This document shows, one piece after another, positions 1 to 58,763 of a stretch of 58,763 bases of DNA (the stretch's first letter is position 1; the number at the start of each line of letters is the position of its first letter). This stretch comes from Oscillospiraceae bacterium (lineage in GTDB: Bacteria; Bacillota; Clostridia; Oscillospirales; Ruminococcaceae), in NCBI GenBank assembly GCA_017848115.1, contig JAGAKZ010000032.1, forward strand, positions 1 through 58,763, given 5' to 3'. A program made the translations under genes and the position numbers. Below the pieces are notes generated by a model. That model was not told where the DNA came from and did not search any database. It worked only from the letters and a program-made list of their open reading frames with translations.

Positions 1-56
1 ATGATAAGGAAAGCAGAAAGCATGAATGTATCATAGAACGCTGGGAGGAAAGCTAA
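1..56 (+). CDS. 3' end of an AAA-ATPase/PD-(D/E)XK family gene (partial)
   Basis: Reading in frame from base 3 gives the tail DKESRKHECIIERWEES followed by a stop at 54-56. This nearly repeats the C-terminus of the next gene: bases 1-44 match 1599-1642 at 42 of 44 positions. It is therefore the end of a tandem paralogue whose body lies outside the window. Its stop codon overlaps the next start by one base (TAATG), which suggests translational coupling. Confidence 0.85.
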   Translation, partial: DKESRKHECIIERWEES

Positions 57-1663
57 TGGGAACATACTTCAACCCTTCAAACGGAGGATTCAGAAAAGCG
101 TCAAGAGATGAGATATATGTAGATAAGACAGGTCTTATAAATATATTGAACCGCAGACTCATGGCAGAAAAAAACTGTATATCCGTAAGCCATGCCCGCA
201 GATTCGGAAAATCACAGGCAGCACGAATGATAGATGCATATTACAGTCGGGGTTGTGATTCAAAAGAATTGTTTACGGGCTTAAAAATATCGGAGTCGGA
301 GGATTTCCTAAAGCATCTTAACAAGTATAATGTAATTCATCTGGATATATCATCATTTACAGATGATTATACTGATAATGTAGTTAATGAGATAAGAAGA
401 CATATTTTTAATGAATTTAAAGAATTATATCCCGATATAGATTATAACAATTCAACAGCCTGGATATTGAAAAAAGTATATGATAAAACAGAGGAAATCA
501 TTGACGGAAAATCTGTGAAATGTCCATTTGTGATTATAATAGATGAATGGGACTGTATTGTCAGAAACTTTTCTGATAATTCCGCACTTGTACACGAATA
601 TCTGCAGTTTTTGCATTCACTGTTTAAAAGTGAAGAATCACAGGAGTTTCTTGCACTTGGATATATAACGGGGATACTGCCGATAAAGAAGATAAAAGAT
701 GAATCAGCACTCAATAATTTTCTTGAATATACCATGATAGATTCAGGAGAATTGACAGAATATTTTGGATTTACAGAAAAAGAAGTAGAAATGCTTTGTG
801 AAAAATACGGTATTAATACAGATTCAGTGAAGGAATGGTATAACGGATATCTGATAGATGAAAAACATATGTATAATCCAAATTCGGTTTATACTGCCAT
901 GATGCGTCATAAACTTGATTCGTACTGGAAAAATACATCGGCATTTGATACGATAAACACATTTATCACACTTAATTTTGACGGGCTGAAAAAAGATGTT
1001 ATGACGATGCTTGAAGGTGGAAAGGTAAGTGTAATTACAGATAAATTTCAAAATGATTTATCAGTAATAAATTCAAGAGATGACGCATTAACAGCGCTTA
1101 TACATCTTGGATATCTCGGATATGATAATAAAAGAAGAAAGGCATTTATTCCAAATTTTGAAGTGGCAACAGCTTTTCACCTTGCACTTGAAACAGGAAA
1201 ATGGAGTGATATAGCTGATACACTGACAAGGTGCGATGAGATACTCTGGGCAACAATTGACGGAGAATCTGACAAAGTAGCAGAACTCCTTGAACTTTCG
1301 CATGAAACATATACATCAATTTTAAAATACAATGACGAAAACGCATTAAGTTGTGCGATAACAATGGCATACTTTACAGCGCCTGCATATTACACGGTAA
1401 TAAGAGAACTGCCAACAGGCAAAGGATTTGCGGATATAGCGCTGATACCAAGAGCCGATTCGGGAAACAAACCTGCGATGATAATCGAGTTAAAATGGGA
1501 TAAGAACGCAGATACAGCGATAAGGCAGATAAAAGAAAAAAGATACACCGGAAAACTAAAAGGATACGGAAAAGAAATACTGCTTGTCGGTGTAAACTAT
1601 GATAAGGAAAGCAGAAAGCATGAATGTGTTATAGAACGCTGGGATGATGAAAGTACGCATTAA
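56..1663 (+). CDS. AAA-ATPase-like / PD-(D/E)XK nuclease-fold protein (DUF1703 family)
   Basis: 535 residues. The N-terminal part fits the AAA-ATPase-like family: a Walker A-like ARRFGKS near residue 50 and a Walker B-like FVIIIDEWD near residue 165. The C-terminal part carries the PD-(D/E)XK pattern of DUF1703, with FADIALIPR followed by MIIELKW. The ATG at 56 is chosen because GGGAGG lies at 43-48 with good spacing; the frame is open to 26 but has no ribosome site there. Such proteins are abundant, often in tandem, in gut Bacteroidetes and Firmicutes, and their role is unknown; defence or DNA processing is only a guess. A near-identical paralogue ends immediately upstream. Confidence 0.85.
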   Translation: MGTYFNPSNGGFRKASRDEIYVDKTGLINILNRRLMAEKNCISVSHARRFGKSQAARMIDAYYSRGCDSKELFTGLKISESEDFLKHLNKYNVIHLDISSFTDDYTDNVVNEIRRHIFNEFKELYPDIDYNNSTAWILKKVYDKTEEIIDGKSVKCPFVIIIDEWDCIVRNFSDNSALVHEYLQFLHSLFKSEESQEFLALGYITGILPIKKIKDESALNNFLEYTMIDSGELTEYFGFTEKEVEMLCEKYGINTDSVKEWYNGYLIDEKHMYNPNSVYTAMMRHKLDSYWKNTSAFDTINTFITLNFDGLKKDVMTMLEGGKVSVITDKFQNDLSVINSRDDALTALIHLGYLGYDNKRRKAFIPNFEVATAFHLALETGKWSDIADTLTRCDEILWATIDGESDKVAELLELSHETYTSILKYNDENALSCAITMAYFTAPAYYTVIRELPTGKGFADIALIPRADSGNKPAMIIELKWDKNADTAIRQIKEKRYTGKLKGYGKEILLVGVNYDKESRKHECVIERWDDESTH

Positions 1664-1675
1664 TTCTTTTTCTAT

Positions 1676-1704
1676 TTGACATTTTTTATGTTATGAGCTA
1701 TAAT
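1676..1704 (+). promoter_or_regulatory. Sigma-A promoter of the polysaccharide export operon
   Basis: TTGACA at 1676-1681, a 17-base spacer and TATAAT at 1699-1704: a full consensus match 67 bases before the permease gene. It separates the operon from the upstream AAA-ATPase gene. Confidence 0.8.
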
Positions 1705-1771
1705 TAAAATTGTGTTTGCTATCACATAATAGTGAACAGAAACACATATATATTATGAAACGAGGATATAA

Positions 1772-2560
1772 ATGAAAGAGTTGTATAATTACAGACAGAT
1801 GATATTCAGTCTGGTAAAAAAAGACCTTAGGGGGCGATATAAGGGGTCTGTTTTGGGATTTTTGTGGACTTTTATAAATCCGCTTCTGCAACTTATTGTC
1901 TATACACTTGTATTTACAACTATTTTACCTGTAGCGGATATTGATAAGTATTATCTTCATCTTTTTGTTGCACTTATTCCTTGGATATTTTTTTCAAGTT
2001 CGCTTACAGGTGGATCAGGTTCTGTAATAGCACATAAGGATTTGATAAAGAAGATTTATTTTCCGAGAGCAGTAATACCTATATCATATGTGACAAGTTG
2101 TTTTGTGAATATGTTGCTTTGTTTTATAGTGGTGTTTGCTGTTGTTATTCTTTTTGGAAATGGTATAAATTTTGTGGCATTTCTTTATCTTGCTCCTATA
2201 ATGCTTGTAGAATATATACTGGCGCTTGGAGTTGCGCTTATATCTTCGGCAGTCACTGTATATTTTCGTGATCTTGAACATATACTTGGGATAATAACAA
2301 TGGCATGGACATATCTTACTCCGATAATGTATCCTATAGAACAGATAACAGAAAATCCTGCTGTTCCGGAGTGGTTCAAGAGTTTGTATATGTTAAATCC
2401 TATGACACCGGTGGTACAAGCTTACAGGGATATTCTTTATCATGCCAGAGTACCGGAACTTTCTACGTTGCTTTCTGCATTTCTGCTCGGAATAACTTGT
2501 CTTTTAGCAGGGTGCATAATATTTTCAAAGTTACAGAGACGTTTTGCGGAGGAGCTATAA
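1772..2560 (+). CDS. ABC-2 type polysaccharide export permease (TagG/Wzm-like)
   Basis: 262 residues. The opening (KKDLRGRYKGSVLGFLWTFINP) and about six hydrophobic segments are typical of the permease of teichoic acid or O-antigen ABC exporters. With the next gene it should form a membrane pump moving an undecaprenyl-linked glycan across the membrane. GAGG lies six bases before the ATG. The following ATPase starts directly after its stop codon, so the two are co-translated. It is first in an operon with two glycosyltransferases, which supports a surface glycan substrate; which glycan cannot be read from sequence. Confidence 0.9.
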   Translation: MKELYNYRQMIFSLVKKDLRGRYKGSVLGFLWTFINPLLQLIVYTLVFTTILPVADIDKYYLHLFVALIPWIFFSSSLTGGSGSVIAHKDLIKKIYFPRAVIPISYVTSCFVNMLLCFIVVFAVVILFGNGINFVAFLYLAPIMLVEYILALGVALISSAVTVYFRDLEHILGIITMAWTYLTPIMYPIEQITENPAVPEWFKSLYMLNPMTPVVQAYRDILYHARVPELSTLLSAFLLGITCLLAGCIIFSKLQRRFAEEL

Positions 2561-3763
2561 ATGGGACAGGAAGATGCTATTGTTATTAAAAATGTCGGAA
2601 AAAAGTTTAAAGTATTTCTTGATAAGGGACAGAGCTTTAAAGAAAGAATGCTTTTTAAAAACAGATGTAAATATGAGGAAAGAAATGTGCTCAAAGATAT
2701 TTCTTTTACAGTAAAAAAAGGTGAAGCAGTAGGTCTTGTAGGTCATAACGGATGCGGTAAAAGTACGCTTTTGAAGCTTATGACAAGAATTCTTTATCCT
2801 GACAAAGGTTCTATAGAAATGAAAGGCCGTGTATCCAGCCTTATTGAACTTGGTGCGGGTTTTCATCCTGATATGAGCGGCCGTGAAAATATATATACTA
2901 ACGCATCAATTTTCGGACTTACCAAAAAGGAAATAGACGCAAGACTTGAAGATATAATAAAATTTTCCGAACTGGAGGCTTTTATTGACAATCCTGTAAG
3001 AACTTATTCATCAGGGATGTATATGCGTCTTGCGTTTTCTGTTGCGATAAATGTTGATGCTGATATTTTGCTTATAGATGAAATTCTTGCAGTAGGCGAT
3101 ACAAATTTTCAAGCAAAATGTTTTAACAGATTAAAAGAGATAAAGAAACAAGGTACCACTATAGTCATTGTTTCACACTCTCTTGGACAAATAGAACAGA
3201 TATGTGATCATTCGATATGGATAGACGGAGGTCTGATACGTGAGTATGGATCGCCGTATGATGTTCATCCTATGTATCTTGAATATATGGGAAGTCATCT
3301 TAATTTCGGAGGCAGTACATCAGAAAAAAAATCAGATAACAGATGGGGCAGTATGGCAGCTGAAGTTTCATCTGTTCAGATGCTTGATAAGGATGGAAAT
3401 GAACAGACATCATTTGTGGTTGGAGCTCCTGTAAAAATACGTGTTACTTATGAATTGAAGGAGAATGTTCCGGATGCTGTATTTGGAATAGGTATTTTCA
3501 GAGCAGATGGAGTTCACTGTTATGGAACCAATACCCGTATTGATAAGATGCCTGACTTCGAAATAACAAAAAGTGGATATTTTGAGGTGGATATTGAAAA
3601 ACTCAACCTTCTTCCGTCTGAATATATTCTTGATGTTTCGATTGAAACAGGTGATGGGATACCTGTTGATTTTTATAAAAATGCAAAGAGATTTATAACA
3701 TATTCTCCGGTAAGTGATATCGGAGTTTTAAGACTGGATCATAAATGGGAGACTAATTGTTAA
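2561..3763 (+). CDS. ABC transporter ATP-binding protein with Wzt-like C-terminal domain
   Basis: 400 residues. Walker A GHNGCGKST at 61-69, signature YSSGM at 149-153, Walker B ILLIDE near 169-174. The extra roughly 150 residues after about 250 are predicted to be the beta-sandwich carbohydrate-binding domain (Wzt_C) found in exporters that recognise the non-reducing end of a finished glycan. It therefore resembles Wzt more than short TagH. Its ATG abuts the permease stop, with GGAGG inside the permease 3' end. It powers export by the permease. Confidence 0.92.
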   Translation: MGQEDAIVIKNVGKKFKVFLDKGQSFKERMLFKNRCKYEERNVLKDISFTVKKGEAVGLVGHNGCGKSTLLKLMTRILYPDKGSIEMKGRVSSLIELGAGFHPDMSGRENIYTNASIFGLTKKEIDARLEDIIKFSELEAFIDNPVRTYSSGMYMRLAFSVAINVDADILLIDEILAVGDTNFQAKCFNRLKEIKKQGTTIVIVSHSLGQIEQICDHSIWIDGGLIREYGSPYDVHPMYLEYMGSHLNFGGSTSEKKSDNRWGSMAAEVSSVQMLDKDGNEQTSFVVGAPVKIRVTYELKENVPDAVFGIGIFRADGVHCYGTNTRIDKMPDFEITKSGYFEVDIEKLNLLPSEYILDVSIETGDGIPVDFYKNAKRFITYSPVSDIGVLRLDHKWETNC

Positions 3764-3777
3764 AAGGTGGTATAAAA

Positions 3778-4242
3778 ATGTCTGAGTGTGCAGATAAAAT
3801 TTGTATAGAAGATATTATGAATGAAATACGTGAAGAGATAAAACGTGAAAATTATGACAGTTCAATGCTTAGTTTTGAAGATATTGAATGTGATGAATCG
3901 CTTATTGATCGAAATACAGCGGCTAGTGGAAATTTCGAAGAAAATTATAAATACTTACGTGCTCATTGTGAGGTAAATCCCAACAAACAGATGCCCGGTG
4001 GAGAAGTAGAAGTCTTTGTAAAAAAAGTAATAAGAAAACTGATGAAATTTTATATCGAACCATACAGTCGTGATCAGAATCAACTCAATGTAAGGTATAC
4101 TCAGATGTTAGGTGCACTTAAAGAAGAAAGTGACAGAACAAATGATTTAATGCAAAAGAAACTTTTAATGCTTGAAAATAAGATTTCAAAGCTTGAAAAG
4201 GAAAATGAAGAGCTCAGGAAAATATTAGAGGGAAAGGCATAG
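3778..4242 (+). CDS. Small coiled-coil protein of the polysaccharide cluster
   Basis: 154 residues, acidic, no signal peptide or membrane span. The middle holds FVKKVIRKLMKFYIEPYSRDQN, an amphipathic stretch of a type I recall from proteins of surface-glycan clusters. The last 45 residues are a coiled coil (LENKISKLEKENEELRKI). The ATG at 3778 is preferred to an upstream TTG at 3757 because AAAGGTGG sits eight bases before it. It lies between the exporter ATPase and the glycosyltransferases and may be a scaffold or chain-length factor; that role is inferred from position only. Confidence 0.8.
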   Translation: MSECADKICIEDIMNEIREEIKRENYDSSMLSFEDIECDESLIDRNTAASGNFEENYKYLRAHCEVNPNKQMPGGEVEVFVKKVIRKLMKFYIEPYSRDQNQLNVRYTQMLGALKEESDRTNDLMQKKLLMLENKISKLEKENEELRKILEGKA

Positions 4243-4246
4243 ACAA

Positions 4247-5317
4247 ATGAGAATATTTCAGATTTTACCGACAATTAGATATGGCGATGCAGTGAGTAAC
4301 GATACGGTGGCATTGAAAAAAGCTATTGAGGAAATGGGTTATGAAACCGCAATATACGCAGATAATATAGATGATAGAATGTCTGAAGATGTAGCAGAAA
4401 ATACTTCTAAGATGCCTAAACTCAGAAGTGATGATGTAGTTATATACCATATGGCTATAGGCGCAGATATGACATTTAGATTTGGTAAGTACAAATGTAG
4501 GAAAGTGATGATCTATCATAATGTAACGCCTCCTCATTTTTTTGAACAGTATAGTAAAGTTCTCGTAAATGCTACAGAGTATGGTCTTGAATGTGTACGT
4601 TATCTTGCTGATAAGGTTGATTATTGTATAGCAGATTCGGATTTTAACAAACAAAATCTTATAGATATGGGTTATAAGTGCCGTATAGATGTGCGTCCTA
4701 TACTTATCCCATTTGATGATTACAAGAAGCAACCTTCAGAACAAGTTGTTGAAAAGTATAGTAGTGATGGTTATGTAAATATAGTATTTGTCGGAAGAAT
4801 AGCTCCTAATAAAAAGCAGGAGGATGTGGTAAGAGCTTTTAACTTTTACAAGAAAAATATAAATCCGAAGTCAAGACTCATATTTGTGGGTTCTCCTTCA
4901 GGTCTGGAGTGTTATTATGACAGGTTGCAGAGGTATGTAGAGGCTCTTGAACTTCAGGACGTCATTTTTACTGGTCACATAAAGTTTGAGGAGATACTTG
5001 CTTTTTACAAGGTTGCTGATATTTTTCTGTGTATGAGTGAACATGAAGGGTTCTGTGTGCCGCTTGTTGAAGCAATGTTTTTTGAAGTTCCGATAATTGC
5101 GTATAACAGTTGTGCTGTACCGTATACAATGGGGAACAGTGGTTTGATTGTTGATACTAAAGATCCAGCTGAAATTGCTCTGCTTATGGATAGAATAATG
5201 AATGACGAAATTTTAAAAAACAATGTTATTGAAAGTCAGAATAAAAGACTCAAAGATTTTTCATATGAGTCGGTAAAAGAATGTTTTTCCGGATTAATTA
5301 AAAATTTTATAGGTTGA
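4247..5317 (+). CDS. Glycosyltransferase family 4
   Basis: 356 residues, two Rossmann-like halves. The C-terminal half carries GT4 marks: VNIVFVGRIAPNKKQEDVV near 178-196 and SEHEGFCVPLVEAM near 265-278, with the acidic EX7E-type pair that contacts the sugar nucleotide. It is cytoplasmic and should add a sugar to the lipid-linked glycan exported by the upstream ABC pump. It starts five bases after the previous stop codon. Sugar specificity cannot be told. Confidence 0.92.
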   Translation: MRIFQILPTIRYGDAVSNDTVALKKAIEEMGYETAIYADNIDDRMSEDVAENTSKMPKLRSDDVVIYHMAIGADMTFRFGKYKCRKVMIYHNVTPPHFFEQYSKVLVNATEYGLECVRYLADKVDYCIADSDFNKQNLIDMGYKCRIDVRPILIPFDDYKKQPSEQVVEKYSSDGYVNIVFVGRIAPNKKQEDVVRAFNFYKKNINPKSRLIFVGSPSGLECYYDRLQRYVEALELQDVIFTGHIKFEEILAFYKVADIFLCMSEHEGFCVPLVEAMFFEVPIIAYNSCAVPYTMGNSGLIVDTKDPAEIALLMDRIMNDEILKNNVIESQNKRLKDFSYESVKECFSGLIKNFIG

Positions 5318-5332
5318 AGGAATTTGTAAAAA

Positions 5333-6517
5333 TTGAAAAAAATAGCGCTTGTAAATCAGCGATACGGTCTTGAAGTAAATGGTGGTTCTGAATATTATAC
5401 AAGACTTATTGCAGAGAGGTTGAAATATAATTTTGAAGTGGATGTTATCACTACAAAAGCACTGGATTATACAACATGGGAAGACTACTATAAATCTGAT
5501 GATGAGGACATAAACGGTGTACATGTGATACGTTTTTCTGTAAAATCTCAGCGTGATAAAGATTTTGGAAGTTTTAATGTATCGTATCTGACAGAACTTG
5601 GGCTAAATGAAAGAGATGTTGAAAAAGAAAAGGTATGGTTTGAAAAGCAAGGGCCGTACTGTCCGGAAGCTATAGAATTTATAAAGAAAAATAAGGATAA
5701 CTATGATGTATTTATTTTTGTTACTTATCTTTATTATCTTACCGTAATAGGAATGCCTGAAGTTGCAGAAAAGTCTGTATTTATACCTACTGCACATGAA
5801 GAACCGTATATTCATTTTAAAACATATGAAAGTCTTTTTAAAAAGCCGGCAGCATATATTTTTCTCACAGACGAAGAGAAATCGCTTGTGCAGGGTCTCT
5901 TTGACTGTAGTGATATTCCATGCGATGTTATGGGGACAGGCGTTGACGTGCCTTGTACGCCTGATACAGAGGCGTTTCGTAACAAGTTCAATGTGAAGGA
6001 TAAATTTATAATTTATGTCGGACGTATTGATGATGCTAAGGGGTGTACAGGACTTTTTGAAGATTTTACAGAGTATAAAAAAAGAAATTCCCAAAGTCCT
6101 CTTAAACTTGTACTTATGGGAAAACCTGTGTGCGATATACCTGAAAGTGATGACATAATAAATCTTGGATTTGTGAGCGAAGAAGATAAATTTAATGGAA
6201 TAGCAGCAGCAGAATGTCTTGTTCTTCCATCAAAGTTTGAGAGTTTATCTATATCTGTTCTGGAAGCAATGTCGCTTGGTGTACCTGTACTTGTAAATGG
6301 AATATGTGATGTCTTAAAAGGACACTGTGTGAAGAGCAATGGCGGACTTTACTATAAAAATTATTTTGAGTTTGAAGGCTGTCTTAATTTTATGATGAAC
6401 AATGATAAAAAGATGGAGATAATGAGGGCAAACGCACTAGAATATATAAATGAAAATTACAGATGGGATAATATTATGAAAAAGTTTTCTGATATTATCA
6501 ATATGGTGTCAAAATAA
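5333..6517 (+). CDS. Glycosyltransferase family 4
   Basis: 394 residues. GT4 features: N-terminal glycine motif (RYGLEVNGGSEYY), FIIYVGRIDDAKG near 223-235 and LPSKFESLSISVLEAMSLG near 298-316 with the EX7E-type acidic pair. The start is a TTG at 5333 that gives the usual MKKIALVNQ opening; AAGGA lies about 11 bases upstream. It is the last gene of the five-gene glycan operon, followed by a terminator at 6534-6585. It probably builds the same polymer as the previous transferase. Confidence 0.9.
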   Translation: MKKIALVNQRYGLEVNGGSEYYTRLIAERLKYNFEVDVITTKALDYTTWEDYYKSDDEDINGVHVIRFSVKSQRDKDFGSFNVSYLTELGLNERDVEKEKVWFEKQGPYCPEAIEFIKKNKDNYDVFIFVTYLYYLTVIGMPEVAEKSVFIPTAHEEPYIHFKTYESLFKKPAAYIFLTDEEKSLVQGLFDCSDIPCDVMGTGVDVPCTPDTEAFRNKFNVKDKFIIYVGRIDDAKGCTGLFEDFTEYKKRNSQSPLKLVLMGKPVCDIPESDDIINLGFVSEEDKFNGIAAAECLVLPSKFESLSISVLEAMSLGVPVLVNGICDVLKGHCVKSNGGLYYKNYFEFEGCLNFMMNNDKKMEIMRANALEYINENYRWDNIMKKFSDIINMVSK

Positions 6518-6533
6518 AATTTTGTATTTTGTA

Positions 6534-6585
6534 AAAAATCAGATATCTTTTCTGAAATGTTAAACAGGAAAGATATCTGATTTTT
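6534..6585 (+). terminator. Rho-independent terminator after the glycan operon
   Basis: A perfect 17-base stem (6534-6550 with 6569-6585), an 18-base loop and T-rich ends on both sides. Confidence 0.85.
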
Positions 6586-6654
6586 GTTTTCTGCAAATAC
6601 TTCACGCATTTTATGCATATCTTCTGAATATTTTGTCTCTTAAACCTTAAGAAA

Positions 6655-6693
6655 ATGGTACAGAACCATAATCAGTCAACGGTTCTGTACCAT
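6655..6693 (-). terminator. Terminator of pyruvate kinase
   Basis: A perfect 13-base stem (6655-6667 with 6681-6693) just past the pyk stop. On the minus strand the hairpin is followed by TTTTC. Confidence 0.75.
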
Positions 6694-6701
6694 AAAAGTA
6701 A

Positions 6702-8123
6702 TTATTCTATTACTTCAACTCTCATAAGATTTGTAGTACCTGAAATTCCGAGTGGTACACCTGCTGTGAGAACAACAGTATCGCCTGTTTTTACAAGTCC
6801 TGCTTCTTTAGCAGCGTTTGCCGCATCGAGGAAGAGTTCGTCTGAGTTTGTTTTTTCACCGATTATGATAGGTGAAACACCCCATGACATATTCATCTGA
6901 CGCTGTATCATTTCGTCTGTAGTACAGCTTACTATAGGCATGTCCGGTCTGTACTTTGAGATAAGTCTTGCTGTAGAGCCTGCTTTTGTTACTGTTATGA
7001 TAGCACTTGCGTTGAGGTCGTGTGCGGTTGTAACTGTAGCGTGTGCTATAGCATTTGCTATGTCAGAGTTTGTTGAAGGCGGTCTGTTTGCAAATCTTGA
7101 GCGGTAGTTTATGTTCTTTTCTGTTGATTCTGCAATGAGTGCCATTGTTTTGAGTGTGTCAACAGGATAAGCACCTGCAGCAGTTTCGCCCGAAAGCATA
7201 ATAGCGCTTGTACCGTCATATATAGCATTTGCAACGTCTGTTATTTCGGCTCTTGTAGGACGTGGGTTTGAAATCATTGATTCGAGCATCTGTGTAGCGG
7301 TGATAACCTGTTTGCCGGCATTGTAACCTTTGTGGATAAGGGTTTTCTGGATAGCAGGTATCTGTTCAAATGGAATTTCTACGCCCATGTCGCCTCTGGC
7401 AACCATGATACCGTCAGAAACTTCAAGGATCTCATCAATGTTTTCAACGCCGTCAAGGTTTTCGATTTTTGCAATAATGCGTACATCGAACCAGCCGAGA
7501 CTGTGAGTATATTTTCTGAGGTAGTTTATATCAGCAGAAGATCTTACAAAACTTGCTGCGATAAAATCATAACCCATTTTTGCACCAAATTCGAGGTCAT
7601 TCATATCAGCTTCACTGATAAAAGGCATAGAAAGCTTTACACCCGGAACGTTGATGCCTTTGTTATTTGAAAGTGTACCACCATGAATTATTCTGCAAAC
7701 GATATCAGTAGCAGTTATTTTTTCAACTACAAGTTCAATAACGCCATCGTTGATAAGAATTCTGTTTCCGATTGAAACGTCCTGCGGAAGTTTTTTGAAT
7801 GATATACTTCCGATTTCGTTTGTACATGGTACATCTTTTGTTGTCAGAGTGTATTTGTCGCCACCTTTGATTTCTACAGGCTTGTCATCTACAAATTTTC
7901 CGAGACGAATTTCAGGACCTTTTGTGTCCATCATTGTTGCAACAGGCATATTTAGCTCTTTGCGCAGTCTTGTTACCTGTTCAAATCTTTTTCTGTGTAT
8001 CTCGTAGTCCCCGTGTGAAAAGTTGAATCTGGCAACGTTCATACCGCCGGCTATAAGCTCACGCATAACATTGTCGTCATCTGTAGATGGTCCTATAGTG
8101 CATACTATTTTAGTTTTACGCAT
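6702..8123 (-). CDS. pyk: Pyruvate kinase
   Basis: 473 residues, the normal bacterial length, without the extra C-terminal PEP-utiliser domain seen in bacilli. It converts phosphoenolpyruvate and ADP to pyruvate and ATP in glycolysis. Visible motifs: KIVCTIGPS near the start, NFSHGD at 34-39, DTKGPEIR at 66-73, and the active-site IIAKIEN with Lys219 and Glu221, then ARGDMGVEIP. GGAGG lies seven bases before the ATG. It has its own promoter (8174-8202) and terminator, so it is a single-gene transcript convergent with the glycan operon. Confidence 0.98.
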   Translation of the reverse strand: MRKTKIVCTIGPSTDDDNVMRELIAGGMNVARFNFSHGDYEIHRKRFEQVTRLRKELNMPVATMMDTKGPEIRLGKFVDDKPVEIKGGDKYTLTTKDVPCTNEIGSISFKKLPQDVSIGNRILINDGVIELVVEKITATDIVCRIIHGGTLSNNKGINVPGVKLSMPFISEADMNDLEFGAKMGYDFIAASFVRSSADINYLRKYTHSLGWFDVRIIAKIENLDGVENIDEILEVSDGIMVARGDMGVEIPFEQIPAIQKTLIHKGYNAGKQVITATQMLESMISNPRPTRAEITDVANAIYDGTSAIMLSGETAAGAYPVDTLKTMALIAESTEKNINYRSRFANRPPSTNSDIANAIAHATVTTAHDLNASAIITVTKAGSTARLISKYRPDMPIVSCTTDEMIQRQMNMSWGVSPIIIGEKTNSDELFLDAANAAKEAGLVKTGDTVVLTAGVPLGISGTTNLMRVEVIE

Positions 8124-8173
8124 ATTTTATCCTCCGTTTATGCATTAAAGCATTTACATTTATATTCCTTTAT

Positions 8174-8202
8174 ATTATATCCTAATAACGTATATCGGTC
8201 AA
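8174..8202 (-). promoter_or_regulatory. pyk promoter
   Basis: On the minus strand TTGACC, 17 bases and TATAAT, about 50 bases before the pyk start. The remainder of 8203-8300 shows no other feature to me. Confidence 0.7.
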
Positions 8203-8300
8203 GGTTTTTGAGAGAAATATTTACTGTTTATTTGCCGAAAAATATGTACAAAATCATATTTCTGAAATTTCAGAAGAAAGATTTTTTCATGATTTGTGAA

Positions 8301-8342
8301 AAAAATCAAGCCGTTATTACTCAAAACAACAGCTTGATTTTT
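8301..8342 (-). terminator. Terminator of the xylanase gene
   Basis: An 11-base stem (8301-8311 with 8332-8342) whose minus-strand copy ends in a T run. The 20-base loop can pair further in its outer part. Confidence 0.8.
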
Positions 8343-8360
8343 TTATTATTAAGATGATTA

Positions 8361-11300
8361 TTAAGAAGCTTTAAAAAGTCCTCTGAGGAGGTTATAGAAG
8401 TGTGGCTGTACTGTTGAGTCGCCGTGTCCTCCTGAGTTTACAAAATGATAGATGTGTTCTGCACCGTTTTTAGTCATCATATTGTGGTATGATTCAGGGA
8501 AGTTATAAACAACTGTATCATTTCCGCCTGCTGAAAGAAGTATCAGATAAGGAGTATCATAAGCAGGTTTTACTTCATTTTCCTGAATCTGTCCCGGATG
8601 TGAAGACGGATCTCCCGGAGTAAGACCTGGAGCAGGACAAGCAGAACCAATGTAGCCAAATACGTCACTTCGTGTAAGTCCTATAAAGAGTGACTCACGT
8701 CCTCCCATTGAAAAGCCTGTTATAGCTGTGTTTTCTCTTCCTGTTTTTACAGAGAAAGTCTTTTCTATATAAGGCATAAGGTCAGTGAAAAGATCGTTTA
8801 TGAAGTTATCGTAGTTGAGAGAGTTCTGAAGGTCCATTCCTGAACAGCTTTCCTGAGTTTTGCTAGTGTAGATGTATGGGAATACAACTATCATTTCTTC
8901 TGCCTCGTTGCTTGCGATAAGGTTTCCAAGCATATTCTGAACAGCACCCATTTTCATGAGTGAATCTTCATTTTCCCAGTAACCGTGCATAGCGTAGAGA
9001 ACAGGATATTTCTTACTGCTGTCATAACCGGCAGGAAGAAGTACATTTACATTTGTTGTACGTTCTCTTGTTGTAGAATAATATGTGTATTTTTTGAGAG
9101 AACCGTAGTCAACACCGTTTTGTGCCATTGTAACGCCGGATTTTGCGTTTTCTGTAACTTTACTGCTAAAATTTTTCATATATTCTGATGGTGTAACAGA
9201 AGGAACATTCTCCGGATTATTATTGTTTGTTACATTATCATCTTTTTTTTTAAAGTCGTCTGATATGCCTGCAAGATACTCACAAAGAGAGATTACATCA
9301 TGAATATTTACAGAACCGTCAGCGTTTACATCAGCAGCACTGCTTGCCGCACTGTTTGCAAAACCGTTTGTTATTCCTGATTTCATAAGACAAAGATCAG
9401 AAATGTTGATTTTTCCGTCACTGTTTATATCTCCGGGAGTTACGGTTATTGGTTCAGGTCCGTCTATTGATGTTCCTGCTACTGCACCTATGATATCATC
9501 AACGTAAAAATCAACAAGTGATTCCGGTGTTTCTATTACAAGTGCAAGGTTTGAAGCATCTGAAGGAATTTTGTAGTTTTTATTATATAACTGTACAAAT
9601 TCGCCTTTTATCGTAGACTGTGTGTCAAGATGAACATACTGTGTTTCTCCGCTGGCATCTTCGTACTGGAATGTCATAAGAAATTCTTCTGAAGAACCGC
9701 CGGTATTATATGCAACATTTGCACTGAAACAATATTCGTTACCAGGTTTGAACATTGCTGTACTGAGTGATTTCTGTATACCGTTCCATGAACTTTCTCT
9801 GTTGGAAACGCATATTGATTTTGAACCTGAGTATGACATTGAACTGCTGAGTTCTGCGCTTATAGCACCTCTTGGATTCCAGTCATCTGTTGATGATTCA
9901 AAATCATCATGGAAGTAGTAACCGTTAGCATCGGGTTCGATAGGTTTAGTTTCAGTTCCTGCAGGATTGTTTCCGTCACCCCATTCGGATTCAGGGATAA
10001 GTCCTGCTACTGCATAATATGCATCTTTGGGCTGGTTCTGTGTGTCGTGGAGAAGCGGTGCGTTTTCGGTTTTTATCCATGTATTTGAGTCGTTAGGCCC
10101 CCATACACATACGGCTGTTACTTTACCGGGCATTCCTGCTTTGTTTACGTCTACAGCCGCCTTGAAGATGGCTTTGTACTTATCAGCCTGACTTGAAGCG
10201 TATTTGCCTGATTCAGTACTTACATCAAGTTCTGTTATCTGTACCTGACAACCGATCGACGCAAATTTTTTGAGTGCGGTTGTATATGCGCTTACGCCTG
10301 AGAAACCATCCATATTTGCATTGATATGTGACTGCATTCCTATACCGTCGAGAACGCCTTTCTTGTAAAGTGATTCACACATTGATGCGATAGCATCTCT
10401 TTTGTGATCCCAGTATTCATTGTAGTCGTTATAGAAGAGTGCGCAGTTTTCAGGTGCGTACTTTCTTGCGTATGTAAAAGCTTTTTCTACAAATTTGTTG
10501 CTGCCGTAAACTTGTACCCATGGTGATTTACCGTTTCCGTATCCCGGTTCTCTTGCACCGCCGTGATTTTTAGTTCTGTTTGAGTCATCACTTACACATT
10601 CGTTACATACGTCATATGCGTAGAGGTTGAGCGTAGGATACTGTTTTTTGATTTCAGCAAACATATTTTTTATGTAACTTTCCATTCTCTGGTCCATTAC
10701 AGATTCAGAAACCCAGTTTCCGTACTGGTCAAAGTTTTCTTTGAATACCCATTCAGGAGTCTGGCTGTGCCATACAAGAGTATGTCCTCTTACTCCGATA
10801 TTGTTCTGAGCGCAGAAGTCAAGTATACTTGCGGCATTGCCGAGAGAAACACCTATATTTGTACCGCTACTTTTTGATTTGTTCATTGTTGCATCAGGTT
10901 TCATTTCATTTTCCATAGTTATACTGTTGTATTCACGCAAGATAAGTGAAGTTATAGGTGACTGCTTTACTGTTCCGCCGTTAAGTACAGAACCTACACG
11001 GAAGTAGTTTGCATATATGTCTTTGAGACCTGCTGAAGCAGCATAAGCTGTATTTGGTATAAATTTATCTCCTGTGATCTTAAAATTATCAAAGAAGAAA
11101 TCAGCTGTACTGTCTGTTGTGATTTTGAATACAAAGCAGGAACTGCCTTTTGGTGCAGTAAACTTTGCATTAAGAGTTGTCCATTCTGATGAGGCTACCT
11201 CTTTTTTAGCGATAGTTACTGTTTCATATGTTTTCATATCATCAAGAAGATATGTAACATCAAGTTTAAAATATTCGTTATCGTTTTCTTCATGATATAC

Positions 11301-11609
11301 GTCAACATTGTATTCGTATGATTTGCCAGGTTCGATATAGAAACTCTTGTCAGAAGACGCTCCGTCTGCATTTGTAAGACGATTGCTGACGAACATACTT
11401 CTTGAACTGTCGGCGTTTACTCCAAAAACAGATTCGACAGAAGTGGCGTCGCCAAGGTGCGTCCAGCCGTCATAGTCTATTTCGAAATCATTATCGACCA
11501 GAAGTGCCTGAGACTTTTGTATATTCTGTCCGGGCATATACGCTAACATACCTAGTGAAAATGTCAGCGCAGTAAGAATTGAACAAACTTTTTTTAAATT
11601 CATGTTCAT
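8361..11609 (-). CDS. Cellulosomal xylanase/feruloyl esterase, CBM22-GH10-CBM22-dockerin-CE1 (XynY-like)
   Basis: 1082 residues, secreted (hydrophobic signal at about 8-25). Order: CBM22 at 37-180; GH10 endo-xylanase at about 190-540, with acid/base Glu337 (in DVCNE) and nucleophile Glu460 (in QITELDVS); second CBM22 at about 565-710; type I dockerin at 726-782 with two calcium loops (GDINSDGKINISD and ADVNADGSVNIHD); CE1 esterase at about 830-1080 with Ser967 (GFSMGG), Asp1031 and His1062. This order matches Clostridium thermocellum XynY, which is of about the same length. It should cut xylan and release ferulate from arabinoxylan while docked on a scaffoldin. The start is either this ATG or the one two codons later; GGAAAGGA precedes both. 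Confidence 0.95.
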   Translation of the reverse strand: MNMNLKKVCSILTALTFSLGMLAYMPGQNIQKSQALLVDNDFEIDYDGWTHLGDATSVESVFGVNADSSRSMFVSNRLTNADGASSDKSFYIEPGKSYEYNVDVYHEENDNEYFKLDVTYLLDDMKTYETVTIAKKEVASSEWTTLNAKFTAPKGSSCFVFKITTDSTADFFFDNFKITGDKFIPNTAYAASAGLKDIYANYFRVGSVLNGGTVKQSPITSLILREYNSITMENEMKPDATMNKSKSSGTNIGVSLGNAASILDFCAQNNIGVRGHTLVWHSQTPEWVFKENFDQYGNWVSESVMDQRMESYIKNMFAEIKKQYPTLNLYAYDVCNECVSDDSNRTKNHGGAREPGYGNGKSPWVQVYGSNKFVEKAFTYARKYAPENCALFYNDYNEYWDHKRDAIASMCESLYKKGVLDGIGMQSHINANMDGFSGVSAYTTALKKFASIGCQVQITELDVSTESGKYASSQADKYKAIFKAAVDVNKAGMPGKVTAVCVWGPNDSNTWIKTENAPLLHDTQNQPKDAYYAVAGLIPESEWGDGNNPAGTETKPIEPDANGYYFHDDFESSTDDWNPRGAISAELSSSMSYSGSKSICVSNRESSWNGIQKSLSTAMFKPGNEYCFSANVAYNTGGSSEEFLMTFQYEDASGETQYVHLDTQSTIKGEFVQLYNKNYKIPSDASNLALVIETPESLVDFYVDDIIGAVAGTSIDGPEPITVTPGDINSDGKINISDLCLMKSGITNGFANSAASSAADVNADGSVNIHDVISLCEYLAGISDDFKKKDDNVTNNNNPENVPSVTPSEYMKNFSSKVTENAKSGVTMAQNGVDYGSLKKYTYYSTTRERTTNVNVLLPAGYDSSKKYPVLYAMHGYWENEDSLMKMGAVQNMLGNLIASNEAEEMIVVFPYIYTSKTQESCSGMDLQNSLNYDNFINDLFTDLMPYIEKTFSVKTGRENTAITGFSMGGRESLFIGLTRSDVFGYIGSACPAPGLTPGDPSSHPGQIQENEVKPAYDTPYLILLSAGGNDTVVYNFPESYHNMMTKNGAEHIYHFVNSGGHGDSTVQPHFYNLLRGLFKAS

Positions 11610-11736
11610 AATACATAAAATCCTTTCCCAATATTAGTTTACATTGTGGTATGTATCTATATTATGACACGAAAATTTCATAAATATAACCCATATTCTG
11701 AATTTAAAGTGGATAAAATGAATTTTTTTTGTTTTT

Positions 11737-12780
11737 TTATAAAGTATCTATTGTTGTACCGGGGTAATAGTGCATAAGAATTTCTTTATATGTTTTACCC
11801 GACTGAGCCATAGCATTTGCACCGTACTGGCTCATTCCGACACCATGTCCGTAACCTCTGGTGGTTATTTTGAATCCGTAGTCAGAAGAGTATGATATGT
11901 CAAAGTTTGCTGAACGTAAAGAAAGTATGGTACGAAGCTGTGTTCCGTTTATGGTTTTATTTCCGGCCTTCATACTCATAACAGTGCCTGAATTGCTTTT
12001 TTCATTTATTTTAAACCACTGATCACAATCTTTTTCAAATGATATATCACTGTATTCGGAAGTCAGTCTGGCTGATATCTCTTCCGCAGTAAAGACATAT
12101 TCTTCAGTATATTTCGGAGCTGAGGTGTCAGTTGGACTTTCTGCAGGTATAAGATATTCAACAGGATTTCCCCATATATTTTCAGCGCTTTCAGTGATGC
12201 CCGATGACATTGAGTGAAAAGCTGCAATGATCGGGGTATCGTTGTATGTTAGTATTTCGTTGATTACCTCATCAACGGCTTCCGACACTTTAGTGTAGTA
12301 TTCATCGTATTTGTCACCGTAATATTTTTTTATCTCGTCACTGTTGAAGTACGCCTGATATTTTGAACTGTCATTTGAAAAATCGGCTCCCAGAAGTTCC
12401 GGATCAGGTGCATTGCGTTCGGCGACAGACTGGCGTACAGCATATGTGTGTGCAGCTATTGCCTGCGCTTTGAGGGCTTCTTTATGAAAAGAGGCAGGCA
12501 TTTCAGCACAGACTGCGCCTATTATATAGTCACGTACACTTATGTTATAAACTTGTCCGTCATTGATATCAAGAACTGAAAAGTATTCACGATCTGTAGA
12601 AGGTGATTTTGTTTTAAAAATATCAGCGGGTTGTTTTGATACTACAGAAACAACTTCAGAAGAAGAATCTGTTTTTTTTAAGGAATGATCCGGTGATGAT
12701 TTGTCAATTGCAAGTGAGAGGGCTGGAACTGTCATAAGCAGTGCCGAAAAACAGGAAATGATACTTAACATATTTTTCAT
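11737..12780 (-). CDS. spoIID: SpoIID/LytB-domain protein
   Basis: 347 residues with an N-terminal hydrophobic anchor or signal (6-24). It matches SpoIID: VRDYIIGAVCAEMPASF followed by EALKAQAIAAHTYA near 103-135, and GYGHGVGMSQYGANAMA near the C-terminus. SpoIID is a lytic transglycosylase that strips peptidoglycan during engulfment in spore formers; related proteins occur in non-spore-formers. AAGGAG lies before the ATG. It is divergent from citrate synthase. No other sporulation gene is in the window, so the role here is open. Confidence 0.9.
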   Translation of the reverse strand: MKNMLSIISCFSALLMTVPALSLAIDKSSPDHSLKKTDSSSEVVSVVSKQPADIFKTKSPSTDREYFSVLDINDGQVYNISVRDYIIGAVCAEMPASFHKEALKAQAIAAHTYAVRQSVAERNAPDPELLGADFSNDSSKYQAYFNSDEIKKYYGDKYDEYYTKVSEAVDEVINEILTYNDTPIIAAFHSMSSGITESAENIWGNPVEYLIPAESPTDTSAPKYTEEYVFTAEEISARLTSEYSDISFEKDCDQWFKINEKSNSGTVMSMKAGNKTINGTQLRTILSLRSANFDISYSSDYGFKITTRGYGHGVGMSQYGANAMAQSGKTYKEILMHYYPGTTIDTL

Positions 12781-12870
12781 GGTGTTCTCCTTTGGTTTTG
12801 TAGGTATAGGCCAAAAAAGGCAGGTTCATATTAGCTCAAAATATGAAATACATATAGGTTTTACCGTACA

Positions 12871-12902
12871 TATTGACATGTGAGTCAATAATAGTGTATT
12901 AT
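12871..12902 (+). promoter_or_regulatory. Citrate synthase promoter with overlapping palindrome
   Basis: TTGACA at 12873-12878, an 18-base spacer and TATTAT at 12897-12902. The -35 lies inside a perfect inverted repeat, TATTGAC (12871-12877), six bases, GTCAATA (12884-12890), which could be an operator or a pair of divergent -35 boxes. Confidence 0.6.
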
Positions 12903-12942
12903 TATATATAGTTATAGTTTAATCGAAAGGATATGTTGTAAA

Positions 12943-14295
12943 ATGGATAATGTACAGTTTGCTCCTATAGAGAATTTATGCAATAAATTGAAAGATTATT
13001 CTTCAATAGAACCAAATTTATATGATAAATTTCATGTAAAGAGAGGTCTGAGAAAGTCAGACGGAACAGGTGTAATGGCGGGTATTACCAAGATTTGCAA
13101 TGTTCACGGATATATAATCAATGAAAATGAAGTTGAACCGATACCGGGCGAACTCATTTACAGAGGATACAACATAAAGGATCTTGTTGAAAATGCAGAT
13201 AAGGAAGACAGATACGGCTTTGAAGAAGTTGCGTATTTACTTCTTTTCGGAGATCTTCCTACAAAAAGCGAACTTAATGAATTCAATCAGGCAATAATAG
13301 GTGCGCGTGAACTTCCGGGAAATTTCGCTGAAGATATGATACTCAAAGCACCTTCCATAAATATTATGAATAAAATGGCTCGTTGTGTACTTGCTCTTTA
13401 TTCATATGATGATACAGGTGAAGATACATCACTTGCATCAGAAATGCGTAAAGCAGTAAGCCTTCTTGCAAAACTTCCTGTAATAATGACACATGCATAT
13501 CAGGTGCAACAGCGTCATTATTACAACAAGAGTATGATAATTCATCCGCTCAGAGCAAATGAAAGTACAGCAGAAAATATACTTTCCATGCTCAGAATAG
13601 ACAGACAGTATACACCTCAGGAAGCACATCTTCTTGACACGCTTCTTATGCTTCACGCTGAACACGGTGGCGGTAACAACTCTACTTTTACATGTCGTGT
13701 GCTTACATCTTCAGGTACAGATGCATATTCTGCATATTCAGCAGCTATAGGCTCACTTAAAGGACCGAGACATGGCGGTGCAAACAAGAAAGTAACCCAG
13801 ATGATAGAAGATTTTAAAGCAAATATTAAAAACTGGGATGATGAAGGTCAGGTAGCCGATTATGTAAGAAAGACTATCAGAAAAGAAACAAATGACCATA
13901 CAGGTCTTGTTTACGGAATGGGTCACGCTGTATATACACTTTCAGACCCAAGAGCTGTAATACTCAAAAAGAAGGCTTTTGAACTTGCAAAGGGTACTGA
14001 ATTTGAAGCAGAGTTTAAGCTTCTTGAAAATATAGAACGTACAACACCTGAGATTTTCAAAGAACTCAAGGGTGACGGAAAAGTTATATGCGCAAATGTA
14101 GATATGTATTCCGGACTCGTATATAAGATGCTCGGTATACCTGAAGATCTTTACACACCGCTTTTTGCCGTTTCAAGAATTGCAGGCTGGGCTGCACACC
14201 GTATGGAAGAAATACTTACAGGCGGAAGAATAATAAGACCTGCATATAAGGCAGTAGCAAAGAAAAGAGAATATTTTGATATAGAAAACCGATAA
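12943..14295 (+). CDS. gltA: Citrate synthase
   Basis: 450 residues. It condenses acetyl-CoA and oxaloacetate to citrate. Motifs include IPGELIYRGYNIKDL near 67-81, the catalytic histidine region AEHGGGNNSTF at 239-249, GPRHGGANKK, and GMGHAVY followed by DPRAVILKKKA. It is of type II-like bacterial form with a longer N-terminus. AAAGGA lies about 12 bases before the ATG. It is monocistronic with its own terminator. No aconitase or isocitrate dehydrogenase is nearby, so it may serve glutamate synthesis rather than a full cycle (inference). Confidence 0.97.
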   Translation: MDNVQFAPIENLCNKLKDYSSIEPNLYDKFHVKRGLRKSDGTGVMAGITKICNVHGYIINENEVEPIPGELIYRGYNIKDLVENADKEDRYGFEEVAYLLLFGDLPTKSELNEFNQAIIGARELPGNFAEDMILKAPSINIMNKMARCVLALYSYDDTGEDTSLASEMRKAVSLLAKLPVIMTHAYQVQQRHYYNKSMIIHPLRANESTAENILSMLRIDRQYTPQEAHLLDTLLMLHAEHGGGNNSTFTCRVLTSSGTDAYSAYSAAIGSLKGPRHGGANKKVTQMIEDFKANIKNWDDEGQVADYVRKTIRKETNDHTGLVYGMGHAVYTLSDPRAVILKKKAFELAKGTEFEAEFKLLENIERTTPEIFKELKGDGKVICANVDMYSGLVYKMLGIPEDLYTPLFAVSRIAGWAAHRMEEILTGGRIIRPAYKAVAKKREYFDIENR

Positions 14296-14302
14296 AAAAC
14301 AA

Positions 14303-14340
14303 AAAGTACATGACAAACGATTATGATTGTCATGTACTTT
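14303..14340 (+). terminator. Bidirectional terminator between gltA and the SEC-C gene
   Basis: A perfect 13-base stem (14303-14315 with 14328-14340) with A- and T-rich flanks, serving two convergent genes. Confidence 0.8.
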
Positions 14341-14358
14341 ATTGATTTTTTTATCTTA

Positions 14359-15639
14359 TTATTTAAGACCGCAGCATTTTTTATACTTCTTACCGCTTCC
14401 ACAAGGACATTCGCTGTTAGGAGCGATTTTGTTAGAAGTTATATGTTTTGATTTTTTTGCAAGTGCAGGACGAGCCGGTGCAACAGGTTTGGATGGCTTT
14501 TGCGGAGTGCATACAGCCTTTTTGAAAAGTTCAAAATCAGCTTTGTTAAGATGCTGTTCAAATGTTTTGATAAGTTCCTTTGAAGGATTACGTACATCAG
14601 AGTAAATAGACTGTCTTGCAAATATTCTGAGTTCGTCTTCATTTTTAGCGTTCATTATTCCTTCTAAAAATTCACTTACAAATGTCCACAGACAGTGGTA
14701 TTTATTTTTGAAATCATTTGCAAGTGCATTTACCGGAGTTTTTCTTGCACTCTCAACGATATCCATTTTTGCACTGAAGATAAGGTACTTCATGAGATTT
14801 TCATCATATTCGCTTGTTTTGAAGTACGCATTTACAGCGCGCATTGCATATACTGAGATGTTATTTACATCAGCATTATAAACGATCACTGACATTTCAA
14901 ACTGTGCGCATGCTTTGCGGAAGTTATTATCATTTTTCAGTGTTGAACAAAGCTTGTACATTATAGCTATAAGTTCATTGAAGAGTGTAAGTGCGGAAAA
15001 ACCGTTAGGAGTATCAGACATAAAGCTGATAACGTCTGCACAGAATGAAGGAGTTATGATATCAGGATACTTTTCTGCGATAACATTGAGATAGTCAGCA
15101 GTAATTTTGGTATCTTCGCCATTTATTCTTGAATCGTCAGCGCAGACAAAAATCATAGCGGTACACATAGCAAGAAGCTGAGTGTCGAGGTTCTTTTGTC
15201 TGAAGTCTGACATAAGATTTTCAAGTCTTTCAGTGAGTATCTTATGTTCCTTGTTTTCAAGAAAATAATCGCTTAAATCCTGAATTATTTCAGGATAAAC
15301 AGCGTCGCTTTCAAGACATTCGTTAAACTTTGCAACAGCTTTTTTGTTCCATTTTCTTTCAAAATATGAATTTGCAAGCTGATGATGATATTCGATGTCA
15401 TCAGGATTTTTTTCAAGTGCATTTTCAAGTATTTTTATGGATTTTCCTGCGTTTCCGGAGTTTCTGTAGGCAGAAGCAAGTTTAAGTATAACTTTTCTGG
15501 AATCCGGTGCCTCTGAATATGCTTTTTCGAGAATGGCTACAGAGTCTATGTATTTTCCGGTACTGGTAAGTTTATCGCTCTCATCGCACATTTTTGCTAT
15601 GTCTGATGATATATTTTCCGGTTGTGTATATCTGATCAT
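14359..15639 (-). CDS. TPR-repeat protein with C-terminal SEC-C zinc motif
   Basis: 426 residues, cytoplasmic. Residues about 25-120 form tetratricopeptide-like helices (AILEKAYSEAPDSRKVILK, ALEKNPDDIEYHHQLANSY). The last 20 residues are a SEC-C motif, CPCGSGKKYKKCCG, a zinc-binding tail also found on SecA and many unrelated proteins. The middle is unrecognised helical sequence. The combination suggests a binding or scaffold role; the partner is unknown. AAAGGA precedes the ATG. Confidence 0.85.
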   Translation of the reverse strand: MIRYTQPENISSDIAKMCDESDKLTSTGKYIDSVAILEKAYSEAPDSRKVILKLASAYRNSGNAGKSIKILENALEKNPDDIEYHHQLANSYFERKWNKKAVAKFNECLESDAVYPEIIQDLSDYFLENKEHKILTERLENLMSDFRQKNLDTQLLAMCTAMIFVCADDSRINGEDTKITADYLNVIAEKYPDIITPSFCADVISFMSDTPNGFSALTLFNELIAIMYKLCSTLKNDNNFRKACAQFEMSVIVYNADVNNISVYAMRAVNAYFKTSEYDENLMKYLIFSAKMDIVESARKTPVNALANDFKNKYHCLWTFVSEFLEGIMNAKNEDELRIFARQSIYSDVRNPSKELIKTFEQHLNKADFELFKKAVCTPQKPSKPVAPARPALAKKSKHITSNKIAPNSECPCGSGKKYKKCCGLK

Positions 15640-15807
15640 TTTAGTTATCCTTTCGCTTATTGTTGTAAATCGGAAAATTATAATAAAAATTATATGGATT
15701 TACATGCATACATGGGCAGAATAGTACGCATAGGGTCAAAAAAGTCCTATGAATATTATATAACATAAAAAATATTATGTCAATCAGTTTTGATGGAGGA
15801 ATAAGTA

Positions 15808-16635
15808 ATGAAAAAAACATTGTATATATCGGACCTTGACGGAACACTTCTTGACAGTAATGCGGAAGTATCAGAGTATACAGTCGGGAGATTAAATGAG
15901 TTTATAGGAAAAGGCGGTTATTTTAGCATAGCAACAGCAAGAACAGCGGCTACTGCAATGATAATAACAAAAGATATAAACATAAATGTACCTGTCGTTC
16001 TGATGAATGGCGTGTGTGTATTTGATACAGTGAAAAACGAATATGTAAAAAAAGAAGAGATAAGTGATGATATATTTTTAAATCTTGTAGATGTGCTCAG
16101 CAGATTTAAACTGTCAGGATTTATGTTTACATTAAACGGAAATGAACTTGATACTTACTATGAAAATACAGATTCACCTAATGCACGTAAATTTGTAGAG
16201 GAACGTGAAAGAAAATTCGGAAAGGTTTTCAAAAAAACAAGCTCCTTCTATGAATGCCGTGACAAAAATGTGATCTATTATTCCGTTACAGATAAGTTTG
16301 ATGTGCTTTCGCCAGTTTATGAGGCTTTAAAGCAGGTAGAAGGTCTGCACCTTGATTTTTATCGTGATGTGTATGCAACTGATTACTGGTATCTCGAAAT
16401 AAGTTCATGTAAAGCGTCAAAGTATAATGCAGTAATGTTTATCCGTGAAAAATATGGTTTTGATGAGGTAGTAGGTTTTGGTGACAATCTGAATGATATC
16501 CCTCTTTTTAATGCATGCGACAGGGCGTATGCTGTAGCAAATGCCAAGGAAGAAGTGAAAGAGGCGTCAGATGGGATTATTCTTTCAAATCTTGAAGACG
16601 GTGTAGCTAAAAAGATATGCAGTGAGTGTTTTTGA
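15808..16635 (+). CDS. Cof-type HAD-IIB sugar-phosphate phosphatase family protein
   Basis: 275 residues. HAD motifs: ISDLDGTLLDS at 7-17 with the nucleophile aspartate, a C2B-type cap in the middle, a lysine in SCKASKYNA near 208, and GFGDNLNDIPLFNAC near 227-241. This family hydrolyses phosphate from sugar phosphates and cofactors; the substrate is unknown. GGAGG precedes the ATG. Confidence 0.92.
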   Translation: MKKTLYISDLDGTLLDSNAEVSEYTVGRLNEFIGKGGYFSIATARTAATAMIITKDININVPVVLMNGVCVFDTVKNEYVKKEEISDDIFLNLVDVLSRFKLSGFMFTLNGNELDTYYENTDSPNARKFVEERERKFGKVFKKTSSFYECRDKNVIYYSVTDKFDVLSPVYEALKQVEGLHLDFYRDVYATDYWYLEISSCKASKYNAVMFIREKYGFDEVVGFGDNLNDIPLFNACDRAYAVANAKEEVKEASDGIILSNLEDGVAKKICSECF

Positions 16636-16644
16636 AAAAAGGGT

Positions 16645-17358
16645 CTATGAAACTTGTTTTACACGCTCGGTTGCCTGCCTTTTCTGCATCCTGAGCCAGT
16701 TGATAAAACCGTATATATCATTTACAAGAAAGACAATAAAACAAACAATGACCGATATATATGATTTATCCTCATATGCCGCAAGCGACCACAGTATTAT
16801 GAGTATAATGTCATTTGACGCATAGGCAAGAGCAAAATACGGATTTCTTTTGTATGTAAGAAACATCGCTATAAAGCTTGTGGTAACAGATATTGTACTT
16901 GGAATTATATTTGCAGTATTAAAGGCATTTAATATGAAGTAAAAGGCGACAGTTACTGTCAAGGCGAGAATTAGCATAAAAGAAATTTCTTTTTTATTTA
17001 CAGATTTGATTTTTACTTCGGAATGATTGTTGCCATAAGGGTTTTTTAGCCATGATATCAAAGCTATCAGAGCCATTGGCGCAGTCATTCCGAGATAAGT
17101 TATCATTTCGCCGTAGTATCGAAACGACAGTGATATCATACCGTAAATGATACTGAAAATTATCATAAGTATCTGACCTGCAGGATTTCCTTTGGCGTTG
17201 AAGATAAGTGAAGTAACGCCGATAAGTGACGCTGTAAGTGTCAGATAGTTCTCTTTGTCAAATATGCAAAATGATGTGATAATGAAAAATACCGACAAAC
17301 ACCAGAGTGTTATTTCAGTTTTAGAAAAGTATTTTCGGATTTTCTTAAAAGTGGACAT
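16645..17358 (-). CDS. pnuC: PnuC-type nicotinamide riboside transporter
   Basis: 237 residues with seven or so hydrophobic segments. The family pattern is seen in NAKGNPAGQILMIIFSIIYG near 54-73 and YASNDIILIILW near 189-200, with a tryptophan-rich end (NDIYGFINWLRMQ). PnuC proteins take up nicotinamide riboside or related pyridine or vitamin precursors by facilitated diffusion. GGAGG lies seven bases before the ATG. No riboswitch or NAD gene is visible alongside, so the vitamin identity is not proved by context. Confidence 0.88.
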   Translation of the reverse strand: MSTFKKIRKYFSKTEITLWCLSVFFIITSFCIFDKENYLTLTASLIGVTSLIFNAKGNPAGQILMIIFSIIYGMISLSFRYYGEMITYLGMTAPMALIALISWLKNPYGNNHSEVKIKSVNKKEISFMLILALTVTVAFYFILNAFNTANIIPSTISVTTSFIAMFLTYKRNPYFALAYASNDIILIILWSLAAYEDKSYISVIVCFIVFLVNDIYGFINWLRMQKRQATERVKQVS

Positions 17359-17379
17359 ATATAACCTCCAAAAAAATAA

Positions 17380-17510
17380 GCACTCGAATATACATCTTCT
17401 AAGGAAACGCTGATTTACTCATAAATCAGCGTGGGGGGACGGGGCGAAGCCCCGTAACTCTCCAGTTTAATCAGTGTTTCCTTACGACCTGATGATGTAT
17501 AAACGAATGC
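17380..17510. repeat. Nested palindromic element (MITE-like), copy 1
   Basis: The core 17400-17484 has 16-base terminal inverted repeats, TAAGGAAACGCTGATT and AATCAGTGTTTCCTTA, with one mismatch. Inside are a GCTGATTT...AAATCAGC hairpin and a GGGGC-GAA-GCCCC hairpin. Outer arms 17380-17399 and 17491-17510 also pair imperfectly, so about 130 bases can fold as one long hairpin. A second copy with related ends is at 52231-52306. It is either a miniature mobile element or a structured repeat, between pnuC and tRNA-Arg. Confidence 0.65.
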
Positions 17511-17543
17511 TTTTTGCATTCCTACCCGGTGGCAGTTTTGTTA

Positions 17544-17619
17544 TGGCGTCCCGAAGAGGACTCGAACCTCCGATCTACCGCTTAGGAGGCGGTTGCGTTA
17601 TCCACTACGCTACCGGGAC
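17544..17619 (-). tRNA. tRNA-Arg (anticodon CCU)
   Basis: A full cloverleaf on the minus strand: acceptor GTCCCGG pairs with TCGGGAC, discriminator G, encoded CCA at 17544-17546, T loop GGTTCGAGTCC, and anticodon loop CTCCTAA reading AGG codons. A minus-strand TATAAT at 17658-17663 with a weak TTGTAT 17 bases before it is the likely promoter. Confidence 0.95.
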
Positions 17620-17708
17620 GCATTTTGCAACACTATAGACAGCGACTTGCAAAATTAATTATATCATATGTTATTAAAAAATACAATAGTAAATTAAAAA
17701 ATATTTCA

Positions 17709-17737
17709 TTGTTTGTATCATAAAAATATGCTATAAT
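17709..17737 (+). promoter_or_regulatory. Promoter of the methyltransferase/rsmI pair
   Basis: TTGTTT at 17709-17714, 17 bases and TATAAT at 17732-17737. Confidence 0.55.
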
Positions 17738-17784
17738 TATCTGGTGTGATGACAAATAAAAATAAACAGAAAGGAAAATGGAAG

Positions 17785-18504
17785 ATGGATAAAGCCGGAT
17801 ATTCATTTGAAAAACTTTCGGAAAGCATATATGTATGTGCAAGTGAAGATCATCGTTTTGGGACAGATGCATTTTTACTGACTGATTTTACAAATTATAA
17901 GAGAAATGACCTTGTTTGCGAATTGGGGACAGGGTGCGGAATAATTTCACTTATAATGTCAAGAGAAAATGCACCAAGACAGATATATGCTGTAGATATA
18001 CAGGAAAATGCGATCGAACAGCTTAAACTTGGAATAGAAAAAAGCAACCTTACAAATATTGTTCCGGTATGCGCAGATCTTAAGGTTTTGTGGGACGAAG
18101 CACCGCTGGGAAAATGTTCTCTGGTTGTATGCAATCCGCCTTATAAAGCTGCCAATGCAGGAATAGAGAGCGCCCTCACATCACAGCGTATTGCAAGACA
18201 TGAGATATTGTGTGATATAAATGATGTCTGCCGTGCGGCAAACAGACTGCTGAAGTTTGGCGGAAGGCTCTGTATGTGTAATCGTCCTGAAAGACTCGGA
18301 GACGTTATAGCGGCAATGAAAGCAAATGATATAGAGCCAAAAATGCTGAGATTTGTAAGCAATACACCATCGCAGGCACCGTGGCTTTTCCTTATAGAAG
18401 GCAAGAAGGGTTCAAAGCCGTATATGAAAGTAGCTCCGCAGTTATATATGCAGGGTGAAAACGGTTATTCGGACGAAGTAAAAAGAATATATAAGATAAA
18501 CTGA
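17785..18504 (+). CDS. TrmN6-like tRNA adenine-N6 methyltransferase
   Basis: 239 residues. Class I SAM methyltransferase fold with the glycine motif CELGTGCGIIS and the amino-methyltransferase motif NPPY (in VVCNPPYK), which together with the opening (HRFGTDAFLL) mark the TrmN6/YfiC group that methylates A37 of tRNA-Val. The ATG at 17785 is preferred to GTG 17746 because AAAGGA lies about nine bases before it. It is followed 21 bases later by rsmI, the same pairing as in many Firmicutes. Confidence 0.88.
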   Translation: MDKAGYSFEKLSESIYVCASEDHRFGTDAFLLTDFTNYKRNDLVCELGTGCGIISLIMSRENAPRQIYAVDIQENAIEQLKLGIEKSNLTNIVPVCADLKVLWDEAPLGKCSLVVCNPPYKAANAGIESALTSQRIARHEILCDINDVCRAANRLLKFGGRLCMCNRPERLGDVIAAMKANDIEPKMLRFVSNTPSQAPWLFLIEGKKGSKPYMKVAPQLYMQGENGYSDEVKRIYKIN

Positions 18505-18525
18505 TATTTAGAAAGGGTTGAAATC

Positions 18526-19356
18526 ATGCCGGGAACGCTTTATGTACTGGGAACTCCTATAGGAAATATTTCCGATATAACGCTCAGAGCGCTTGATATA
18601 CTAAGTGAAGTTGATTTTATAGCGGCTGAGGATACAAGAGTAACTTTGAAACTTCTCAATAAATATGATATAAAAAAACAACTTGTAAGCTATCATGATC
18701 ACAGTTCAAGACTTTGTGCTGACAATATAATCAACAGATTAATGGCAGGGGAAAGCTGTGCAGTAGTAACAGATGCAGGAATGCCATGTATTTCAGACCC
18801 GGGAGAAGGTCTGGTAAAGCTTTGCTATGAAAATGAGATACCTGTAAAAGTTGTTCCGGGGCCGAGTGCTGTAGTTTCTGCGCTTGCTATTTCCGGACTT
18901 GACACTTCCAGATTTTCTTTTGAAGGATTTTTGTCAGTGACCAAAAAACAGAGAAATGAACATCTTGAACAGGTAAAGAACAATACAAACACCATGATAT
19001 TTTACGAAGCACCGCATAAGCTTATGAATACGCTTGGCGATATGCTAAAGGTATTTGGTGACAGAAAAATTTCACTTTGTCGTGAACTTACGAAAGTATA
19101 TGAAGAAGTGATACGCTGTACTATTTCCGAAGCGATATCATATTATGAAAACAAATCTCCGAAAGGTGAGTATGTACTCGTTATAGAAGGTGCAAAACCT
19201 GAGGAAAAACCAGAGTTCACAATAGAGCAAGCTGTTGATATTGTGTGCGACCTGATAGAAAAAGGTGAAAAGACTATAACTGCCTGCAAGACAGTTGCGG
19301 CACAGACAGGGTATAAAAAAAGTGAGCTTTATCAGCTCGTAAATGAAAGAAAATAG
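18526..19356 (+). CDS. rsmI: 16S rRNA (cytidine1402-2'-O)-methyltransferase
   Basis: 276 residues. It methylates the ribose of C1402 in the ribosomal decoding centre. Typical motifs: LYVLGTPIGNISDIT near 4-18, AAEDTRVT, YHDHS, VTDAGMPCISDPGE near 84-97 and VPGPSAVVSAL near 109-119. GAAAGGG precedes the ATG. It is the second gene of the pair with the TrmN6-like enzyme, closed by a strong terminator. Confidence 0.96.
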   Translation: MPGTLYVLGTPIGNISDITLRALDILSEVDFIAAEDTRVTLKLLNKYDIKKQLVSYHDHSSRLCADNIINRLMAGESCAVVTDAGMPCISDPGEGLVKLCYENEIPVKVVPGPSAVVSALAISGLDTSRFSFEGFLSVTKKQRNEHLEQVKNNTNTMIFYEAPHKLMNTLGDMLKVFGDRKISLCRELTKVYEEVIRCTISEAISYYENKSPKGEYVLVIEGAKPEEKPEFTIEQAVDIVCDLIEKGEKTITACKTVAAQTGYKKSELYQLVNERK

Positions 19357-19385
19357 GACAGGCGTTTTTTTCGCCTGTCCTTTTT
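19356..19385 (+). terminator. Terminator of rsmI
   Basis: A nine-base stem GGACAGGCG/CGCCTGTCC followed by TTTTT, overlapping the last base of the rsmI stop codon. Confidence 0.88.
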
Positions 19386-20625
19386 AATAATCCCCCGAAG
19401 TATCGGGCATAAGTTTAAATTCTATCTCAAAGACGTCTTTGTTTCCGTCTTCGTCAAATCTTGCAACCTTTGCATGAACGGTGTCATTGGCACCTTTTTC
19501 TCCGAGAGATTCCATAAATGAATCATAGTCGGTAACCGGTTTACCTTCTACTTCAAATATGATATCTTCAGGCTTAAGTTCGGTGTTTGCTATATCGCAG
19601 TCTTCGCTTATGTCGCTTATAAGAAGACCCGGACAAAGTTTTTCGGCTTCGGCAAGTTCCTTATCAAGTCCGACAAATGTTATTCCAACTTTGAATCGGC
19701 CTGCAACATATCCATTTGCGATAAGTTCTTCTATTATAGGTTTTGCATCATTTATTGTGATGGCAAATCCAAGACCCTCGTAACTTGCGTTTATAACATC
19801 AACATATTTTGAAGATGTTATCCCTATGACCTGACCATACATATTTACAAGTGCGCCACCTGAGTTGCCGGGGCTTATAGCAGCGTCAGTCTGTATGCAG
19901 TTCATTTCATGTGATGTTGAGTCGGCACGTATCATTCTGTTTACAGCCGATATACAGCCTTCAGATACGCTTCCGGTAAGACCTCCGGGGTTTCCTATTG
20001 CAACTACCTGTTCACCCTGTACAGCCTCATCGGAGTTTCCGAAAACAGCTACAGAAAGTTTTTTTCCGTTTGGCTCAATTTTTATCACAGCAATATCAGT
20101 TTTCGAGTCATAACCTATAACTGTTGCCTCATATAATGAATTATCGTCAAGAGAAACGTCGACTACCTTCCCGTTAGTGATAACATGAGCGTTTGTTACT
20201 ATATATCCGTCTTCGGAAATAATTATTCCGGATCCGGTGCCGTTTATTTTCTTTCCGGTTATTTCAGAATAAGTTATGATCTCTACTATAGACGGACCTA
20301 CTTCTTTTGCTATTCCTGCTGTTGTATATCTGCCTTTTTCATCAGTATATTCAGCATCTGAAGGACGTGAGTTCAAACCGAGTATTACAACAGTATCGTT
20401 TTCAGCAGAATAAAAACCACTGTCTATTCCGATATATCCTGCAATAATCATGTATGATGAAAAAGCGAGTGCCAGAAAAACAGAAACTACTGCAAGTACT
20501 GAAAAAGAACACGGCATTTTTTCTTTGTTATCTTCTAGGATGTCTTTATAATCCGAAAAACAACGAAAGCTTTCCAGTTCATATGTTTCTGTATTTTTTT
20601 CAAAAATATCATTGTTTATATCCAT
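19384..20625 (-). CDS. Membrane-anchored HtrA-type serine protease (S1C, PDZ)
   Basis: 413 residues. A cytoplasmic head of about 40 residues, one span (41-64), then a trypsin-like domain with His147 (TNAHV), Asp177 (TDIAV) and Ser255 (GNSGG), and a C-terminal PDZ domain (about 320-405). HtrA proteases degrade misfolded exported proteins. The ATG at 20625 is chosen over a TTG at 20670 because AGAGG lies six bases before it. It follows an OmpR-type regulator by 41 bases, so the two are probably one transcript. Confidence 0.92.
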   Translation of the reverse strand: MDINNDIFEKNTETYELESFRCFSDYKDILEDNKEKMPCSFSVLAVVSVFLALAFSSYMIIAGYIGIDSGFYSAENDTVVILGLNSRPSDAEYTDEKGRYTTAGIAKEVGPSIVEIITYSEITGKKINGTGSGIIISEDGYIVTNAHVITNGKVVDVSLDDNSLYEATVIGYDSKTDIAVIKIEPNGKKLSVAVFGNSDEAVQGEQVVAIGNPGGLTGSVSEGCISAVNRMIRADSTSHEMNCIQTDAAISPGNSGGALVNMYGQVIGITSSKYVDVINASYEGLGFAITINDAKPIIEELIANGYVAGRFKVGITFVGLDKELAEAEKLCPGLLISDISEDCDIANTELKPEDIIFEVEGKPVTDYDSFMESLGEKGANDTVHAKVARFDEDGNKDVFEIEFKLMPDTSGDY

Positions 20626-20666
20626 ATCATACCTCTGAGGGTTCAGATTGTTTTGCGTATACAGTA

Positions 20667-21371
20667 TCAAGTATCTCCAAATTTTTCGTTAAATTCAAAT
20701 TTGTATCCTACACCCCATACTGTTTTTATTGACCATTGTTCAGAAACTCCATCTAGTTTTTCCCTGAGTCTTTTTATGTGTACATCAACTGTTCGTGAAT
20801 CACCGTAGTACTCAAATCCCCAGACTTCATCAAGAAGCTGATCTCGAGTGTATACTCTGTTAGGGTTTGAGGCGAGATAAAACAGGAGTTCAAGTTCTTT
20901 TGGAGGAGCATCTTTGATTTTTCCGCTCACACGAAGTTCATATCTTGACATATTTACGACCAGATTGTCGTATGTAACTTCGCGTGTTTCGATTATATTT
21001 GACTGGTTTACACGTCTGTTTACAGCTTTTATACGAGCCATTACTTCTTTGATATCAAAAGGTTTTAATATATAATCATCGGCACCTAACTCAAGACCGA
21101 GAACTTTGTCAAAAGTTTCGCTTTTTGAAGTAATGATGATAAGAGGGATGTTTGATTTTTTTCGCACCTCTCTGCATATCTGCCAACCGTCGGTTTTGGG
21201 AATGACAACATCAAGAAGTATGATATCTGGTTTTAAAGCATTGAATTTTATAAGAGCTTCATCACCGTCATGAGAGAGTATGACGCTGTATCCATCTTTT
21301 TCGAGAGCATTTTTTAGTGTATTACAGCTGTTTTTGTCTTCGTCTATAATTAGTACCTTTCCAAGTGGCAT
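20667..21371 (-). CDS. OmpR/PhoB-family response regulator (orphan)
   Basis: 234 residues. Receiver domain 1-120 with acidic pair DED, phospho-acceptor aspartate in LLDVVIPKTDG near 52-62, and Lys in IIITSK; then a winged helix (130-230) with SRTVDVHIKRLREKL. The second ATG is used because AAAGG abuts the first. No histidine kinase lies next to it; the next gene is an HtrA protease, a pairing that suggests an envelope-stress circuit (inference). Confidence 0.93.
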   Translation of the reverse strand: MPLGKVLIIDEDKNSCNTLKNALEKDGYSVILSHDGDEALIKFNALKPDIILLDVVIPKTDGWQICREVRKKSNIPLIIITSKSETFDKVLGLELGADDYILKPFDIKEVMARIKAVNRRVNQSNIIETREVTYDNLVVNMSRYELRVSGKIKDAPPKELELLFYLASNPNRVYTRDQLLDEVWGFEYYGDSRTVDVHIKRLREKLDGVSEQWSIKTVWGVGYKFEFNEKFGDT

Positions 21372-21655
21372 CTTTATCATCCTTTTTATATCTTTGAAAT
21401 TTTAAATTTTTTGTGATAAATATGTTTACTATTTTATTATACAATATTAACGAATTATGTACAAGTTTTTAATATGAATAAATTATTTCTAAATAATGAA
21501 TAAGTTCATAATCAGTTCATAATTTGTATATAGTTGATATATCAGGGTTAAAACAACGGAAATTAGTACATGATTTTATATACAATATGTGCAAATGTAC
21601 AAAGTTTTAGAAATGTTAGTGAAAACACTTGATTTTTTATAGTAACTTGATAAAA

Positions 21656-21687
21656 TATAATTAGCACTCAAAGATAATGAGTGCTAA
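21656..21687 (+). promoter_or_regulatory. CIRCE operator and -10 of groESL
   Basis: Perfect CIRCE: TTAGCACTC (21661-21669), nine bases, GAGTGCTAA (21679-21687). This is the HrcA repressor site. A TATAAT at 21656-21661 overlaps its first base; the -35 is not clear. The 284 bases from 21372 to 21655 show no gene. Confidence 0.95.
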
Positions 21688-21702
21688 TAAATTTGATAAT
21701 AA

Positions 21703-22020
<318 letters not shown>

Positions 22021-22032
22021 TATAAGAAATAA

Positions 22033-23685
<1,653 letters not shown>

Positions 23686-23746
23686 TTTAAAAAATTTCCC
23701 CTCCTTTTATTAATATAAATTCACTTCCTGTCGGGAGTGAATTAGA

Positions 23747-23790
23747 AAAAGCCAAAAAGCATTCTTTTTACGGAATGCTTTTTGGCTTTT
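23747..23790 (+). terminator. Terminator of groESL
   Basis: A perfect 18-base stem (23747-23764 with 23773-23790) with an eight-base loop and T-rich right arm. Confidence 0.88.
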
Positions 23791-23889
23791 ATAAATATTT
23801 TTTCCTCAAAAAGCGTAACCTTACCGGATTAAACGGTGCTTATTATAGTGAAAGGCTTTAAGTACATGACGAAAGGAGCGAAAAAAATT

Positions 23890-24450
23890 TTGGACGATAA
23901 TATTATTGTTGATTTGTTTTTGATGCGGGATAGAAAGGCTTTGGAACAAACTTCAAAAAAGTATGGTAGTCGTTTACGTTCGATATCTTACAGAATAGTA
24001 GATGATTATCAGACTGCCGAAGAATGTGAAAATGATACTTATATGGAAGCATGGAATACTATTCCGCCTCATGAGCCGAAAAACTATTTGTATGCATTTC
24101 TTGCACGTATCACTCGTCATATTTCTTTGAATTGTTGTCGCAATCGCAGTCGGCTTAAACGTAGTGCTTTTATTGTTGAACTAAGTGAAGAGATTGAACA
24201 ATGTATTCCGGCACCCGATGATGTTGAGTGTCGTATAGATGATACAGAGCTAAGCTATGCAATTAACAGTTTTCTTGGAAGATTAAGTGAAGAAAAACGA
24301 AATATTTTTATTCGCCGGTATTGGTATCTTGATTCTGTTACCGATATCTCAAAGCGTTTTGGTTTATCTGAAAGCAAGATAAAAACCACACTTTTTCGTT
24401 GCCGAAATGAACTTCGCAGGTATCTTGAAGAGGAGGGCTATGCTTTATGA
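23890..24450 (+). CDS. ECF-like sigma-70 family sigma factor
   Basis: 186 residues. Region 2 at about 15-80 (QTAEECENDTYMEAWNTIPP) and region 4 at about 120-180 (VTDISKRFGLSESKIKTTLFR, a helix-turn-helix). The start is taken as TTG 23890, with AAAGGAG 11 bases upstream, because it gives the family opening LDDNIIVDLFLMRD; ATG 23866 is an alternative. Its stop overlaps the next gene by four bases (ATGA), the usual coupling of a sigma factor with its membrane regulator. Confidence 0.85.
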   Translation: MDDNIIVDLFLMRDRKALEQTSKKYGSRLRSISYRIVDDYQTAEECENDTYMEAWNTIPPHEPKNYLYAFLARITRHISLNCCRNRSRLKRSAFIVELSEEIEQCIPAPDDVECRIDDTELSYAINSFLGRLSEEKRNIFIRRYWYLDSVTDISKRFGLSESKIKTTLFRCRNELRRYLEEEGYAL

Positions 24451-25658
24451 GAGGAAATGAATTTTTGGATAAGATGGAGCTTATTGATCCGTCTTATATT
24501 GAGGGGGCTGATGTTATGGTAAGTAAAAAGAAATCTGTGTTAATAAGGCTTGGTATAGTAGCTGCTTGTCTGGCATTTATTGTCTTTGCAGGGGCAAAAA
24601 TATTATCACATGAAAATAAGAAAATAAATTCTGATATGCCAATGTTGTCGGTTTCTGAAATTACACCAACAATGGGTTATGAGGGATATACAGCTTATGA
24701 TATTTCAGAACTTGTAAATGCCAATCCATGGAATGAAGATTTTAAATTATCCACATTACCTGTTTATCAGAATACTTTTAATTATGATGAAAATAATTTT
24801 GAATCAGGTGTTGATCTTGATAAGATCCGGAAGTTTATACTGGAGATCGCAAACAGAGCAGGACTTGATGAAAATAATCTGACTGTTACCTATGATACAC
24901 CTGATGAAGAAGAAAAACAAAAGATTATTGACAAGTTTAACAGTGCAGGAGTTACTGTTCCGAAAGGGTACTTTACTCCGACAAAACTAATAATAAATTC
25001 TCAGGGTATAGAAATAGAAGCAGACAGCTCTATGACAGCTACAGTGCATTTTGAGCCTGCGTTAACTGTTCCTTCAGAATATAATTTTACACATTTTTCA
25101 TCATATAATGATAAGTGTGATGTAGCAGAGTATCTTAAAACAAAGTATAAATCTCTTATAGGAATTGAGAATCCACAAGCAGATATTTTTGGCGGTGACT
25201 ATAATATTTATGGTCAGCAACAGTATTCTGTAGGATTTTTTGAAGATGGGCAGGATAAAACAGAGAAGATAATAAATTATAATTTTAATCGCGTGACTTT
25301 TGCAAACGATGATGATGGCAAATTATTTATAGTAAGGATCTGTCAGCCTGATTTGTCTGTCAAGGCAGGGGATTATCCTGTTATCAGTTCTAATGAGGCT
25401 CGGCAATTATTGATAAAAGGAAATTTTATTACGACTGTTCCGTATGAGTTTTCCGGAGAAGAATTTGTTGAGAAAACGGAGCTGATATATCGTACAGATA
25501 AAAATGAAAAATATTTTATGCCATATTACCGTTTTTACGTGGAACTTCCGGAACTTAAGCAGGAGGACGGACTTAAAACTTATGGAATATATTATGTTCC
25601 GGCTGTTGAAAGTGCATATATTTCTGATATGCCGGTCTGGGATGGAAGCTTTAGCTGA
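24447..25658 (+). CDS. Putative membrane anti-sigma factor or sigma-associated sensor
   Basis: 403 residues: 30 cytoplasmic residues, one span (about 30-51), and a long outer domain of some 350 residues with no motif I recognise. The four-base overlap with the sigma gene and this topology fit a transmembrane regulator that holds the sigma factor. The outer domain is much larger than that of a plain anti-sigma factor. No zinc-binding anti-sigma motif is seen, so the assignment rests on context. Confidence 0.7.
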   Translation: MRGNEFLDKMELIDPSYIEGADVMVSKKKSVLIRLGIVAACLAFIVFAGAKILSHENKKINSDMPMLSVSEITPTMGYEGYTAYDISELVNANPWNEDFKLSTLPVYQNTFNYDENNFESGVDLDKIRKFILEIANRAGLDENNLTVTYDTPDEEEKQKIIDKFNSAGVTVPKGYFTPTKLIINSQGIEIEADSSMTATVHFEPALTVPSEYNFTHFSSYNDKCDVAEYLKTKYKSLIGIENPQADIFGGDYNIYGQQQYSVGFFEDGQDKTEKIINYNFNRVTFANDDDGKLFIVRICQPDLSVKAGDYPVISSNEARQLLIKGNFITTVPYEFSGEEFVEKTELIYRTDKNEKYFMPYYRFYVELPELKQEDGLKTYGIYYVPAVESAYISDMPVWDGSFS

Positions 25659-25663
25659 TAGAG

Positions 25664-25709
25664 AAAAAGTCGCACACACAAAGAAATGACTTTGTATGTG
25701 CGACTTTTT
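25664..25709 (+). terminator. Bidirectional terminator between the sigma operon and the GGDEF array
   Basis: A 20-base stem (25664-25683 with 25690-25709, one mismatch), six-base loop, A- and T-rich flanks. Confidence 0.88.
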
Positions 25710-25740
25710 TTATTCAAATGTTTCAAGAGAGTTTTTTACA

Positions 25741-26976
25741 TTATAGAACAACCGGTGCGTTTTTAACGATTTTTTTATTTTCGCGCATATCTGTATATGC
25801 TTTTTCAAGAATAATATTTATATCAGGTATGTCGCCGTTATTATGGTTTGCGTATCCGACAGCAATGGAAAAAGGATATCCTTCATATTTTGAAAGTTCA
25901 TATTGTAATTCTTTTTCAAAACGCTTCTTTATTGACACTTGTGACAGGCAGATAAATTCGTCACCGTCTGTACGATAGACAGTACCTTTTGAGCCTACAG
26001 CATTCATAAGAAGCTGACCGCATCGTGCAATGGCGTCATCGCCTTTATTTGTCCCATAACTGTTGTTTATATTTTCAAGGTAATTTATATCACATATGGT
26101 TATGTGAATACCTTTACATAACATAGGGTTTTCGGAAAGTTCTTTAATTTGTTCATCAAATGCGGTTTTGTTGAAGGTTTGCGTCATTTCGTCGGTTGCA
26201 TCAGTGAAGTCGACATTGTTTTTTCTGTTTTGTATAATATTTTTTATTATTTCAAACAGAGTTATTACAAGAATCGGAATTATTGTGATTGTCATTATGA
26301 TTCGGACAATAGGTATGTTAAAGGAGTTTGTACTATCGGATGTATCAGTAGACGGTTCATATATATTTTCGGTTTGTTGCTGTTGCTGTGGTGTATAATC
26401 GTAAGCAGGCGAAAGTGTTTCTGTTGTTTGCTGATTTCCGTATGCCGGTTCAATAGTCAACATAAAATCATCTATGTAGATGTCTGTTGTATCACCTGAA
26501 GTTTCAATATACAATACAGCAACCTGTGTATCATCTGCAAAAGTAAAATTTCCTGATAGTTCCGTCCATGTATTTGGTTCGGTACGCATATAACTTATGG
26601 GAGTATAACTTTCACTATAAGTTGAATCCGTTGTTTTAAGCGTACATGATACATTTTCTGGTACACTGTTCTCATGATAAACAAAAAGTTGTACACGATA
26701 TGATGTTCCCGGTATCAGATCTGAACAATCAATTGATGGACCGTGCCAATACTGTTTTCTGTTTGTGGCTTTAAGGCAACTTGAACCTGAGTGACTAACT
26801 GTATTACAAAGTTCCAGCGAGATATTCCCCATAGTGTTTATAAAACCACCGGTTGATCCTTCAAAATCCGATGACTTGACTACACTGTTTTCAGCGTGGA
26901 TCTTTGTGCTATACCCTGATAGTAAAGAGGCTAAAATCAATGCCATCAGGATAAGTGTTGATACCTTTTTATTCAT
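25741..26976 (-). CDS. CBM-TM-GGDEF sensor protein, paralogue 1 (one module, DGDEF)
   Basis: 411 residues. Signal peptide 5-28; one CBM22/CBM4_9-like beta-sandwich module of type A at 36-175 (TNRKQYWHGPS, VYHENS, IYIDDF); a Gln-rich linker; span 224-245; GGDEF-type domain 260-405. The motif is DGDEF at 337-341. The metal-site Asp296 (CDINYL) and the GD pair (KGDDAIARC) remain, but YGH is changed to YGT. Activity as a diguanylate cyclase is uncertain. It follows paralogue 2 by 34 bases, without a promoter of its own, so the two share a transcript. Confidence 0.85.
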   Translation of the reverse strand: MNKKVSTLILMALILASLLSGYSTKIHAENSVVKSSDFEGSTGGFINTMGNISLELCNTVSHSGSSCLKATNRKQYWHGPSIDCSDLIPGTSYRVQLFVYHENSVPENVSCTLKTTDSTYSESYTPISYMRTEPNTWTELSGNFTFADDTQVAVLYIETSGDTTDIYIDDFMLTIEPAYGNQQTTETLSPAYDYTPQQQQQTENIYEPSTDTSDSTNSFNIPIVRIIMTITIIPILVITLFEIIKNIIQNRKNNVDFTDATDEMTQTFNKTAFDEQIKELSENPMLCKGIHITICDINYLENINNSYGTNKGDDAIARCGQLLMNAVGSKGTVYRTDGDEFICLSQVSIKKRFEKELQYELSKYEGYPFSIAVGYANHNNGDIPDINIILEKAYTDMRENKKIVKNAPVVL

Positions 26977-27010
26977 AAGAATTTTTTCACCTCAGAGAAA
27001 ATAGTTTGTA

Positions 27011-28339
27011 TTATTTATTGATGATTTTGATTTTGTATTTTTGTTCTATATTTGAACAGCCGGACTTTATAACTGCTTTATTTGACTGCATTTCGTTTTC
27101 AGCCCTTTGAATAAGCGTATTTATATCAGTACGGTTGTCCTCTCTTGAAAATGAGAATCCTGCAGCGATGAAAAATGGGTATTGCTTGTTTTTATGTGAT
27201 TCTGTATCAAATTCGGTTTCTATTCTGTTTCTGAAAGGTAGTTTTGAGATGCATACAAATGTTCCACCATCTGTACGATATACATGTCCATTCATTCCCA
27301 CTATTTTTGAAAGAATACGGGCACATTTTGTCAGTGCCTCATCGCCTGTGCCGTAGCCGAACGATTCATTTATGGTTTTCATAAAGCATACATCACATAC
27401 GGCTATATAGAGTTCTTTATACATAGACTGGGAAACGGAAAGAGCTTTGATTTTTTTGTTGTATTCTTCTTTTGAAAATACTCCGGTCAGAGAATCTTTT
27501 GCACCGGGTCTTATAAAATTTATTTTGTTGTTTTTGATAAGGTATATGATAAGAATAGTAATTATGGTTAATGCTATAAGAGCAAGCGGAAATATAACAC
27601 TCCATGAATTGTTGTTATCTGAATTACTTTCAGGAATATCGGTAATATCAGAGTCGCTTTTTGATGATTTGGAGGTTTCTGGAGTTGTTGCCTGAGTTTT
27701 TGACATTTCCTGAGTTGAAGCAGTAGTTTCTTTAGTAGCTTCTGTAATTTTTTCGGTAGCTTTTGTGGTTTCTTCTGATACAATGGTTTCACCTTGTTCT
27801 ACAAGGGTGATGGTTATATCGTCTATACATATATCCATAGTGTTTGCGGAAGATTCAATATAGACAGCATATTGTGACACGTCAATAGGTATTGTGAATG
27901 TTCCGCCTATTTTTGTCCACGTCATTGGTGGTGTATCATTTTTTATTATAGTATTATATGACGTACTGGCATCGGATTTTACTGTTTTCATCGTCCAGAG
28001 CAAGTCTTCATTTTTATCAGAATAATGAAATACATATGCACTTATCTCATATGTGTTCCCCGGGACTATATCAGGGTGATCAAAAATTCCTGCACCATTC
28101 CATGATTCTGTTCGATCAGTAATTTTAATACTGGATGTACTGTTGTTGCCATTTGCAGTATCAAGTTCAAGAGTTACAAATCCCATCGGATAAAGACAAC
28201 CGATTTCATTCGGATCATCAAAAGTGTTCGATATTATCAGATCTCCTGGTTCAAAAGCTTCTATGCTCTCTGTTCTAAATGTGGAACTTAGACAGAGCGC
28301 GGAGATTAATATAAATGATGCTATATTTTTTTTGTTCAT
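27011..28339 (-). CDS. CBM-TM-GGDEF sensor protein, paralogue 2 (one module, degenerate DGGTF)
   Basis: 442 residues. Signal peptide 5-28; one type A module at 38-178 (TDRTESWNGAG, FIPIDV-like edge, ICIDDITI); a Thr/Ser/Glu-rich linker (181-240); span 248-267; GGDEF-type domain 280-425. The motif has become DGGTF (357-361): the essential acidic pair is lost, so cyclase activity is not expected. CDVCFMKTINESFGYGTGDE still shows the fold. GAGGTG precedes the ATG. First gene of a two-gene unit with paralogue 1, under a promoter at 28410-28438. Confidence 0.85.
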   Translation of the reverse strand: MNKKNIASFILISALCLSSTFRTESIEAFEPGDLIISNTFDDPNEIGCLYPMGFVTLELDTANGNNSTSSIKITDRTESWNGAGIFDHPDIVPGNTYEISAYVFHYSDKNEDLLWTMKTVKSDASTSYNTIIKNDTPPMTWTKIGGTFTIPIDVSQYAVYIESSANTMDICIDDITITLVEQGETIVSEETTKATEKITEATKETTASTQEMSKTQATTPETSKSSKSDSDITDIPESNSDNNNSWSVIFPLALIALTIITILIIYLIKNNKINFIRPGAKDSLTGVFSKEEYNKKIKALSVSQSMYKELYIAVCDVCFMKTINESFGYGTGDEALTKCARILSKIVGMNGHVYRTDGGTFVCISKLPFRNRIETEFDTESHKNKQYPFFIAAGFSFSREDNRTDINTLIQRAENEMQSNKAVIKSGCSNIEQKYKIKIINK

Positions 28340-28409
28340 TTTATCACCTCTGTGTTATGCAAATTTTGTTAGGCAAATTAATTATAAAATATGAAATCTG
28401 TATAATTAT

Positions 28410-28438
28410 ATTATAACATTTTAATGTAATTTTGTCTA
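28410..28438 (-). promoter_or_regulatory. Array-type promoter of paralogues 2 and 1
   Basis: Minus strand: TAGACA, 17 bases ending AAAATGT, TATAAT. One of six near-identical promoters in the array. Confidence 0.8.
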
Positions 28439-28482
28439 TATGTATTGTTTGATTTGTTTTTTAAGTTTTTACTTGAAAACAT

Positions 28483-28515
28483 AAAACCTCTCATTTATAA
28501 TTTCTGAGAGGTTTT
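28483..28515 (-). terminator. Terminator of paralogue 3
   Basis: A perfect 11-base stem (28483-28493 with 28505-28515) just past the stop codon, T-rich on the minus strand. Confidence 0.75.
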
Positions 28516-28520
28516 AAAAG

Positions 28521-29690
28521 TTAATCAAGGTATTTTGAAGTTAATGAACGACTCAGATTTTCGTTATTTACGACTTCGCTTAAAGCGGCAGAAACAAGTT
28601 CTCTTATATCTACATTTCTTTCATCGCCTTTGGCAAAACCCGTTGAAATTGAAAACGGGTATTCACTTGGTTTTGAGGTTTCATATGCTATCTCTTTTTC
28701 AAGTTGTTCCTTTATTGGTTTTGTTGACATACATACAAATTCATTATTTTGGGTGCGGTATACAGAACCGTATTTTCCGGCAGCTCGGAGAACCATCATG
28801 GCACACCTGTTTATAGCTTCTTCTTTGTGTTTAAGTGTTTCCGGTGTAAAGTTTACGCTGCATACAAGTATGTTGATATCTTTACACATATCCGGTTTTT
28901 CCGAAAGTATAGCTATTTCCTGTTTAAGCTCGTCAGCATCAAATACCTGAAACTTCGGGATGTCAGAATTTTTTTTGCGAGTTTTAAAAGCGACAGCTAA
29001 AATCACAAGAAGTATTAAGGCTACAGCAATGATGATTATTATCACTGTAGGTGAGTTGTTGTTTGATATATCAGTATGTACAGTTGAAGTCGTCAATGCA
29101 GATGTTTTGATTATTTTAATATTATCAATATAAAAAGGGAGTGAATCTGCAGAACCAGACAAATTTTTAGAGGAACTTGTGTTTATTACAAGTTTTATAT
29201 GAGTTGCATCTGCCGGTAGAGTAAAACGACCTGAAAGTTCTGTCCATATCGCAGGCGAAACATCAGTCGATGTAATACATTGTGTAATCATTTTTCCGGC
29301 TGACATGTATTGTATGTTGAAATTAAAGTTGCGGCTTTCTATAGTATCGTTTTCTGAATACAATACATATGCGCTATATGTAGTATTGACCTGTTTGTTG
29401 AGAAAGTCAGCATTTAATGCAATACCATCTGATGAATTTTTTCTGTGGTCAACATATATCGAATAACGACCTGAATTTACATATTCATATGAACGTATAA
29501 GTCTGACTTCTCCATTTTCTATCCACTCTCCGGGGCCGTTTTCAAAATTAAATGTATAGGAGTTTTCAGAATTTATAGTGGTAGTTATGGAGGTGTTTGA
29601 TATATCTTCGGCAAAAATTGGCTGATATAGTGATATATAGAAAGATAATAATGTAAATAATGTGAACAATAGTGTGTATTTCCTTGACAT
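28521..29690 (-). CDS. CBM-TM-GGDEF sensor protein, paralogue 3 (type B module only, degenerate QNNEF)
   Basis: 389 residues. Signal 5-28; one module of the membrane-proximal type B at about 45-197 (RSYEYVNSGRYSIYV, PFYIDNIKI); span 215-235; a GGDEF-related domain 250-375. This copy is the most decayed: the motif reads QNNEF (314-318), and the stretch that normally holds ND-YGH-GD is shortened to TPETLKHKEE. It cannot be a cyclase but could bind a partner. The ATG at 29690 is chosen because AAAGGGTGA lies before it; the frame runs open to 29750. Confidence 0.82.
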   Translation of the reverse strand: MSRKYTLLFTLFTLLSFYISLYQPIFAEDISNTSITTTINSENSYTFNFENGPGEWIENGEVRLIRSYEYVNSGRYSIYVDHRKNSSDGIALNADFLNKQVNTTYSAYVLYSENDTIESRNFNFNIQYMSAGKMITQCITSTDVSPAIWTELSGRFTLPADATHIKLVINTSSSKNLSGSADSLPFYIDNIKIIKTSALTTSTVHTDISNNNSPTVIIIIIAVALILLVILAVAFKTRKKNSDIPKFQVFDADELKQEIAILSEKPDMCKDINILVCSVNFTPETLKHKEEAINRCAMMVLRAAGKYGSVYRTQNNEFVCMSTKPIKEQLEKEIAYETSKPSEYPFSISTGFAKGDERNVDIRELVSAALSEVVNNENLSRSLTSKYLD

Positions 29691-29804
29691 ATGATTCACC
29701 CTTTCTCTCGTAAATGTATGACGAGATTTTTTTACAAAATAAACTCCCAAATAAAAATAAATTGGTTATTATATAGGATGTTATTTGTCAAATGTATTAA
29801 TTTA

Positions 29805-29833
29805 ATTATAACATTTTACAATAAATTTGTCTA
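29805..29833 (-). promoter_or_regulatory. Array-type promoter of paralogue 3
   Basis: Minus strand: TAGACA, 17 bases ending AAAATGT, TATAAT. Confidence 0.8.
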
Positions 29834-29846
29834 TATACACATTAAC

Positions 29847-29882
29847 AAAAAAACTCCTCTATTTTTTGTAGAGGAGTTTTTT
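29847..29882 (-). terminator. Terminator of paralogue 4
   Basis: Stem of 14-15 bases (29847-29861 with 29869-29882), short loop, T run on the minus strand. Confidence 0.85.
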
Positions 29883-29885
29883 AGA

Positions 29886-32078
29886 TCATCTAACCACAAA
29901 CTCAGCGTTTTGTGATTTGATAAGTTGTTTGTTTTCATACATAGCCTTGTCTGCTTTTTCGATCATTTCATCAATATCCGGTACATCTCCGGGTTCATGG
30001 TGTGAAAATCCGACAGCTACTGAGAAAGGATATCCGTTATATTTTGAAGCTTCAAGTTCGATTTCATGCCGAATCTGTTCTTCAAAAGAAACAGGGGACA
30101 TACAAACAAACTCATCGCCGCCTGTTCTGTAAACCAAGCCTTTCTTTCCGACTGCTCTTAGAAGCAGGGCGCCGCATCGTGTTATAGCTTCATCACCCAT
30201 TTCGTGACCATAATTGTCATTTACGAATTTAAGGAAGTTTACATCACATACTGCAATATACATACCTCTGCATATACTTGGATCTTCATGAAGGATATCA
30301 AGTTTCTGTTCATAAGTATTTCGGTTGAGTGTCTGAGTCATTGCATCAAGTGCTGCACTCATAAGAGCACGATTAGTTTTTATTGCATTGAGTATTATTT
30401 TTCGGAGCAGTATAGTGATCACAGAAATGACAAATAAAGATGCAGCGACAATTATACAGATCATAGTAGTTTTCTTCTTTTTTGCTACAGAAGTTCTTAC
30501 GATGCTGATATCATCAACATAAAATGACATCAGATCATCAAGAGTTTCTGTGCCTTCGTCTACTTTTTCTGTCTGAACATACATAGATACATTTTTTGCA
30601 CCTTTTGGAATAGTAAACTCGCCGCTGATTTTTTTCCATTTGCCTTTTTCGACTGTTTCGATTCCGACTTCCTGATAATTAGTGACACCTTCAAAATCAT
30701 ATTGGACATTCAGATTAAATACATGACTGCTTTCATATTCATCACCGTTATACATAACATAAGCACTGTATGTGTTGCTTATTTCACGGTCTACAAAGTC
30801 AATTATTCTTGTAAGACCGCTCCAGTAAACGTCACGGTCAGTTATGTATACTGAATACTCGCCGGAGTGTGCGTATTCGTCTGTACGTACTATTCTGATA
30901 TCGCTTCTTGAATTCCAGTCTTCAAGGTCAGATTCAAATCCGTATGTATACTCATCGTTTTGCGGAGTTTTTTCATTTAAACCTGTATTTGAGTTTTGTA
31001 GTGGTTCATCTGAAAAAATAGATACATTATCTATATAAAAAACAAGATCAGCGTTTGATGCTTCTATATATAAGGAGGGAAAGTTGAAGTCATCAGCAGT
31101 TGTTACTTCGCCTTCAAGCAGTGTCCATTTTCCCGGATTGATCTGGGCACTTGCGACAGAATTGTATGTGGTGGTTCCGTTTGAGTTTTTCCAGTTGATC
31201 GTTGCTGACATAGTTTCCGGTGTAGCACTTTCGTGGTAAACATATACAGCACAATGATATGTTTTGGATGCTTTGAGGTAATCGTCAAGAAATTGTTTTG
31301 GTCCATCCCAGTTGGCATTTCTGTTTGACGCTTGTAGTGATGCTTCTCCGGAAGAATGGTGGTCGTAATCAAGAGTGAGTGTAGCAATATCAACAGACCC
31401 CCAACTCTCATTTGTTCCGGTTTCAAAGTCAGAAAAGAAAATTCTGTGTGGCATTGATGCCGGAGGTGTATATTCCAACTGAGTTTTAGGCTCGCTGCCA
31501 GTCGTTACGTTTTCCGGTGCTTGTGATACTTCAACATCACCTATAAGTTCAAGAGTTACAAAGTCTATATAAAAATCCATAGTAGCATGTGTTACTTCAA
31601 AGTAAAGTGTGGCAGCTGATGAATCGTGCGGAACTGAAAATTCACTGGAAAACTCTGTCCATGTTGAAGGCGGAACGGTTGTAGCGATTATATTGTCATA
31701 TGTATCAGTTCCCATAGAATCTGTATTTTTTAGAGTGCATTTCATATCTTCCTGCGATGCCTGTTCGTGATATACATATGCGGTTATTTTATATTTTTTA
31801 CCCTTTTGCAGTATGGAACTGTTGCTGATAGATGCACCGTTCCAGTTAGCCGATCTTTTTGTTACTTTAAGACAAGAACTGCCTGAATATGCAATATGTT
31901 GATCTATAACAAGTGATGTATTTCCCATTGTAGCCATTCCTTCAAGCGAACCGTTTTCAAAGTCAGCCTGAAGTACGACGTTTTCAGAATCACCATAACA
32001 TATAGCGGATAAAAATGGTATTAGAAAAGTCAGTGCTATTATAAATGATAAACTCCCCCGAATAATCCTGTTTTTCAT
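29886..32078 (-). CDS. CBM-TM-GGDEF sensor protein, paralogue 4 (three modules, intact GGDEF)
   Basis: 730 residues. Signal peptide about 5-29; type A modules at about 37-180 and 214-356; type B module at about 376-527 (TDEYAHSGEYSVYITDR, SFYVDDISI); span 538-558; GGDEF domain 577-725. Intact motif RTGGDEF (GGDEF 653-657), metal-site Asp612 in CDVNFLK, and ND-YGH-GD nucleotide-site residues: probably an active diguanylate cyclase. No RxxD inhibitory site precedes the motif. The ATG at 32078 is used because the upstream GTG lies inside the GAGGTG ribosome site. Own promoter and terminator. Confidence 0.9.
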   Translation of the reverse strand: MKNRIIRGSLSFIIALTFLIPFLSAICYGDSENVVLQADFENGSLEGMATMGNTSLVIDQHIAYSGSSCLKVTKRSANWNGASISNSSILQKGKKYKITAYVYHEQASQEDMKCTLKNTDSMGTDTYDNIIATTVPPSTWTEFSSEFSVPHDSSAATLYFEVTHATMDFYIDFVTLELIGDVEVSQAPENVTTGSEPKTQLEYTPPASMPHRIFFSDFETGTNESWGSVDIATLTLDYDHHSSGEASLQASNRNANWDGPKQFLDDYLKASKTYHCAVYVYHESATPETMSATINWKNSNGTTTYNSVASAQINPGKWTLLEGEVTTADDFNFPSLYIEASNADLVFYIDNVSIFSDEPLQNSNTGLNEKTPQNDEYTYGFESDLEDWNSRSDIRIVRTDEYAHSGEYSVYITDRDVYWSGLTRIIDFVDREISNTYSAYVMYNGDEYESSHVFNLNVQYDFEGVTNYQEVGIETVEKGKWKKISGEFTIPKGAKNVSMYVQTEKVDEGTETLDDLMSFYVDDISIVRTSVAKKKKTTMICIIVAASLFVISVITILLRKIILNAIKTNRALMSAALDAMTQTLNRNTYEQKLDILHEDPSICRGMYIAVCDVNFLKFVNDNYGHEMGDEAITRCGALLLRAVGKKGLVYRTGGDEFVCMSPVSFEEQIRHEIELEASKYNGYPFSVAVGFSHHEPGDVPDIDEMIEKADKAMYENKQLIKSQNAEFVVR

Positions 32079-32140
32079 AATGTTCACCTCTTTGTATTTT
32101 TTGTAAGAGTTCGTATTTCCTTGTGGAATGTGCTAATAAT

Positions 32141-32169
32141 ATTATATCATTTTATTTGCGTTTTGTCTA
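32141..32169 (-). promoter_or_regulatory. Array-type promoter of paralogue 4
   Basis: Minus strand: TAGACA, 17 bases ending AAAATGA, TATAAT. Confidence 0.8.
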
Positions 32170-32183
32170 TATGCACATTGATT

Positions 32184-32235
32184 AAAAATATGCTGTAAAA
32201 TTAAATAGATTAAATAGTTGGTGTGCATATTTTTT
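32184..32235 (-). terminator. Weak terminator-like hairpin after paralogue 5
   Basis: A ten-base stem (32184-32193 with 32225-32234) across a 31-base loop, T-rich on the minus strand. The long loop makes it less certain than the others. Confidence 0.45.
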
Positions 32236-34441
32236 ACTTTTGTTTTTTTATTCTGCTCTGGTAGTTTTCTTTGATAATTTCCTTGTTAAGATACATTATA
32301 CTATCTGCGCGTTTGGTAATTATGTCTATATCCGGAGTATCGCCGTCAAGTTCTTTGTTATAACGTGTACAGCCTATTGCAACAGAAAAAGGATATCCTA
32401 TCGTTTGTTCAGTTGTTGCATTAAGATTTTTTCTTAGTTCTTTTTCAGGATTTGCAGTGCTTATGCAAACAAATTCATCGCCGCCTATTCTGTATACAGT
32501 TCCTTTCTGTCCTGTTGATTTAACAAGCAGCTGAGCACAGCGTATAATTACTTCGTCACCATGTTCATGACCGTAGCTGTCGTTTATAAGTTTTAAAAAA
32601 TTTATGTCACATACGGTTATAAAGATGTCACGGCATTCATCCGGATTTTCTTTGTAGTATTCTATTTTTTCTTCATATGCATTTCTGTTGAGAACATTTG
32701 TCATAGAGTCTATGGACGCTTTCTGAAGTGTACTTCTTATTTTTTTGTTTTTTATGGAGACATTTCTGAAAAGTAATGCAGCTATGGTGAGAAATATAAA
32801 TATGGCAATAATGACAACAATAATAATTATGGTATTTTGTTTCTTTAAACTAGTGCTCATTATTATTCGTACATCGTCTATATAAAAAGAAAGAAGATCG
32901 TCATATGTAAGATTTTCTGTGTTTTCTATATGATCTGACTGAATATACATAGAAACATTTCTTGCATCGGCAGGTACTACAAAGTCACCATGTATTTTGG
33001 TCCATGTATTTTTTTTTATATCTTTTGTCGATATGATCTGATACGTTGTTGTTCCGTCAAGTTCATACTGAAGCTGAAGTAAAAAACGATGATTGTCTGT
33101 ATAGTCTTTTCCGTTATACATGACATACATGGAATAGTTGTAGCTTATATCACGTGTTATAAAATCAATATTTTTTATTGCACCGTTCCAGGTTTCAATA
33201 CGGTCAGATACATAAAGAGAGTAAGAACCGGAGTTACTGTATTCGTTTGTGCGTATTATTCTTATTTCTCCTCTTGAAGTCCAGCCGTTCATATCTTTTT
33301 CAAAGTCATACAGGTGTTCATCAGTTGTGCGCTGTACGATATCACTAAAAACTGATGTTTCAGGTTTTTCCGAAGAAACGCCATATATTTTTACATCATC
33401 AATATAAAAAGGGGCATTTCCTGAGTCTGTTTCTATATAAAGAATAGATGATAAATGATCATGGGTAGAACTGATGCTTCCTTGTAATGTTGTCCATGAA
33501 CGAGGTTTTATCTTTTCGGATGATATCGTAGTATATGATGTATTTCCGTTTGAATTTTTGCATTTTTCTGTCATGGTGAATGTAACTTCACTATTACCTT
33601 CATGATATATATTTACAGAATAGGTATAGATATTGTTACTCATTATATATTTGGTAGTATCAAGTGAAGGACCATCCCATTCTGCTTCACGTTCTGTTAC
33701 AAGAAGGCTGAAATTTCCTGAACAATATTTCTGAGATGAGGATAGTAGTTTGCCTTCTCCCATCGGCATCCAGTTTTCAAGAGTGCCGTCTTCAAAATCA
33801 TTTGTCATGATAAGATTGTCTTTTATAAGTACATCGTTTATATCCTTTATCTGTGTTACATCGACAGGTGGAGTAGTTATCTGGGTATGATCTGCTTTTG
33901 ACATATTCAGTGAATCAATATTGAACTCCAGCGCCGGATTTGGAGATTCTACGTAATAAAGTGCTTCTTTGATTTCAGAAGAAGGAGAGGTAAGAATGCC
34001 TTCTATCATAGTCCATTGCTTTGGAGGTGCCTGTACAGTGTTTATATATTCATACAGAACTTCGCCTGTGGAATCGGTCCATTTCATAGTCCACATAAAT
34101 GTTTCCGTATCCTTGCTTTCGTGATATACATATCCCTGAAAGTGATAAGCTGTATCAGGCTGAACGTTTTCGGTTATAACGAGTGACGGTCCGTTCCAGT
34201 TCTGCTGGCGATTGGTTATCAGAAGACTATATGAACCGCTGTAACTGTGATTTCCGTCAATAGAAGGAGTGCCTGAACCGAGACATCCCCAGCCCTCTAT
34301 GGTTCCACTTTCAAAATCACTGTTAATTATAGGAGCAGATTCGTTATTGTCAGCGTGACATATAAATAATGTTTCTGGGATCAGTAGTTTAAAAATAATA
34401 AGAATGGTTATGAATATGTTCATAGTGTTTTTCTTTTCCAT
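32234..34441 (-). CDS. CBM-TM-GGDEF sensor protein, paralogue 5 (three modules, intact GGDEF)
   Basis: 735 residues. Signal peptide 8-30; type A modules at about 40-180 (TNRQQNWNGPS) and 213-353 (TEREAEWDGPS); type B module at about 378-527 (SDRIETWNGA, SFYIDDVRI); span 537-558; GGDEF domain 576-730. Motif RIGGDEF (GGDEF 653-657), metal-site Asp612 in CDINFLK, ND-YGH-GD present: probably active. It has the same A-A-B order as paralogue 4, so the two are likely recent relatives. GGTG precedes the ATG. Confidence 0.9.
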   Translation of the reverse strand: MEKKNTMNIFITILIIFKLLIPETLFICHADNNESAPIINSDFESGTIEGWGCLGSGTPSIDGNHSYSGSYSLLITNRQQNWNGPSLVITENVQPDTAYHFQGYVYHESKDTETFMWTMKWTDSTGEVLYEYINTVQAPPKQWTMIEGILTSPSSEIKEALYYVESPNPALEFNIDSLNMSKADHTQITTPPVDVTQIKDINDVLIKDNLIMTNDFEDGTLENWMPMGEGKLLSSSQKYCSGNFSLLVTEREAEWDGPSLDTTKYIMSNNIYTYSVNIYHEGNSEVTFTMTEKCKNSNGNTSYTTISSEKIKPRSWTTLQGSISSTHDHLSSILYIETDSGNAPFYIDDVKIYGVSSEKPETSVFSDIVQRTTDEHLYDFEKDMNGWTSRGEIRIIRTNEYSNSGSYSLYVSDRIETWNGAIKNIDFITRDISYNYSMYVMYNGKDYTDNHRFLLQLQYELDGTTTYQIISTKDIKKNTWTKIHGDFVVPADARNVSMYIQSDHIENTENLTYDDLLSFYIDDVRIIMSTSLKKQNTIIIIVVIIAIFIFLTIAALLFRNVSIKNKKIRSTLQKASIDSMTNVLNRNAYEEKIEYYKENPDECRDIFITVCDINFLKLINDSYGHEHGDEVIIRCAQLLVKSTGQKGTVYRIGGDEFVCISTANPEKELRKNLNATTEQTIGYPFSVAIGCTRYNKELDGDTPDIDIITKRADSIMYLNKEIIKENYQSRIKKQK

Positions 34442-34488
34442 TTATTTCACCGCCTTTATTGTGGATATACACAAAATACATTAACATT

Positions 34489-34517
34489 ATTATATCATTT
34501 TATGATGATTTTGTCTA
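34489..34517 (-). promoter_or_regulatory. Array-type promoter of paralogue 5
   Basis: Minus strand: TAGACA, 17 bases ending AAAATGA, TATAAT. Confidence 0.8.
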
Positions 34518-34609
34518 TGTACATATTGCCGAAAGTGTAACAATAAAAATGTATGTATATATATTAAAAGAACGATATTTATAGTGTGATAAAACAAATT
34601 TAAACAAAA

Positions 34610-34648
34610 AAAGAGATATAACAACTTTTAGGTTGATTATATCTCTTT
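34610..34648 (-). terminator. Terminator of paralogues 7 and 6
   Basis: A perfect 12-base stem (34610-34621 with 34637-34648) overlapping the stop codon of paralogue 6. Confidence 0.7.
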
Positions 34649-36401
34649 AATTTTTGTTTTCTTTATTGTCACGACATAACTTAGGGTTTTGCTCTTTACA
34701 TAGTTTCTTATCTTTGTACATTTCCTGATCAGCACGTTCAAGTATAAGCTTTATATCAGGTGTATCGCCGTCAATTTCCTGATTATATTCAGCAAATCCA
34801 ACCGCAACGGAAAATATACTGTTTTCTTCAAAACATGAAGCGTCAGAGATCGCTTTTTTCAATTTGTCATCAAACGGGGCAAATGAAATACATATAAATT
34901 CGTCACCGCCTGTGCGGAAGACATCGCCAGCAACATTTTCAAGGAGGAGAGATGCACATTTACATATAGCTTCATCTCCTGCTTTATGACTGATATTGTC
35001 ATTTATGTACTTAAGAAAATTAATGTCACATATGGCGATGTGCAAAAGTTTAACTTTTTTAGTATCAGAAGAAATATCACTTAAAAATTGCTGATATGCA
35101 TTACGATTTAAGGTTTTTGTCATAGCATCCTTTAATGACAACTCAATAAGTTCCTTCTGTGAAGATTTTTTCTTTTTCCATACAGGCATTAATTTTATAA
35201 ATACTAAGACAACAAGTATACATACAGCTACAATAATAATCGGAATAAGTATTTTTTTACTTTTAGATAATGTTGTGGTTTTCAGCGATATATTATCAAT
35301 ATAAAAATCAGTCAGGTAACTCTTGTGAAGCTGTTCAGATGAATTTTCGCTGTATATAGATATCAGAACATTTTCTGCTTTGGCAGGTAGTTTAAATGTA
35401 CACGAAATTTTTGACCATGTATTTTTTGAAACGGTATCTGAAGAAATTTTTTCCGTGAGGTTTTTTCCGTCAGATTTGTACTGCAGTACAGTATAAAAAT
35501 TTATTTCTTCCGGTGCGTCAGCTGAGTTGTACATAAGATATGTACCATAAGAATATGTTTTATTTTTCTCTAAAAAATCAGCCTTCATTTCGAGAGCATC
35601 GGCAGAACTGGTACGGTTACTTACAAACAGAGAAAACCGGCCTGAATAACTGTATGAGTTTACGATTTCTTTTTTTGCGTTTTTTATGCTAAAAAGTTTG
35701 TTATACTTTTCATCTTCAAAGCCCATAAGAATGTTGTCTTTTTCTAAAACCTGTACAGTTTTTTCGTTAGCTGTTGTCTTTTTTACTTCGGAAACAGTAT
35801 TTTGTGTTGACTGTGTAATCTGTGGTATGTCATCTATATTTGAATAGGTAAGACCTTTTATAGCATAATAATCAACATAAAAATCAATTGTTTCATTTCC
35901 ACATTCCAGGTAGATGCTGGATTCTTTACAGTCTTCATAGTTTTCCGGTACGGTAAAGGAACCACTTATACTTGTCCAGCTACCCGGTGATACATCAGTT
36001 TCTCCTATAAATTTGTAGCTGATCTCATCATTTTTATCCGTAAGACGAGCAGTTGCTTTAAAGTGTAAAGTTTCGAGCCCCTCATGATACAGGTAGGCAG
36101 AAACACTATATACCTCGTTTGCTATGAAAAAATCAGTTGTATCTATGGCTGGACCGTTAAAAAAGTTTTTTCTTCCGGTTATTTTAAGACTTGAAGCACC
36201 TGAATAATAGTTTTTTGTATCAATAGAGAGTACACCATTTCCCATGGCGTGCCATGCGGATGTATCAGAATCTTCAAAATCATAAAGAACAGTTTTTACA
36301 GAAGGAGTATCAGCTGCAACATTTAAGGGTGAGAGAACAGTTACTAAAGCTACAACAAGTGTCAAAATGAGTGTGCTGGGTAAAAAGGTATATTTGTTCA
36401 T
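34647..36401 (-). CDS. CBM-TM-GGDEF sensor protein, paralogue 6 (two modules, intact GGDEF)
   Basis: 584 residues. Signal peptide about 8-30; type A module 38-183 (TGRKNFFNGPAID); Lys/Thr-rich linker; type B module about 225-373 (SNRTSSADALEM, which lacks the usual Trp-Asn-Gly); span 383-404; GGDEF domain 424-575. Motif RTGGDEF (498-502) and Asp459 are kept, but the usual YGH is ISH. Activity is likely but less sure. It starts 20 bases after paralogue 7 ends, with no promoter between, so they are co-transcribed. Confidence 0.88.
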   Translation of the reverse strand: MNKYTFLPSTLILTLVVALVTVLSPLNVAADTPSVKTVLYDFEDSDTSAWHAMGNGVLSIDTKNYYSGASSLKITGRKNFFNGPAIDTTDFFIANEVYSVSAYLYHEGLETLHFKATARLTDKNDEISYKFIGETDVSPGSWTSISGSFTVPENYEDCKESSIYLECGNETIDFYVDYYAIKGLTYSNIDDIPQITQSTQNTVSEVKKTTANEKTVQVLEKDNILMGFEDEKYNKLFSIKNAKKEIVNSYSYSGRFSLFVSNRTSSADALEMKADFLEKNKTYSYGTYLMYNSADAPEEINFYTVLQYKSDGKNLTEKISSDTVSKNTWSKISCTFKLPAKAENVLISIYSENSSEQLHKSYLTDFYIDNISLKTTTLSKSKKILIPIIIVAVCILVVLVFIKLMPVWKKKKSSQKELIELSLKDAMTKTLNRNAYQQFLSDISSDTKKVKLLHIAICDINFLKYINDNISHKAGDEAICKCASLLLENVAGDVFRTGGDEFICISFAPFDDKLKKAISDASCFEENSIFSVAVGFAEYNQEIDGDTPDIKLILERADQEMYKDKKLCKEQNPKLCRDNKENKN

Positions 36402-36421
36402 CGGATAATTTTCACCTCCCT

Positions 36422-38083
36422 TTATTTTCTTGCGAATTCGGGATATTTCTTTTTAATTGATTCTTTGTTAAGATACATGTCTTTATCAGCTCTGGCAATA
36501 ATTTCTTTTATATCAGGTGAATTACCGTCAAGATTTTCGTTGTATGTTGCAAATCCTACAGCTACAGAAAAGGGATATCCCTGATATTTTTGAGCTTCCA
36601 AAGCGAGTTCCTGTGTTATCTCTTTTTTTAGCGAAATACTTGAAATGCATACAAACTCGTCACCGCCGGTTCTGTAAACATCACCTTTTTTTGAAGCGGC
36701 TAACATCAATGCTCCGGCACAGCGTATAATTGCACTATCGCCTTCTTTGTGACCGTAATTGTCGTTCAGATGCTTAAGAAAGTTTACATCGCACACAGCT
36801 ATATGGAGAGATTTGCATTTTTCAGGATTGTTTTCAAGAAACAGAATTTTTTCCTGATATGTATTTCTGTTGAGCGCTTTGGTCATAGCATCTCTCGAAG
36901 CAAGATCAAGAGCTTCTTTTGTTTTCTTTTTCTTGCGTATTATGAGAATTGTGATCAGAGCAATCAAAGCTGTTATCACAATCACACCGCTGATTGTGAT
37001 AGCTGATTTTATTGCTTTTTTTCTGTTCATAAGTGTACTGTCTTCTATATCTATTTTGTCAATATAGAAAGGCATCAGGTCATCAACAGTAGCAAAATCT
37101 ACATTTACTTGTTCGGTTTGAATATAGAATACAACGTTTTTTGCGCCTTCCGGTAAGGTGTATTCGCCTGATATTTTAGACCAACTGTTTTTCTGTATTT
37201 CTTTTCTTGATACTACGTCATATACGATATTTCCGTTATATTCATACTGAAGCTGCAATAAAAACGTATGACTATCCGAGAGTTCACTGCCTGTGTACAT
37301 AATATATGCCGTATACATGTAGCTTACATTTCTGTGGATAGCGTTAATGTTTACAGAAGGACCGTTCCAGGTTTCTGTTCTTCCTGATACATATAATGAA
37401 TATTTTCCGGAAGAACTGTATGCATCAGTTCTTGAAAGCGTTACGTCTCCACGCTGCAACCAGTTTTCAGTATCTTCTTCAAAGTCAAAGTTATATTCCA
37501 CAGCTTTGTTTTCTGCTACAGTAGTTATAGCAGGACTTTCACCTAAAATGTAGATATTGTCTATGTTGAAGATAAGATTTGCATTTTCAGATTCAAAGTA
37601 AATATCAGATGATGCAACATTGAGCGGAGTTTCAACAGTTCCGCTAAGTTTGGTCCATGTATTTGGAGCTACTATTTCGGATGCGATGTTATTGAAAGTT
37701 GTTGTTCCGTCAGAATTTATCCATTTTGATGACCATGATATAGTTTCTTCTTTGTCGCTCTGATGAAATACATATCCTTCAAATGAATAAACGTGTCCGG
37801 GCATTATATAATCTGTTGTTGTAAGTGATGGACCGTTCCAGCTGTCGATTCTTCCTACTGTACGTATACTTGTACTTCCGCTGTATGCGTTTTCTGTATC
37901 TATTTCCAACTGACCGTTTCCGGTTACGTACCATTCATCAAAACCGTTTTCCTCAAAGTCAGAGTGACAAATTGTAGTCATATCTTCCGAATCAGCAAAA
38001 ACGCTGATTATATATAATGGTGAAAATAATGATGACAGAAGAATCAGAAATGATATGGCATATAAAGATATATTTCTTTTCAT
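36422..38083 (-). CDS. CBM-TM-GGDEF sensor protein, paralogue 7 (two modules, intact GGDEF)
   Basis: 553 residues. Signal peptide 8-31; type A module 39-181 (VGRIDSWNGPS); type B module 197-347 (SGRTETWNGPS, PFYIDKIDI); span 362-382; GGDEF domain 397-548. Motif RTGGDEF (473-477), Asp432 in CDVNFLK and ND-YGH-GD all present, so a working diguanylate cyclase is likely. AAGGTGGGG precedes the ATG. First gene of a pair with paralogue 6. Confidence 0.9.
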   Translation of the reverse strand: MKRNISLYAISFLILLSSLFSPLYIISVFADSEDMTTICHSDFEENGFDEWYVTGNGQLEIDTENAYSGSTSIRTVGRIDSWNGPSLTTTDYIMPGHVYSFEGYVFHQSDKEETISWSSKWINSDGTTTFNNIASEIVAPNTWTKLSGTVETPLNVASSDIYFESENANLIFNIDNIYILGESPAITTVAENKAVEYNFDFEEDTENWLQRGDVTLSRTDAYSSSGKYSLYVSGRTETWNGPSVNINAIHRNVSYMYTAYIMYTGSELSDSHTFLLQLQYEYNGNIVYDVVSRKEIQKNSWSKISGEYTLPEGAKNVVFYIQTEQVNVDFATVDDLMPFYIDKIDIEDSTLMNRKKAIKSAITISGVIVITALIALITILIIRKKKKTKEALDLASRDAMTKALNRNTYQEKILFLENNPEKCKSLHIAVCDVNFLKHLNDNYGHKEGDSAIIRCAGALMLAASKKGDVYRTGGDEFVCISSISLKKEITQELALEAQKYQGYPFSVAVGFATYNENLDGNSPDIKEIIARADKDMYLNKESIKKKYPEFARK

Positions 38084-38142
38084 AAATTCCCCACCTTTTG
38101 ATCACTGATGTGATCCCCTATAAGATTTTTAAATCTACTTAT

Positions 38143-38171
38143 ATTATATCATTTTAATAATACGTTGTCTA
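38143..38171 (-). promoter_or_regulatory. Array-type promoter of paralogues 7 and 6
   Basis: Minus strand: TAGACA, 17 bases ending AAAATGA, TATAAT. Confidence 0.8.
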
Positions 38172-38236
38172 TAATATTGCTATTATTTTATAAAAAAATA
38201 TCACTTTTTTGTTTGTATATACTAAAATAAAAACTT

Positions 38237-38269
38237 AAAAGCTCCTTTGAGAGTGCCAAAGGAGCTTTT
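38237..38269 (-). terminator. Terminator of paralogue 8
   Basis: A perfect 13-base stem (38237-38249 with 38257-38269), seven-base loop, directly after the stop codon. Confidence 0.85.
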
Positions 38270-38274
38270 ATTTG

Positions 38275-40023
38275 TCAACGGTTTTGTGGCGAATGTTTTG
38301 CTTTTAGTGTAAGTTTATTTTCGTACATTGCCTGATCGGCACGTGTTATTATCTGTTTGATATCCGGTGGATCCGAATCAAGCTCACTGTCTGCATGAGC
38401 AAATCCGATTGCCACAAAGAAAGGATACCCCTGATAACTTTGTGTTTCATCTTCAAGTTCACGTATTATATCTTCTTCGAGAGAAACATAGGACATACAC
38501 ATAAATTCGTCTCCGCCCGTTCTGTAGACTGTTCCTTTTTTGCCGGCAGCTCTTAAGAATACCTGTGCACAACGTATAATAGCTTCATCGCCCTTTTCAT
38601 GTCCGTAATTATCATTTATATGTCCGAGGAAGTTTATGTCGCAAAGAGCAATGTGCAGATTTTTACATTCTTCAGGATGATCCTCAAGATATATTGCCTT
38701 TTGTTCATAGGTGTTTTTGTCAAGTGCTTGTGTCATAGCATCAAGAGATTCGTTATTGCTGGTAGTGCTTGAATAAAGCTTAGTTTTCTTGCCTGATGAC
38801 TTACGTCTGAGAATAATGGCGGTAAGTATTATCAGCACTATAGCAACGCCTACAATTATAAATATTATATTTCCGCCTTTATTATTGTTACTGATGGCTG
38901 TAGGATCAGCAATAATTACGTTGTCAATATAAAATGGAATGAGATTGTCTGTAGTGTTATCGTTAACTTCCGGCGTTTGCAGATACAGTACAACATTTGC
39001 TGCGCCTGCAGGTACTGCAAAGCTTCCGGTGAGTGTTTTCCATTCATCTTTAGTTACCGATTCTCTTACGATTTCCTGATATACTACATTTCCGTCATAA
39101 TCATACTGGAGATTTAACTGAAAGTCCTGGCTTTCAGCAGCGCCTTCTTCGTTGTACATCACATCAGCAGAATACTGATAGGTCAGATTCCTCTGAATAA
39201 AGTCTGCATTTACCGATGGACCGTTCCAGTTTGATATTCTGTCGGTAGTGTATAACGAATACTGTCCTTCGGTGAAGTGCTGATCATTTCTCATAAGTCT
39301 TACTTCGCCGCGTCCTATCCATCTCTCAAAATCGTTTTCAAATGAATATTTGTATTCGTTCTGATCGATTATAATTTGTTCTGAGTTATCGTCACCGGCT
39401 GGCTCTTGCTCCTGGCCGGCGTTTTCGTTTTTGCTCTGATTCTGGTTTCCTGAATTTGAACCGGAACCGCCGGCTTCATATATTTTTACTGCGTCAACAC
39501 AAAAGTTAAGGTCGACATTAAGTGATTCAAAGTATGTCGTTGTAGAAACATTGTCAGCAGGAACTTCTATTGATCCTATTATCGGAGTCCATTCTCCCGG
39601 TGGTACATCAGTCGTTCTGACATTATTGAATACATCTATTCCGTCAGAACCGACAAATTTTATGGACCATGTGATGGAATCCATAGTTGGTGCTTCATGG
39701 TATACATATGCTTCAAAAGTATATTTTTTCCCGCTTTCAAGAATATTTGTTGCATTTAATGCCGGTCCGTTCCAACTTTGAGTACGTTCAGACATCATAA
39801 GGCATGAACTTCCGGAATAACTGTTAGCAGAATCAATTGTCATAGTACCTGTTCCGCCAAGCGGTGACCAGCCGGAAATACTTCCGTCCTCAAAATCAGC
39901 TGAAAATATAGGTTCTTTTTCATCGGCATATATATAATTATTGTCTGATTGTATTGGTGATGATGCCAAAATCATTGAAACAGCAACTATTTTTGCTAAT
40001 AACGATGATATTTTTAATCTCAT
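38275..40023 (-). CDS. CBM-TM-GGDEF sensor protein, paralogue 8 (two modules, intact GGDEF)
   Basis: 582 residues. Signal peptide about 5-25; type A module 41-183 (SERTQSWNGPA); Gly/Asn/Gln-rich linker 184-218; type B module 224-372 (TDRISNWNGPS, PFYIDNVII); span 385-405; GGDEF domain 427-575. Motif RTGGDEF (503-507), Asp462 in CDINFL and ND-YGH-GD present: probably active. GAGGTGG precedes the ATG. It is the most upstream member of the array and is divergent from a LacI-family gene. Confidence 0.9.
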   Translation of the reverse strand: MRLKISSLLAKIVAVSMILASSPIQSDNNYIYADEKEPIFSADFEDGSISGWSPLGGTGTMTIDSANSYSGSSCLMMSERTQSWNGPALNATNILESGKKYTFEAYVYHEAPTMDSITWSIKFVGSDGIDVFNNVRTTDVPPGEWTPIIGSIEVPADNVSTTTYFESLNVDLNFCVDAVKIYEAGGSGSNSGNQNQSKNENAGQEQEPAGDDNSEQIIIDQNEYKYSFENDFERWIGRGEVRLMRNDQHFTEGQYSLYTTDRISNWNGPSVNADFIQRNLTYQYSADVMYNEEGAAESQDFQLNLQYDYDGNVVYQEIVRESVTKDEWKTLTGSFAVPAGAANVVLYLQTPEVNDNTTDNLIPFYIDNVIIADPTAISNNNKGGNIIFIIVGVAIVLIILTAIILRRKSSGKKTKLYSSTTSNNESLDAMTQALDKNTYEQKAIYLEDHPEECKNLHIALCDINFLGHINDNYGHEKGDEAIIRCAQVFLRAAGKKGTVYRTGGDEFMCMSYVSLEEDIIRELEDETQSYQGYPFFVAIGFAHADSELDSDPPDIKQIITRADQAMYENKLTLKAKHSPQNR

Positions 40024-40088
40024 AAATTTCCACCTCTTTACTATGTTTTTTAATAAGTTATTGTTCGTATGTACAATATGTTAATAAT

Positions 40089-40117
40089 ATTATAACATTT
40101 TTAGATGCTTTTGTCCA
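40089..40117 (-). promoter_or_regulatory. Array-type promoter of paralogue 8
   Basis: Minus strand: TGGACA, 17 bases ending AAAATGT, TATAAT. The -35 differs from the other five by one base. Confidence 0.78.
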
Positions 40118-40195
40118 TATGCATATTAATAAAATAAACTAAAATTATCTGTACAAAATTAATATATTTTTATTTACAAAAGTATGTCAAATTAA

Positions 40196-40254
40196 TTGAT
40201 TTCTACAAATGAATGTGATATAATGTAATTAGGTACTTATGTAAACGATTTAAC
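40196..40254 (+). promoter_or_regulatory. Promoter and likely operator of the LacI-family gene
   Basis: TTGATT at 40196-40201, 17 bases and TATAAT (40219-40224) preceded by TG (extended -10). Downstream, GTAAACGATTTAAC at 40241-40254 is a LacI-type half-symmetric site centred on CG, placed to block transcription: probable self-regulation. Confidence 0.6.
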
Positions 40255-40269
40255 AAGGAGGAATAATAC

Positions 40270-41262
40270 TTGGAAGTTACAATAAAAGACGTTGCTAAAC
40301 TTGCAGGCGTTTCTGTCGCTACGGTTTCGAGAGTATTGAATAATAGTGCGATTGTTTCACCGGAAACAGCTAAAAGCGTGAGTGAAGCGATAAAAGCATT
40401 GAATTACAGACCAAATTTTCTTGGAAGAAATCTTAGAAAAAGAGAGACAAATGTTATTTTAGCTCTTATACCGTCTACAGAACAGACTTATTACAGCGAA
40501 ATTCTTCATGGTATGCAGGTAAAGGCGGCGGATTACGGATATGATATTTTTATGAGTGTTACAAACAGTTATCTGCAACTTGAAGAAAAACTTCTTGGTA
40601 TGCTGTATAACAGAATAGTTGATGCTGCTATACTTCTTGGAACACAGCTTAGCAGCGAACGACTAAATGAGATAGCTGATACGGATTATATAGCACTTTG
40701 CTGTGAAGGCGTAGAGGGTGCTGATGTTCTCAATATAACAATAGACAATGAAAAAGCAGCTTATGACGCAGTAAACTACCTTATATCCATAGGTCACAGG
40801 CAGATAGGTATGGTATCTACTGAAGTAAGAGCACCTTCATCTGTTGCCAGAGAAAAAGGGTATATGAGAGCTTTGCATGACGCAGGTATACCGTTTGATG
40901 ATAAATATCTTTACAGAGGAAGTTATGATTTTTCAAGTGGTGGAGAGGCACTTGAAAAGTTTATGGAGCTTGACAGGAAACCTACAGGTATATTTGCCAT
41001 ATCTGATTTTCTTGCTGCAGGAGTAGTGAAAAAAGCATCTTCACTCGGGATCAAAACAGGAAGGGATTTTTCTGTTATGGGATTTGATAATATAAGCATG
41101 GCAGGGATGTATACGCCATCGATCTCAACTGTAGAACAACCATGTTTTAAAATGGGTGTAAAAGTCGTGGAGCTTCTTATCGAAAATATGAATGGTTGTT
41201 CCCATAAGGGAGATCTGATATTACCCCACAGCCTTGTTTTAAGAGAAACAACAGGGGACTGA
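40270..41262 (+). CDS. LacI-family transcription regulator
   Basis: 330 residues. Helix-turn-helix at 4-23 (IKDVAKLAGVSVATVSR) and hinge; residues about 60-328 are the sugar-binding (periplasmic-binding-like) domain, ending in the usual VELLIENM region. The start is TTG 40270 with AGGAGG eight bases upstream. Such proteins switch carbohydrate genes in response to a sugar. It is divergent from the array and could control it or another sugar operon; the inducer is unknown. Confidence 0.92.
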   Translation: MEVTIKDVAKLAGVSVATVSRVLNNSAIVSPETAKSVSEAIKALNYRPNFLGRNLRKRETNVILALIPSTEQTYYSEILHGMQVKAADYGYDIFMSVTNSYLQLEEKLLGMLYNRIVDAAILLGTQLSSERLNEIADTDYIALCCEGVEGADVLNITIDNEKAAYDAVNYLISIGHRQIGMVSTEVRAPSSVAREKGYMRALHDAGIPFDDKYLYRGSYDFSSGGEALEKFMELDRKPTGIFAISDFLAAGVVKKASSLGIKTGRDFSVMGFDNISMAGMYTPSISTVEQPCFKMGVKVVELLIENMNGCSHKGDLILPHSLVLRETTGD

Positions 41263-41267
41263 CAAAT

Positions 41268-41305
41268 AAAAAGTCGTGTCACATCATAAGTGATGCGATT
41301 TTTTT
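41268..41305 (+). terminator. Bidirectional terminator between lacI-family gene and cca
   Basis: A 15-base stem (41268-41282 with 41290-41304) including G-U pairs, followed by a T run. Confidence 0.75.
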
Positions 41306-42615
41306 ATTTCTTCACAGCGCTTTTCAAGGATGTCATGTTTATTTTCTGTTTTGTCCATTATTACCTCATCAAGAAGTATATTCAGAACATATCCTATATT
41401 TTTGCCATGAATTTCATGTTTCTGAAGGTCTGAGCCGTTTATCTGAAGGGATTTTAGCGATGTACATTCATTTTTGGCAAGTATGTCAAGATAAGTCTCT
41501 TTTACCAGGCTCATATCGTTTAGCGGTTTTTGATTTTCTCCGTCTTTTGAGAGAGAATCTGCTATCTGTACTTCTATGAGCTTCTCAAAAAGTTCAGTTC
41601 CTGTTATTGACATAATTTTTTTGATGTCTTGTCTTGTTGTAAATTTAGTATCATGATATTTTATGAGTTGTGTAACGTCATTTATAGTTTTATTGTCATA
41701 TTTCATACGACGTAGTATTTCAAAAGCCATTTGAGAGCTTTTCAGAGGGTGCCCGATAAAGTGGCCTCTTCCTTTTTCATCAAGTTTAAAACAACTTGGT
41801 TTTGAAATATCATGTAAAAGCATCGTAAGTCTTATAATGGGGTCACATGGAGCATTTTTTACAGCTCTTGCAGTGTGTTCCCATACAGTATAACTATGGT
41901 ATATGCTGTGTTGCTCAAATCCTACAGTTGCTGAGATTTCAGGTATAAATACGGATATTATTTCATGATATTTCATGAGTATTTCAAAAACTGCCGGACC
42001 GCAAAGAAGTTTATCAAGTTCGACGCGTATTCTTTCGACAGCTATCAGTGAAAGAGTTTCTTTAAGCTCAAAAATATATTTTTCTGTAAGAGGTTCTATT
42101 GTAAAATCAAGCTGTGATGCAAATCTTACAGCACGCATTATCCGGAGCGCATCTTCATCAAATCTTTTCATAGGGTCGCCGACACAGCGTATAATTTTGT
42201 TTTCAAGATCCTTTTTTCCGTTGAAAAAATCTGCTGTTTCGTTCTCGTCATAGGCAAGTGCATTTACAGTGAAATCACGTCTTGAAAGATCGTCACGAAG
42301 ACTTTTGGAAAATGATACGGACTCAGGGTGACGTTTGTCGGTATATATACCGTCTATGCGGTATGTAGTGATTTCTATAAGCATTCCGTTTATCATTACA
42401 GCGATAGTACCATGCTTTTTTCCGATATCTATACATTTGAAATCTTTAAAGACTTCCTGCGTTTCTTCAGGTAGTGCGTTTGTTGTTATATCATAATCAT
42501 TAGGTGTTTTGGATAAGAGAAAGTCACGAACACAACCTCCGACAATGTACGCTTCATAACCATGAGAGTGAAGCAGTGTCAATGCTTTTGTGACATTTTC
42601 AGGAATGTTTATCAT
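41284..42615 (-). CDS. cca: CCA-adding tRNA nucleotidyltransferase with HD domain
   Basis: 443 residues. Poly(A) polymerase/CCA head at 1-150: GGCVRDFLL, NDYDITTNA with the catalytic Asp pair, RRDFTVNALAYD and RFDEDALRIMRAVRFA. An HD domain follows (LLHDISKP). It repairs or adds the 3' CCA of tRNAs; this matters because the tRNA-Gln gene in this window lacks an encoded CCA. The ATG at 42615 is used, with AAAGGA before it; the frame is open to 42663. Confidence 0.95.
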   Translation of the reverse strand: MINIPENVTKALTLLHSHGYEAYIVGGCVRDFLLSKTPNDYDITTNALPEETQEVFKDFKCIDIGKKHGTIAVMINGMLIEITTYRIDGIYTDKRHPESVSFSKSLRDDLSRRDFTVNALAYDENETADFFNGKKDLENKIIRCVGDPMKRFDEDALRIMRAVRFASQLDFTIEPLTEKYIFELKETLSLIAVERIRVELDKLLCGPAVFEILMKYHEIISVFIPEISATVGFEQHSIYHSYTVWEHTARAVKNAPCDPIIRLTMLLHDISKPSCFKLDEKGRGHFIGHPLKSSQMAFEILRRMKYDNKTINDVTQLIKYHDTKFTTRQDIKKIMSITGTELFEKLIEVQIADSLSKDGENQKPLNDMSLVKETYLDILAKNECTSLKSLQINGSDLQKHEIHGKNIGYVLNILLDEVIMDKTENKHDILEKRCEEIKKSHHL

Positions 42616-42842
42616 TTCAGTTTTTCCTTTCTGTATTTTTGTAAATATGAGCAATAATAACATTATACCATGATTTTAAATTGTTTTCTATATGTTATCA
42701 TACATTTATCACATTAAAAATTAGAATATATAATATGACTTAAACGAAATTAAAAAAATAATATATAGTGCAAAATCAAATTTATTTTGACGTTCACTAT
42801 AATTTTGGTTTCTGACAAATAGATGAAAGGAAAGATATTAAG

Positions 42843-44195
42843 ATGTTTGAAAACAACAACAATGAAAATTATAACAATGGCGAGGTTGTTTACAACAGTG
42901 AAGATGACAGCAATCCATATTTAAATCAGGAAACTCCGATTAAGAAAAAAAGTGGTGTAAAAAAAGTTCTTAAAGCATTGGGGGCTTTGTGTGCAGTTGC
43001 GCTTATTTCTGTAGGTTCGATAGCAGGTTACAAATATGTTGATGAAAACGGTATACCTTTTATAGATGATAAATCAAATAATAAGCTAAGTACAGAACAC
43101 GCCAAACTTCCGATTTCCGAAGAAGAGGAAGAAAAAACTAATAGCATCGTGGAAACTACAATTGACAGAACAAAGTATCAGACTGAAAGTGTACTTGATA
43201 TATCATCTGCAAATGAACCGATGTCAACTCAGGATATATATAAAAAGGTTGTTCCGTCGGTTGTTGGAATAACAGCAGTCAGTCAGTATCAGACAGCAGA
43301 TTCATTCAGCTTTTTTGGTTATACACCCGGAACTACTGAGGAAAGAGCCGGTACAGGTACGGGTATAGTTATGTCTGAGGACGGATATATTCTTACAAAT
43401 TCGCATGTTATTTACAGTGAAGATTATGGTGTGGCTGTATCTGTAACTATACTTATGCATGATGACACAGAGTATGATGCTGAGATAGTTGGATATGATG
43501 TACAAACAGATATAGCAGTTCTTAAGGTTGATGCCGAAGGACTGATTCCGGCGGTGTTTGGCAGTAGTGGAAGTCTGGAGATAGGAGATCCGGCTCTTGC
43601 TATAGGAAATCCTCTTGGTTTTGATCTTTTCGGCACTCTTACAGTTGGTCATATATCAGGCCTTAACAGAGAAATTGCTGTAAATGACAAAACAATGAAA
43701 CTTATACAGACTGATGCTGCTATAAATTCAGGAAATTCAGGTGGCCCGCTTATAAATGACTGCGGTCAGGTAATAGGTATAAATTCTATGAAAATGTCAT
43801 CATCCTATTCATACAATTCTGCAACGATCGAAGGACTTGGATTTGCTATTCCGATAGACGATGCAAAGAAAATAGTAGATGATCTTATGGCCAACGGATA
43901 CGTTACAGGTCGTCCGCAACTTGGAATGACTTACAGGGATTTGTCTGAGGAAGGTTATGCAGGACAAAGTGGTGTACTTGTTACGGAAGTTGTAAAAGAC
44001 GGTCCGGCATACAAGGCAGGTATACGAAAAAATGACATAATAGTAGGTGCTGATGGTGGTCTTGTTGCTTCACTTGAAGAATATCTTGAGCTTATAGAAG
44101 AATATGAAACAGGCGAGAGCGTAAGACTTACAATAATAAGAAACAGAACATACTATGATGTTGATGTTACTTTTGAAGATGCAAAACCACAATAA
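42843..44195 (+). CDS. HtrA/DegP-type serine protease with PDZ domain
   Basis: 450 residues. An Asn-rich cytoplasmic head (1-38), one span (about 42-62), a trypsin-like domain with His (TNSHV), Asp (TDIAV) and Ser (GNSGG), and a PDZ domain (about 350-445: GVLVTEVVKDGPAYKAGIR). It degrades or refolds damaged exported proteins. It is the second HtrA in the window; this one stands alone with its own terminator. AAAGGAAAGA precedes the ATG. Confidence 0.94.
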   Translation: MFENNNNENYNNGEVVYNSEDDSNPYLNQETPIKKKSGVKKVLKALGALCAVALISVGSIAGYKYVDENGIPFIDDKSNNKLSTEHAKLPISEEEEEKTNSIVETTIDRTKYQTESVLDISSANEPMSTQDIYKKVVPSVVGITAVSQYQTADSFSFFGYTPGTTEERAGTGTGIVMSEDGYILTNSHVIYSEDYGVAVSVTILMHDDTEYDAEIVGYDVQTDIAVLKVDAEGLIPAVFGSSGSLEIGDPALAIGNPLGFDLFGTLTVGHISGLNREIAVNDKTMKLIQTDAAINSGNSGGPLINDCGQVIGINSMKMSSSYSYNSATIEGLGFAIPIDDAKKIVDDLMANGYVTGRPQLGMTYRDLSEEGYAGQSGVLVTEVVKDGPAYKAGIRKNDIIVGADGGLVASLEEYLELIEEYETGESVRLTIIRNRTYYDVDVTFEDAKPQ

Positions 44196-44204
44196 GATAT
44201 AAAT

Positions 44205-44245
44205 AAAGCGTAAATACCTTTTTCTTTGTCAGGTATTTACGCTTT
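44205..44245 (+). terminator. Bidirectional terminator after the htrA-type gene
   Basis: A perfect 15-base stem (44205-44219 with 44231-44245) followed by GTTTTTTT. Confidence 0.88.
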
Positions 44246-45139
44246 GTTTTTTTGTATAGATTCGTTAAGAAGGGAACTTCTTATGGATAAAATAACTGAA
44301 CCTATTGCAAGCAGTGCAAGAGTTATGAGCCATGCACAAGTTTCATTTCTTTTTGTATAAATATCCTTTTTAGGTGTAACGGACATTATTATTTTGTCAT
44401 CAAATGTTTTAAAACATACAAGAGAAGACCTACCTGAAATTTTGTAGGAAAACGACTGTTTGTCTGTTTCAAATTTTTCTTTTTCTATCATACATTTCTT
44501 GTTTTTTAGCTGAGAATTTGTATGATGTTGGTATGTCATTTCAGATTTGTTTATTATTGCTGTTGCGGTTATTGATGAAGATTCATCTTTGGGAAATGAA
44601 AATGATACATTTCCGTGATTAAGCGTAGTATTTGAAAATCGGCATATTAGAAGTCCGCCTGCATCACGTCTTGAAACTGCAGCTACAAAAGTGTGTTTAT
44701 CGTTTTCTATATGTGTTTCTGAAAAATTTGATATGTCCAGCCCAGCTGAGAAATGTTTATCTATGTATGTTTTTTGATTTCCGGCTGAGGTACTGTAGAC
44801 GATAAGACCTGTTTTATCTGAAAGACTTATATCTTCAGCGCCGATTGCTATGCGAAGTTCTTCGAGGGCCATATCTTCAGCAAGTGATATAGGAAACTGC
44901 GAAAGTATGATAGATATGGTCTTGGCTTTTGATTCGTATTCATAACAAAGTTTTTTTATAAGAGCTATGTATTCTGTTTCTGATTTTTTGTAGTTTTCAT
45001 TTGTGAGCTCTATGTGATTTAGTGAGGCTGCTACGGCGTTGTTTTTTTCTACGACACCTATTGAATAATATGCAAGTGAAATTACGAGAACAGATAAAAT
45101 GAGCGGTGCAATGATTATTCTGTAAATTGAATTTTTCAT
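44237..45139 (-). CDS. Two-span membrane protein with sensor-like outer domain, no output domain
   Basis: 300 residues: span about 8-28, an outer region of about 235 residues with a helical start and a Cache/PAS-like beta part (SDKTGLIVYSTSAGNQ), a second span about 262-282, and only 15 residues inside. This is the layout of a Cache-type receptor stripped of its kinase or GGDEF part. The second ATG is used because AAGGAG lies eight bases before it. It is 18 bases after a small membrane gene and likely in one operon with it and DUF368. Function unknown. Confidence 0.72.
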   Translation of the reverse strand: MKNSIYRIIIAPLILSVLVISLAYYSIGVVEKNNAVAASLNHIELTNENYKKSETEYIALIKKLCYEYESKAKTISIILSQFPISLAEDMALEELRIAIGAEDISLSDKTGLIVYSTSAGNQKTYIDKHFSAGLDISNFSETHIENDKHTFVAAVSRRDAGGLLICRFSNTTLNHGNVSFSFPKDESSSITATAIINKSEMTYQHHTNSQLKNKKCMIEKEKFETDKQSFSYKISGRSSLVCFKTFDDKIIMSVTPKKDIYTKRNETCAWLITLALLAIGSVILSIRSSLLNESIQKNKA

Positions 45140-45157
45140 GTGCATCGCTCCTTCTTT

Positions 45158-45553
45158 TTATATATCCGTTGATGGTTTAACAGCCAGACATTCTTTTGGA
45201 ATGTCTTTTAATACAAAATCTTTTTCAAATGTACAAATAGTGTTGTACTGTGCATACATTTTCTGAACACTGTTTTCAAGAAAATAATAATGCCATATAT
45301 AAGGTGCAAGGGGGAGTAAAATAAGTACTGTAAGCAGTGCAAATATTATATTTTCAGAAATGATGAAAATTCCTATACATATAAATAAAATTATTGCAAA
45401 CAGTACAGTAACTATAAGGTGTATAAATCTTTCATGTTGCATAAACTGTATCTGTCGCAGGTGTTCTGTCTTAAGTTCTTCGATATTTTCTATATTTCCG
45501 CTTTTAATAATAGTGTCAATGTAACAAAGATAATTTGAAAGATATTTGCGCAT
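45158..45553 (-). CDS. Small two-span membrane protein, unknown
   Basis: 131 residues. An N-terminal helical head, hydrophobic segments at about 45-62 and 67-85, then a C-terminal cytoplasmic tail. No family recognised. It lies 18 bases after the DUF368 gene and just before the sensor-like gene, so the three are probably one operon. AAGGA lies upstream of the ATG. Confidence 0.65.
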   Translation of the reverse strand: MRKYLSNYLCYIDTIIKSGNIENIEELKTEHLRQIQFMQHERFIHLIVTVLFAIILFICIGIFIISENIIFALLTVLILLPLAPYIWHYYFLENSVQKMYAQYNTICTFEKDFVLKDIPKECLAVKPSTDI

Positions 45554-45571
45554 GAAAATACACCGTCCTTT

Positions 45572-46423
45572 TTAATTTTGTTCAGGACTTTCCTCACTTG
45601 TTTTTGGTGCAAGTACTTTTTCAAAAAATACAGGTATAAAAATTCCGACAATACCGAGAATTATTCCAACAATACCTTGAGTATTGAAGCTGAAATCAGA
45701 CGGGAATATAGTGAGAAGAGAACCAACTATAAGGCCTATGATTATAGCATATGTACCCTGCTTGAATTTTGAGAGTAGCACTGATATAAGCTTTGCTCCT
45801 GCCAAAACTCCGATGACTGCGCCTAATCCTACCGGTATGATAAGAGCTATGTTGAGATCTTTTATTGCTGTGATAGCGGTTTCGTAAAGACCCATTATTG
45901 TAAGCATAAGAGAACCACTTATTCCGGGTATTATCATTGAAAGTGCTGCTACTATACCACCAAAGAACAGCTTTACGGCCAGTCCCATACTGAACTCTGT
46001 TTCAATAGCAACCTGTGCTGCATCTGCATTTTCGAGGAAAAACATAATTACCATTACTCCGAAAGCAAGAAGAAAAGGAATTATATTTACAGGCTTAAAT
46101 GAGCGTTCTGATGTGCCTTCTTTCCAGATCATCGGCAGACTTCCGAGAACTATACCTACAAGTGTTAGTTTGGTAGGTACAGGAAAATTTTCAAAAAGAC
46201 TTGATAGTATTACAGAAGTTCCGAATATACCAAGAAGCAAACCTACTCCAAGTGTGAGTAAAAATCCTATATTTTTTTTGAGTTTTTCGATGTTCAGGGA
46301 TATAGCGTTAAGCAGCTGGTTATATATCTTCAATATAACTGCCATAGTTCCGCCGCTGAATCCCGGTATAACAAAAGCCATACCCAAAGCCATACCTTTT
46401 ATTACTGTGATAACATTTTTCAT
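45572..46423 (-). CDS. DUF368 membrane protein (PopT-type polyprenyl-phosphate transporter)
   Basis: 283 residues, about eight spans. The opening MALGMAFVIPGFSGGTMAVIL and a mirrored inner repeat IIPGISGSLMLTIMGLYE identify DUF368. Members of this family were shown to flip undecaprenyl phosphate back to the inner face for reuse in wall and glycan synthesis. GGAGG precedes the ATG. It is first in a likely three-gene operon. Confidence 0.9.
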   Translation of the reverse strand: MKNVITVIKGMALGMAFVIPGFSGGTMAVILKIYNQLLNAISLNIEKLKKNIGFLLTLGVGLLLGIFGTSVILSSLFENFPVPTKLTLVGIVLGSLPMIWKEGTSERSFKPVNIIPFLLAFGVMVIMFFLENADAAQVAIETEFSMGLAVKLFFGGIVAALSMIIPGISGSLMLTIMGLYETAITAIKDLNIALIIPVGLGAVIGVLAGAKLISVLLSKFKQGTYAIIIGLIVGSLLTIFPSDFSFNTQGIVGIILGIVGIFIPVFFEKVLAPKTSEESPEQN

Positions 46424-46541
46424 AATTTCCTCCGATTTTAATTATAAAATAACACAATAATAATTATAGTATATTGAATTATGGTTTGTCAATTGATTTT
46501 AGTTATTTAAATGAGAATATTTTAAATCCTTATCCCTATCT

Positions 46542-48287
46542 TTACTCGTAGGAATTTATGTAACTTTTTAGTAAAAGTAAATCCGATACAGTTACTTTGG
46601 TGTCTTTGTCCAAGTCAGCAAAACGTTCATTTGAGAGATTTTTTTTGCCGAGCATATGATTTATTGTCTGTGCAAGGTCTATGGATGTTACGACGCCGTC
46701 ATCATTTACATCGCCATAGCATGGAGTGTAGTCTACAGTAAGAGCTTTAAGACAAACATTTCCCATGTAGAACTGTAGAGGTGTTTCATCGTCGCTTATT
46801 TGTGGAAAGTAACTTCTGTCGTTTATAAGTATATTTTTCTGTATACCGTTTTTGCTTAGCATCAGATCTGCCCAGTCCTTGCCGTTGCAACTCACAAAGC
46901 TTTCGTTTTTTCTTGATCTGAAAATGATCGAGTTTATGTTTCCGATATACTTTTTTGAAGAATCTTCTATATAGTCAGCCGAGAGGATAATACACGCATC
47001 AATCGGAACTGTATGTACTGATGATGTGTTTTTGATTTTGGCTACAACGGAAAAATAAGAGCCTTTTTTGATTCTTGGCTTTTCGTCAAGTGATATGGTA
47101 TGGTATCCAGGATATTTTTCAGTACCTTTCTGATGTGCAATAATTTCGCCTGAAGTCGGGATGGAACGATCGTCGAGAGAGGAATATATATATATTTCAT
47201 ATTCACAGTTTTCGTCCAGTGTATAGAATGAAACGTCATATATATATTCATCATCATCCGCTCTGAATACATTTGCCATATATCCTGTATCTGAAGGGGT
47301 AAAATCCTTGTTGTTTTCATCTTTGATATTTACGATGTTAAGTACCATGGAAGGTGTGATAGAAGTTGTCCAGCCAAATTCGTCATATTGATAAATGTTG
47401 TCGTATATGTTCTTTGCGATATCAGAATATACAACTGCTTCGCGTAATGACGAATCTTCATAAGATATCCACATATATCCATCATTGCCCCAGTTTTTAC
47501 CCCAGCTGTTTTTAACAAGCCATGCACCATCGTTTTTTGGCATACAGGTTTTGCTGAAATTATTTTTGCTGAAATTATCATCCCAGCCTACGATCAGGAT
47601 GGCATGATAATTCGGATCAGTGTGACAACTGTAATTATTTGTGTTGCAGAACATGGCAAAAGTTTCAGAGTTTATAAAACTTTCGTCAAGAGAGCAGGTA
47701 GCACAAACCGGATTTTTGTTATATATAAAACTTTTTATATAGTCATTATCATACTGCTTTTTTTGAGAAATCCATGGTGTCAGATTGCATATGTCGTTTA
47801 TAATATAATCCGTAGGTACTTTTCCGTTGCTTTTTAAGGATGCATTTATATTAAAATCTTCAATAACATCAGGATGTGTTCCGTATGGTATATCACTGTC
47901 ATAAACCATTCCGTTTCCCGAAGTCAGTACAGCAGATGATATATAGTTTGAACCACCTTTGAAAAAAAGCGAGAAAGGGTTATTCGGATCAATGTTCTCT
48001 GAAAACTTGTTTGCACCGGTATAGGCTGAGTATGCAAGATACCACGGAGAGATAGTTTTGTTTTCTCCCATATTTTTAAGTTTCATGCTTAGTGCATCTG
48101 CAGCCGATATCGCCCAGCATGTATTATAACTACCCTGTGAGTAAATGTCGGTAACTATGTTACAGTCTGAGAGCGTAAAACTTTCCGGCAGTTCTTTTGC
48201 ACGTGCTTTTTCAGGGGTTCCGGATATCAGAAAGCTTATAAGCAGGAGTACGGGAAAAAATAATCTTTGTTTTCTCGGAAAAGTCAT
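46542..48287 (-). CDS. Papain-like (C1A) protease with lectin-like domain and dockerin
   Basis: 581 residues. Signal peptide 10-30; C1A domain about 35-290 with Gln51 and Cys57 (SQGSYNTCWA), His228 (NYHAILIVGWDD) and Asn260 (WLVKNSWG); a lectin-like beta domain about 310-500 (TGYMANVFRADDDEYIYDV); type I dockerin 523-581 (YGDVNDDGVVTSID and ADLDKDTKVTVSD). It should be secreted and attached to a scaffoldin. It follows a paralogue by 40 bases, in one operon. AGAGG precedes the ATG. No clear terminator is seen downstream. Confidence 0.93.
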   Translation of the reverse strand: MTFPRKQRLFFPVLLLISFLISGTPEKARAKELPESFTLSDCNIVTDIYSQGSYNTCWAISAADALSMKLKNMGENKTISPWYLAYSAYTGANKFSENIDPNNPFSLFFKGGSNYISSAVLTSGNGMVYDSDIPYGTHPDVIEDFNINASLKSNGKVPTDYIINDICNLTPWISQKKQYDNDYIKSFIYNKNPVCATCSLDESFINSETFAMFCNTNNYSCHTDPNYHAILIVGWDDNFSKNNFSKTCMPKNDGAWLVKNSWGKNWGNDGYMWISYEDSSLREAVVYSDIAKNIYDNIYQYDEFGWTTSITPSMVLNIVNIKDENNKDFTPSDTGYMANVFRADDDEYIYDVSFYTLDENCEYEIYIYSSLDDRSIPTSGEIIAHQKGTEKYPGYHTISLDEKPRIKKGSYFSVVAKIKNTSSVHTVPIDACIILSADYIEDSSKKYIGNINSIIFRSRKNESFVSCNGKDWADLMLSKNGIQKNILINDRSYFPQISDDETPLQFYMGNVCLKALTVDYTPCYGDVNDDGVVTSIDLAQTINHMLGKKNLSNERFADLDKDTKVTVSDLLLLKSYINSYE

Positions 48288-48327
48288 TTTTTTGCCTCTT
48301 TCATAATGGTTTTGGTTTAAGTTGAAT

Positions 48328-50052
48328 TTATTTTGCTGTGAGCAGAATGTTTTTTAGCAGTATGTAGTCTGCTATGTTTATGATTTTATCATCGTTCATA
48401 TCTTTTCTGAAAAGCTGTATATTATCAGTGTCCAGATATGTGCCTGTTATGATTTCTTGCATGATAAGCAAATCAAATATGTCTGTTTTTCCGTCTGAGT
48501 TTATATCTCCACGGATTATTTCAGAACCGAATGCTTTTATACAGGTGTTACCAAGAGTGAGATATTGAAAACCTGTCATTGCGTTAGCAAAATTCATGTG
48601 TTCGGGATATTTATAACTGTATGTATCACCTGCAATGTCTGACCATTCGGTGCCGTCTGTACTTATAAAACTTTTGTTGTATTCACTGCTTGATGGCATA
48701 TACACGAGATTTGGTATAGTCGTTCCGCTTTGGTCTTCTATATATATTACAGACGCTTCAGTTGCGATCATATACGGAGAAGTTGGATTTTTGAGTTTTA
48801 TAACTACTGAAAACTTTGATCCCTTTGATACATGAGCAGGTGTATCGAGTTTTATGGTGTGATATCCTGTATATTTTTCTGTACCGGATGCAGTTGAAGC
48901 GAGAGTACCTCTGGATGGATTTTTTGTGCTCATTAAATTTGTGTAAACAGATACTTCGTACTGGGCGTTTTGTTCTGTTGTATAGAAAGAAACGGCTGTT
49001 ATGTCATCAGTTTCTGTTGCTGTAAATACATTTGACATATATCCGGTGGTGCTCTTTTGCTGGGAATCGGCAGAGATAGAAGTTATCCATCCCATATTGT
49101 CATGACAATAGTTGGTGCTGTACATATGTCCGGGTTCGCAGAAATAAGAACCTGCTTCACACAAAGATGTATCTTCGTATGACAACCAGAAGTAACCGTC
49201 TTCGCCCCAGTCATTGCCCCAGCTGTTTTTAACAAGCCATGCACCGTCATTTTCGGGGCGGTTGGTTGCTTTGAAGTTTTCACGTGGGTAGTTATCATCC
49301 CAGCCTACAAGCAGCACAGCATGAGAAACTTTGGCCTCCGGATCAAGACAGCAGTGCGAGTTTGTTGAACTGTTGTAATATGTATTTGATGAGTTATAAA
49401 ACACTGAAACAGAATTTAAGTTATAGATAAGTTCTTTAAGAAAAGAAACAGAATATTTGTTGTGTTTTGATACCCATGGATGAAGATTGTATATATCCTG
49501 TACTTTGTAGTCGCTTTTGTATTTCAGTGAAGAATCAACAGTTTCCGAGGAGTTGTATGGTGCGTTTTTTTCATAAGTTGCACCTATCCATCGGCTTAAG
49601 ATTGCAGCCGCTATTGTATTTGTGCCACCGCATTGAAATACATTTTCGTTTGAGGGATAAAATACATCGCTTCCTGTAAATGTAAAATAAGCAAGGTGCC
49701 ATTCAGAGAGGTCGATGTTTTCTTCATATCTGTTTTTCAAGATTTGTGTTTCAAGCGATTCCATGGCACATATAGCCCAGCAAGTACCAAAATCGCCTTG
49801 TTCGTATACAGGTGTTACAAGTCCGTATTCACGAAGATCAAAAGTTTCCGGAAAGCATAGAGCGGATGTTTCGTTATCCTGCATCACAACACCGGGAGTA
49901 ATCAGATCAGTAACGTTTACCGTTTTACCTGTAAATCCTGTTGCACTTTCGGAAAACGCAGCTTTAGCAGTTTTAAAGTTTGATGATGAACTACTGCAGA
50001 TACAGGCTATAACATATGACAGCAGCACAGCTTTTTTTAATATTTTTTTCAT
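48328..50052 (-). CDS. Papain-like (C1A) protease with lectin-like domain and dockerin
   Basis: 574 residues. Signal peptide about 7-32; C1A domain about 65-310 with Gln85 and Cys91 (EQGDFGTCWA), His244 (VSHAVLLVGWDD) and Asn276 (WLVKNSWG); lectin-like domain about 330-500; type I dockerin 512-574 (RGDINSDGKTDIFD and KDMNDDKIINIAD). Same order as the next gene, so a tandem duplication. AAAGGAGGG precedes the ATG. First gene of a two-gene operon with a promoter at 50105-50133. Confidence 0.93.
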   Translation of the reverse strand: MKKILKKAVLLSYVIACICSSSSSNFKTAKAAFSESATGFTGKTVNVTDLITPGVVMQDNETSALCFPETFDLREYGLVTPVYEQGDFGTCWAICAMESLETQILKNRYEENIDLSEWHLAYFTFTGSDVFYPSNENVFQCGGTNTIAAAILSRWIGATYEKNAPYNSSETVDSSLKYKSDYKVQDIYNLHPWVSKHNKYSVSFLKELIYNLNSVSVFYNSSNTYYNSSTNSHCCLDPEAKVSHAVLLVGWDDNYPRENFKATNRPENDGAWLVKNSWGNDWGEDGYFWLSYEDTSLCEAGSYFCEPGHMYSTNYCHDNMGWITSISADSQQKSTTGYMSNVFTATETDDITAVSFYTTEQNAQYEVSVYTNLMSTKNPSRGTLASTASGTEKYTGYHTIKLDTPAHVSKGSKFSVVIKLKNPTSPYMIATEASVIYIEDQSGTTIPNLVYMPSSSEYNKSFISTDGTEWSDIAGDTYSYKYPEHMNFANAMTGFQYLTLGNTCIKAFGSEIIRGDINSDGKTDIFDLLIMQEIITGTYLDTDNIQLFRKDMNDDKIINIADYILLKNILLTAK

Positions 50053-50104
50053 TTTGTTTTTTCCCTCCTTTAAGAGCCTTTTGAAAATAAATGTCTATAT
50101 TTAT

Positions 50105-50133
50105 ATTATATAAAAAAATTTTAGTTTAATCAA
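50105..50133 (-). promoter_or_regulatory. Promoter of the dockerin-protease operon
   Basis: Minus strand: TTGATT, 17 bases and TATAAT, about 53 bases before the first protease. Confidence 0.65.
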
Positions 50134-50483
50134 TAGTTTATTTGTGGTTTTTGCACGTTATTTTTGTTGCTGCAAATATTTTTTTAGTTAAAATATTGAT
50201 TTGGATTGCTAAAAAAAATAACGTGTGTACTGGGAATTATACACACGTTATTTTCTTGGGTGATTAAATTATAAGGGGAAAATGAAAAAGTACAATCGGA
50301 TCGACGTTATCCGATATAAAGTAAGAAATGGATGTAAATCAATTAAATTAAGTTAAATGATTTTATAATTTAATTATACATTTCAGTAGAGCGGATGTCA
50401 ATAGTTTTTTCGAAAATTGTTTGGTTAAACACAAAACAACCATTTGTTGATGTTAGAATAACTGAAAATAAACAAAAGCTATT
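50134..50483. other. Gene-poor gap with hairpins
   Basis: Besides the terminator at 50215-50254, this holds a seven-base hairpin ATCGGAT/ATCCGAT at 50295-50315 and a possible 24-residue reading frame on the plus strand (50282-50356) preceded by AAGGGG. I do not see enough to call the frame a gene. Confidence 0.4.
50215..50254 (-). terminator. Strong terminator hairpin downstream of bioY
   Basis: A perfect 15-base stem (50215-50229 with 50240-50254). On the minus strand it ends in a long T run, which fits the end of the bioY transcript about 230 bases after its stop. Confidence 0.7.
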
Positions 50484-51014
50484 TTACTTAAAATTTTTAA
50501 ATTTTAAGTAAGGAGAAATTCTGTCATAAATAATCAGTGCCAGTAGAACTGTCAGTATGTCTTTTAATAGAAATGGTGCTGAGGTTGTTATAAAGGAGTA
50601 TATGATAGTTGAATTGGTAATCAGCGAAAATTGTATACAGCCAGATATATGTACCGGAAATATGGCAAATATTGAAATGATGAACTTAAGTTTTGTGTTT
50701 TTGATATTACATATAATACCGCAAAGATATGCTGTAAAAATAAATCCTGTCAAAAATCCGCCCGTTATTCCCGTTATCACCGATAAACCACCTCTGAATC
50801 CTGAGAAAACAGGAATGCCAAAAGCACCGAGAAGTATATATATGGCTACAGCAGCTACACCTCTTTTTTTTCCGAGGATAAATCCTGTAAAGGCAACAGC
50901 GAATGTTTGTAAAGTCAGAGGAACACCGGACGGGAGAGGGATACATATTTGTGAACACACTGCTATTATTGCCGTACATAGAGCAGTATATGTCAATGAT
51001 AATGTTTTTTTCAT
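50484..51014 (-). CDS. bioY: Biotin transporter BioY (ECF S component)
   Basis: 176 residues, six hydrophobic segments. Family motifs: IPLPSGVPLTLQTFAVAFTG near 25-44 and a Gly-rich GGLSVITGITGGFLTGF near 74-90. BioY binds biotin and works alone or with the energy-coupling EcfA/EcfT units, which are not nearby. A BirA-like site overlaps its promoter, which supports biotin as the ligand. AAAGGA lies upstream of the ATG. Confidence 0.95.
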   Translation of the reverse strand: MKKTLSLTYTALCTAIIAVCSQICIPLPSGVPLTLQTFAVAFTGFILGKKRGVAAVAIYILLGAFGIPVFSGFRGGLSVITGITGGFLTGFIFTAYLCGIICNIKNTKLKFIISIFAIFPVHISGCIQFSLITNSTIIYSFITTSAPFLLKDILTVLLALIIYDRISPYLKFKNFK

Positions 51015-51042
51015 TTGTTTTGCATTCCTTTGTTTTTAGTTT

Positions 51043-51107
51043 CGGTTACTATTTTATCACAGTATACAGAAGCTTGTCAACCGCTATGCAAAAAAACAAG
51101 TTGACAA
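51043..51107 (-). promoter_or_regulatory. bioY promoter with BirA-like operator
   Basis: Inverted repeat TTGTCAACC (51074-51082), 16 bases, AGTTGACAA (51099-51107), matching the form of Firmicute BirA sites. The -35 on the minus strand (TTGACA, 51075-51080) lies inside one arm; TAAAAT follows 18 bases later. Confidence 0.7.
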
Positions 51108-51136
51108 TATGATTTTATAAGAATTAATAAATAAAA

Positions 51137-51170
51137 AGCAGGAAAACCTAAAACAAAATGTTTTCCTGCT
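51137..51170 (-). terminator. Terminator of the AraC-family gene
   Basis: A perfect 11-base stem (51137-51147 with 51160-51170), T run on the minus strand. Confidence 0.8.
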
Positions 51171-51200
51171 CTTTTGTTATGTTATATAGTATTTATGTTA

Positions 51201-51983
51201 TCATTGGGTAATTTTTTTTCTGTAATCTGCCGGAGAAAGACAAGCATATTTTCTGAACATTCTTGAAAAGTGTTCGGCAGAGTTGTAGCCGCATTTTTCT
51301 GCTATTTCGAAAACAGGGGTATCAATGTCGGAAAGCAATTCCATTGCGTATTGCATTCTTGCTGTGTATACATCATTCATGCATGATGTTCCGAACAACT
51401 GTCGGTAGAGTTTGTTGAGATATCCGACTGAAAGACCGAGATCTTTTGAAATCTGTGGCATAGACCACTGAGCGCTTGGATTTGCATATATTTCTTTTCT
51501 GAGGTCATAGAGATTTTTTTCATATGGTATGTATACAGAGTCGTTATTCTTTTTGTGGTATGCACTAAGATATAAAAGCATTACCATAAGAATATTGTGA
51601 TATATCTTTTCGTTATCAATCGAAGTGTTGTTGTACAAGTCACAAGCAAGTTTTATTGTTTCTGTGAGTGTTGTGTCATCACCAAGATGCATCGGACGGT
51701 TTACAGGAATTTCGAGTTCGTCAAACATTTCTTTTTCACCGGGAGCAAGTTGAAATCTTATCCAGTCGTCCATATAAGGTTTTCCGTCGGCAGAAAGAGC
51801 GTGAGGTACACATGAATCTATGATAAATGCTGTATTTGGTGACGCGCAGTATGTTGCATCATCAATTTTTACTATGCCCGATGTTTGTAAAAGTATCAGC
51901 TGAAGTCCATGATATCCACCTTCCCTGACTACAGAAAATGATTTATCATGTTGCCAATGATATCCGGCTAATGAAATAGTCAT
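51201..51983 (-). CDS. AraC-family transcription regulator
   Basis: 260 residues. N-terminal cupin-like ligand domain (about 1-130), C-terminal pair of helix-turn-helix motifs (about 160-258: ISKDLGLSVGYLNKLYRQLFG and FEIAEKCGYNSAEHFSRMFRK). The ATG at 51983 is used, with GGAAAGGA before it; a TTG lies upstream at 52004. It is divergent from the rhamnogalacturonan lyase, so pectin genes are likely targets (inference). Confidence 0.92.
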   Translation of the reverse strand: MTISLAGYHWQHDKSFSVVREGGYHGLQLILLQTSGIVKIDDATYCASPNTAFIIDSCVPHALSADGKPYMDDWIRFQLAPGEKEMFDELEIPVNRPMHLGDDTTLTETIKLACDLYNNTSIDNEKIYHNILMVMLLYLSAYHKKNNDSVYIPYEKNLYDLRKEIYANPSAQWSMPQISKDLGLSVGYLNKLYRQLFGTSCMNDVYTARMQYAMELLSDIDTPVFEIAEKCGYNSAEHFSRMFRKYACLSPADYRKKITQ

Positions 51984-52037
51984 AAATACACAAATCCTTT
52001 CCAAAAACTTTAATTTAAAAATTTTCTTCTTAAATTA

Positions 52038-52066
52038 ATTATATCATAAAATATAGTTTTAGGCAA
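52038..52066 (-). promoter_or_regulatory. Promoter of the AraC-family gene
   Basis: Minus strand: TTGCCT, 17 bases and TATAAT with TG at the extended -10 position. Confidence 0.6.
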
Positions 52067-52078
52067 GATATTCAAAAA

Positions 52079-52164
52079 TATCATGAATAAGTTCAAATTA
52101 TTCATTGATAAAAATTAAATGTACCTGTATAATATTACGTGAAGATACAAGATAACCGGTTGTC
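52079..52164. promoter_or_regulatory. Palindromic sites between araC-family gene and PL11 gene
   Basis: Two inverted repeats: 52079-52090 with 52098-52110 (TATCATGAATAA / TTATTCATTGATA, one bulge) and GATAACCGGTTGTC at 52151-52164. They lie between two divergent genes and are candidates for AraC-type operator sites. Confidence 0.4.
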
Positions 52165-52230
52165 GTCTTTGTTGTTAAGTTAATTAGGTTGATTAATTAT
52201 TTTTTTGATTAAGAAATATTGTAATATTTT

Positions 52231-52306
52231 TAAGGAAACATTGATTAAATACAGTATGTAGATTGTGTGTTGCGCTGATGAACGTGATTTATTCAATGAT
52301 TACTTA
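52231..52306. repeat. Palindromic element (MITE-like), copy 2
   Basis: Terminal inverted repeats TAAGGAAACATTGATTAAAT (52231-52250) and its imperfect mirror ending at 52306 (about 17 of 20 match). The ends match the element at 17400-17484, while the interiors differ. It lies just before the -10-like TATAAT (52309-52314) of the PL11 gene. Confidence 0.5.
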
Positions 52307-52341
52307 GTTATAATATTTGTTTGGTGAAAGGGAGAATTAAG

Positions 52342-55086
52342 ATGTCAAATGTTTTAAAACGCGTTGTGTCTACAACTGCAGCTCTGGTTCTTGCTGCAGC
52401 ATCAGGCATAGTGCCCACAGGTAATAATGATAATTCGGTTATCGCACAAGCAAAATATGGTACGGGAAAAAATGTTGTTGAAAACCTTAACAGAGGTATT
52501 TCAGCTATAAATACAGGTAAGGGAATGCTTGTAAGCTGGAGATTCCTTGCAAATGACAGCGATAATGCTGAATATAAACTCTATCGTGACGGTACACTTA
52601 TTTATACAAGCAAGGCCGGTGAAGCAACTTGTTATCTCGATAAGAGTGGCGGCAGTAACTCAAAATATAAGGTAGAATACATTTCAGGCGGAAAAGTTGT
52701 AAATTCTGAAAATTGTAATTTTACATCAAATAAAAATTACTTCGATATTCCGATCACTCCTCCTTCAGGCTCATACAATGCAAATGACTGTTCTGTAGGT
52801 GACGTAGACGGTGACGGTACATATGAAATCTTTTTGAAGTGGGACCCTTCAAACCAGAAGGATAACTCACAGGAAGGTGTTACAGGAAATGTTTACATTG
52901 ATTGTTATACACTTCAGGGTAAGCGTCTCTGGAGAATAGACCTCGGAAAAAATATCCGTGCAGGCGCTCACTATACACAGTTCCTCGTTGCAGACTTTGA
53001 CTGTGACGGTAAGGCTGAAATGACCTGTAAGACAGCTGACGGTACAGTTGACGGTACAGGTAAAGTAATAGGCGATAAGAGTAAGGACTACAGAAATAAC
53101 AAGGGATATATCCTTTCAGGTCCTGAATACTATACACTTTTTGATGGTGCTACAGGTAAAGCTCTCGATACAGTTGAATATGCTTTCCCAAGAGGAAAGG
53201 TAAGTGACTGGGGCGATAACTACGGTAACCGTGTTGACAGATTTTTAGGCGCTGTTGTATACTGTGACGGTCAGAAACCAAGTGCTGTTTCTGTAAGAGG
53301 ATATTATACACGTATGACAGCTGTTGCATATGATGTTGTTGATAAGAAACTGGTTACTCGTTGGAAATTTGATTCAGGAAACGATCCTAAAAAAGGTTAT
53401 CACAACGGAAACCATAACTGTATGCCTGCTGACGTAGATAATGACGGTAAGCAGGAACTCATACTTGGTTCGACTGCAATTGATGACAACGGAAAACTTC
53501 TCTGGTGTAACAATCAGGGACATGGTGATGCTATGCACCTTGGTGATTTTCTTCCTGACAGAGCAGGTCTTGAACTCTGGATGTGTCATGAAAACAGTCC
53601 TTACGGTGTTTCACTTATAGACGCAAAAACAGGTAAAAATATTTTCCACAAAAATCACTCAAAGGATACAGGACGTGCATGTTGCGGTAATATTCTTGCA
53701 AGCAATCCGGGTGCAGAATTCTGGGGTGCTACAGGAAATGATATATTCAATGCCAGCGGTAAAACTATAGCAACAAACAAACCTGCACAGAACTTTATGA
53801 TTTACTGGGACGGAGATCTCGAACGTGAAATTCTTGATGGTACTAAGATCGATAAATATGTAAGCACAAGCAAAATAAACAGACTCCTTACAGCAGACGG
53901 TTGTGCTGCAAACAACGGTTCAAAGAACAATCCGTGTCTTGCCGCTGATATCCTCGGTGACTGGCGTGAAGAACTTGTTGTAAGAACAACTGATAATAAA
54001 CACCTAAGAATTTATTCTACATCTTATGAAACAAAAGTACGTCTTACAACTCTTATGCATGACGTACAGTATCGTACACAGGTAGCAGGTGAACAGAACT
54101 GTTACAATCAGCCTGCACACCCAAGCTTCTATCTCGGTTCAGATGAAAAGCTTCCTGAAAGACCGGCTGTAACAATCAAGGGTTCAAGCACAGGTACAGG
54201 TAATAATACACCGTCAGATCCTCCTGCAACAACAGAACCACCGGTAAATACTACTGTAACAACAACCGCTCCCCCGGTAGTTACAACAGGTGCTCCTGAT
54301 ACACAGACAGGACTTACAGATGGTGCTGTATATAAAATAAAGAACGCAAAGAGCGGACTTTATCTTGATGTTTTTGAAGGCGCAGCTGCTAACTCCACAA
54401 ATGTTCAGCAGTGGGCAGGCGGAGAAACACGTGATTCTATTTCATGGCAGCTTCAGTCAGCAGGAGACGGTTATTATTACTTAGTTTCTCAGGTTGGCGA
54501 CAAGTCATTTGCTCTTGATGTAAGCGGAAAGAAAACAGCAGACGGAACAAATATCGAGATCTACACAATGAAGAATGGCGAAAACCAGCAGTTTAAGCTT
54601 GTTCCTAACGCGGACGGTACATTCAAGATACTGACAAAGATATCAGGTGATAAATCTTGTGTAGAAGTAGAAGACGGAAGTACTCAGCAGGGTGCAAATG
54701 TTCAGCAGTGGCAGGTAAACAATTCCGCTCAGCAGAACTGGATAATAGAAACACTTGATGGAAAGCAGATCGTTCCTTCTGGTGCAGTAGTAACACAGGC
54801 TCCTCCTGTAACTACAGTAACACAGCCTGCTCCACAGACATCAGCGACAACAACAACTACAGTAAATAATCAGCAGAATATTGTTTATGGTGATCTTGAT
54901 GGCAATAAGGGTGTAGATCTTACAGATATCACTACTTTGAGTTTGTATCTCCTTAGCGATGCAAAATTGAATGATGCACAGCTTAAAGCTGCCGATGTAA
55001 ATGCTGACGGAAAAGTTGACATTGCAGACCTTGCACACTTTAAACAGTATATTTCAAAGGATCCTGTAAAGCTCGGACCCCAATGA
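52342..55086 (+). CDS. Rhamnogalacturonan lyase PL11 with CBM13 and dockerin
   Basis: 914 residues. Signal peptide 5-25; PL11 catalytic domain about 40-615, recognised by VENLNRGISAIN, LVSWRFLANDS, DVDGDGTYEIFLKWDPS and AGAHYTQFLVADFDCDGKAE (calcium-binding loops of the beta-propeller); Thr/Pro linker; CBM13 (ricin-type) about 650-785 with the QxW pattern (VQQWAGG, VQQWQVN); Thr linker; dockerin 849-906. It cuts the rhamnogalacturonan I backbone of pectin while docked on a scaffoldin. ATG 52342 is used because AAAGGGAG lies before it; the frame is open from a TTG at 52321. Codon use suggests high expression. Confidence 0.95.
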   Translation: MSNVLKRVVSTTAALVLAAASGIVPTGNNDNSVIAQAKYGTGKNVVENLNRGISAINTGKGMLVSWRFLANDSDNAEYKLYRDGTLIYTSKAGEATCYLDKSGGSNSKYKVEYISGGKVVNSENCNFTSNKNYFDIPITPPSGSYNANDCSVGDVDGDGTYEIFLKWDPSNQKDNSQEGVTGNVYIDCYTLQGKRLWRIDLGKNIRAGAHYTQFLVADFDCDGKAEMTCKTADGTVDGTGKVIGDKSKDYRNNKGYILSGPEYYTLFDGATGKALDTVEYAFPRGKVSDWGDNYGNRVDRFLGAVVYCDGQKPSAVSVRGYYTRMTAVAYDVVDKKLVTRWKFDSGNDPKKGYHNGNHNCMPADVDNDGKQELILGSTAIDDNGKLLWCNNQGHGDAMHLGDFLPDRAGLELWMCHENSPYGVSLIDAKTGKNIFHKNHSKDTGRACCGNILASNPGAEFWGATGNDIFNASGKTIATNKPAQNFMIYWDGDLEREILDGTKIDKYVSTSKINRLLTADGCAANNGSKNNPCLAADILGDWREELVVRTTDNKHLRIYSTSYETKVRLTTLMHDVQYRTQVAGEQNCYNQPAHPSFYLGSDEKLPERPAVTIKGSSTGTGNNTPSDPPATTEPPVNTTVTTTAPPVVTTGAPDTQTGLTDGAVYKIKNAKSGLYLDVFEGAAANSTNVQQWAGGETRDSISWQLQSAGDGYYYLVSQVGDKSFALDVSGKKTADGTNIEIYTMKNGENQQFKLVPNADGTFKILTKISGDKSCVEVEDGSTQQGANVQQWQVNNSAQQNWIIETLDGKQIVPSGAVVTQAPPVTTVTQPAPQTSATTTTTVNNQQNIVYGDLDGNKGVDLTDITTLSLYLLSDAKLNDAQLKAADVNADGKVDIADLAHFKQYISKDPVKLGPQ

Positions 55087-55160
55087 TTTTGAAATTCGGG
55101 CAATTGAAGTTTATTAAATAAAAATATTCCTTTATAAACGATTTGAGAACCATTTTATTA

Positions 55161-55204
55161 GCAAAAAGGTTGTACAGATAAATTATCTGTGCAGCCTTTT
55201 TTGC
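55161..55204 (+). terminator. Terminator of the PL11 gene
   Basis: A stem of about 19 bases including G-U pairs (55161-55180 with 55183-55204) ending in T run. Confidence 0.8.
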
Positions 55205-55279
55205 GATATATATATTAATGTAAACAAAACTTTAATATTTGTGTGGTAAAATAAAAGAAAAAATCATTGGAGGTAGCCG

Positions 55280-55387
55280 ATGTTTAAAATATTGGTAGTA
55301 GAAGATGACCATGAACTCAATCGTACTGGATGTATATTTTTAAAACTGAAATTTGAAAGCAATATAAACGTCAACTGTATTAAATAA
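55280..55387 (+). pseudogene. Response-regulator relic
   Basis: A GGAGG site and ATG start a frame MFKILVVEDDHELNRTG, the exact opening of a receiver domain (acidic pair ED). It breaks after about 20 residues into unrelated sequence and stops at residue 36. No receiver core, phospho-acceptor or DNA-binding domain follows. It is the start of a lost response regulator, cut off before the tRNA-Gln. Confidence 0.75.
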
Positions 55388-55417
55388 AAAACGGGTGACA
55401 ATTTTAAAATAAAAATG

Positions 55418-55446
55418 TTGACATATTTTTATGGACGTGATATAAT
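55418..55446 (+). promoter_or_regulatory. tRNA-Gln promoter
   Basis: TTGACA at 55418-55423, 17 bases and TATAAT at 55441-55446: full consensus. Confidence 0.85.
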
Positions 55447-55497
55447 ATAAAAGTCGTCAGGCGAGAGCAAAAAGCAAACGACAAACCGAATAGAAAC

Positions 55498-55570
55498 TGG
55501 GGTGTCGCCAAGCGGTAAGGCAGTGGACTCTGACTCCACCATTCCGAGGGTTCAAATCCTTCCACCCCAA
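55498..55570 (+). tRNA. tRNA-Gln (anticodon CUG)
   Basis: Acceptor TGGGGTG pairs with CACCCCA; anticodon stem GTGGA/TCCAC with loop CTCTGAC reading CAG; T loop GGTTCAAATCC. CCA is not encoded, so the CCA-adding enzyme is needed. Confidence 0.95.
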
Positions 55571-55580
55571 CTCGATTGAT

Positions 55581-55618
55581 AAAGTGTTGATACGATATGT
55601 GTCGACGCTTTATTTTTT
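55581..55618 (+). terminator. Terminator of tRNA-Gln
   Basis: A 13-base stem with G-U pairs (55581-55593 with 55599-55611), five-base loop, followed by ATTTTTTT. The region 55619-55865 shows no gene. Confidence 0.8.
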
Positions 55619-55865
55619 TGCCTTTATGATATTAGTCAATAGTGTTAATAAAAATACAATAGTATTATTGATTACTAAATTAATAGGCGTGCTGTTGTAA
55701 TGTTTAGCTGAAAATCTATTTTTGAAACGATTTTTTTTGTTTTATGTGTTGACTTTTGATGGTTGTTGTGATACTATTGTTTTAAAAGAAGTGTTTGTGA
55801 TGACAGACATTTTGTTATTGTTATAACGTTTGTATTTGTTGTTTTGTGTGGTGAAAGGAAAGGGT

Positions 55866-56564
55866 ATGGAAAATATATTTCAGAGAACAGAGGCTTTGCT
55901 CGGTAGCAGTGGTGTTGAAAAATTAAGAAATTCACATATTGCGATATTCGGAGTAGGCGGAGTAGGCGGATATGTTGCCGAAGCACTTGCAAGAAGCGGA
56001 GCAGGTAAATTTACGCTGATTGATAATGACACTGTAAGCTTTACAAATATAAACCGTCAGATCATCGCACTTCATTCAACCGTGGGAAGATACAAAACAG
56101 AAGTAATGAAGGAGAGAATACTTGATATAAATCCAAAAGCGGAAGTTATAATAAAAAACAGCTTTTTCATGCCGGAAAATTCACATGAGTATGATTTTTC
56201 CGATTATGATTATGTTGTAGATGCAGTAGATACGGTAACGGCCAAAATAGAGATAATAGTCAGATGCAATGAAAGCGGTACACCTGTGATAAGCAGTATG
56301 GGCGCAGGGAATAAGCTTGATCCTACAAAATTTGGAGTGACCGATATCTACAAAACATCTGTCTGCCCTCTTGCACGAGTTATGAGATATGAACTCAAAC
56401 GCAGGCAGATAAAAAAACTAAAGGTAGTTTATTCGACCGAGCCACCGATAAAAGTACAGATGGTCGATGAACACAATAGAAATATTCCGGGAAGTACGGC
56501 ATTTGTTCCGTCAGTAGCCGGGCTCATAGTAGCATCGGAGGTGATAAAAGACCTTGTGAAATAA
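55866..56564 (+). CDS. tcdA: tRNA threonylcarbamoyladenosine dehydratase (E1-like)
   Basis: 232 residues. ThiF/MoeB-type ATP-binding fold: IAIFGVGGVGGYVAEALAR near 25-43, LIDNDTVSFTNINRQ near 50-64. The C-terminal signature CPLARVMRYELKRR and KVVYSTEPP mark TcdA (CsdL), which cyclises t6A37 in tRNA. The ATG at 55866 follows AAAGGAAAGGG; the frame is open from 55830. The next gene is an unrelated dockerin protein. Confidence 0.9.
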   Translation: MENIFQRTEALLGSSGVEKLRNSHIAIFGVGGVGGYVAEALARSGAGKFTLIDNDTVSFTNINRQIIALHSTVGRYKTEVMKERILDINPKAEVIIKNSFFMPENSHEYDFSDYDYVVDAVDTVTAKIEIIVRCNESGTPVISSMGAGNKLDPTKFGVTDIYKTSVCPLARVMRYELKRRQIKKLKVVYSTEPPIKVQMVDEHNRNIPGSTAFVPSVAGLIVASEVIKDLVK

Positions 56565-56616
56565 CTGAATCTGATATGCAGAAAATAAATTTTTTTAGAA
56601 AAAAGGAGAGTTAATT

Positions 56617-57720
56617 ATGAAGAAATTGAAGAAAGTATTTGCTGCTATAGCAGCTTTGACAACGATGACAGCAATGATGGTGCCTGTATGCAGTGCAGAG
56701 GCTACCAAGGCAGAAGCAAAAACTGATGTGATTTATGGAGATGTGGATAACAATGGCGTGATAGAGCTGACAGATCTTACATATCTTTCGCTTTATCTTA
56801 TAGGTGACTATGATTTTACAGAAAGTCAGCTTAATATTTCTGATATGAATAAAGACGGAAAAGTAAACATAGCTGACCTTCCTACTTTAAAGTCAGTTTT
56901 TATCGATAGTATGATAGAAAATAACATAACAGATAAATCAGAGGATGAAGTATCAGATGATAAAATATCATCAGTGGAATGGGTTGAATCGCCGAAGATA
57001 GTTTATTATATAGGTGAAGAGTTTGATGTTAGTCGTGGTAAATTTAGTGCTATCGCTAAAGACGGTGATGAGGCTGTATGTTTTGGAACATCTGAAGCAA
57101 CTATTGATTCATCTGCGTTTGATAATACCAAGGAAGGAAATTACACAATAACAGCATCATATGGCGGAAAAGATCTTTCTTATAATGTAGCAGTATGTGA
57201 AGAGGGTGCACCTCATTTCATGCTTACAAGAGTCCCTGATAAAACAGAGTATTTCTATGGAGAAAAAATGGATCTTACAGGCGGTCAGATAAGCGGAAGA
57301 TGCGGTGATAAAGAGTTTTATGATATGCCTCTTTCAGATCCGATGTTTGAATGTTATATTTTATACGCTGATGAGTGTTTATTAACAATCGACATTCCTG
57401 AGTATCATTATTATATCGAACATACACTGAAAGGCCATGATGATCCGAATAATTATGTAAATCTTTATTGGCTTGAACAACCTAAAAAGATATATTATGT
57501 TGGTGAAGAGTTTGATTATGAAACAGGTTCGGTTTACGGAAGTGGTTATGAAAACGGAACACACTGGGATATATTCTCATTTGCTCCTCTGAAACTTTCA
57601 GATATGAATGTTGATATATCAGACTTTGATAACACAAAGCCGGGGTCATATATTATTCGTGTAACAACTCATGGTGATTATGATCTCTCATACGTAGTAA
57701 ATGTATTGGAAGCTGAATAA
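56617..57720 (+). CDS. Dockerin protein with Ig-like (Big_3-type) repeats, unknown function
   Basis: 367 residues. Signal peptide 5-27; dockerin at the N-terminal end, about 41-100 (YGDVDNNGVIELTD and SDMNKDGKVNIAD); then Ig-like repeats of about 80 residues, clear at 118-195 and about 285-365 (KIVYYIGEEFDVSRGKF and KIYYVGEEFDYETGSVY), with a divergent one between. No catalytic motif. The N-terminal dockerin is unusual, as they are most often C-terminal or internal. It may carry a binding or spacer function in the cellulosome. AAAGGAG precedes the ATG. Confidence 0.85.
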   Translation: MKKLKKVFAAIAALTTMTAMMVPVCSAEATKAEAKTDVIYGDVDNNGVIELTDLTYLSLYLIGDYDFTESQLNISDMNKDGKVNIADLPTLKSVFIDSMIENNITDKSEDEVSDDKISSVEWVESPKIVYYIGEEFDVSRGKFSAIAKDGDEAVCFGTSEATIDSSAFDNTKEGNYTITASYGGKDLSYNVAVCEEGAPHFMLTRVPDKTEYFYGEKMDLTGGQISGRCGDKEFYDMPLSDPMFECYILYADECLLTIDIPEYHYYIEHTLKGHDDPNNYVNLYWLEQPKKIYYVGEEFDYETGSVYGSGYENGTHWDIFSFAPLKLSDMNVDISDFDNTKPGSYIIRVTTHGDYDLSYVVNVLEAE

Positions 57721-57734
57721 TCTGTAATTTATAA

Positions 57735-57763
57735 AAAATCCCGTCTTTTTCAGGCGGGATTTT
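57735..57763 (+). terminator. Terminator of the dockerin protein gene
   Basis: A 12-base stem with a G-U pair (57735-57746 with 57752-57763) and short loop. Confidence 0.75.
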
Positions 57764-57764
57764 C

Positions 57765-57793
57765 TTGACAAATCCGTATAAACCCTTTACAAT
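57765..57793 (+). promoter_or_regulatory. Promoter of the antitoxin-fic pair
   Basis: TTGACA at 57765-57770, 17 bases and TACAAT at 57788-57793. Confidence 0.7.
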
Positions 57794-57823
57794 AAAGTAA
57801 AGCTACATAATGAGGTGAGGTAA

Positions 57824-57994
57824 ATGCAGAATGTAACAACAGAACAGGCAATAAATAACGCTGTCGCTTCTTCAAAAATGGAAGGACTTATCCCGACATC
57901 AAGGGATCTGGAACTCATAAAAAGTTTTGTGAGCGGAAAAATCACACACGAAGAGTTGCTGAACATCATCAAAGCAGAATGTCAGAGGGCGTAA
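57824..57994 (+). CDS. VbhA-like Fic antitoxin
   Basis: 56 residues. It holds the class I Fic-inhibitor motif (S/T)xxxE(G/N) as SSKMEG at 16-21, whose Glu blocks ATP binding in the Fic active site. The rest is a small helical protein (DLELIKSFVSGKITHEELL). GAGGTGAGG precedes the ATG. Its stop is three bases before the ATG of the fic gene, the usual antitoxin-then-toxin order. Confidence 0.85.
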   Translation: MQNVTTEQAINNAVASSKMEGLIPTSRDLELIKSFVSGKITHEELLNIIKAECQRA

Positions 57995-57997
57995 TTA

Positions 57998-58591
57998 ATG
58001 GCTGTCTACTCAATGGAGGGTACACAAAGTGATTGCTATCCTGGTACAACTGTGCTAATCAACAAACTGGGCATAAAAGAACAGAAAATGCTGAATGTTG
58101 CATAAATAAGAATAGTCATTTCAATGACAGCTAAAATAGAAAGTGAAATCAATTTTGAAAATGTAGACTTTGATTTCTACAAAACCTTACATCATTGGCT
58201 GTTTTCAGATCTTTACGAATGGGCAGGCAAAATCAGGAATGTAAATATCTCTAAAAAAGGCACGGTTTTCTGTAAATCGGACGATATAGAAAGAATAGGT
58301 GTACTCAAGTTTAAAAGACTTCAAAAACTGGATTTTTTGAAAAATCTGACTAAAGAAGAGTTTGTTGAAGAACTTACAGAGCTTTATAATGACCTTAATA
58401 TGCTACACCCATTTAGAGAGGGTAATGGAAGAACTTTAAGACTTTTCATCACTTTACTTGTAAGAAATGCGGATTATAATATCAGCTTTGTAGAATGTGA
58501 CAGTGATTTGCTGCTGATAGCAACAATAAAAGCTGCGCAAGGTGATACTAATCTGTTAAGAGATGTTTTTACAGACCTTGTGAAATCTTGA
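57998..58591 (+). pseudogene. Fic-domain toxin gene interrupted by an in-frame stop
   Basis: One frame from ATG 57998 (GAGGG site at 57985-57989) to 58591, broken by TAA at 58103-58105. The first part (35 codons: MAVYSMEGTQSDCYPGTTVL) matches the opening of Fic proteins; after the stop the same frame goes on to the Fic core, with HPFREGNGRTLR at 58406-58441, the HxFx(D/E)GNGR AMP-transfer motif. One base (GAA to TAA) would restore a 197-residue protein. An internal ATG at 58124 has no ribosome site. The toxin is probably dead, or made only by read-through. Confidence 0.8.
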
Positions 58592-58644
58592 TGACGTAAT
58601 CAATAAGAATAATGAAAATAATTTTAACTATTTTCAGCAAGAAT

Positions 58645-58667
58645 TCCCCCACCTCTAAGGTGGGGGA
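58645..58667. mobile_element. Hairpin like an IS200/IS605-family end
   Basis: A perfect ten-base stem TCCCCCACCT/AGGTGGGGGA with a CTA loop, flanked by GAAT and TGAATTGCG. It lacks a T run, so it is not a terminator. It resembles the hairpin of IS200/IS605 ends in Firmicutes as I recall it. No transposase gene is inside the window. Confidence 0.45.
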
Positions 58668-58689
58668 TGAATTGCGCCATTTTCATCAC

Positions 58690-58763
58690 TTGACAATAGT
58701 AACATAATATGATAAACTGAAATTAATTAAATATTATTGTACATTAAAACATATAAGGAGCAA
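58690..58763 (+). promoter_or_regulatory. Promoter and ribosome site of a gene beyond the window
   Basis: TTGACA at 58690-58695, 17 bases and TAAACT at 58713-58718; AAGGAG at 58755-58760 ends the window. The start codon lies outside. Confidence 0.5.

Follow-up and report, generated by a model that had tools for sequence, protein, structure and literature searches.

Eight adjacent genes for predicted CBM22-GGDEF membrane receptors in a Ruminococcaceae genome

Described sensors of related design and layout of the array

RsgI anti-sigma factors carry carbohydrate-binding modules (CBMs) and act by proteolytic release of an alternative sigma factor. DgcN/YfiN and DgcJ combine an outer sensor, a membrane span, and an inner GGDEF domain. 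Nine RsgI/sigma-I sensors are described for Clostridium thermocellum (PMC12203970, PMC4711584). In the rumen fibre degrader Fibrobacter succinogenes, cellulose raises c-di-GMP (∼2.5 times higher on cellulose) along with the abundance of two GGDEF proteins; the three tabulated GGDEF proteins are given no CBM, and the two raised ones were termed orphan response regulators (PMC6851124).

The locus studied here lies in a 58,763-nucleotide stretch of an Oscillospiraceae bacterium genome (assembly GCA_017848115.1, contig JAGAKZ010000032.1), hereafter the window. Like the RsgI/sigma-I set, it would encode paralogous single-pass sensors of outer substrates in a cellulosomal host, but its output module is a GGDEF domain, and no RsgI-type sigma-I-binding domain was found in any of the eight proteins (Pfam, E up to 1). 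The sensor-span-GGDEF plan is common to DgcN/YfiN and DgcJ, and one array protein (g7) matched the NCBIfam DgcN/YfiN model below its cut-off (71.9 versus 325 bits). The array differs from these proteins in its CBM22 sensor, its missing I-site, and its arrangement as an array of as many as eight genes that bears promoters and includes conserved, probable pseudo-cyclases. While tandem CBM22-CBM22-GH10 xylanases fuse a CBM22 pair to a glycoside hydrolase, the array fuses it to a span and a GGDEF domain. An earlier reading of the DNA, made from the sequence only, knew of no described system of this form, and the literature searched yielded none.

Eight consecutive minus-strand open reading frames (ORFs) were found at 25741-40023, as that reading had claimed and with identical coordinates: g8 (38275..40023, 582 amino acids [aa]), g7 (36422..38083, 553 aa), g6 (34647..36401, 584 aa, 20 bp behind g7), g5 (32234..34441, 735 aa), g4 (29886..32087, 733 aa), g3 (28521..29750, 409 aa, start by eye probably at ∼29690), g2 (27011..28339, 442 aa), and g1 (25741..26976, 411 aa, 34 bp behind g2). 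All eight proteins exceeded the Pfam cut-off for CBM_4_9, and the predicted one to three outer modules per gene were recovered as 1, 1, 1, 3, 3, 2, 2, and 2 CBM22-type modules from g1 to g8 (15 in total). A hydropathy scan likewise bore out the single membrane span, with one internal segment in each protein (approximately residues 380-409 in g8). Two further features had been ascribed to every gene and held for most: an N-terminal hydrophobic segment exceeded the hydropathy threshold in six of eight proteins (g2 and g3 have shorter segments, seen by eye), and GGDEF exceeded the Pfam cut-off in seven, g3 resembling GGDEF only via its paralogues. Chance likeness was rejected on the profile E-values (best 1.8e-45 for the modules and 1.8e-13 for GGDEF). 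Mis-assembly was also rejected, because all eight genes recur in unchanged order, with diverged sequence, in a second genome (G241).

Sites that look like a standard extended -10 promoter carrying TAGACA were located on the minus strand before g8 (40089..40119), g7-g6 (38143..38173), g5 (34489..34519), g4 (32141..32171), g3 (29805..29835), and g2-g1 (28410..28440); we propose that the array forms six promoter-led transcription units. A terminator-like hairpin of 15 pairs (38236..38270, minus strand) lies between g8 and g7 and is conserved in G241. No wider regulon emerged: at one mismatch or fewer, the promoter had seven matches in the genome, six of them in the array. At two mismatches, TAGACA-type matches precede a resolvase/transposase-like pair (C8) and a protein-kinase-like gene (C13), as read from sequence. 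Across the window, neither promoter-like sites (61 versus 66.2 expected) nor terminator-like sites (8 versus 7.4 expected) were in excess, and an Rfam scan found two tRNAs and nothing else.

The array is divergent from a gene for a LacI-type regulator (40270..41262, plus strand), the boundary gene in all nine genomes with that flank recovered. A LacI operator link was considered and rejected: the one exact window match of the LacI-operator-like palindrome lies in the LacI upstream region from which it was taken, and its two matches at three mismatches, a number within chance, do not precede an array gene. The other boundary in most of the genus is the GroEL gene (22057..23685, plus strand); G298 differs.

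A survey for the same array had been suggested. The receptor family was found in 10 of 11 genomes of the genus, usually between the GroEL and LacI genes, the scan of the window's relatives covering 80 of 551, so that near kin of the window may be absent; G300 has no full-length receptor. In a tree of the family, whose deeper forks are weak and carry a long-branch warning, each of g1-g8 pairs one to one with a G241 gene (100% ultrafast bootstrap, 8/8). Among the matches listed for the family, order, and phylum samples, which overlap in part, none from outside the genus was full-length; scoring covered the best three to four candidates of each genome and may have passed over a rare CBM-GGDEF fusion. 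The family is seen almost only in one genus, a possible exception being a goat-caecum MAG without genus assignment that has a single receptor copy.

Outer CBM22 modules and their candidate ligands

A profile of 17 rows (the 15 array modules and two xylanase modules) was searched against solved-structure sequences with an E limit of 0.01. The eight matches (E of 1.8e-45 to 1e-18) were without exception xylanase Y or C chains, which we take to be CBM22, in keeping with the titles of the papers on them; this supports the proposed CBM22 identity. The shared motif (S/T)xRxxxWNGP proved too strict, its exact form being present in only 4 of the 15 modules, while the looser R-x3-W-x-G was read in 12.

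We assume that the xylan-binding positions are R25, W53, Y103, and E138 (CtXyn10B numbering), whose roles Xie reportedly described in 2001. None of the window modules keeps all four residues; three are kept in 10 of 15, two in 3, and none in 2, namely, the g3 module and the second module of g6. At these positions, distal modules mostly read xWYE and membrane-proximal ones mostly RWYQ. From distal to proximal, the residues are LWFE and RWYQ in g8, TWFE and RWYQ in g7, LWYE, MWYE, and RWYQ in g5, and MWYE, VWYE, and RWYQ in g4; the first module of g6 has MFYE, and the single modules of g2 and g1 have MWYE. Among the 42 family proteins, RWYQ occupies the proximal module in 27 of 36 cases and other residues in 9, while 39 of 40 distal modules have an aromatic residue at position 53, and as many have E138. 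An R25 equivalent occurs in none of the 40, so the specificity of distal modules may differ from that of canonical CBM22. This absence, and the position of the array outside any enzyme operon in the window, would fit receptors that sense a self glycan (the cell's own wall, capsule, or biofilm matrix) instead of plant xylan. We consider that improbable, since the same xWYE-RWYQ residue pattern and module order, with a distal module lacking R25, recur in four of five checked CBM22-CBM22-GH10 xylanases, and since the receptor gene of the goat-caecum MAG ends ∼95 bp before an ORF for a GH11-CBM22-dockerin-esterase xylanase.

Outside the family, 10 RWYQ modules were found in nine proteins, all with GH10 or GH11. 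The window itself contains a CBM22-GH10-CBM22-dockerin-esterase xylanase (8361..11609, minus strand) whose second CBM22 has RWYE and whose first is without the four residues. Judged from these residues, the ectodomains would have xylan or a related plant-wall polymer as their ligand. Arabinoxylan and insoluble xylans are ligands of CBM22.2 from a Caldicellulosiruptor enzyme, and insoluble cellulose is also bound by a characterised CBM22 (PMC8280721), so xylan is not the sole candidate.

Intact and degenerate GGDEF domains

Searched against solved-structure sequences at E up to 0.001, the GGDEF profile gave 48 matches (best E, 1.8e-13). The motif is intact in g4-g8. For the catalytic Mg/GTP positions, we presume the residue roles known from PleD: g4-g7 keep the equivalents of D327, K332, N335, H340, D344, R366, GGDEF, and K442, and their R446 equivalent is K, as in most other aligned GGDEF domains of the same genome. 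In g8, the K332 equivalent is G, both in the window and in G241. The Mg/GTP residues and motif are not conserved in g1 (DGDEF, K332E, H340T), g2 (DGGTF), or g3 (QNNEF, with the Mg-site D lost). The sequence-only reading had let the whole family make c-di-GMP. In that form the claim is not supported, as catalytic residues are lacking in g1-g3 and one is lacking in g8; the residues suggest synthesis by g4-g7 and perhaps g8. An RxxD inhibitory I-site was found in none of the 35 GGDEF homologues, so the customary inhibition by product is expected to be absent from active members. In other proteins, degenerate GGDEF domains can act as c-di-GMP receptors through the I-site, a precedent for regarding the domains as receptors of c-di-GMP or GTP rather than makers; with RxxD missing in 35 of 35, we regard this as very improbable.

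Constraint was seen in all seven genes with computable dN/dS against G241, the nearest species sampled, the degenerate g1-g3 included, with dS near saturation (pS, 0.57-0.82). These three are probably conserved pseudo-cyclases that modulate the active members or serve as binding-only partners.

In 7 of the 42 family proteins, the same ectodomain carries a low-complexity charged tail in place of GGDEF and can thus serve another purpose. Such proteins, and the conservation in G241 of three degenerate GGDEF domains, would suit membrane adhesins that mainly hold the cell on xylan-coated fibre, with GGDEF as a relic or a protein-interaction domain. We hold this to be unlikely, although less so than a self-glycan ligand: the motif is kept in 29 of 35 homologues and the checked catalytic positions in 27, which would be needless for a mere anchor, and dN/dS of the intact-motif domains is low (0.04-0.18 in g4, g5, g7, and g8; not computable for g6).

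c-di-GMP effectors and the proposed mechanism

Absence of c-di-GMP receptors and phosphodiesterases, together with a lack of cyclase activity, would have spoken against signaling, but the window's genome (81% complete) encodes 14 EAL domains, two c-di-GMP-I riboswitches, and two MshEN domains; a PilZ domain was not found in it. MshEN and the NCBIfam c-di-GMP motif both exceed their cut-offs in a PilB-type ATPase encoded within a pilus cluster. c-di-GMP-I riboswitches occur in all 11 genomes of the genus, in each upstream of a secreted transglutaminase-type family, whose member in the window's genome bears a dockerin; in two genomes, they also precede pilins (two in G096 and one in G297). The array and these effectors are linked only by their coexistence in the same genomes. 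The genome without a full-length receptor, G300, still carries the riboswitch upstream of its transglutaminase-type gene, and 32 further GGDEF matches in the window's genome could feed the same effectors.

The reading we prefer, with a probability of about 0.6, is that the array encodes xylan-type receptors that make c-di-GMP to control attachment. The outer CBM22 modules, kin of the CBM22-CBM22 tandem of GH10 xylanases, would bind xylan or a similar polymer, and engagement, perhaps with clustering of receptors on insoluble polymer, would alter dimerisation of the inner GGDEF domains. The c-di-GMP made by g4-g7, and perhaps g8, free of the usual product inhibition, would act on the MshEN-bearing pilus-type ATPase and the riboswitches, and effector output may favour attachment to fibre, with g1-g3 modulating active members or acting as binding-only partners. 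Binding to cellulose is described for the type IV pili of Ruminococcus albus (PMC13234629).

More speculative, and in our view doubtful as a whole, is a complete circuit from wall polymer through c-di-GMP to fibre attachment. Here, xylanase-derived CBM22 tandems would have become cyclase ectodomains, the eightfold array would allow a graded or combinatorial reading of polymers, pseudo-cyclase heterodimers would tune the response, and pili and cellulosome-type secreted proteins would be switched on via the MshEN ATPase and the riboswitches.

In the literature searched, we found no account of ruminococci noticing solid plant fibre via c-di-GMP. The receptors are a probable means of telling a fibre-digesting gut bacterium that plant fibre was touched. 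If so, polymer contact would lead directly to pili and secreted fibre-related proteins, by a route parallel to, yet distinct from, the clostridial RsgI route. The conserved pseudo-cyclases would offer a clean natural case for the role of dead GGDEF domains.

A weaker riboswitch match lies before manA (L188), separated from it by 550 bp without an ORF of at least 100 aa.

Architecture and genomic place of the putative receptor array

Eight consecutive genes, from g1 (25741-26976) to g8 (38275-40023, the first transcribed), occupy positions 25741-40023 on the minus strand. With a profile built from the array's own modules, we counted 15 carbohydrate-binding modules in their products (1, 1, 1, 3, 3, 2, 2, and 2 from g1 to g8), in agreement with the sequence-only reading of eight same-strand genes with one to three modules each. 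The Pfam family CBM_4_9 scored above cut-off in all eight proteins, and every protein contained one internal membrane segment, as had been proposed. The signal peptide claimed for each was recovered in part: a hydrophobic N-terminal segment exceeded the threshold used in six of the eight proteins, but fell below it in two. The window's own genome (3.34 Mb; 81% complete) yielded 39 GGDEF and 36 CBM_4_9 matches, and comparison of match positions revealed no open reading frame (ORF) outside the array with both.

A common promoter, TATAGACAA-N10-AAATGNTATAAT, was present with at most one mismatch before six of the eight genes; g1 and g6, which lack it, lie 34 bp behind g2 and 20 bp behind g7, respectively. 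With up to three mismatches, the pattern matched seven times in the window versus 0.04 expected (it was derived from these sites). In the whole genome, it matched 47 times versus 6 for the reversed pattern. Six of the seven genome matches with at most one mismatch were inside the array. General promoter and terminator scans gave no excess. In G241, the closest sampled genome, the array promoters are kept although the flanks diverge, as are hairpins in the g8-g7 gap and upstream of g3. From this we infer that there are some six transcription units (g8, g7-g6, g5, g4, g3, and g2-g1) and that genes were duplicated along with their promoters.

All eight genes paired with a G241 counterpart at 100% ultrafast bootstrap. 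Full-length receptors (CBM-CBM-TM-GGDEF) were detected in 10 of 11 genomes of the genus, with none found in G300. In seven genomes (the window's, G241, G096, G292, G181, G297, and G299), the whole array is flanked by GroEL and a LacI-type gene, the latter followed by a gene read as a CCA-adding enzyme; extra ORFs lie between GroEL and the array in the window (two) and in G181 (at least one). Complete arrays comprise 8, 8, 4, 4, 4, 3, and 3 members; those with GGDEF number 8, 8, 3, 3, 3, 2, and 2, respectively. G302 and G301 are consistent with this placement on shorter contigs. G298 deviates: other genes occupy GroEL's expected place on its LacI contig, and its third member adjoins GroEL on a separate 4.2-kb contig. 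Among the best 3 to 4 candidates scored per genome, full-length matches were found neither in 393 further genomes of the order nor in 397 of the phylum, nor among the matches listed for 292 further genomes of the family, these samples overlapping in part. The three non-genus matches past 1e-45 in the order and phylum samples (G019, G996, and G1036) covered the CBM part only. In a named genome collection, one of the 80 loci listed from 551 relatives was a full-length match (L069, a goat-caecum MAG labelled Ruminococcus). In this MAG (L069:9977-14148), the one receptor gene ends ∼95 bp before a GH11-CBM22-dockerin-esterase ORF directly downstream.

Positions 23836-25658 of the window, between GroEL and the array, hold two overlapping genes: one for an ECF sigma factor, and one that is anti-sigma-like by eye and matched neither Pfam nor NCBIfam; no match to this pair was seen at the corresponding place in G241. 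G298 encodes, close to its receptor genes, another GGDEF protein that has no CBM (L181:5674-7179); it is on the flank taken by GroEL in other species. At 46542-50052, the window encodes two adjoining cysteine proteases of the papain type, both carrying a dockerin and a lectin-like domain.

Outer modules and their candidate ligand residues

When the 15 array modules were combined with the two xylanase modules in one profile, it matched eight distinct solved sequences (E 1.8e-45 to 1e-18). All are chains of xylanases Y and C, which we take to be CBM22, in agreement with titles of papers on such modules; the CBM22 likeness proposed from the sequence was thereby upheld. Four positions, R25, W53, Y103, and E138, are presumably the xylan-binding positions of C. 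thermocellum Xyn10B CBM22-2; four-letter codes below give the residues at their equivalents. Three of the four were retained in 10 of the 15 window modules, two in 3, and none in the g3 module and the second module of g6; no window module (0/15) had all four. Across the family (42 proteins from 11 sources), proteins with two or three modules read RWYQ in 27 of their 36 membrane-proximal modules. Their distal modules had an aromatic residue at position 53 in 39/40 cases and E138 in 39/40, with R25 in none of the 40. Of the six proteins with a single module, four read MWYE, and the two g3 orthologues read NSTN or NSSN.

Five xylanases of the form CBM22-CBM22-GH10, drawn from three other genera, have their modules in the same order as the array family, reading VWYE or WWYE (four) or RWYE (one) in the distal module and RWYQ in all five proximal ones. 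Outside the receptor family, ten RWYQ modules were found in nine proteins (L049 and L059 being parts of one), all of which also carry GH10 or GH11. The ectodomain thus resembles a xylanase-type binding tandem transferred to a membrane signaling protein. Against this count the lack of the full set of four residues in every window module and the fact that a characterized CBM22 bound insoluble cellulose too (PMC8280721).

Inner domains

A GGDEF profile from all eight proteins matched 48 solved sequences, best DosC (E 1.8e-13). The GGDEF-type domain claimed for each protein exceeded the Pfam cut-off in seven of eight, but the motif reads DGDEF, DGGTF, and QNNEF in g1, g2, and g3, with further losses. 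In g4-g7, the checked Mg, GTP, and GGDEF positions (PleD numbering) were retained. The R446 equivalent is K in g4-g7, as in most other GGDEF domains aligned from this genome, and the K332 equivalent is G in g8. G241 is likewise intact in g4-g7, has G in g8, and is degenerate in g1-g3, though with different letters. Among 35 GGDEF homologues, the motif was intact in 29, the checked positions were retained in 27, and the RxxD I-site was found in none. Whole-gene dN/dS against G241 was 0.13-0.25 for seven genes (g6 not computable), and these and the following values are rough because synonymous sites are close to saturation (pS 0.57-0.82). For the GGDEF part, degenerate g1 and g3 both gave 0.07, near g4 (0.08) and between g8 (0.04) and g7 (0.13) or g5 (0.18); degenerate g2 was looser (0.28). 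Even so, the degenerate domains do not resemble sequence in free decay.

In one member each of seven sources, GGDEF is replaced by a charged low-complexity inner tail, the same ectodomain with two CBM22 modules and the membrane span being retained (L176:9732-11483, L177:11076-12809, L178:7291-8961, L179:9918-11753, L180:6997-8868, L181:10302-11864, and L184:3-1739). Six of them share a conserved C-terminal peptide, FxIETFSY...PFxGF; in L184, the remaining one, the gene is cut by the contig end. The tail may serve to anchor the protein to a partner inside the cell.

Cyclic-di-GMP effectors and proposed signaling

The sequence-only reading had named the absence of all c-di-GMP receptors and phosphodiesterases from the genome, together with no cyclase activity, as evidence against it; 14 EAL domains, 2 c-di-GMP-I riboswitches, and 2 MshEN domains were found; PilZ gave no match. 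Of the two MshEN proteins, one is a PilB-type ATPase, under the NCBIfam PilB cut-off (544 versus 676 bits) and with the NCBIfam c-di-GMP motif above cut-off (50.9 versus 38 bits). Its gene belongs to a pilus cluster that also contains T2SSF and pilin genes (Pfam) and genes that we read as PilT-like and prepilin-peptidase-like. All 11 genus genomes contain c-di-GMP-I riboswitches (2-6 each; 41 in total, one below cut-off), and downstream genes were judged for the 30 with loci. Fourteen lie ∼100-200 nt upstream of one secreted-protein family, present in 11/11 genus genomes (L187, L227, L228, L230, L232-L239, L247, and L248); the two that were scanned share a transglutaminase-type core, and that of the window's genome (L221:6679-8730) has a dockerin. 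Three precede type IV pilin genes (two in G096, one in G297; L229, L231, and L254). Five, in five genomes, are weaker, longer matches 470-680 nt upstream of a gene read as manA (L188 [G000:C42:57204-57321, the window's genome], L242, L244, L246, and L252), with no long ORF in between in the window's genome. The remaining eight have mixed downstream genes. G300 has no receptor, yet a riboswitch before the secreted family; the effectors are therefore independent of the array.

Architecture, CBM22 likeness, partly kept ligand residues, the catalytic residues of g4-g7, conservation, and effector presence can be read directly from the sequence. We interpret the array as an expanded set of putative diguanylate cyclase receptors with CBM22 sensor modules, including conserved pseudo-cyclases. 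Polymer binding would gather receptors into active dimers, g4-g7 would produce c-di-GMP without product inhibition, and c-di-GMP would drive pili and secreted proteins; g1-g3 may act as heterodimer partners or as binding-only decoys. In Fibrobacter succinogenes, c-di-GMP was raised ∼2.5-fold on cellulose (PMC6851124), and in Ruminococcus albus, type IV pili bound cellulose (PMC13234629), which makes the proposed input and output reasonable in this niche.

The earlier statement that no system of this form is described agrees with our literature search, in which no paper combined CBM22 with GGDEF; subscription journals were mostly outside this search, so that absence of a description is no proof of novelty. 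Papers with both Ruminococcus and GGDEF, judged by title and the opening of the abstract, included none on such receptors, the nearest concerning AI-2 signaling in the rumen. The word GGDEF was absent from the main text of the ruminococcal genome papers searched, and c-di-GMP from a review of hemicellulase regulation. The RsgI family of C. thermocellum is the nearest working analogue, with an output that differs from that of the array.
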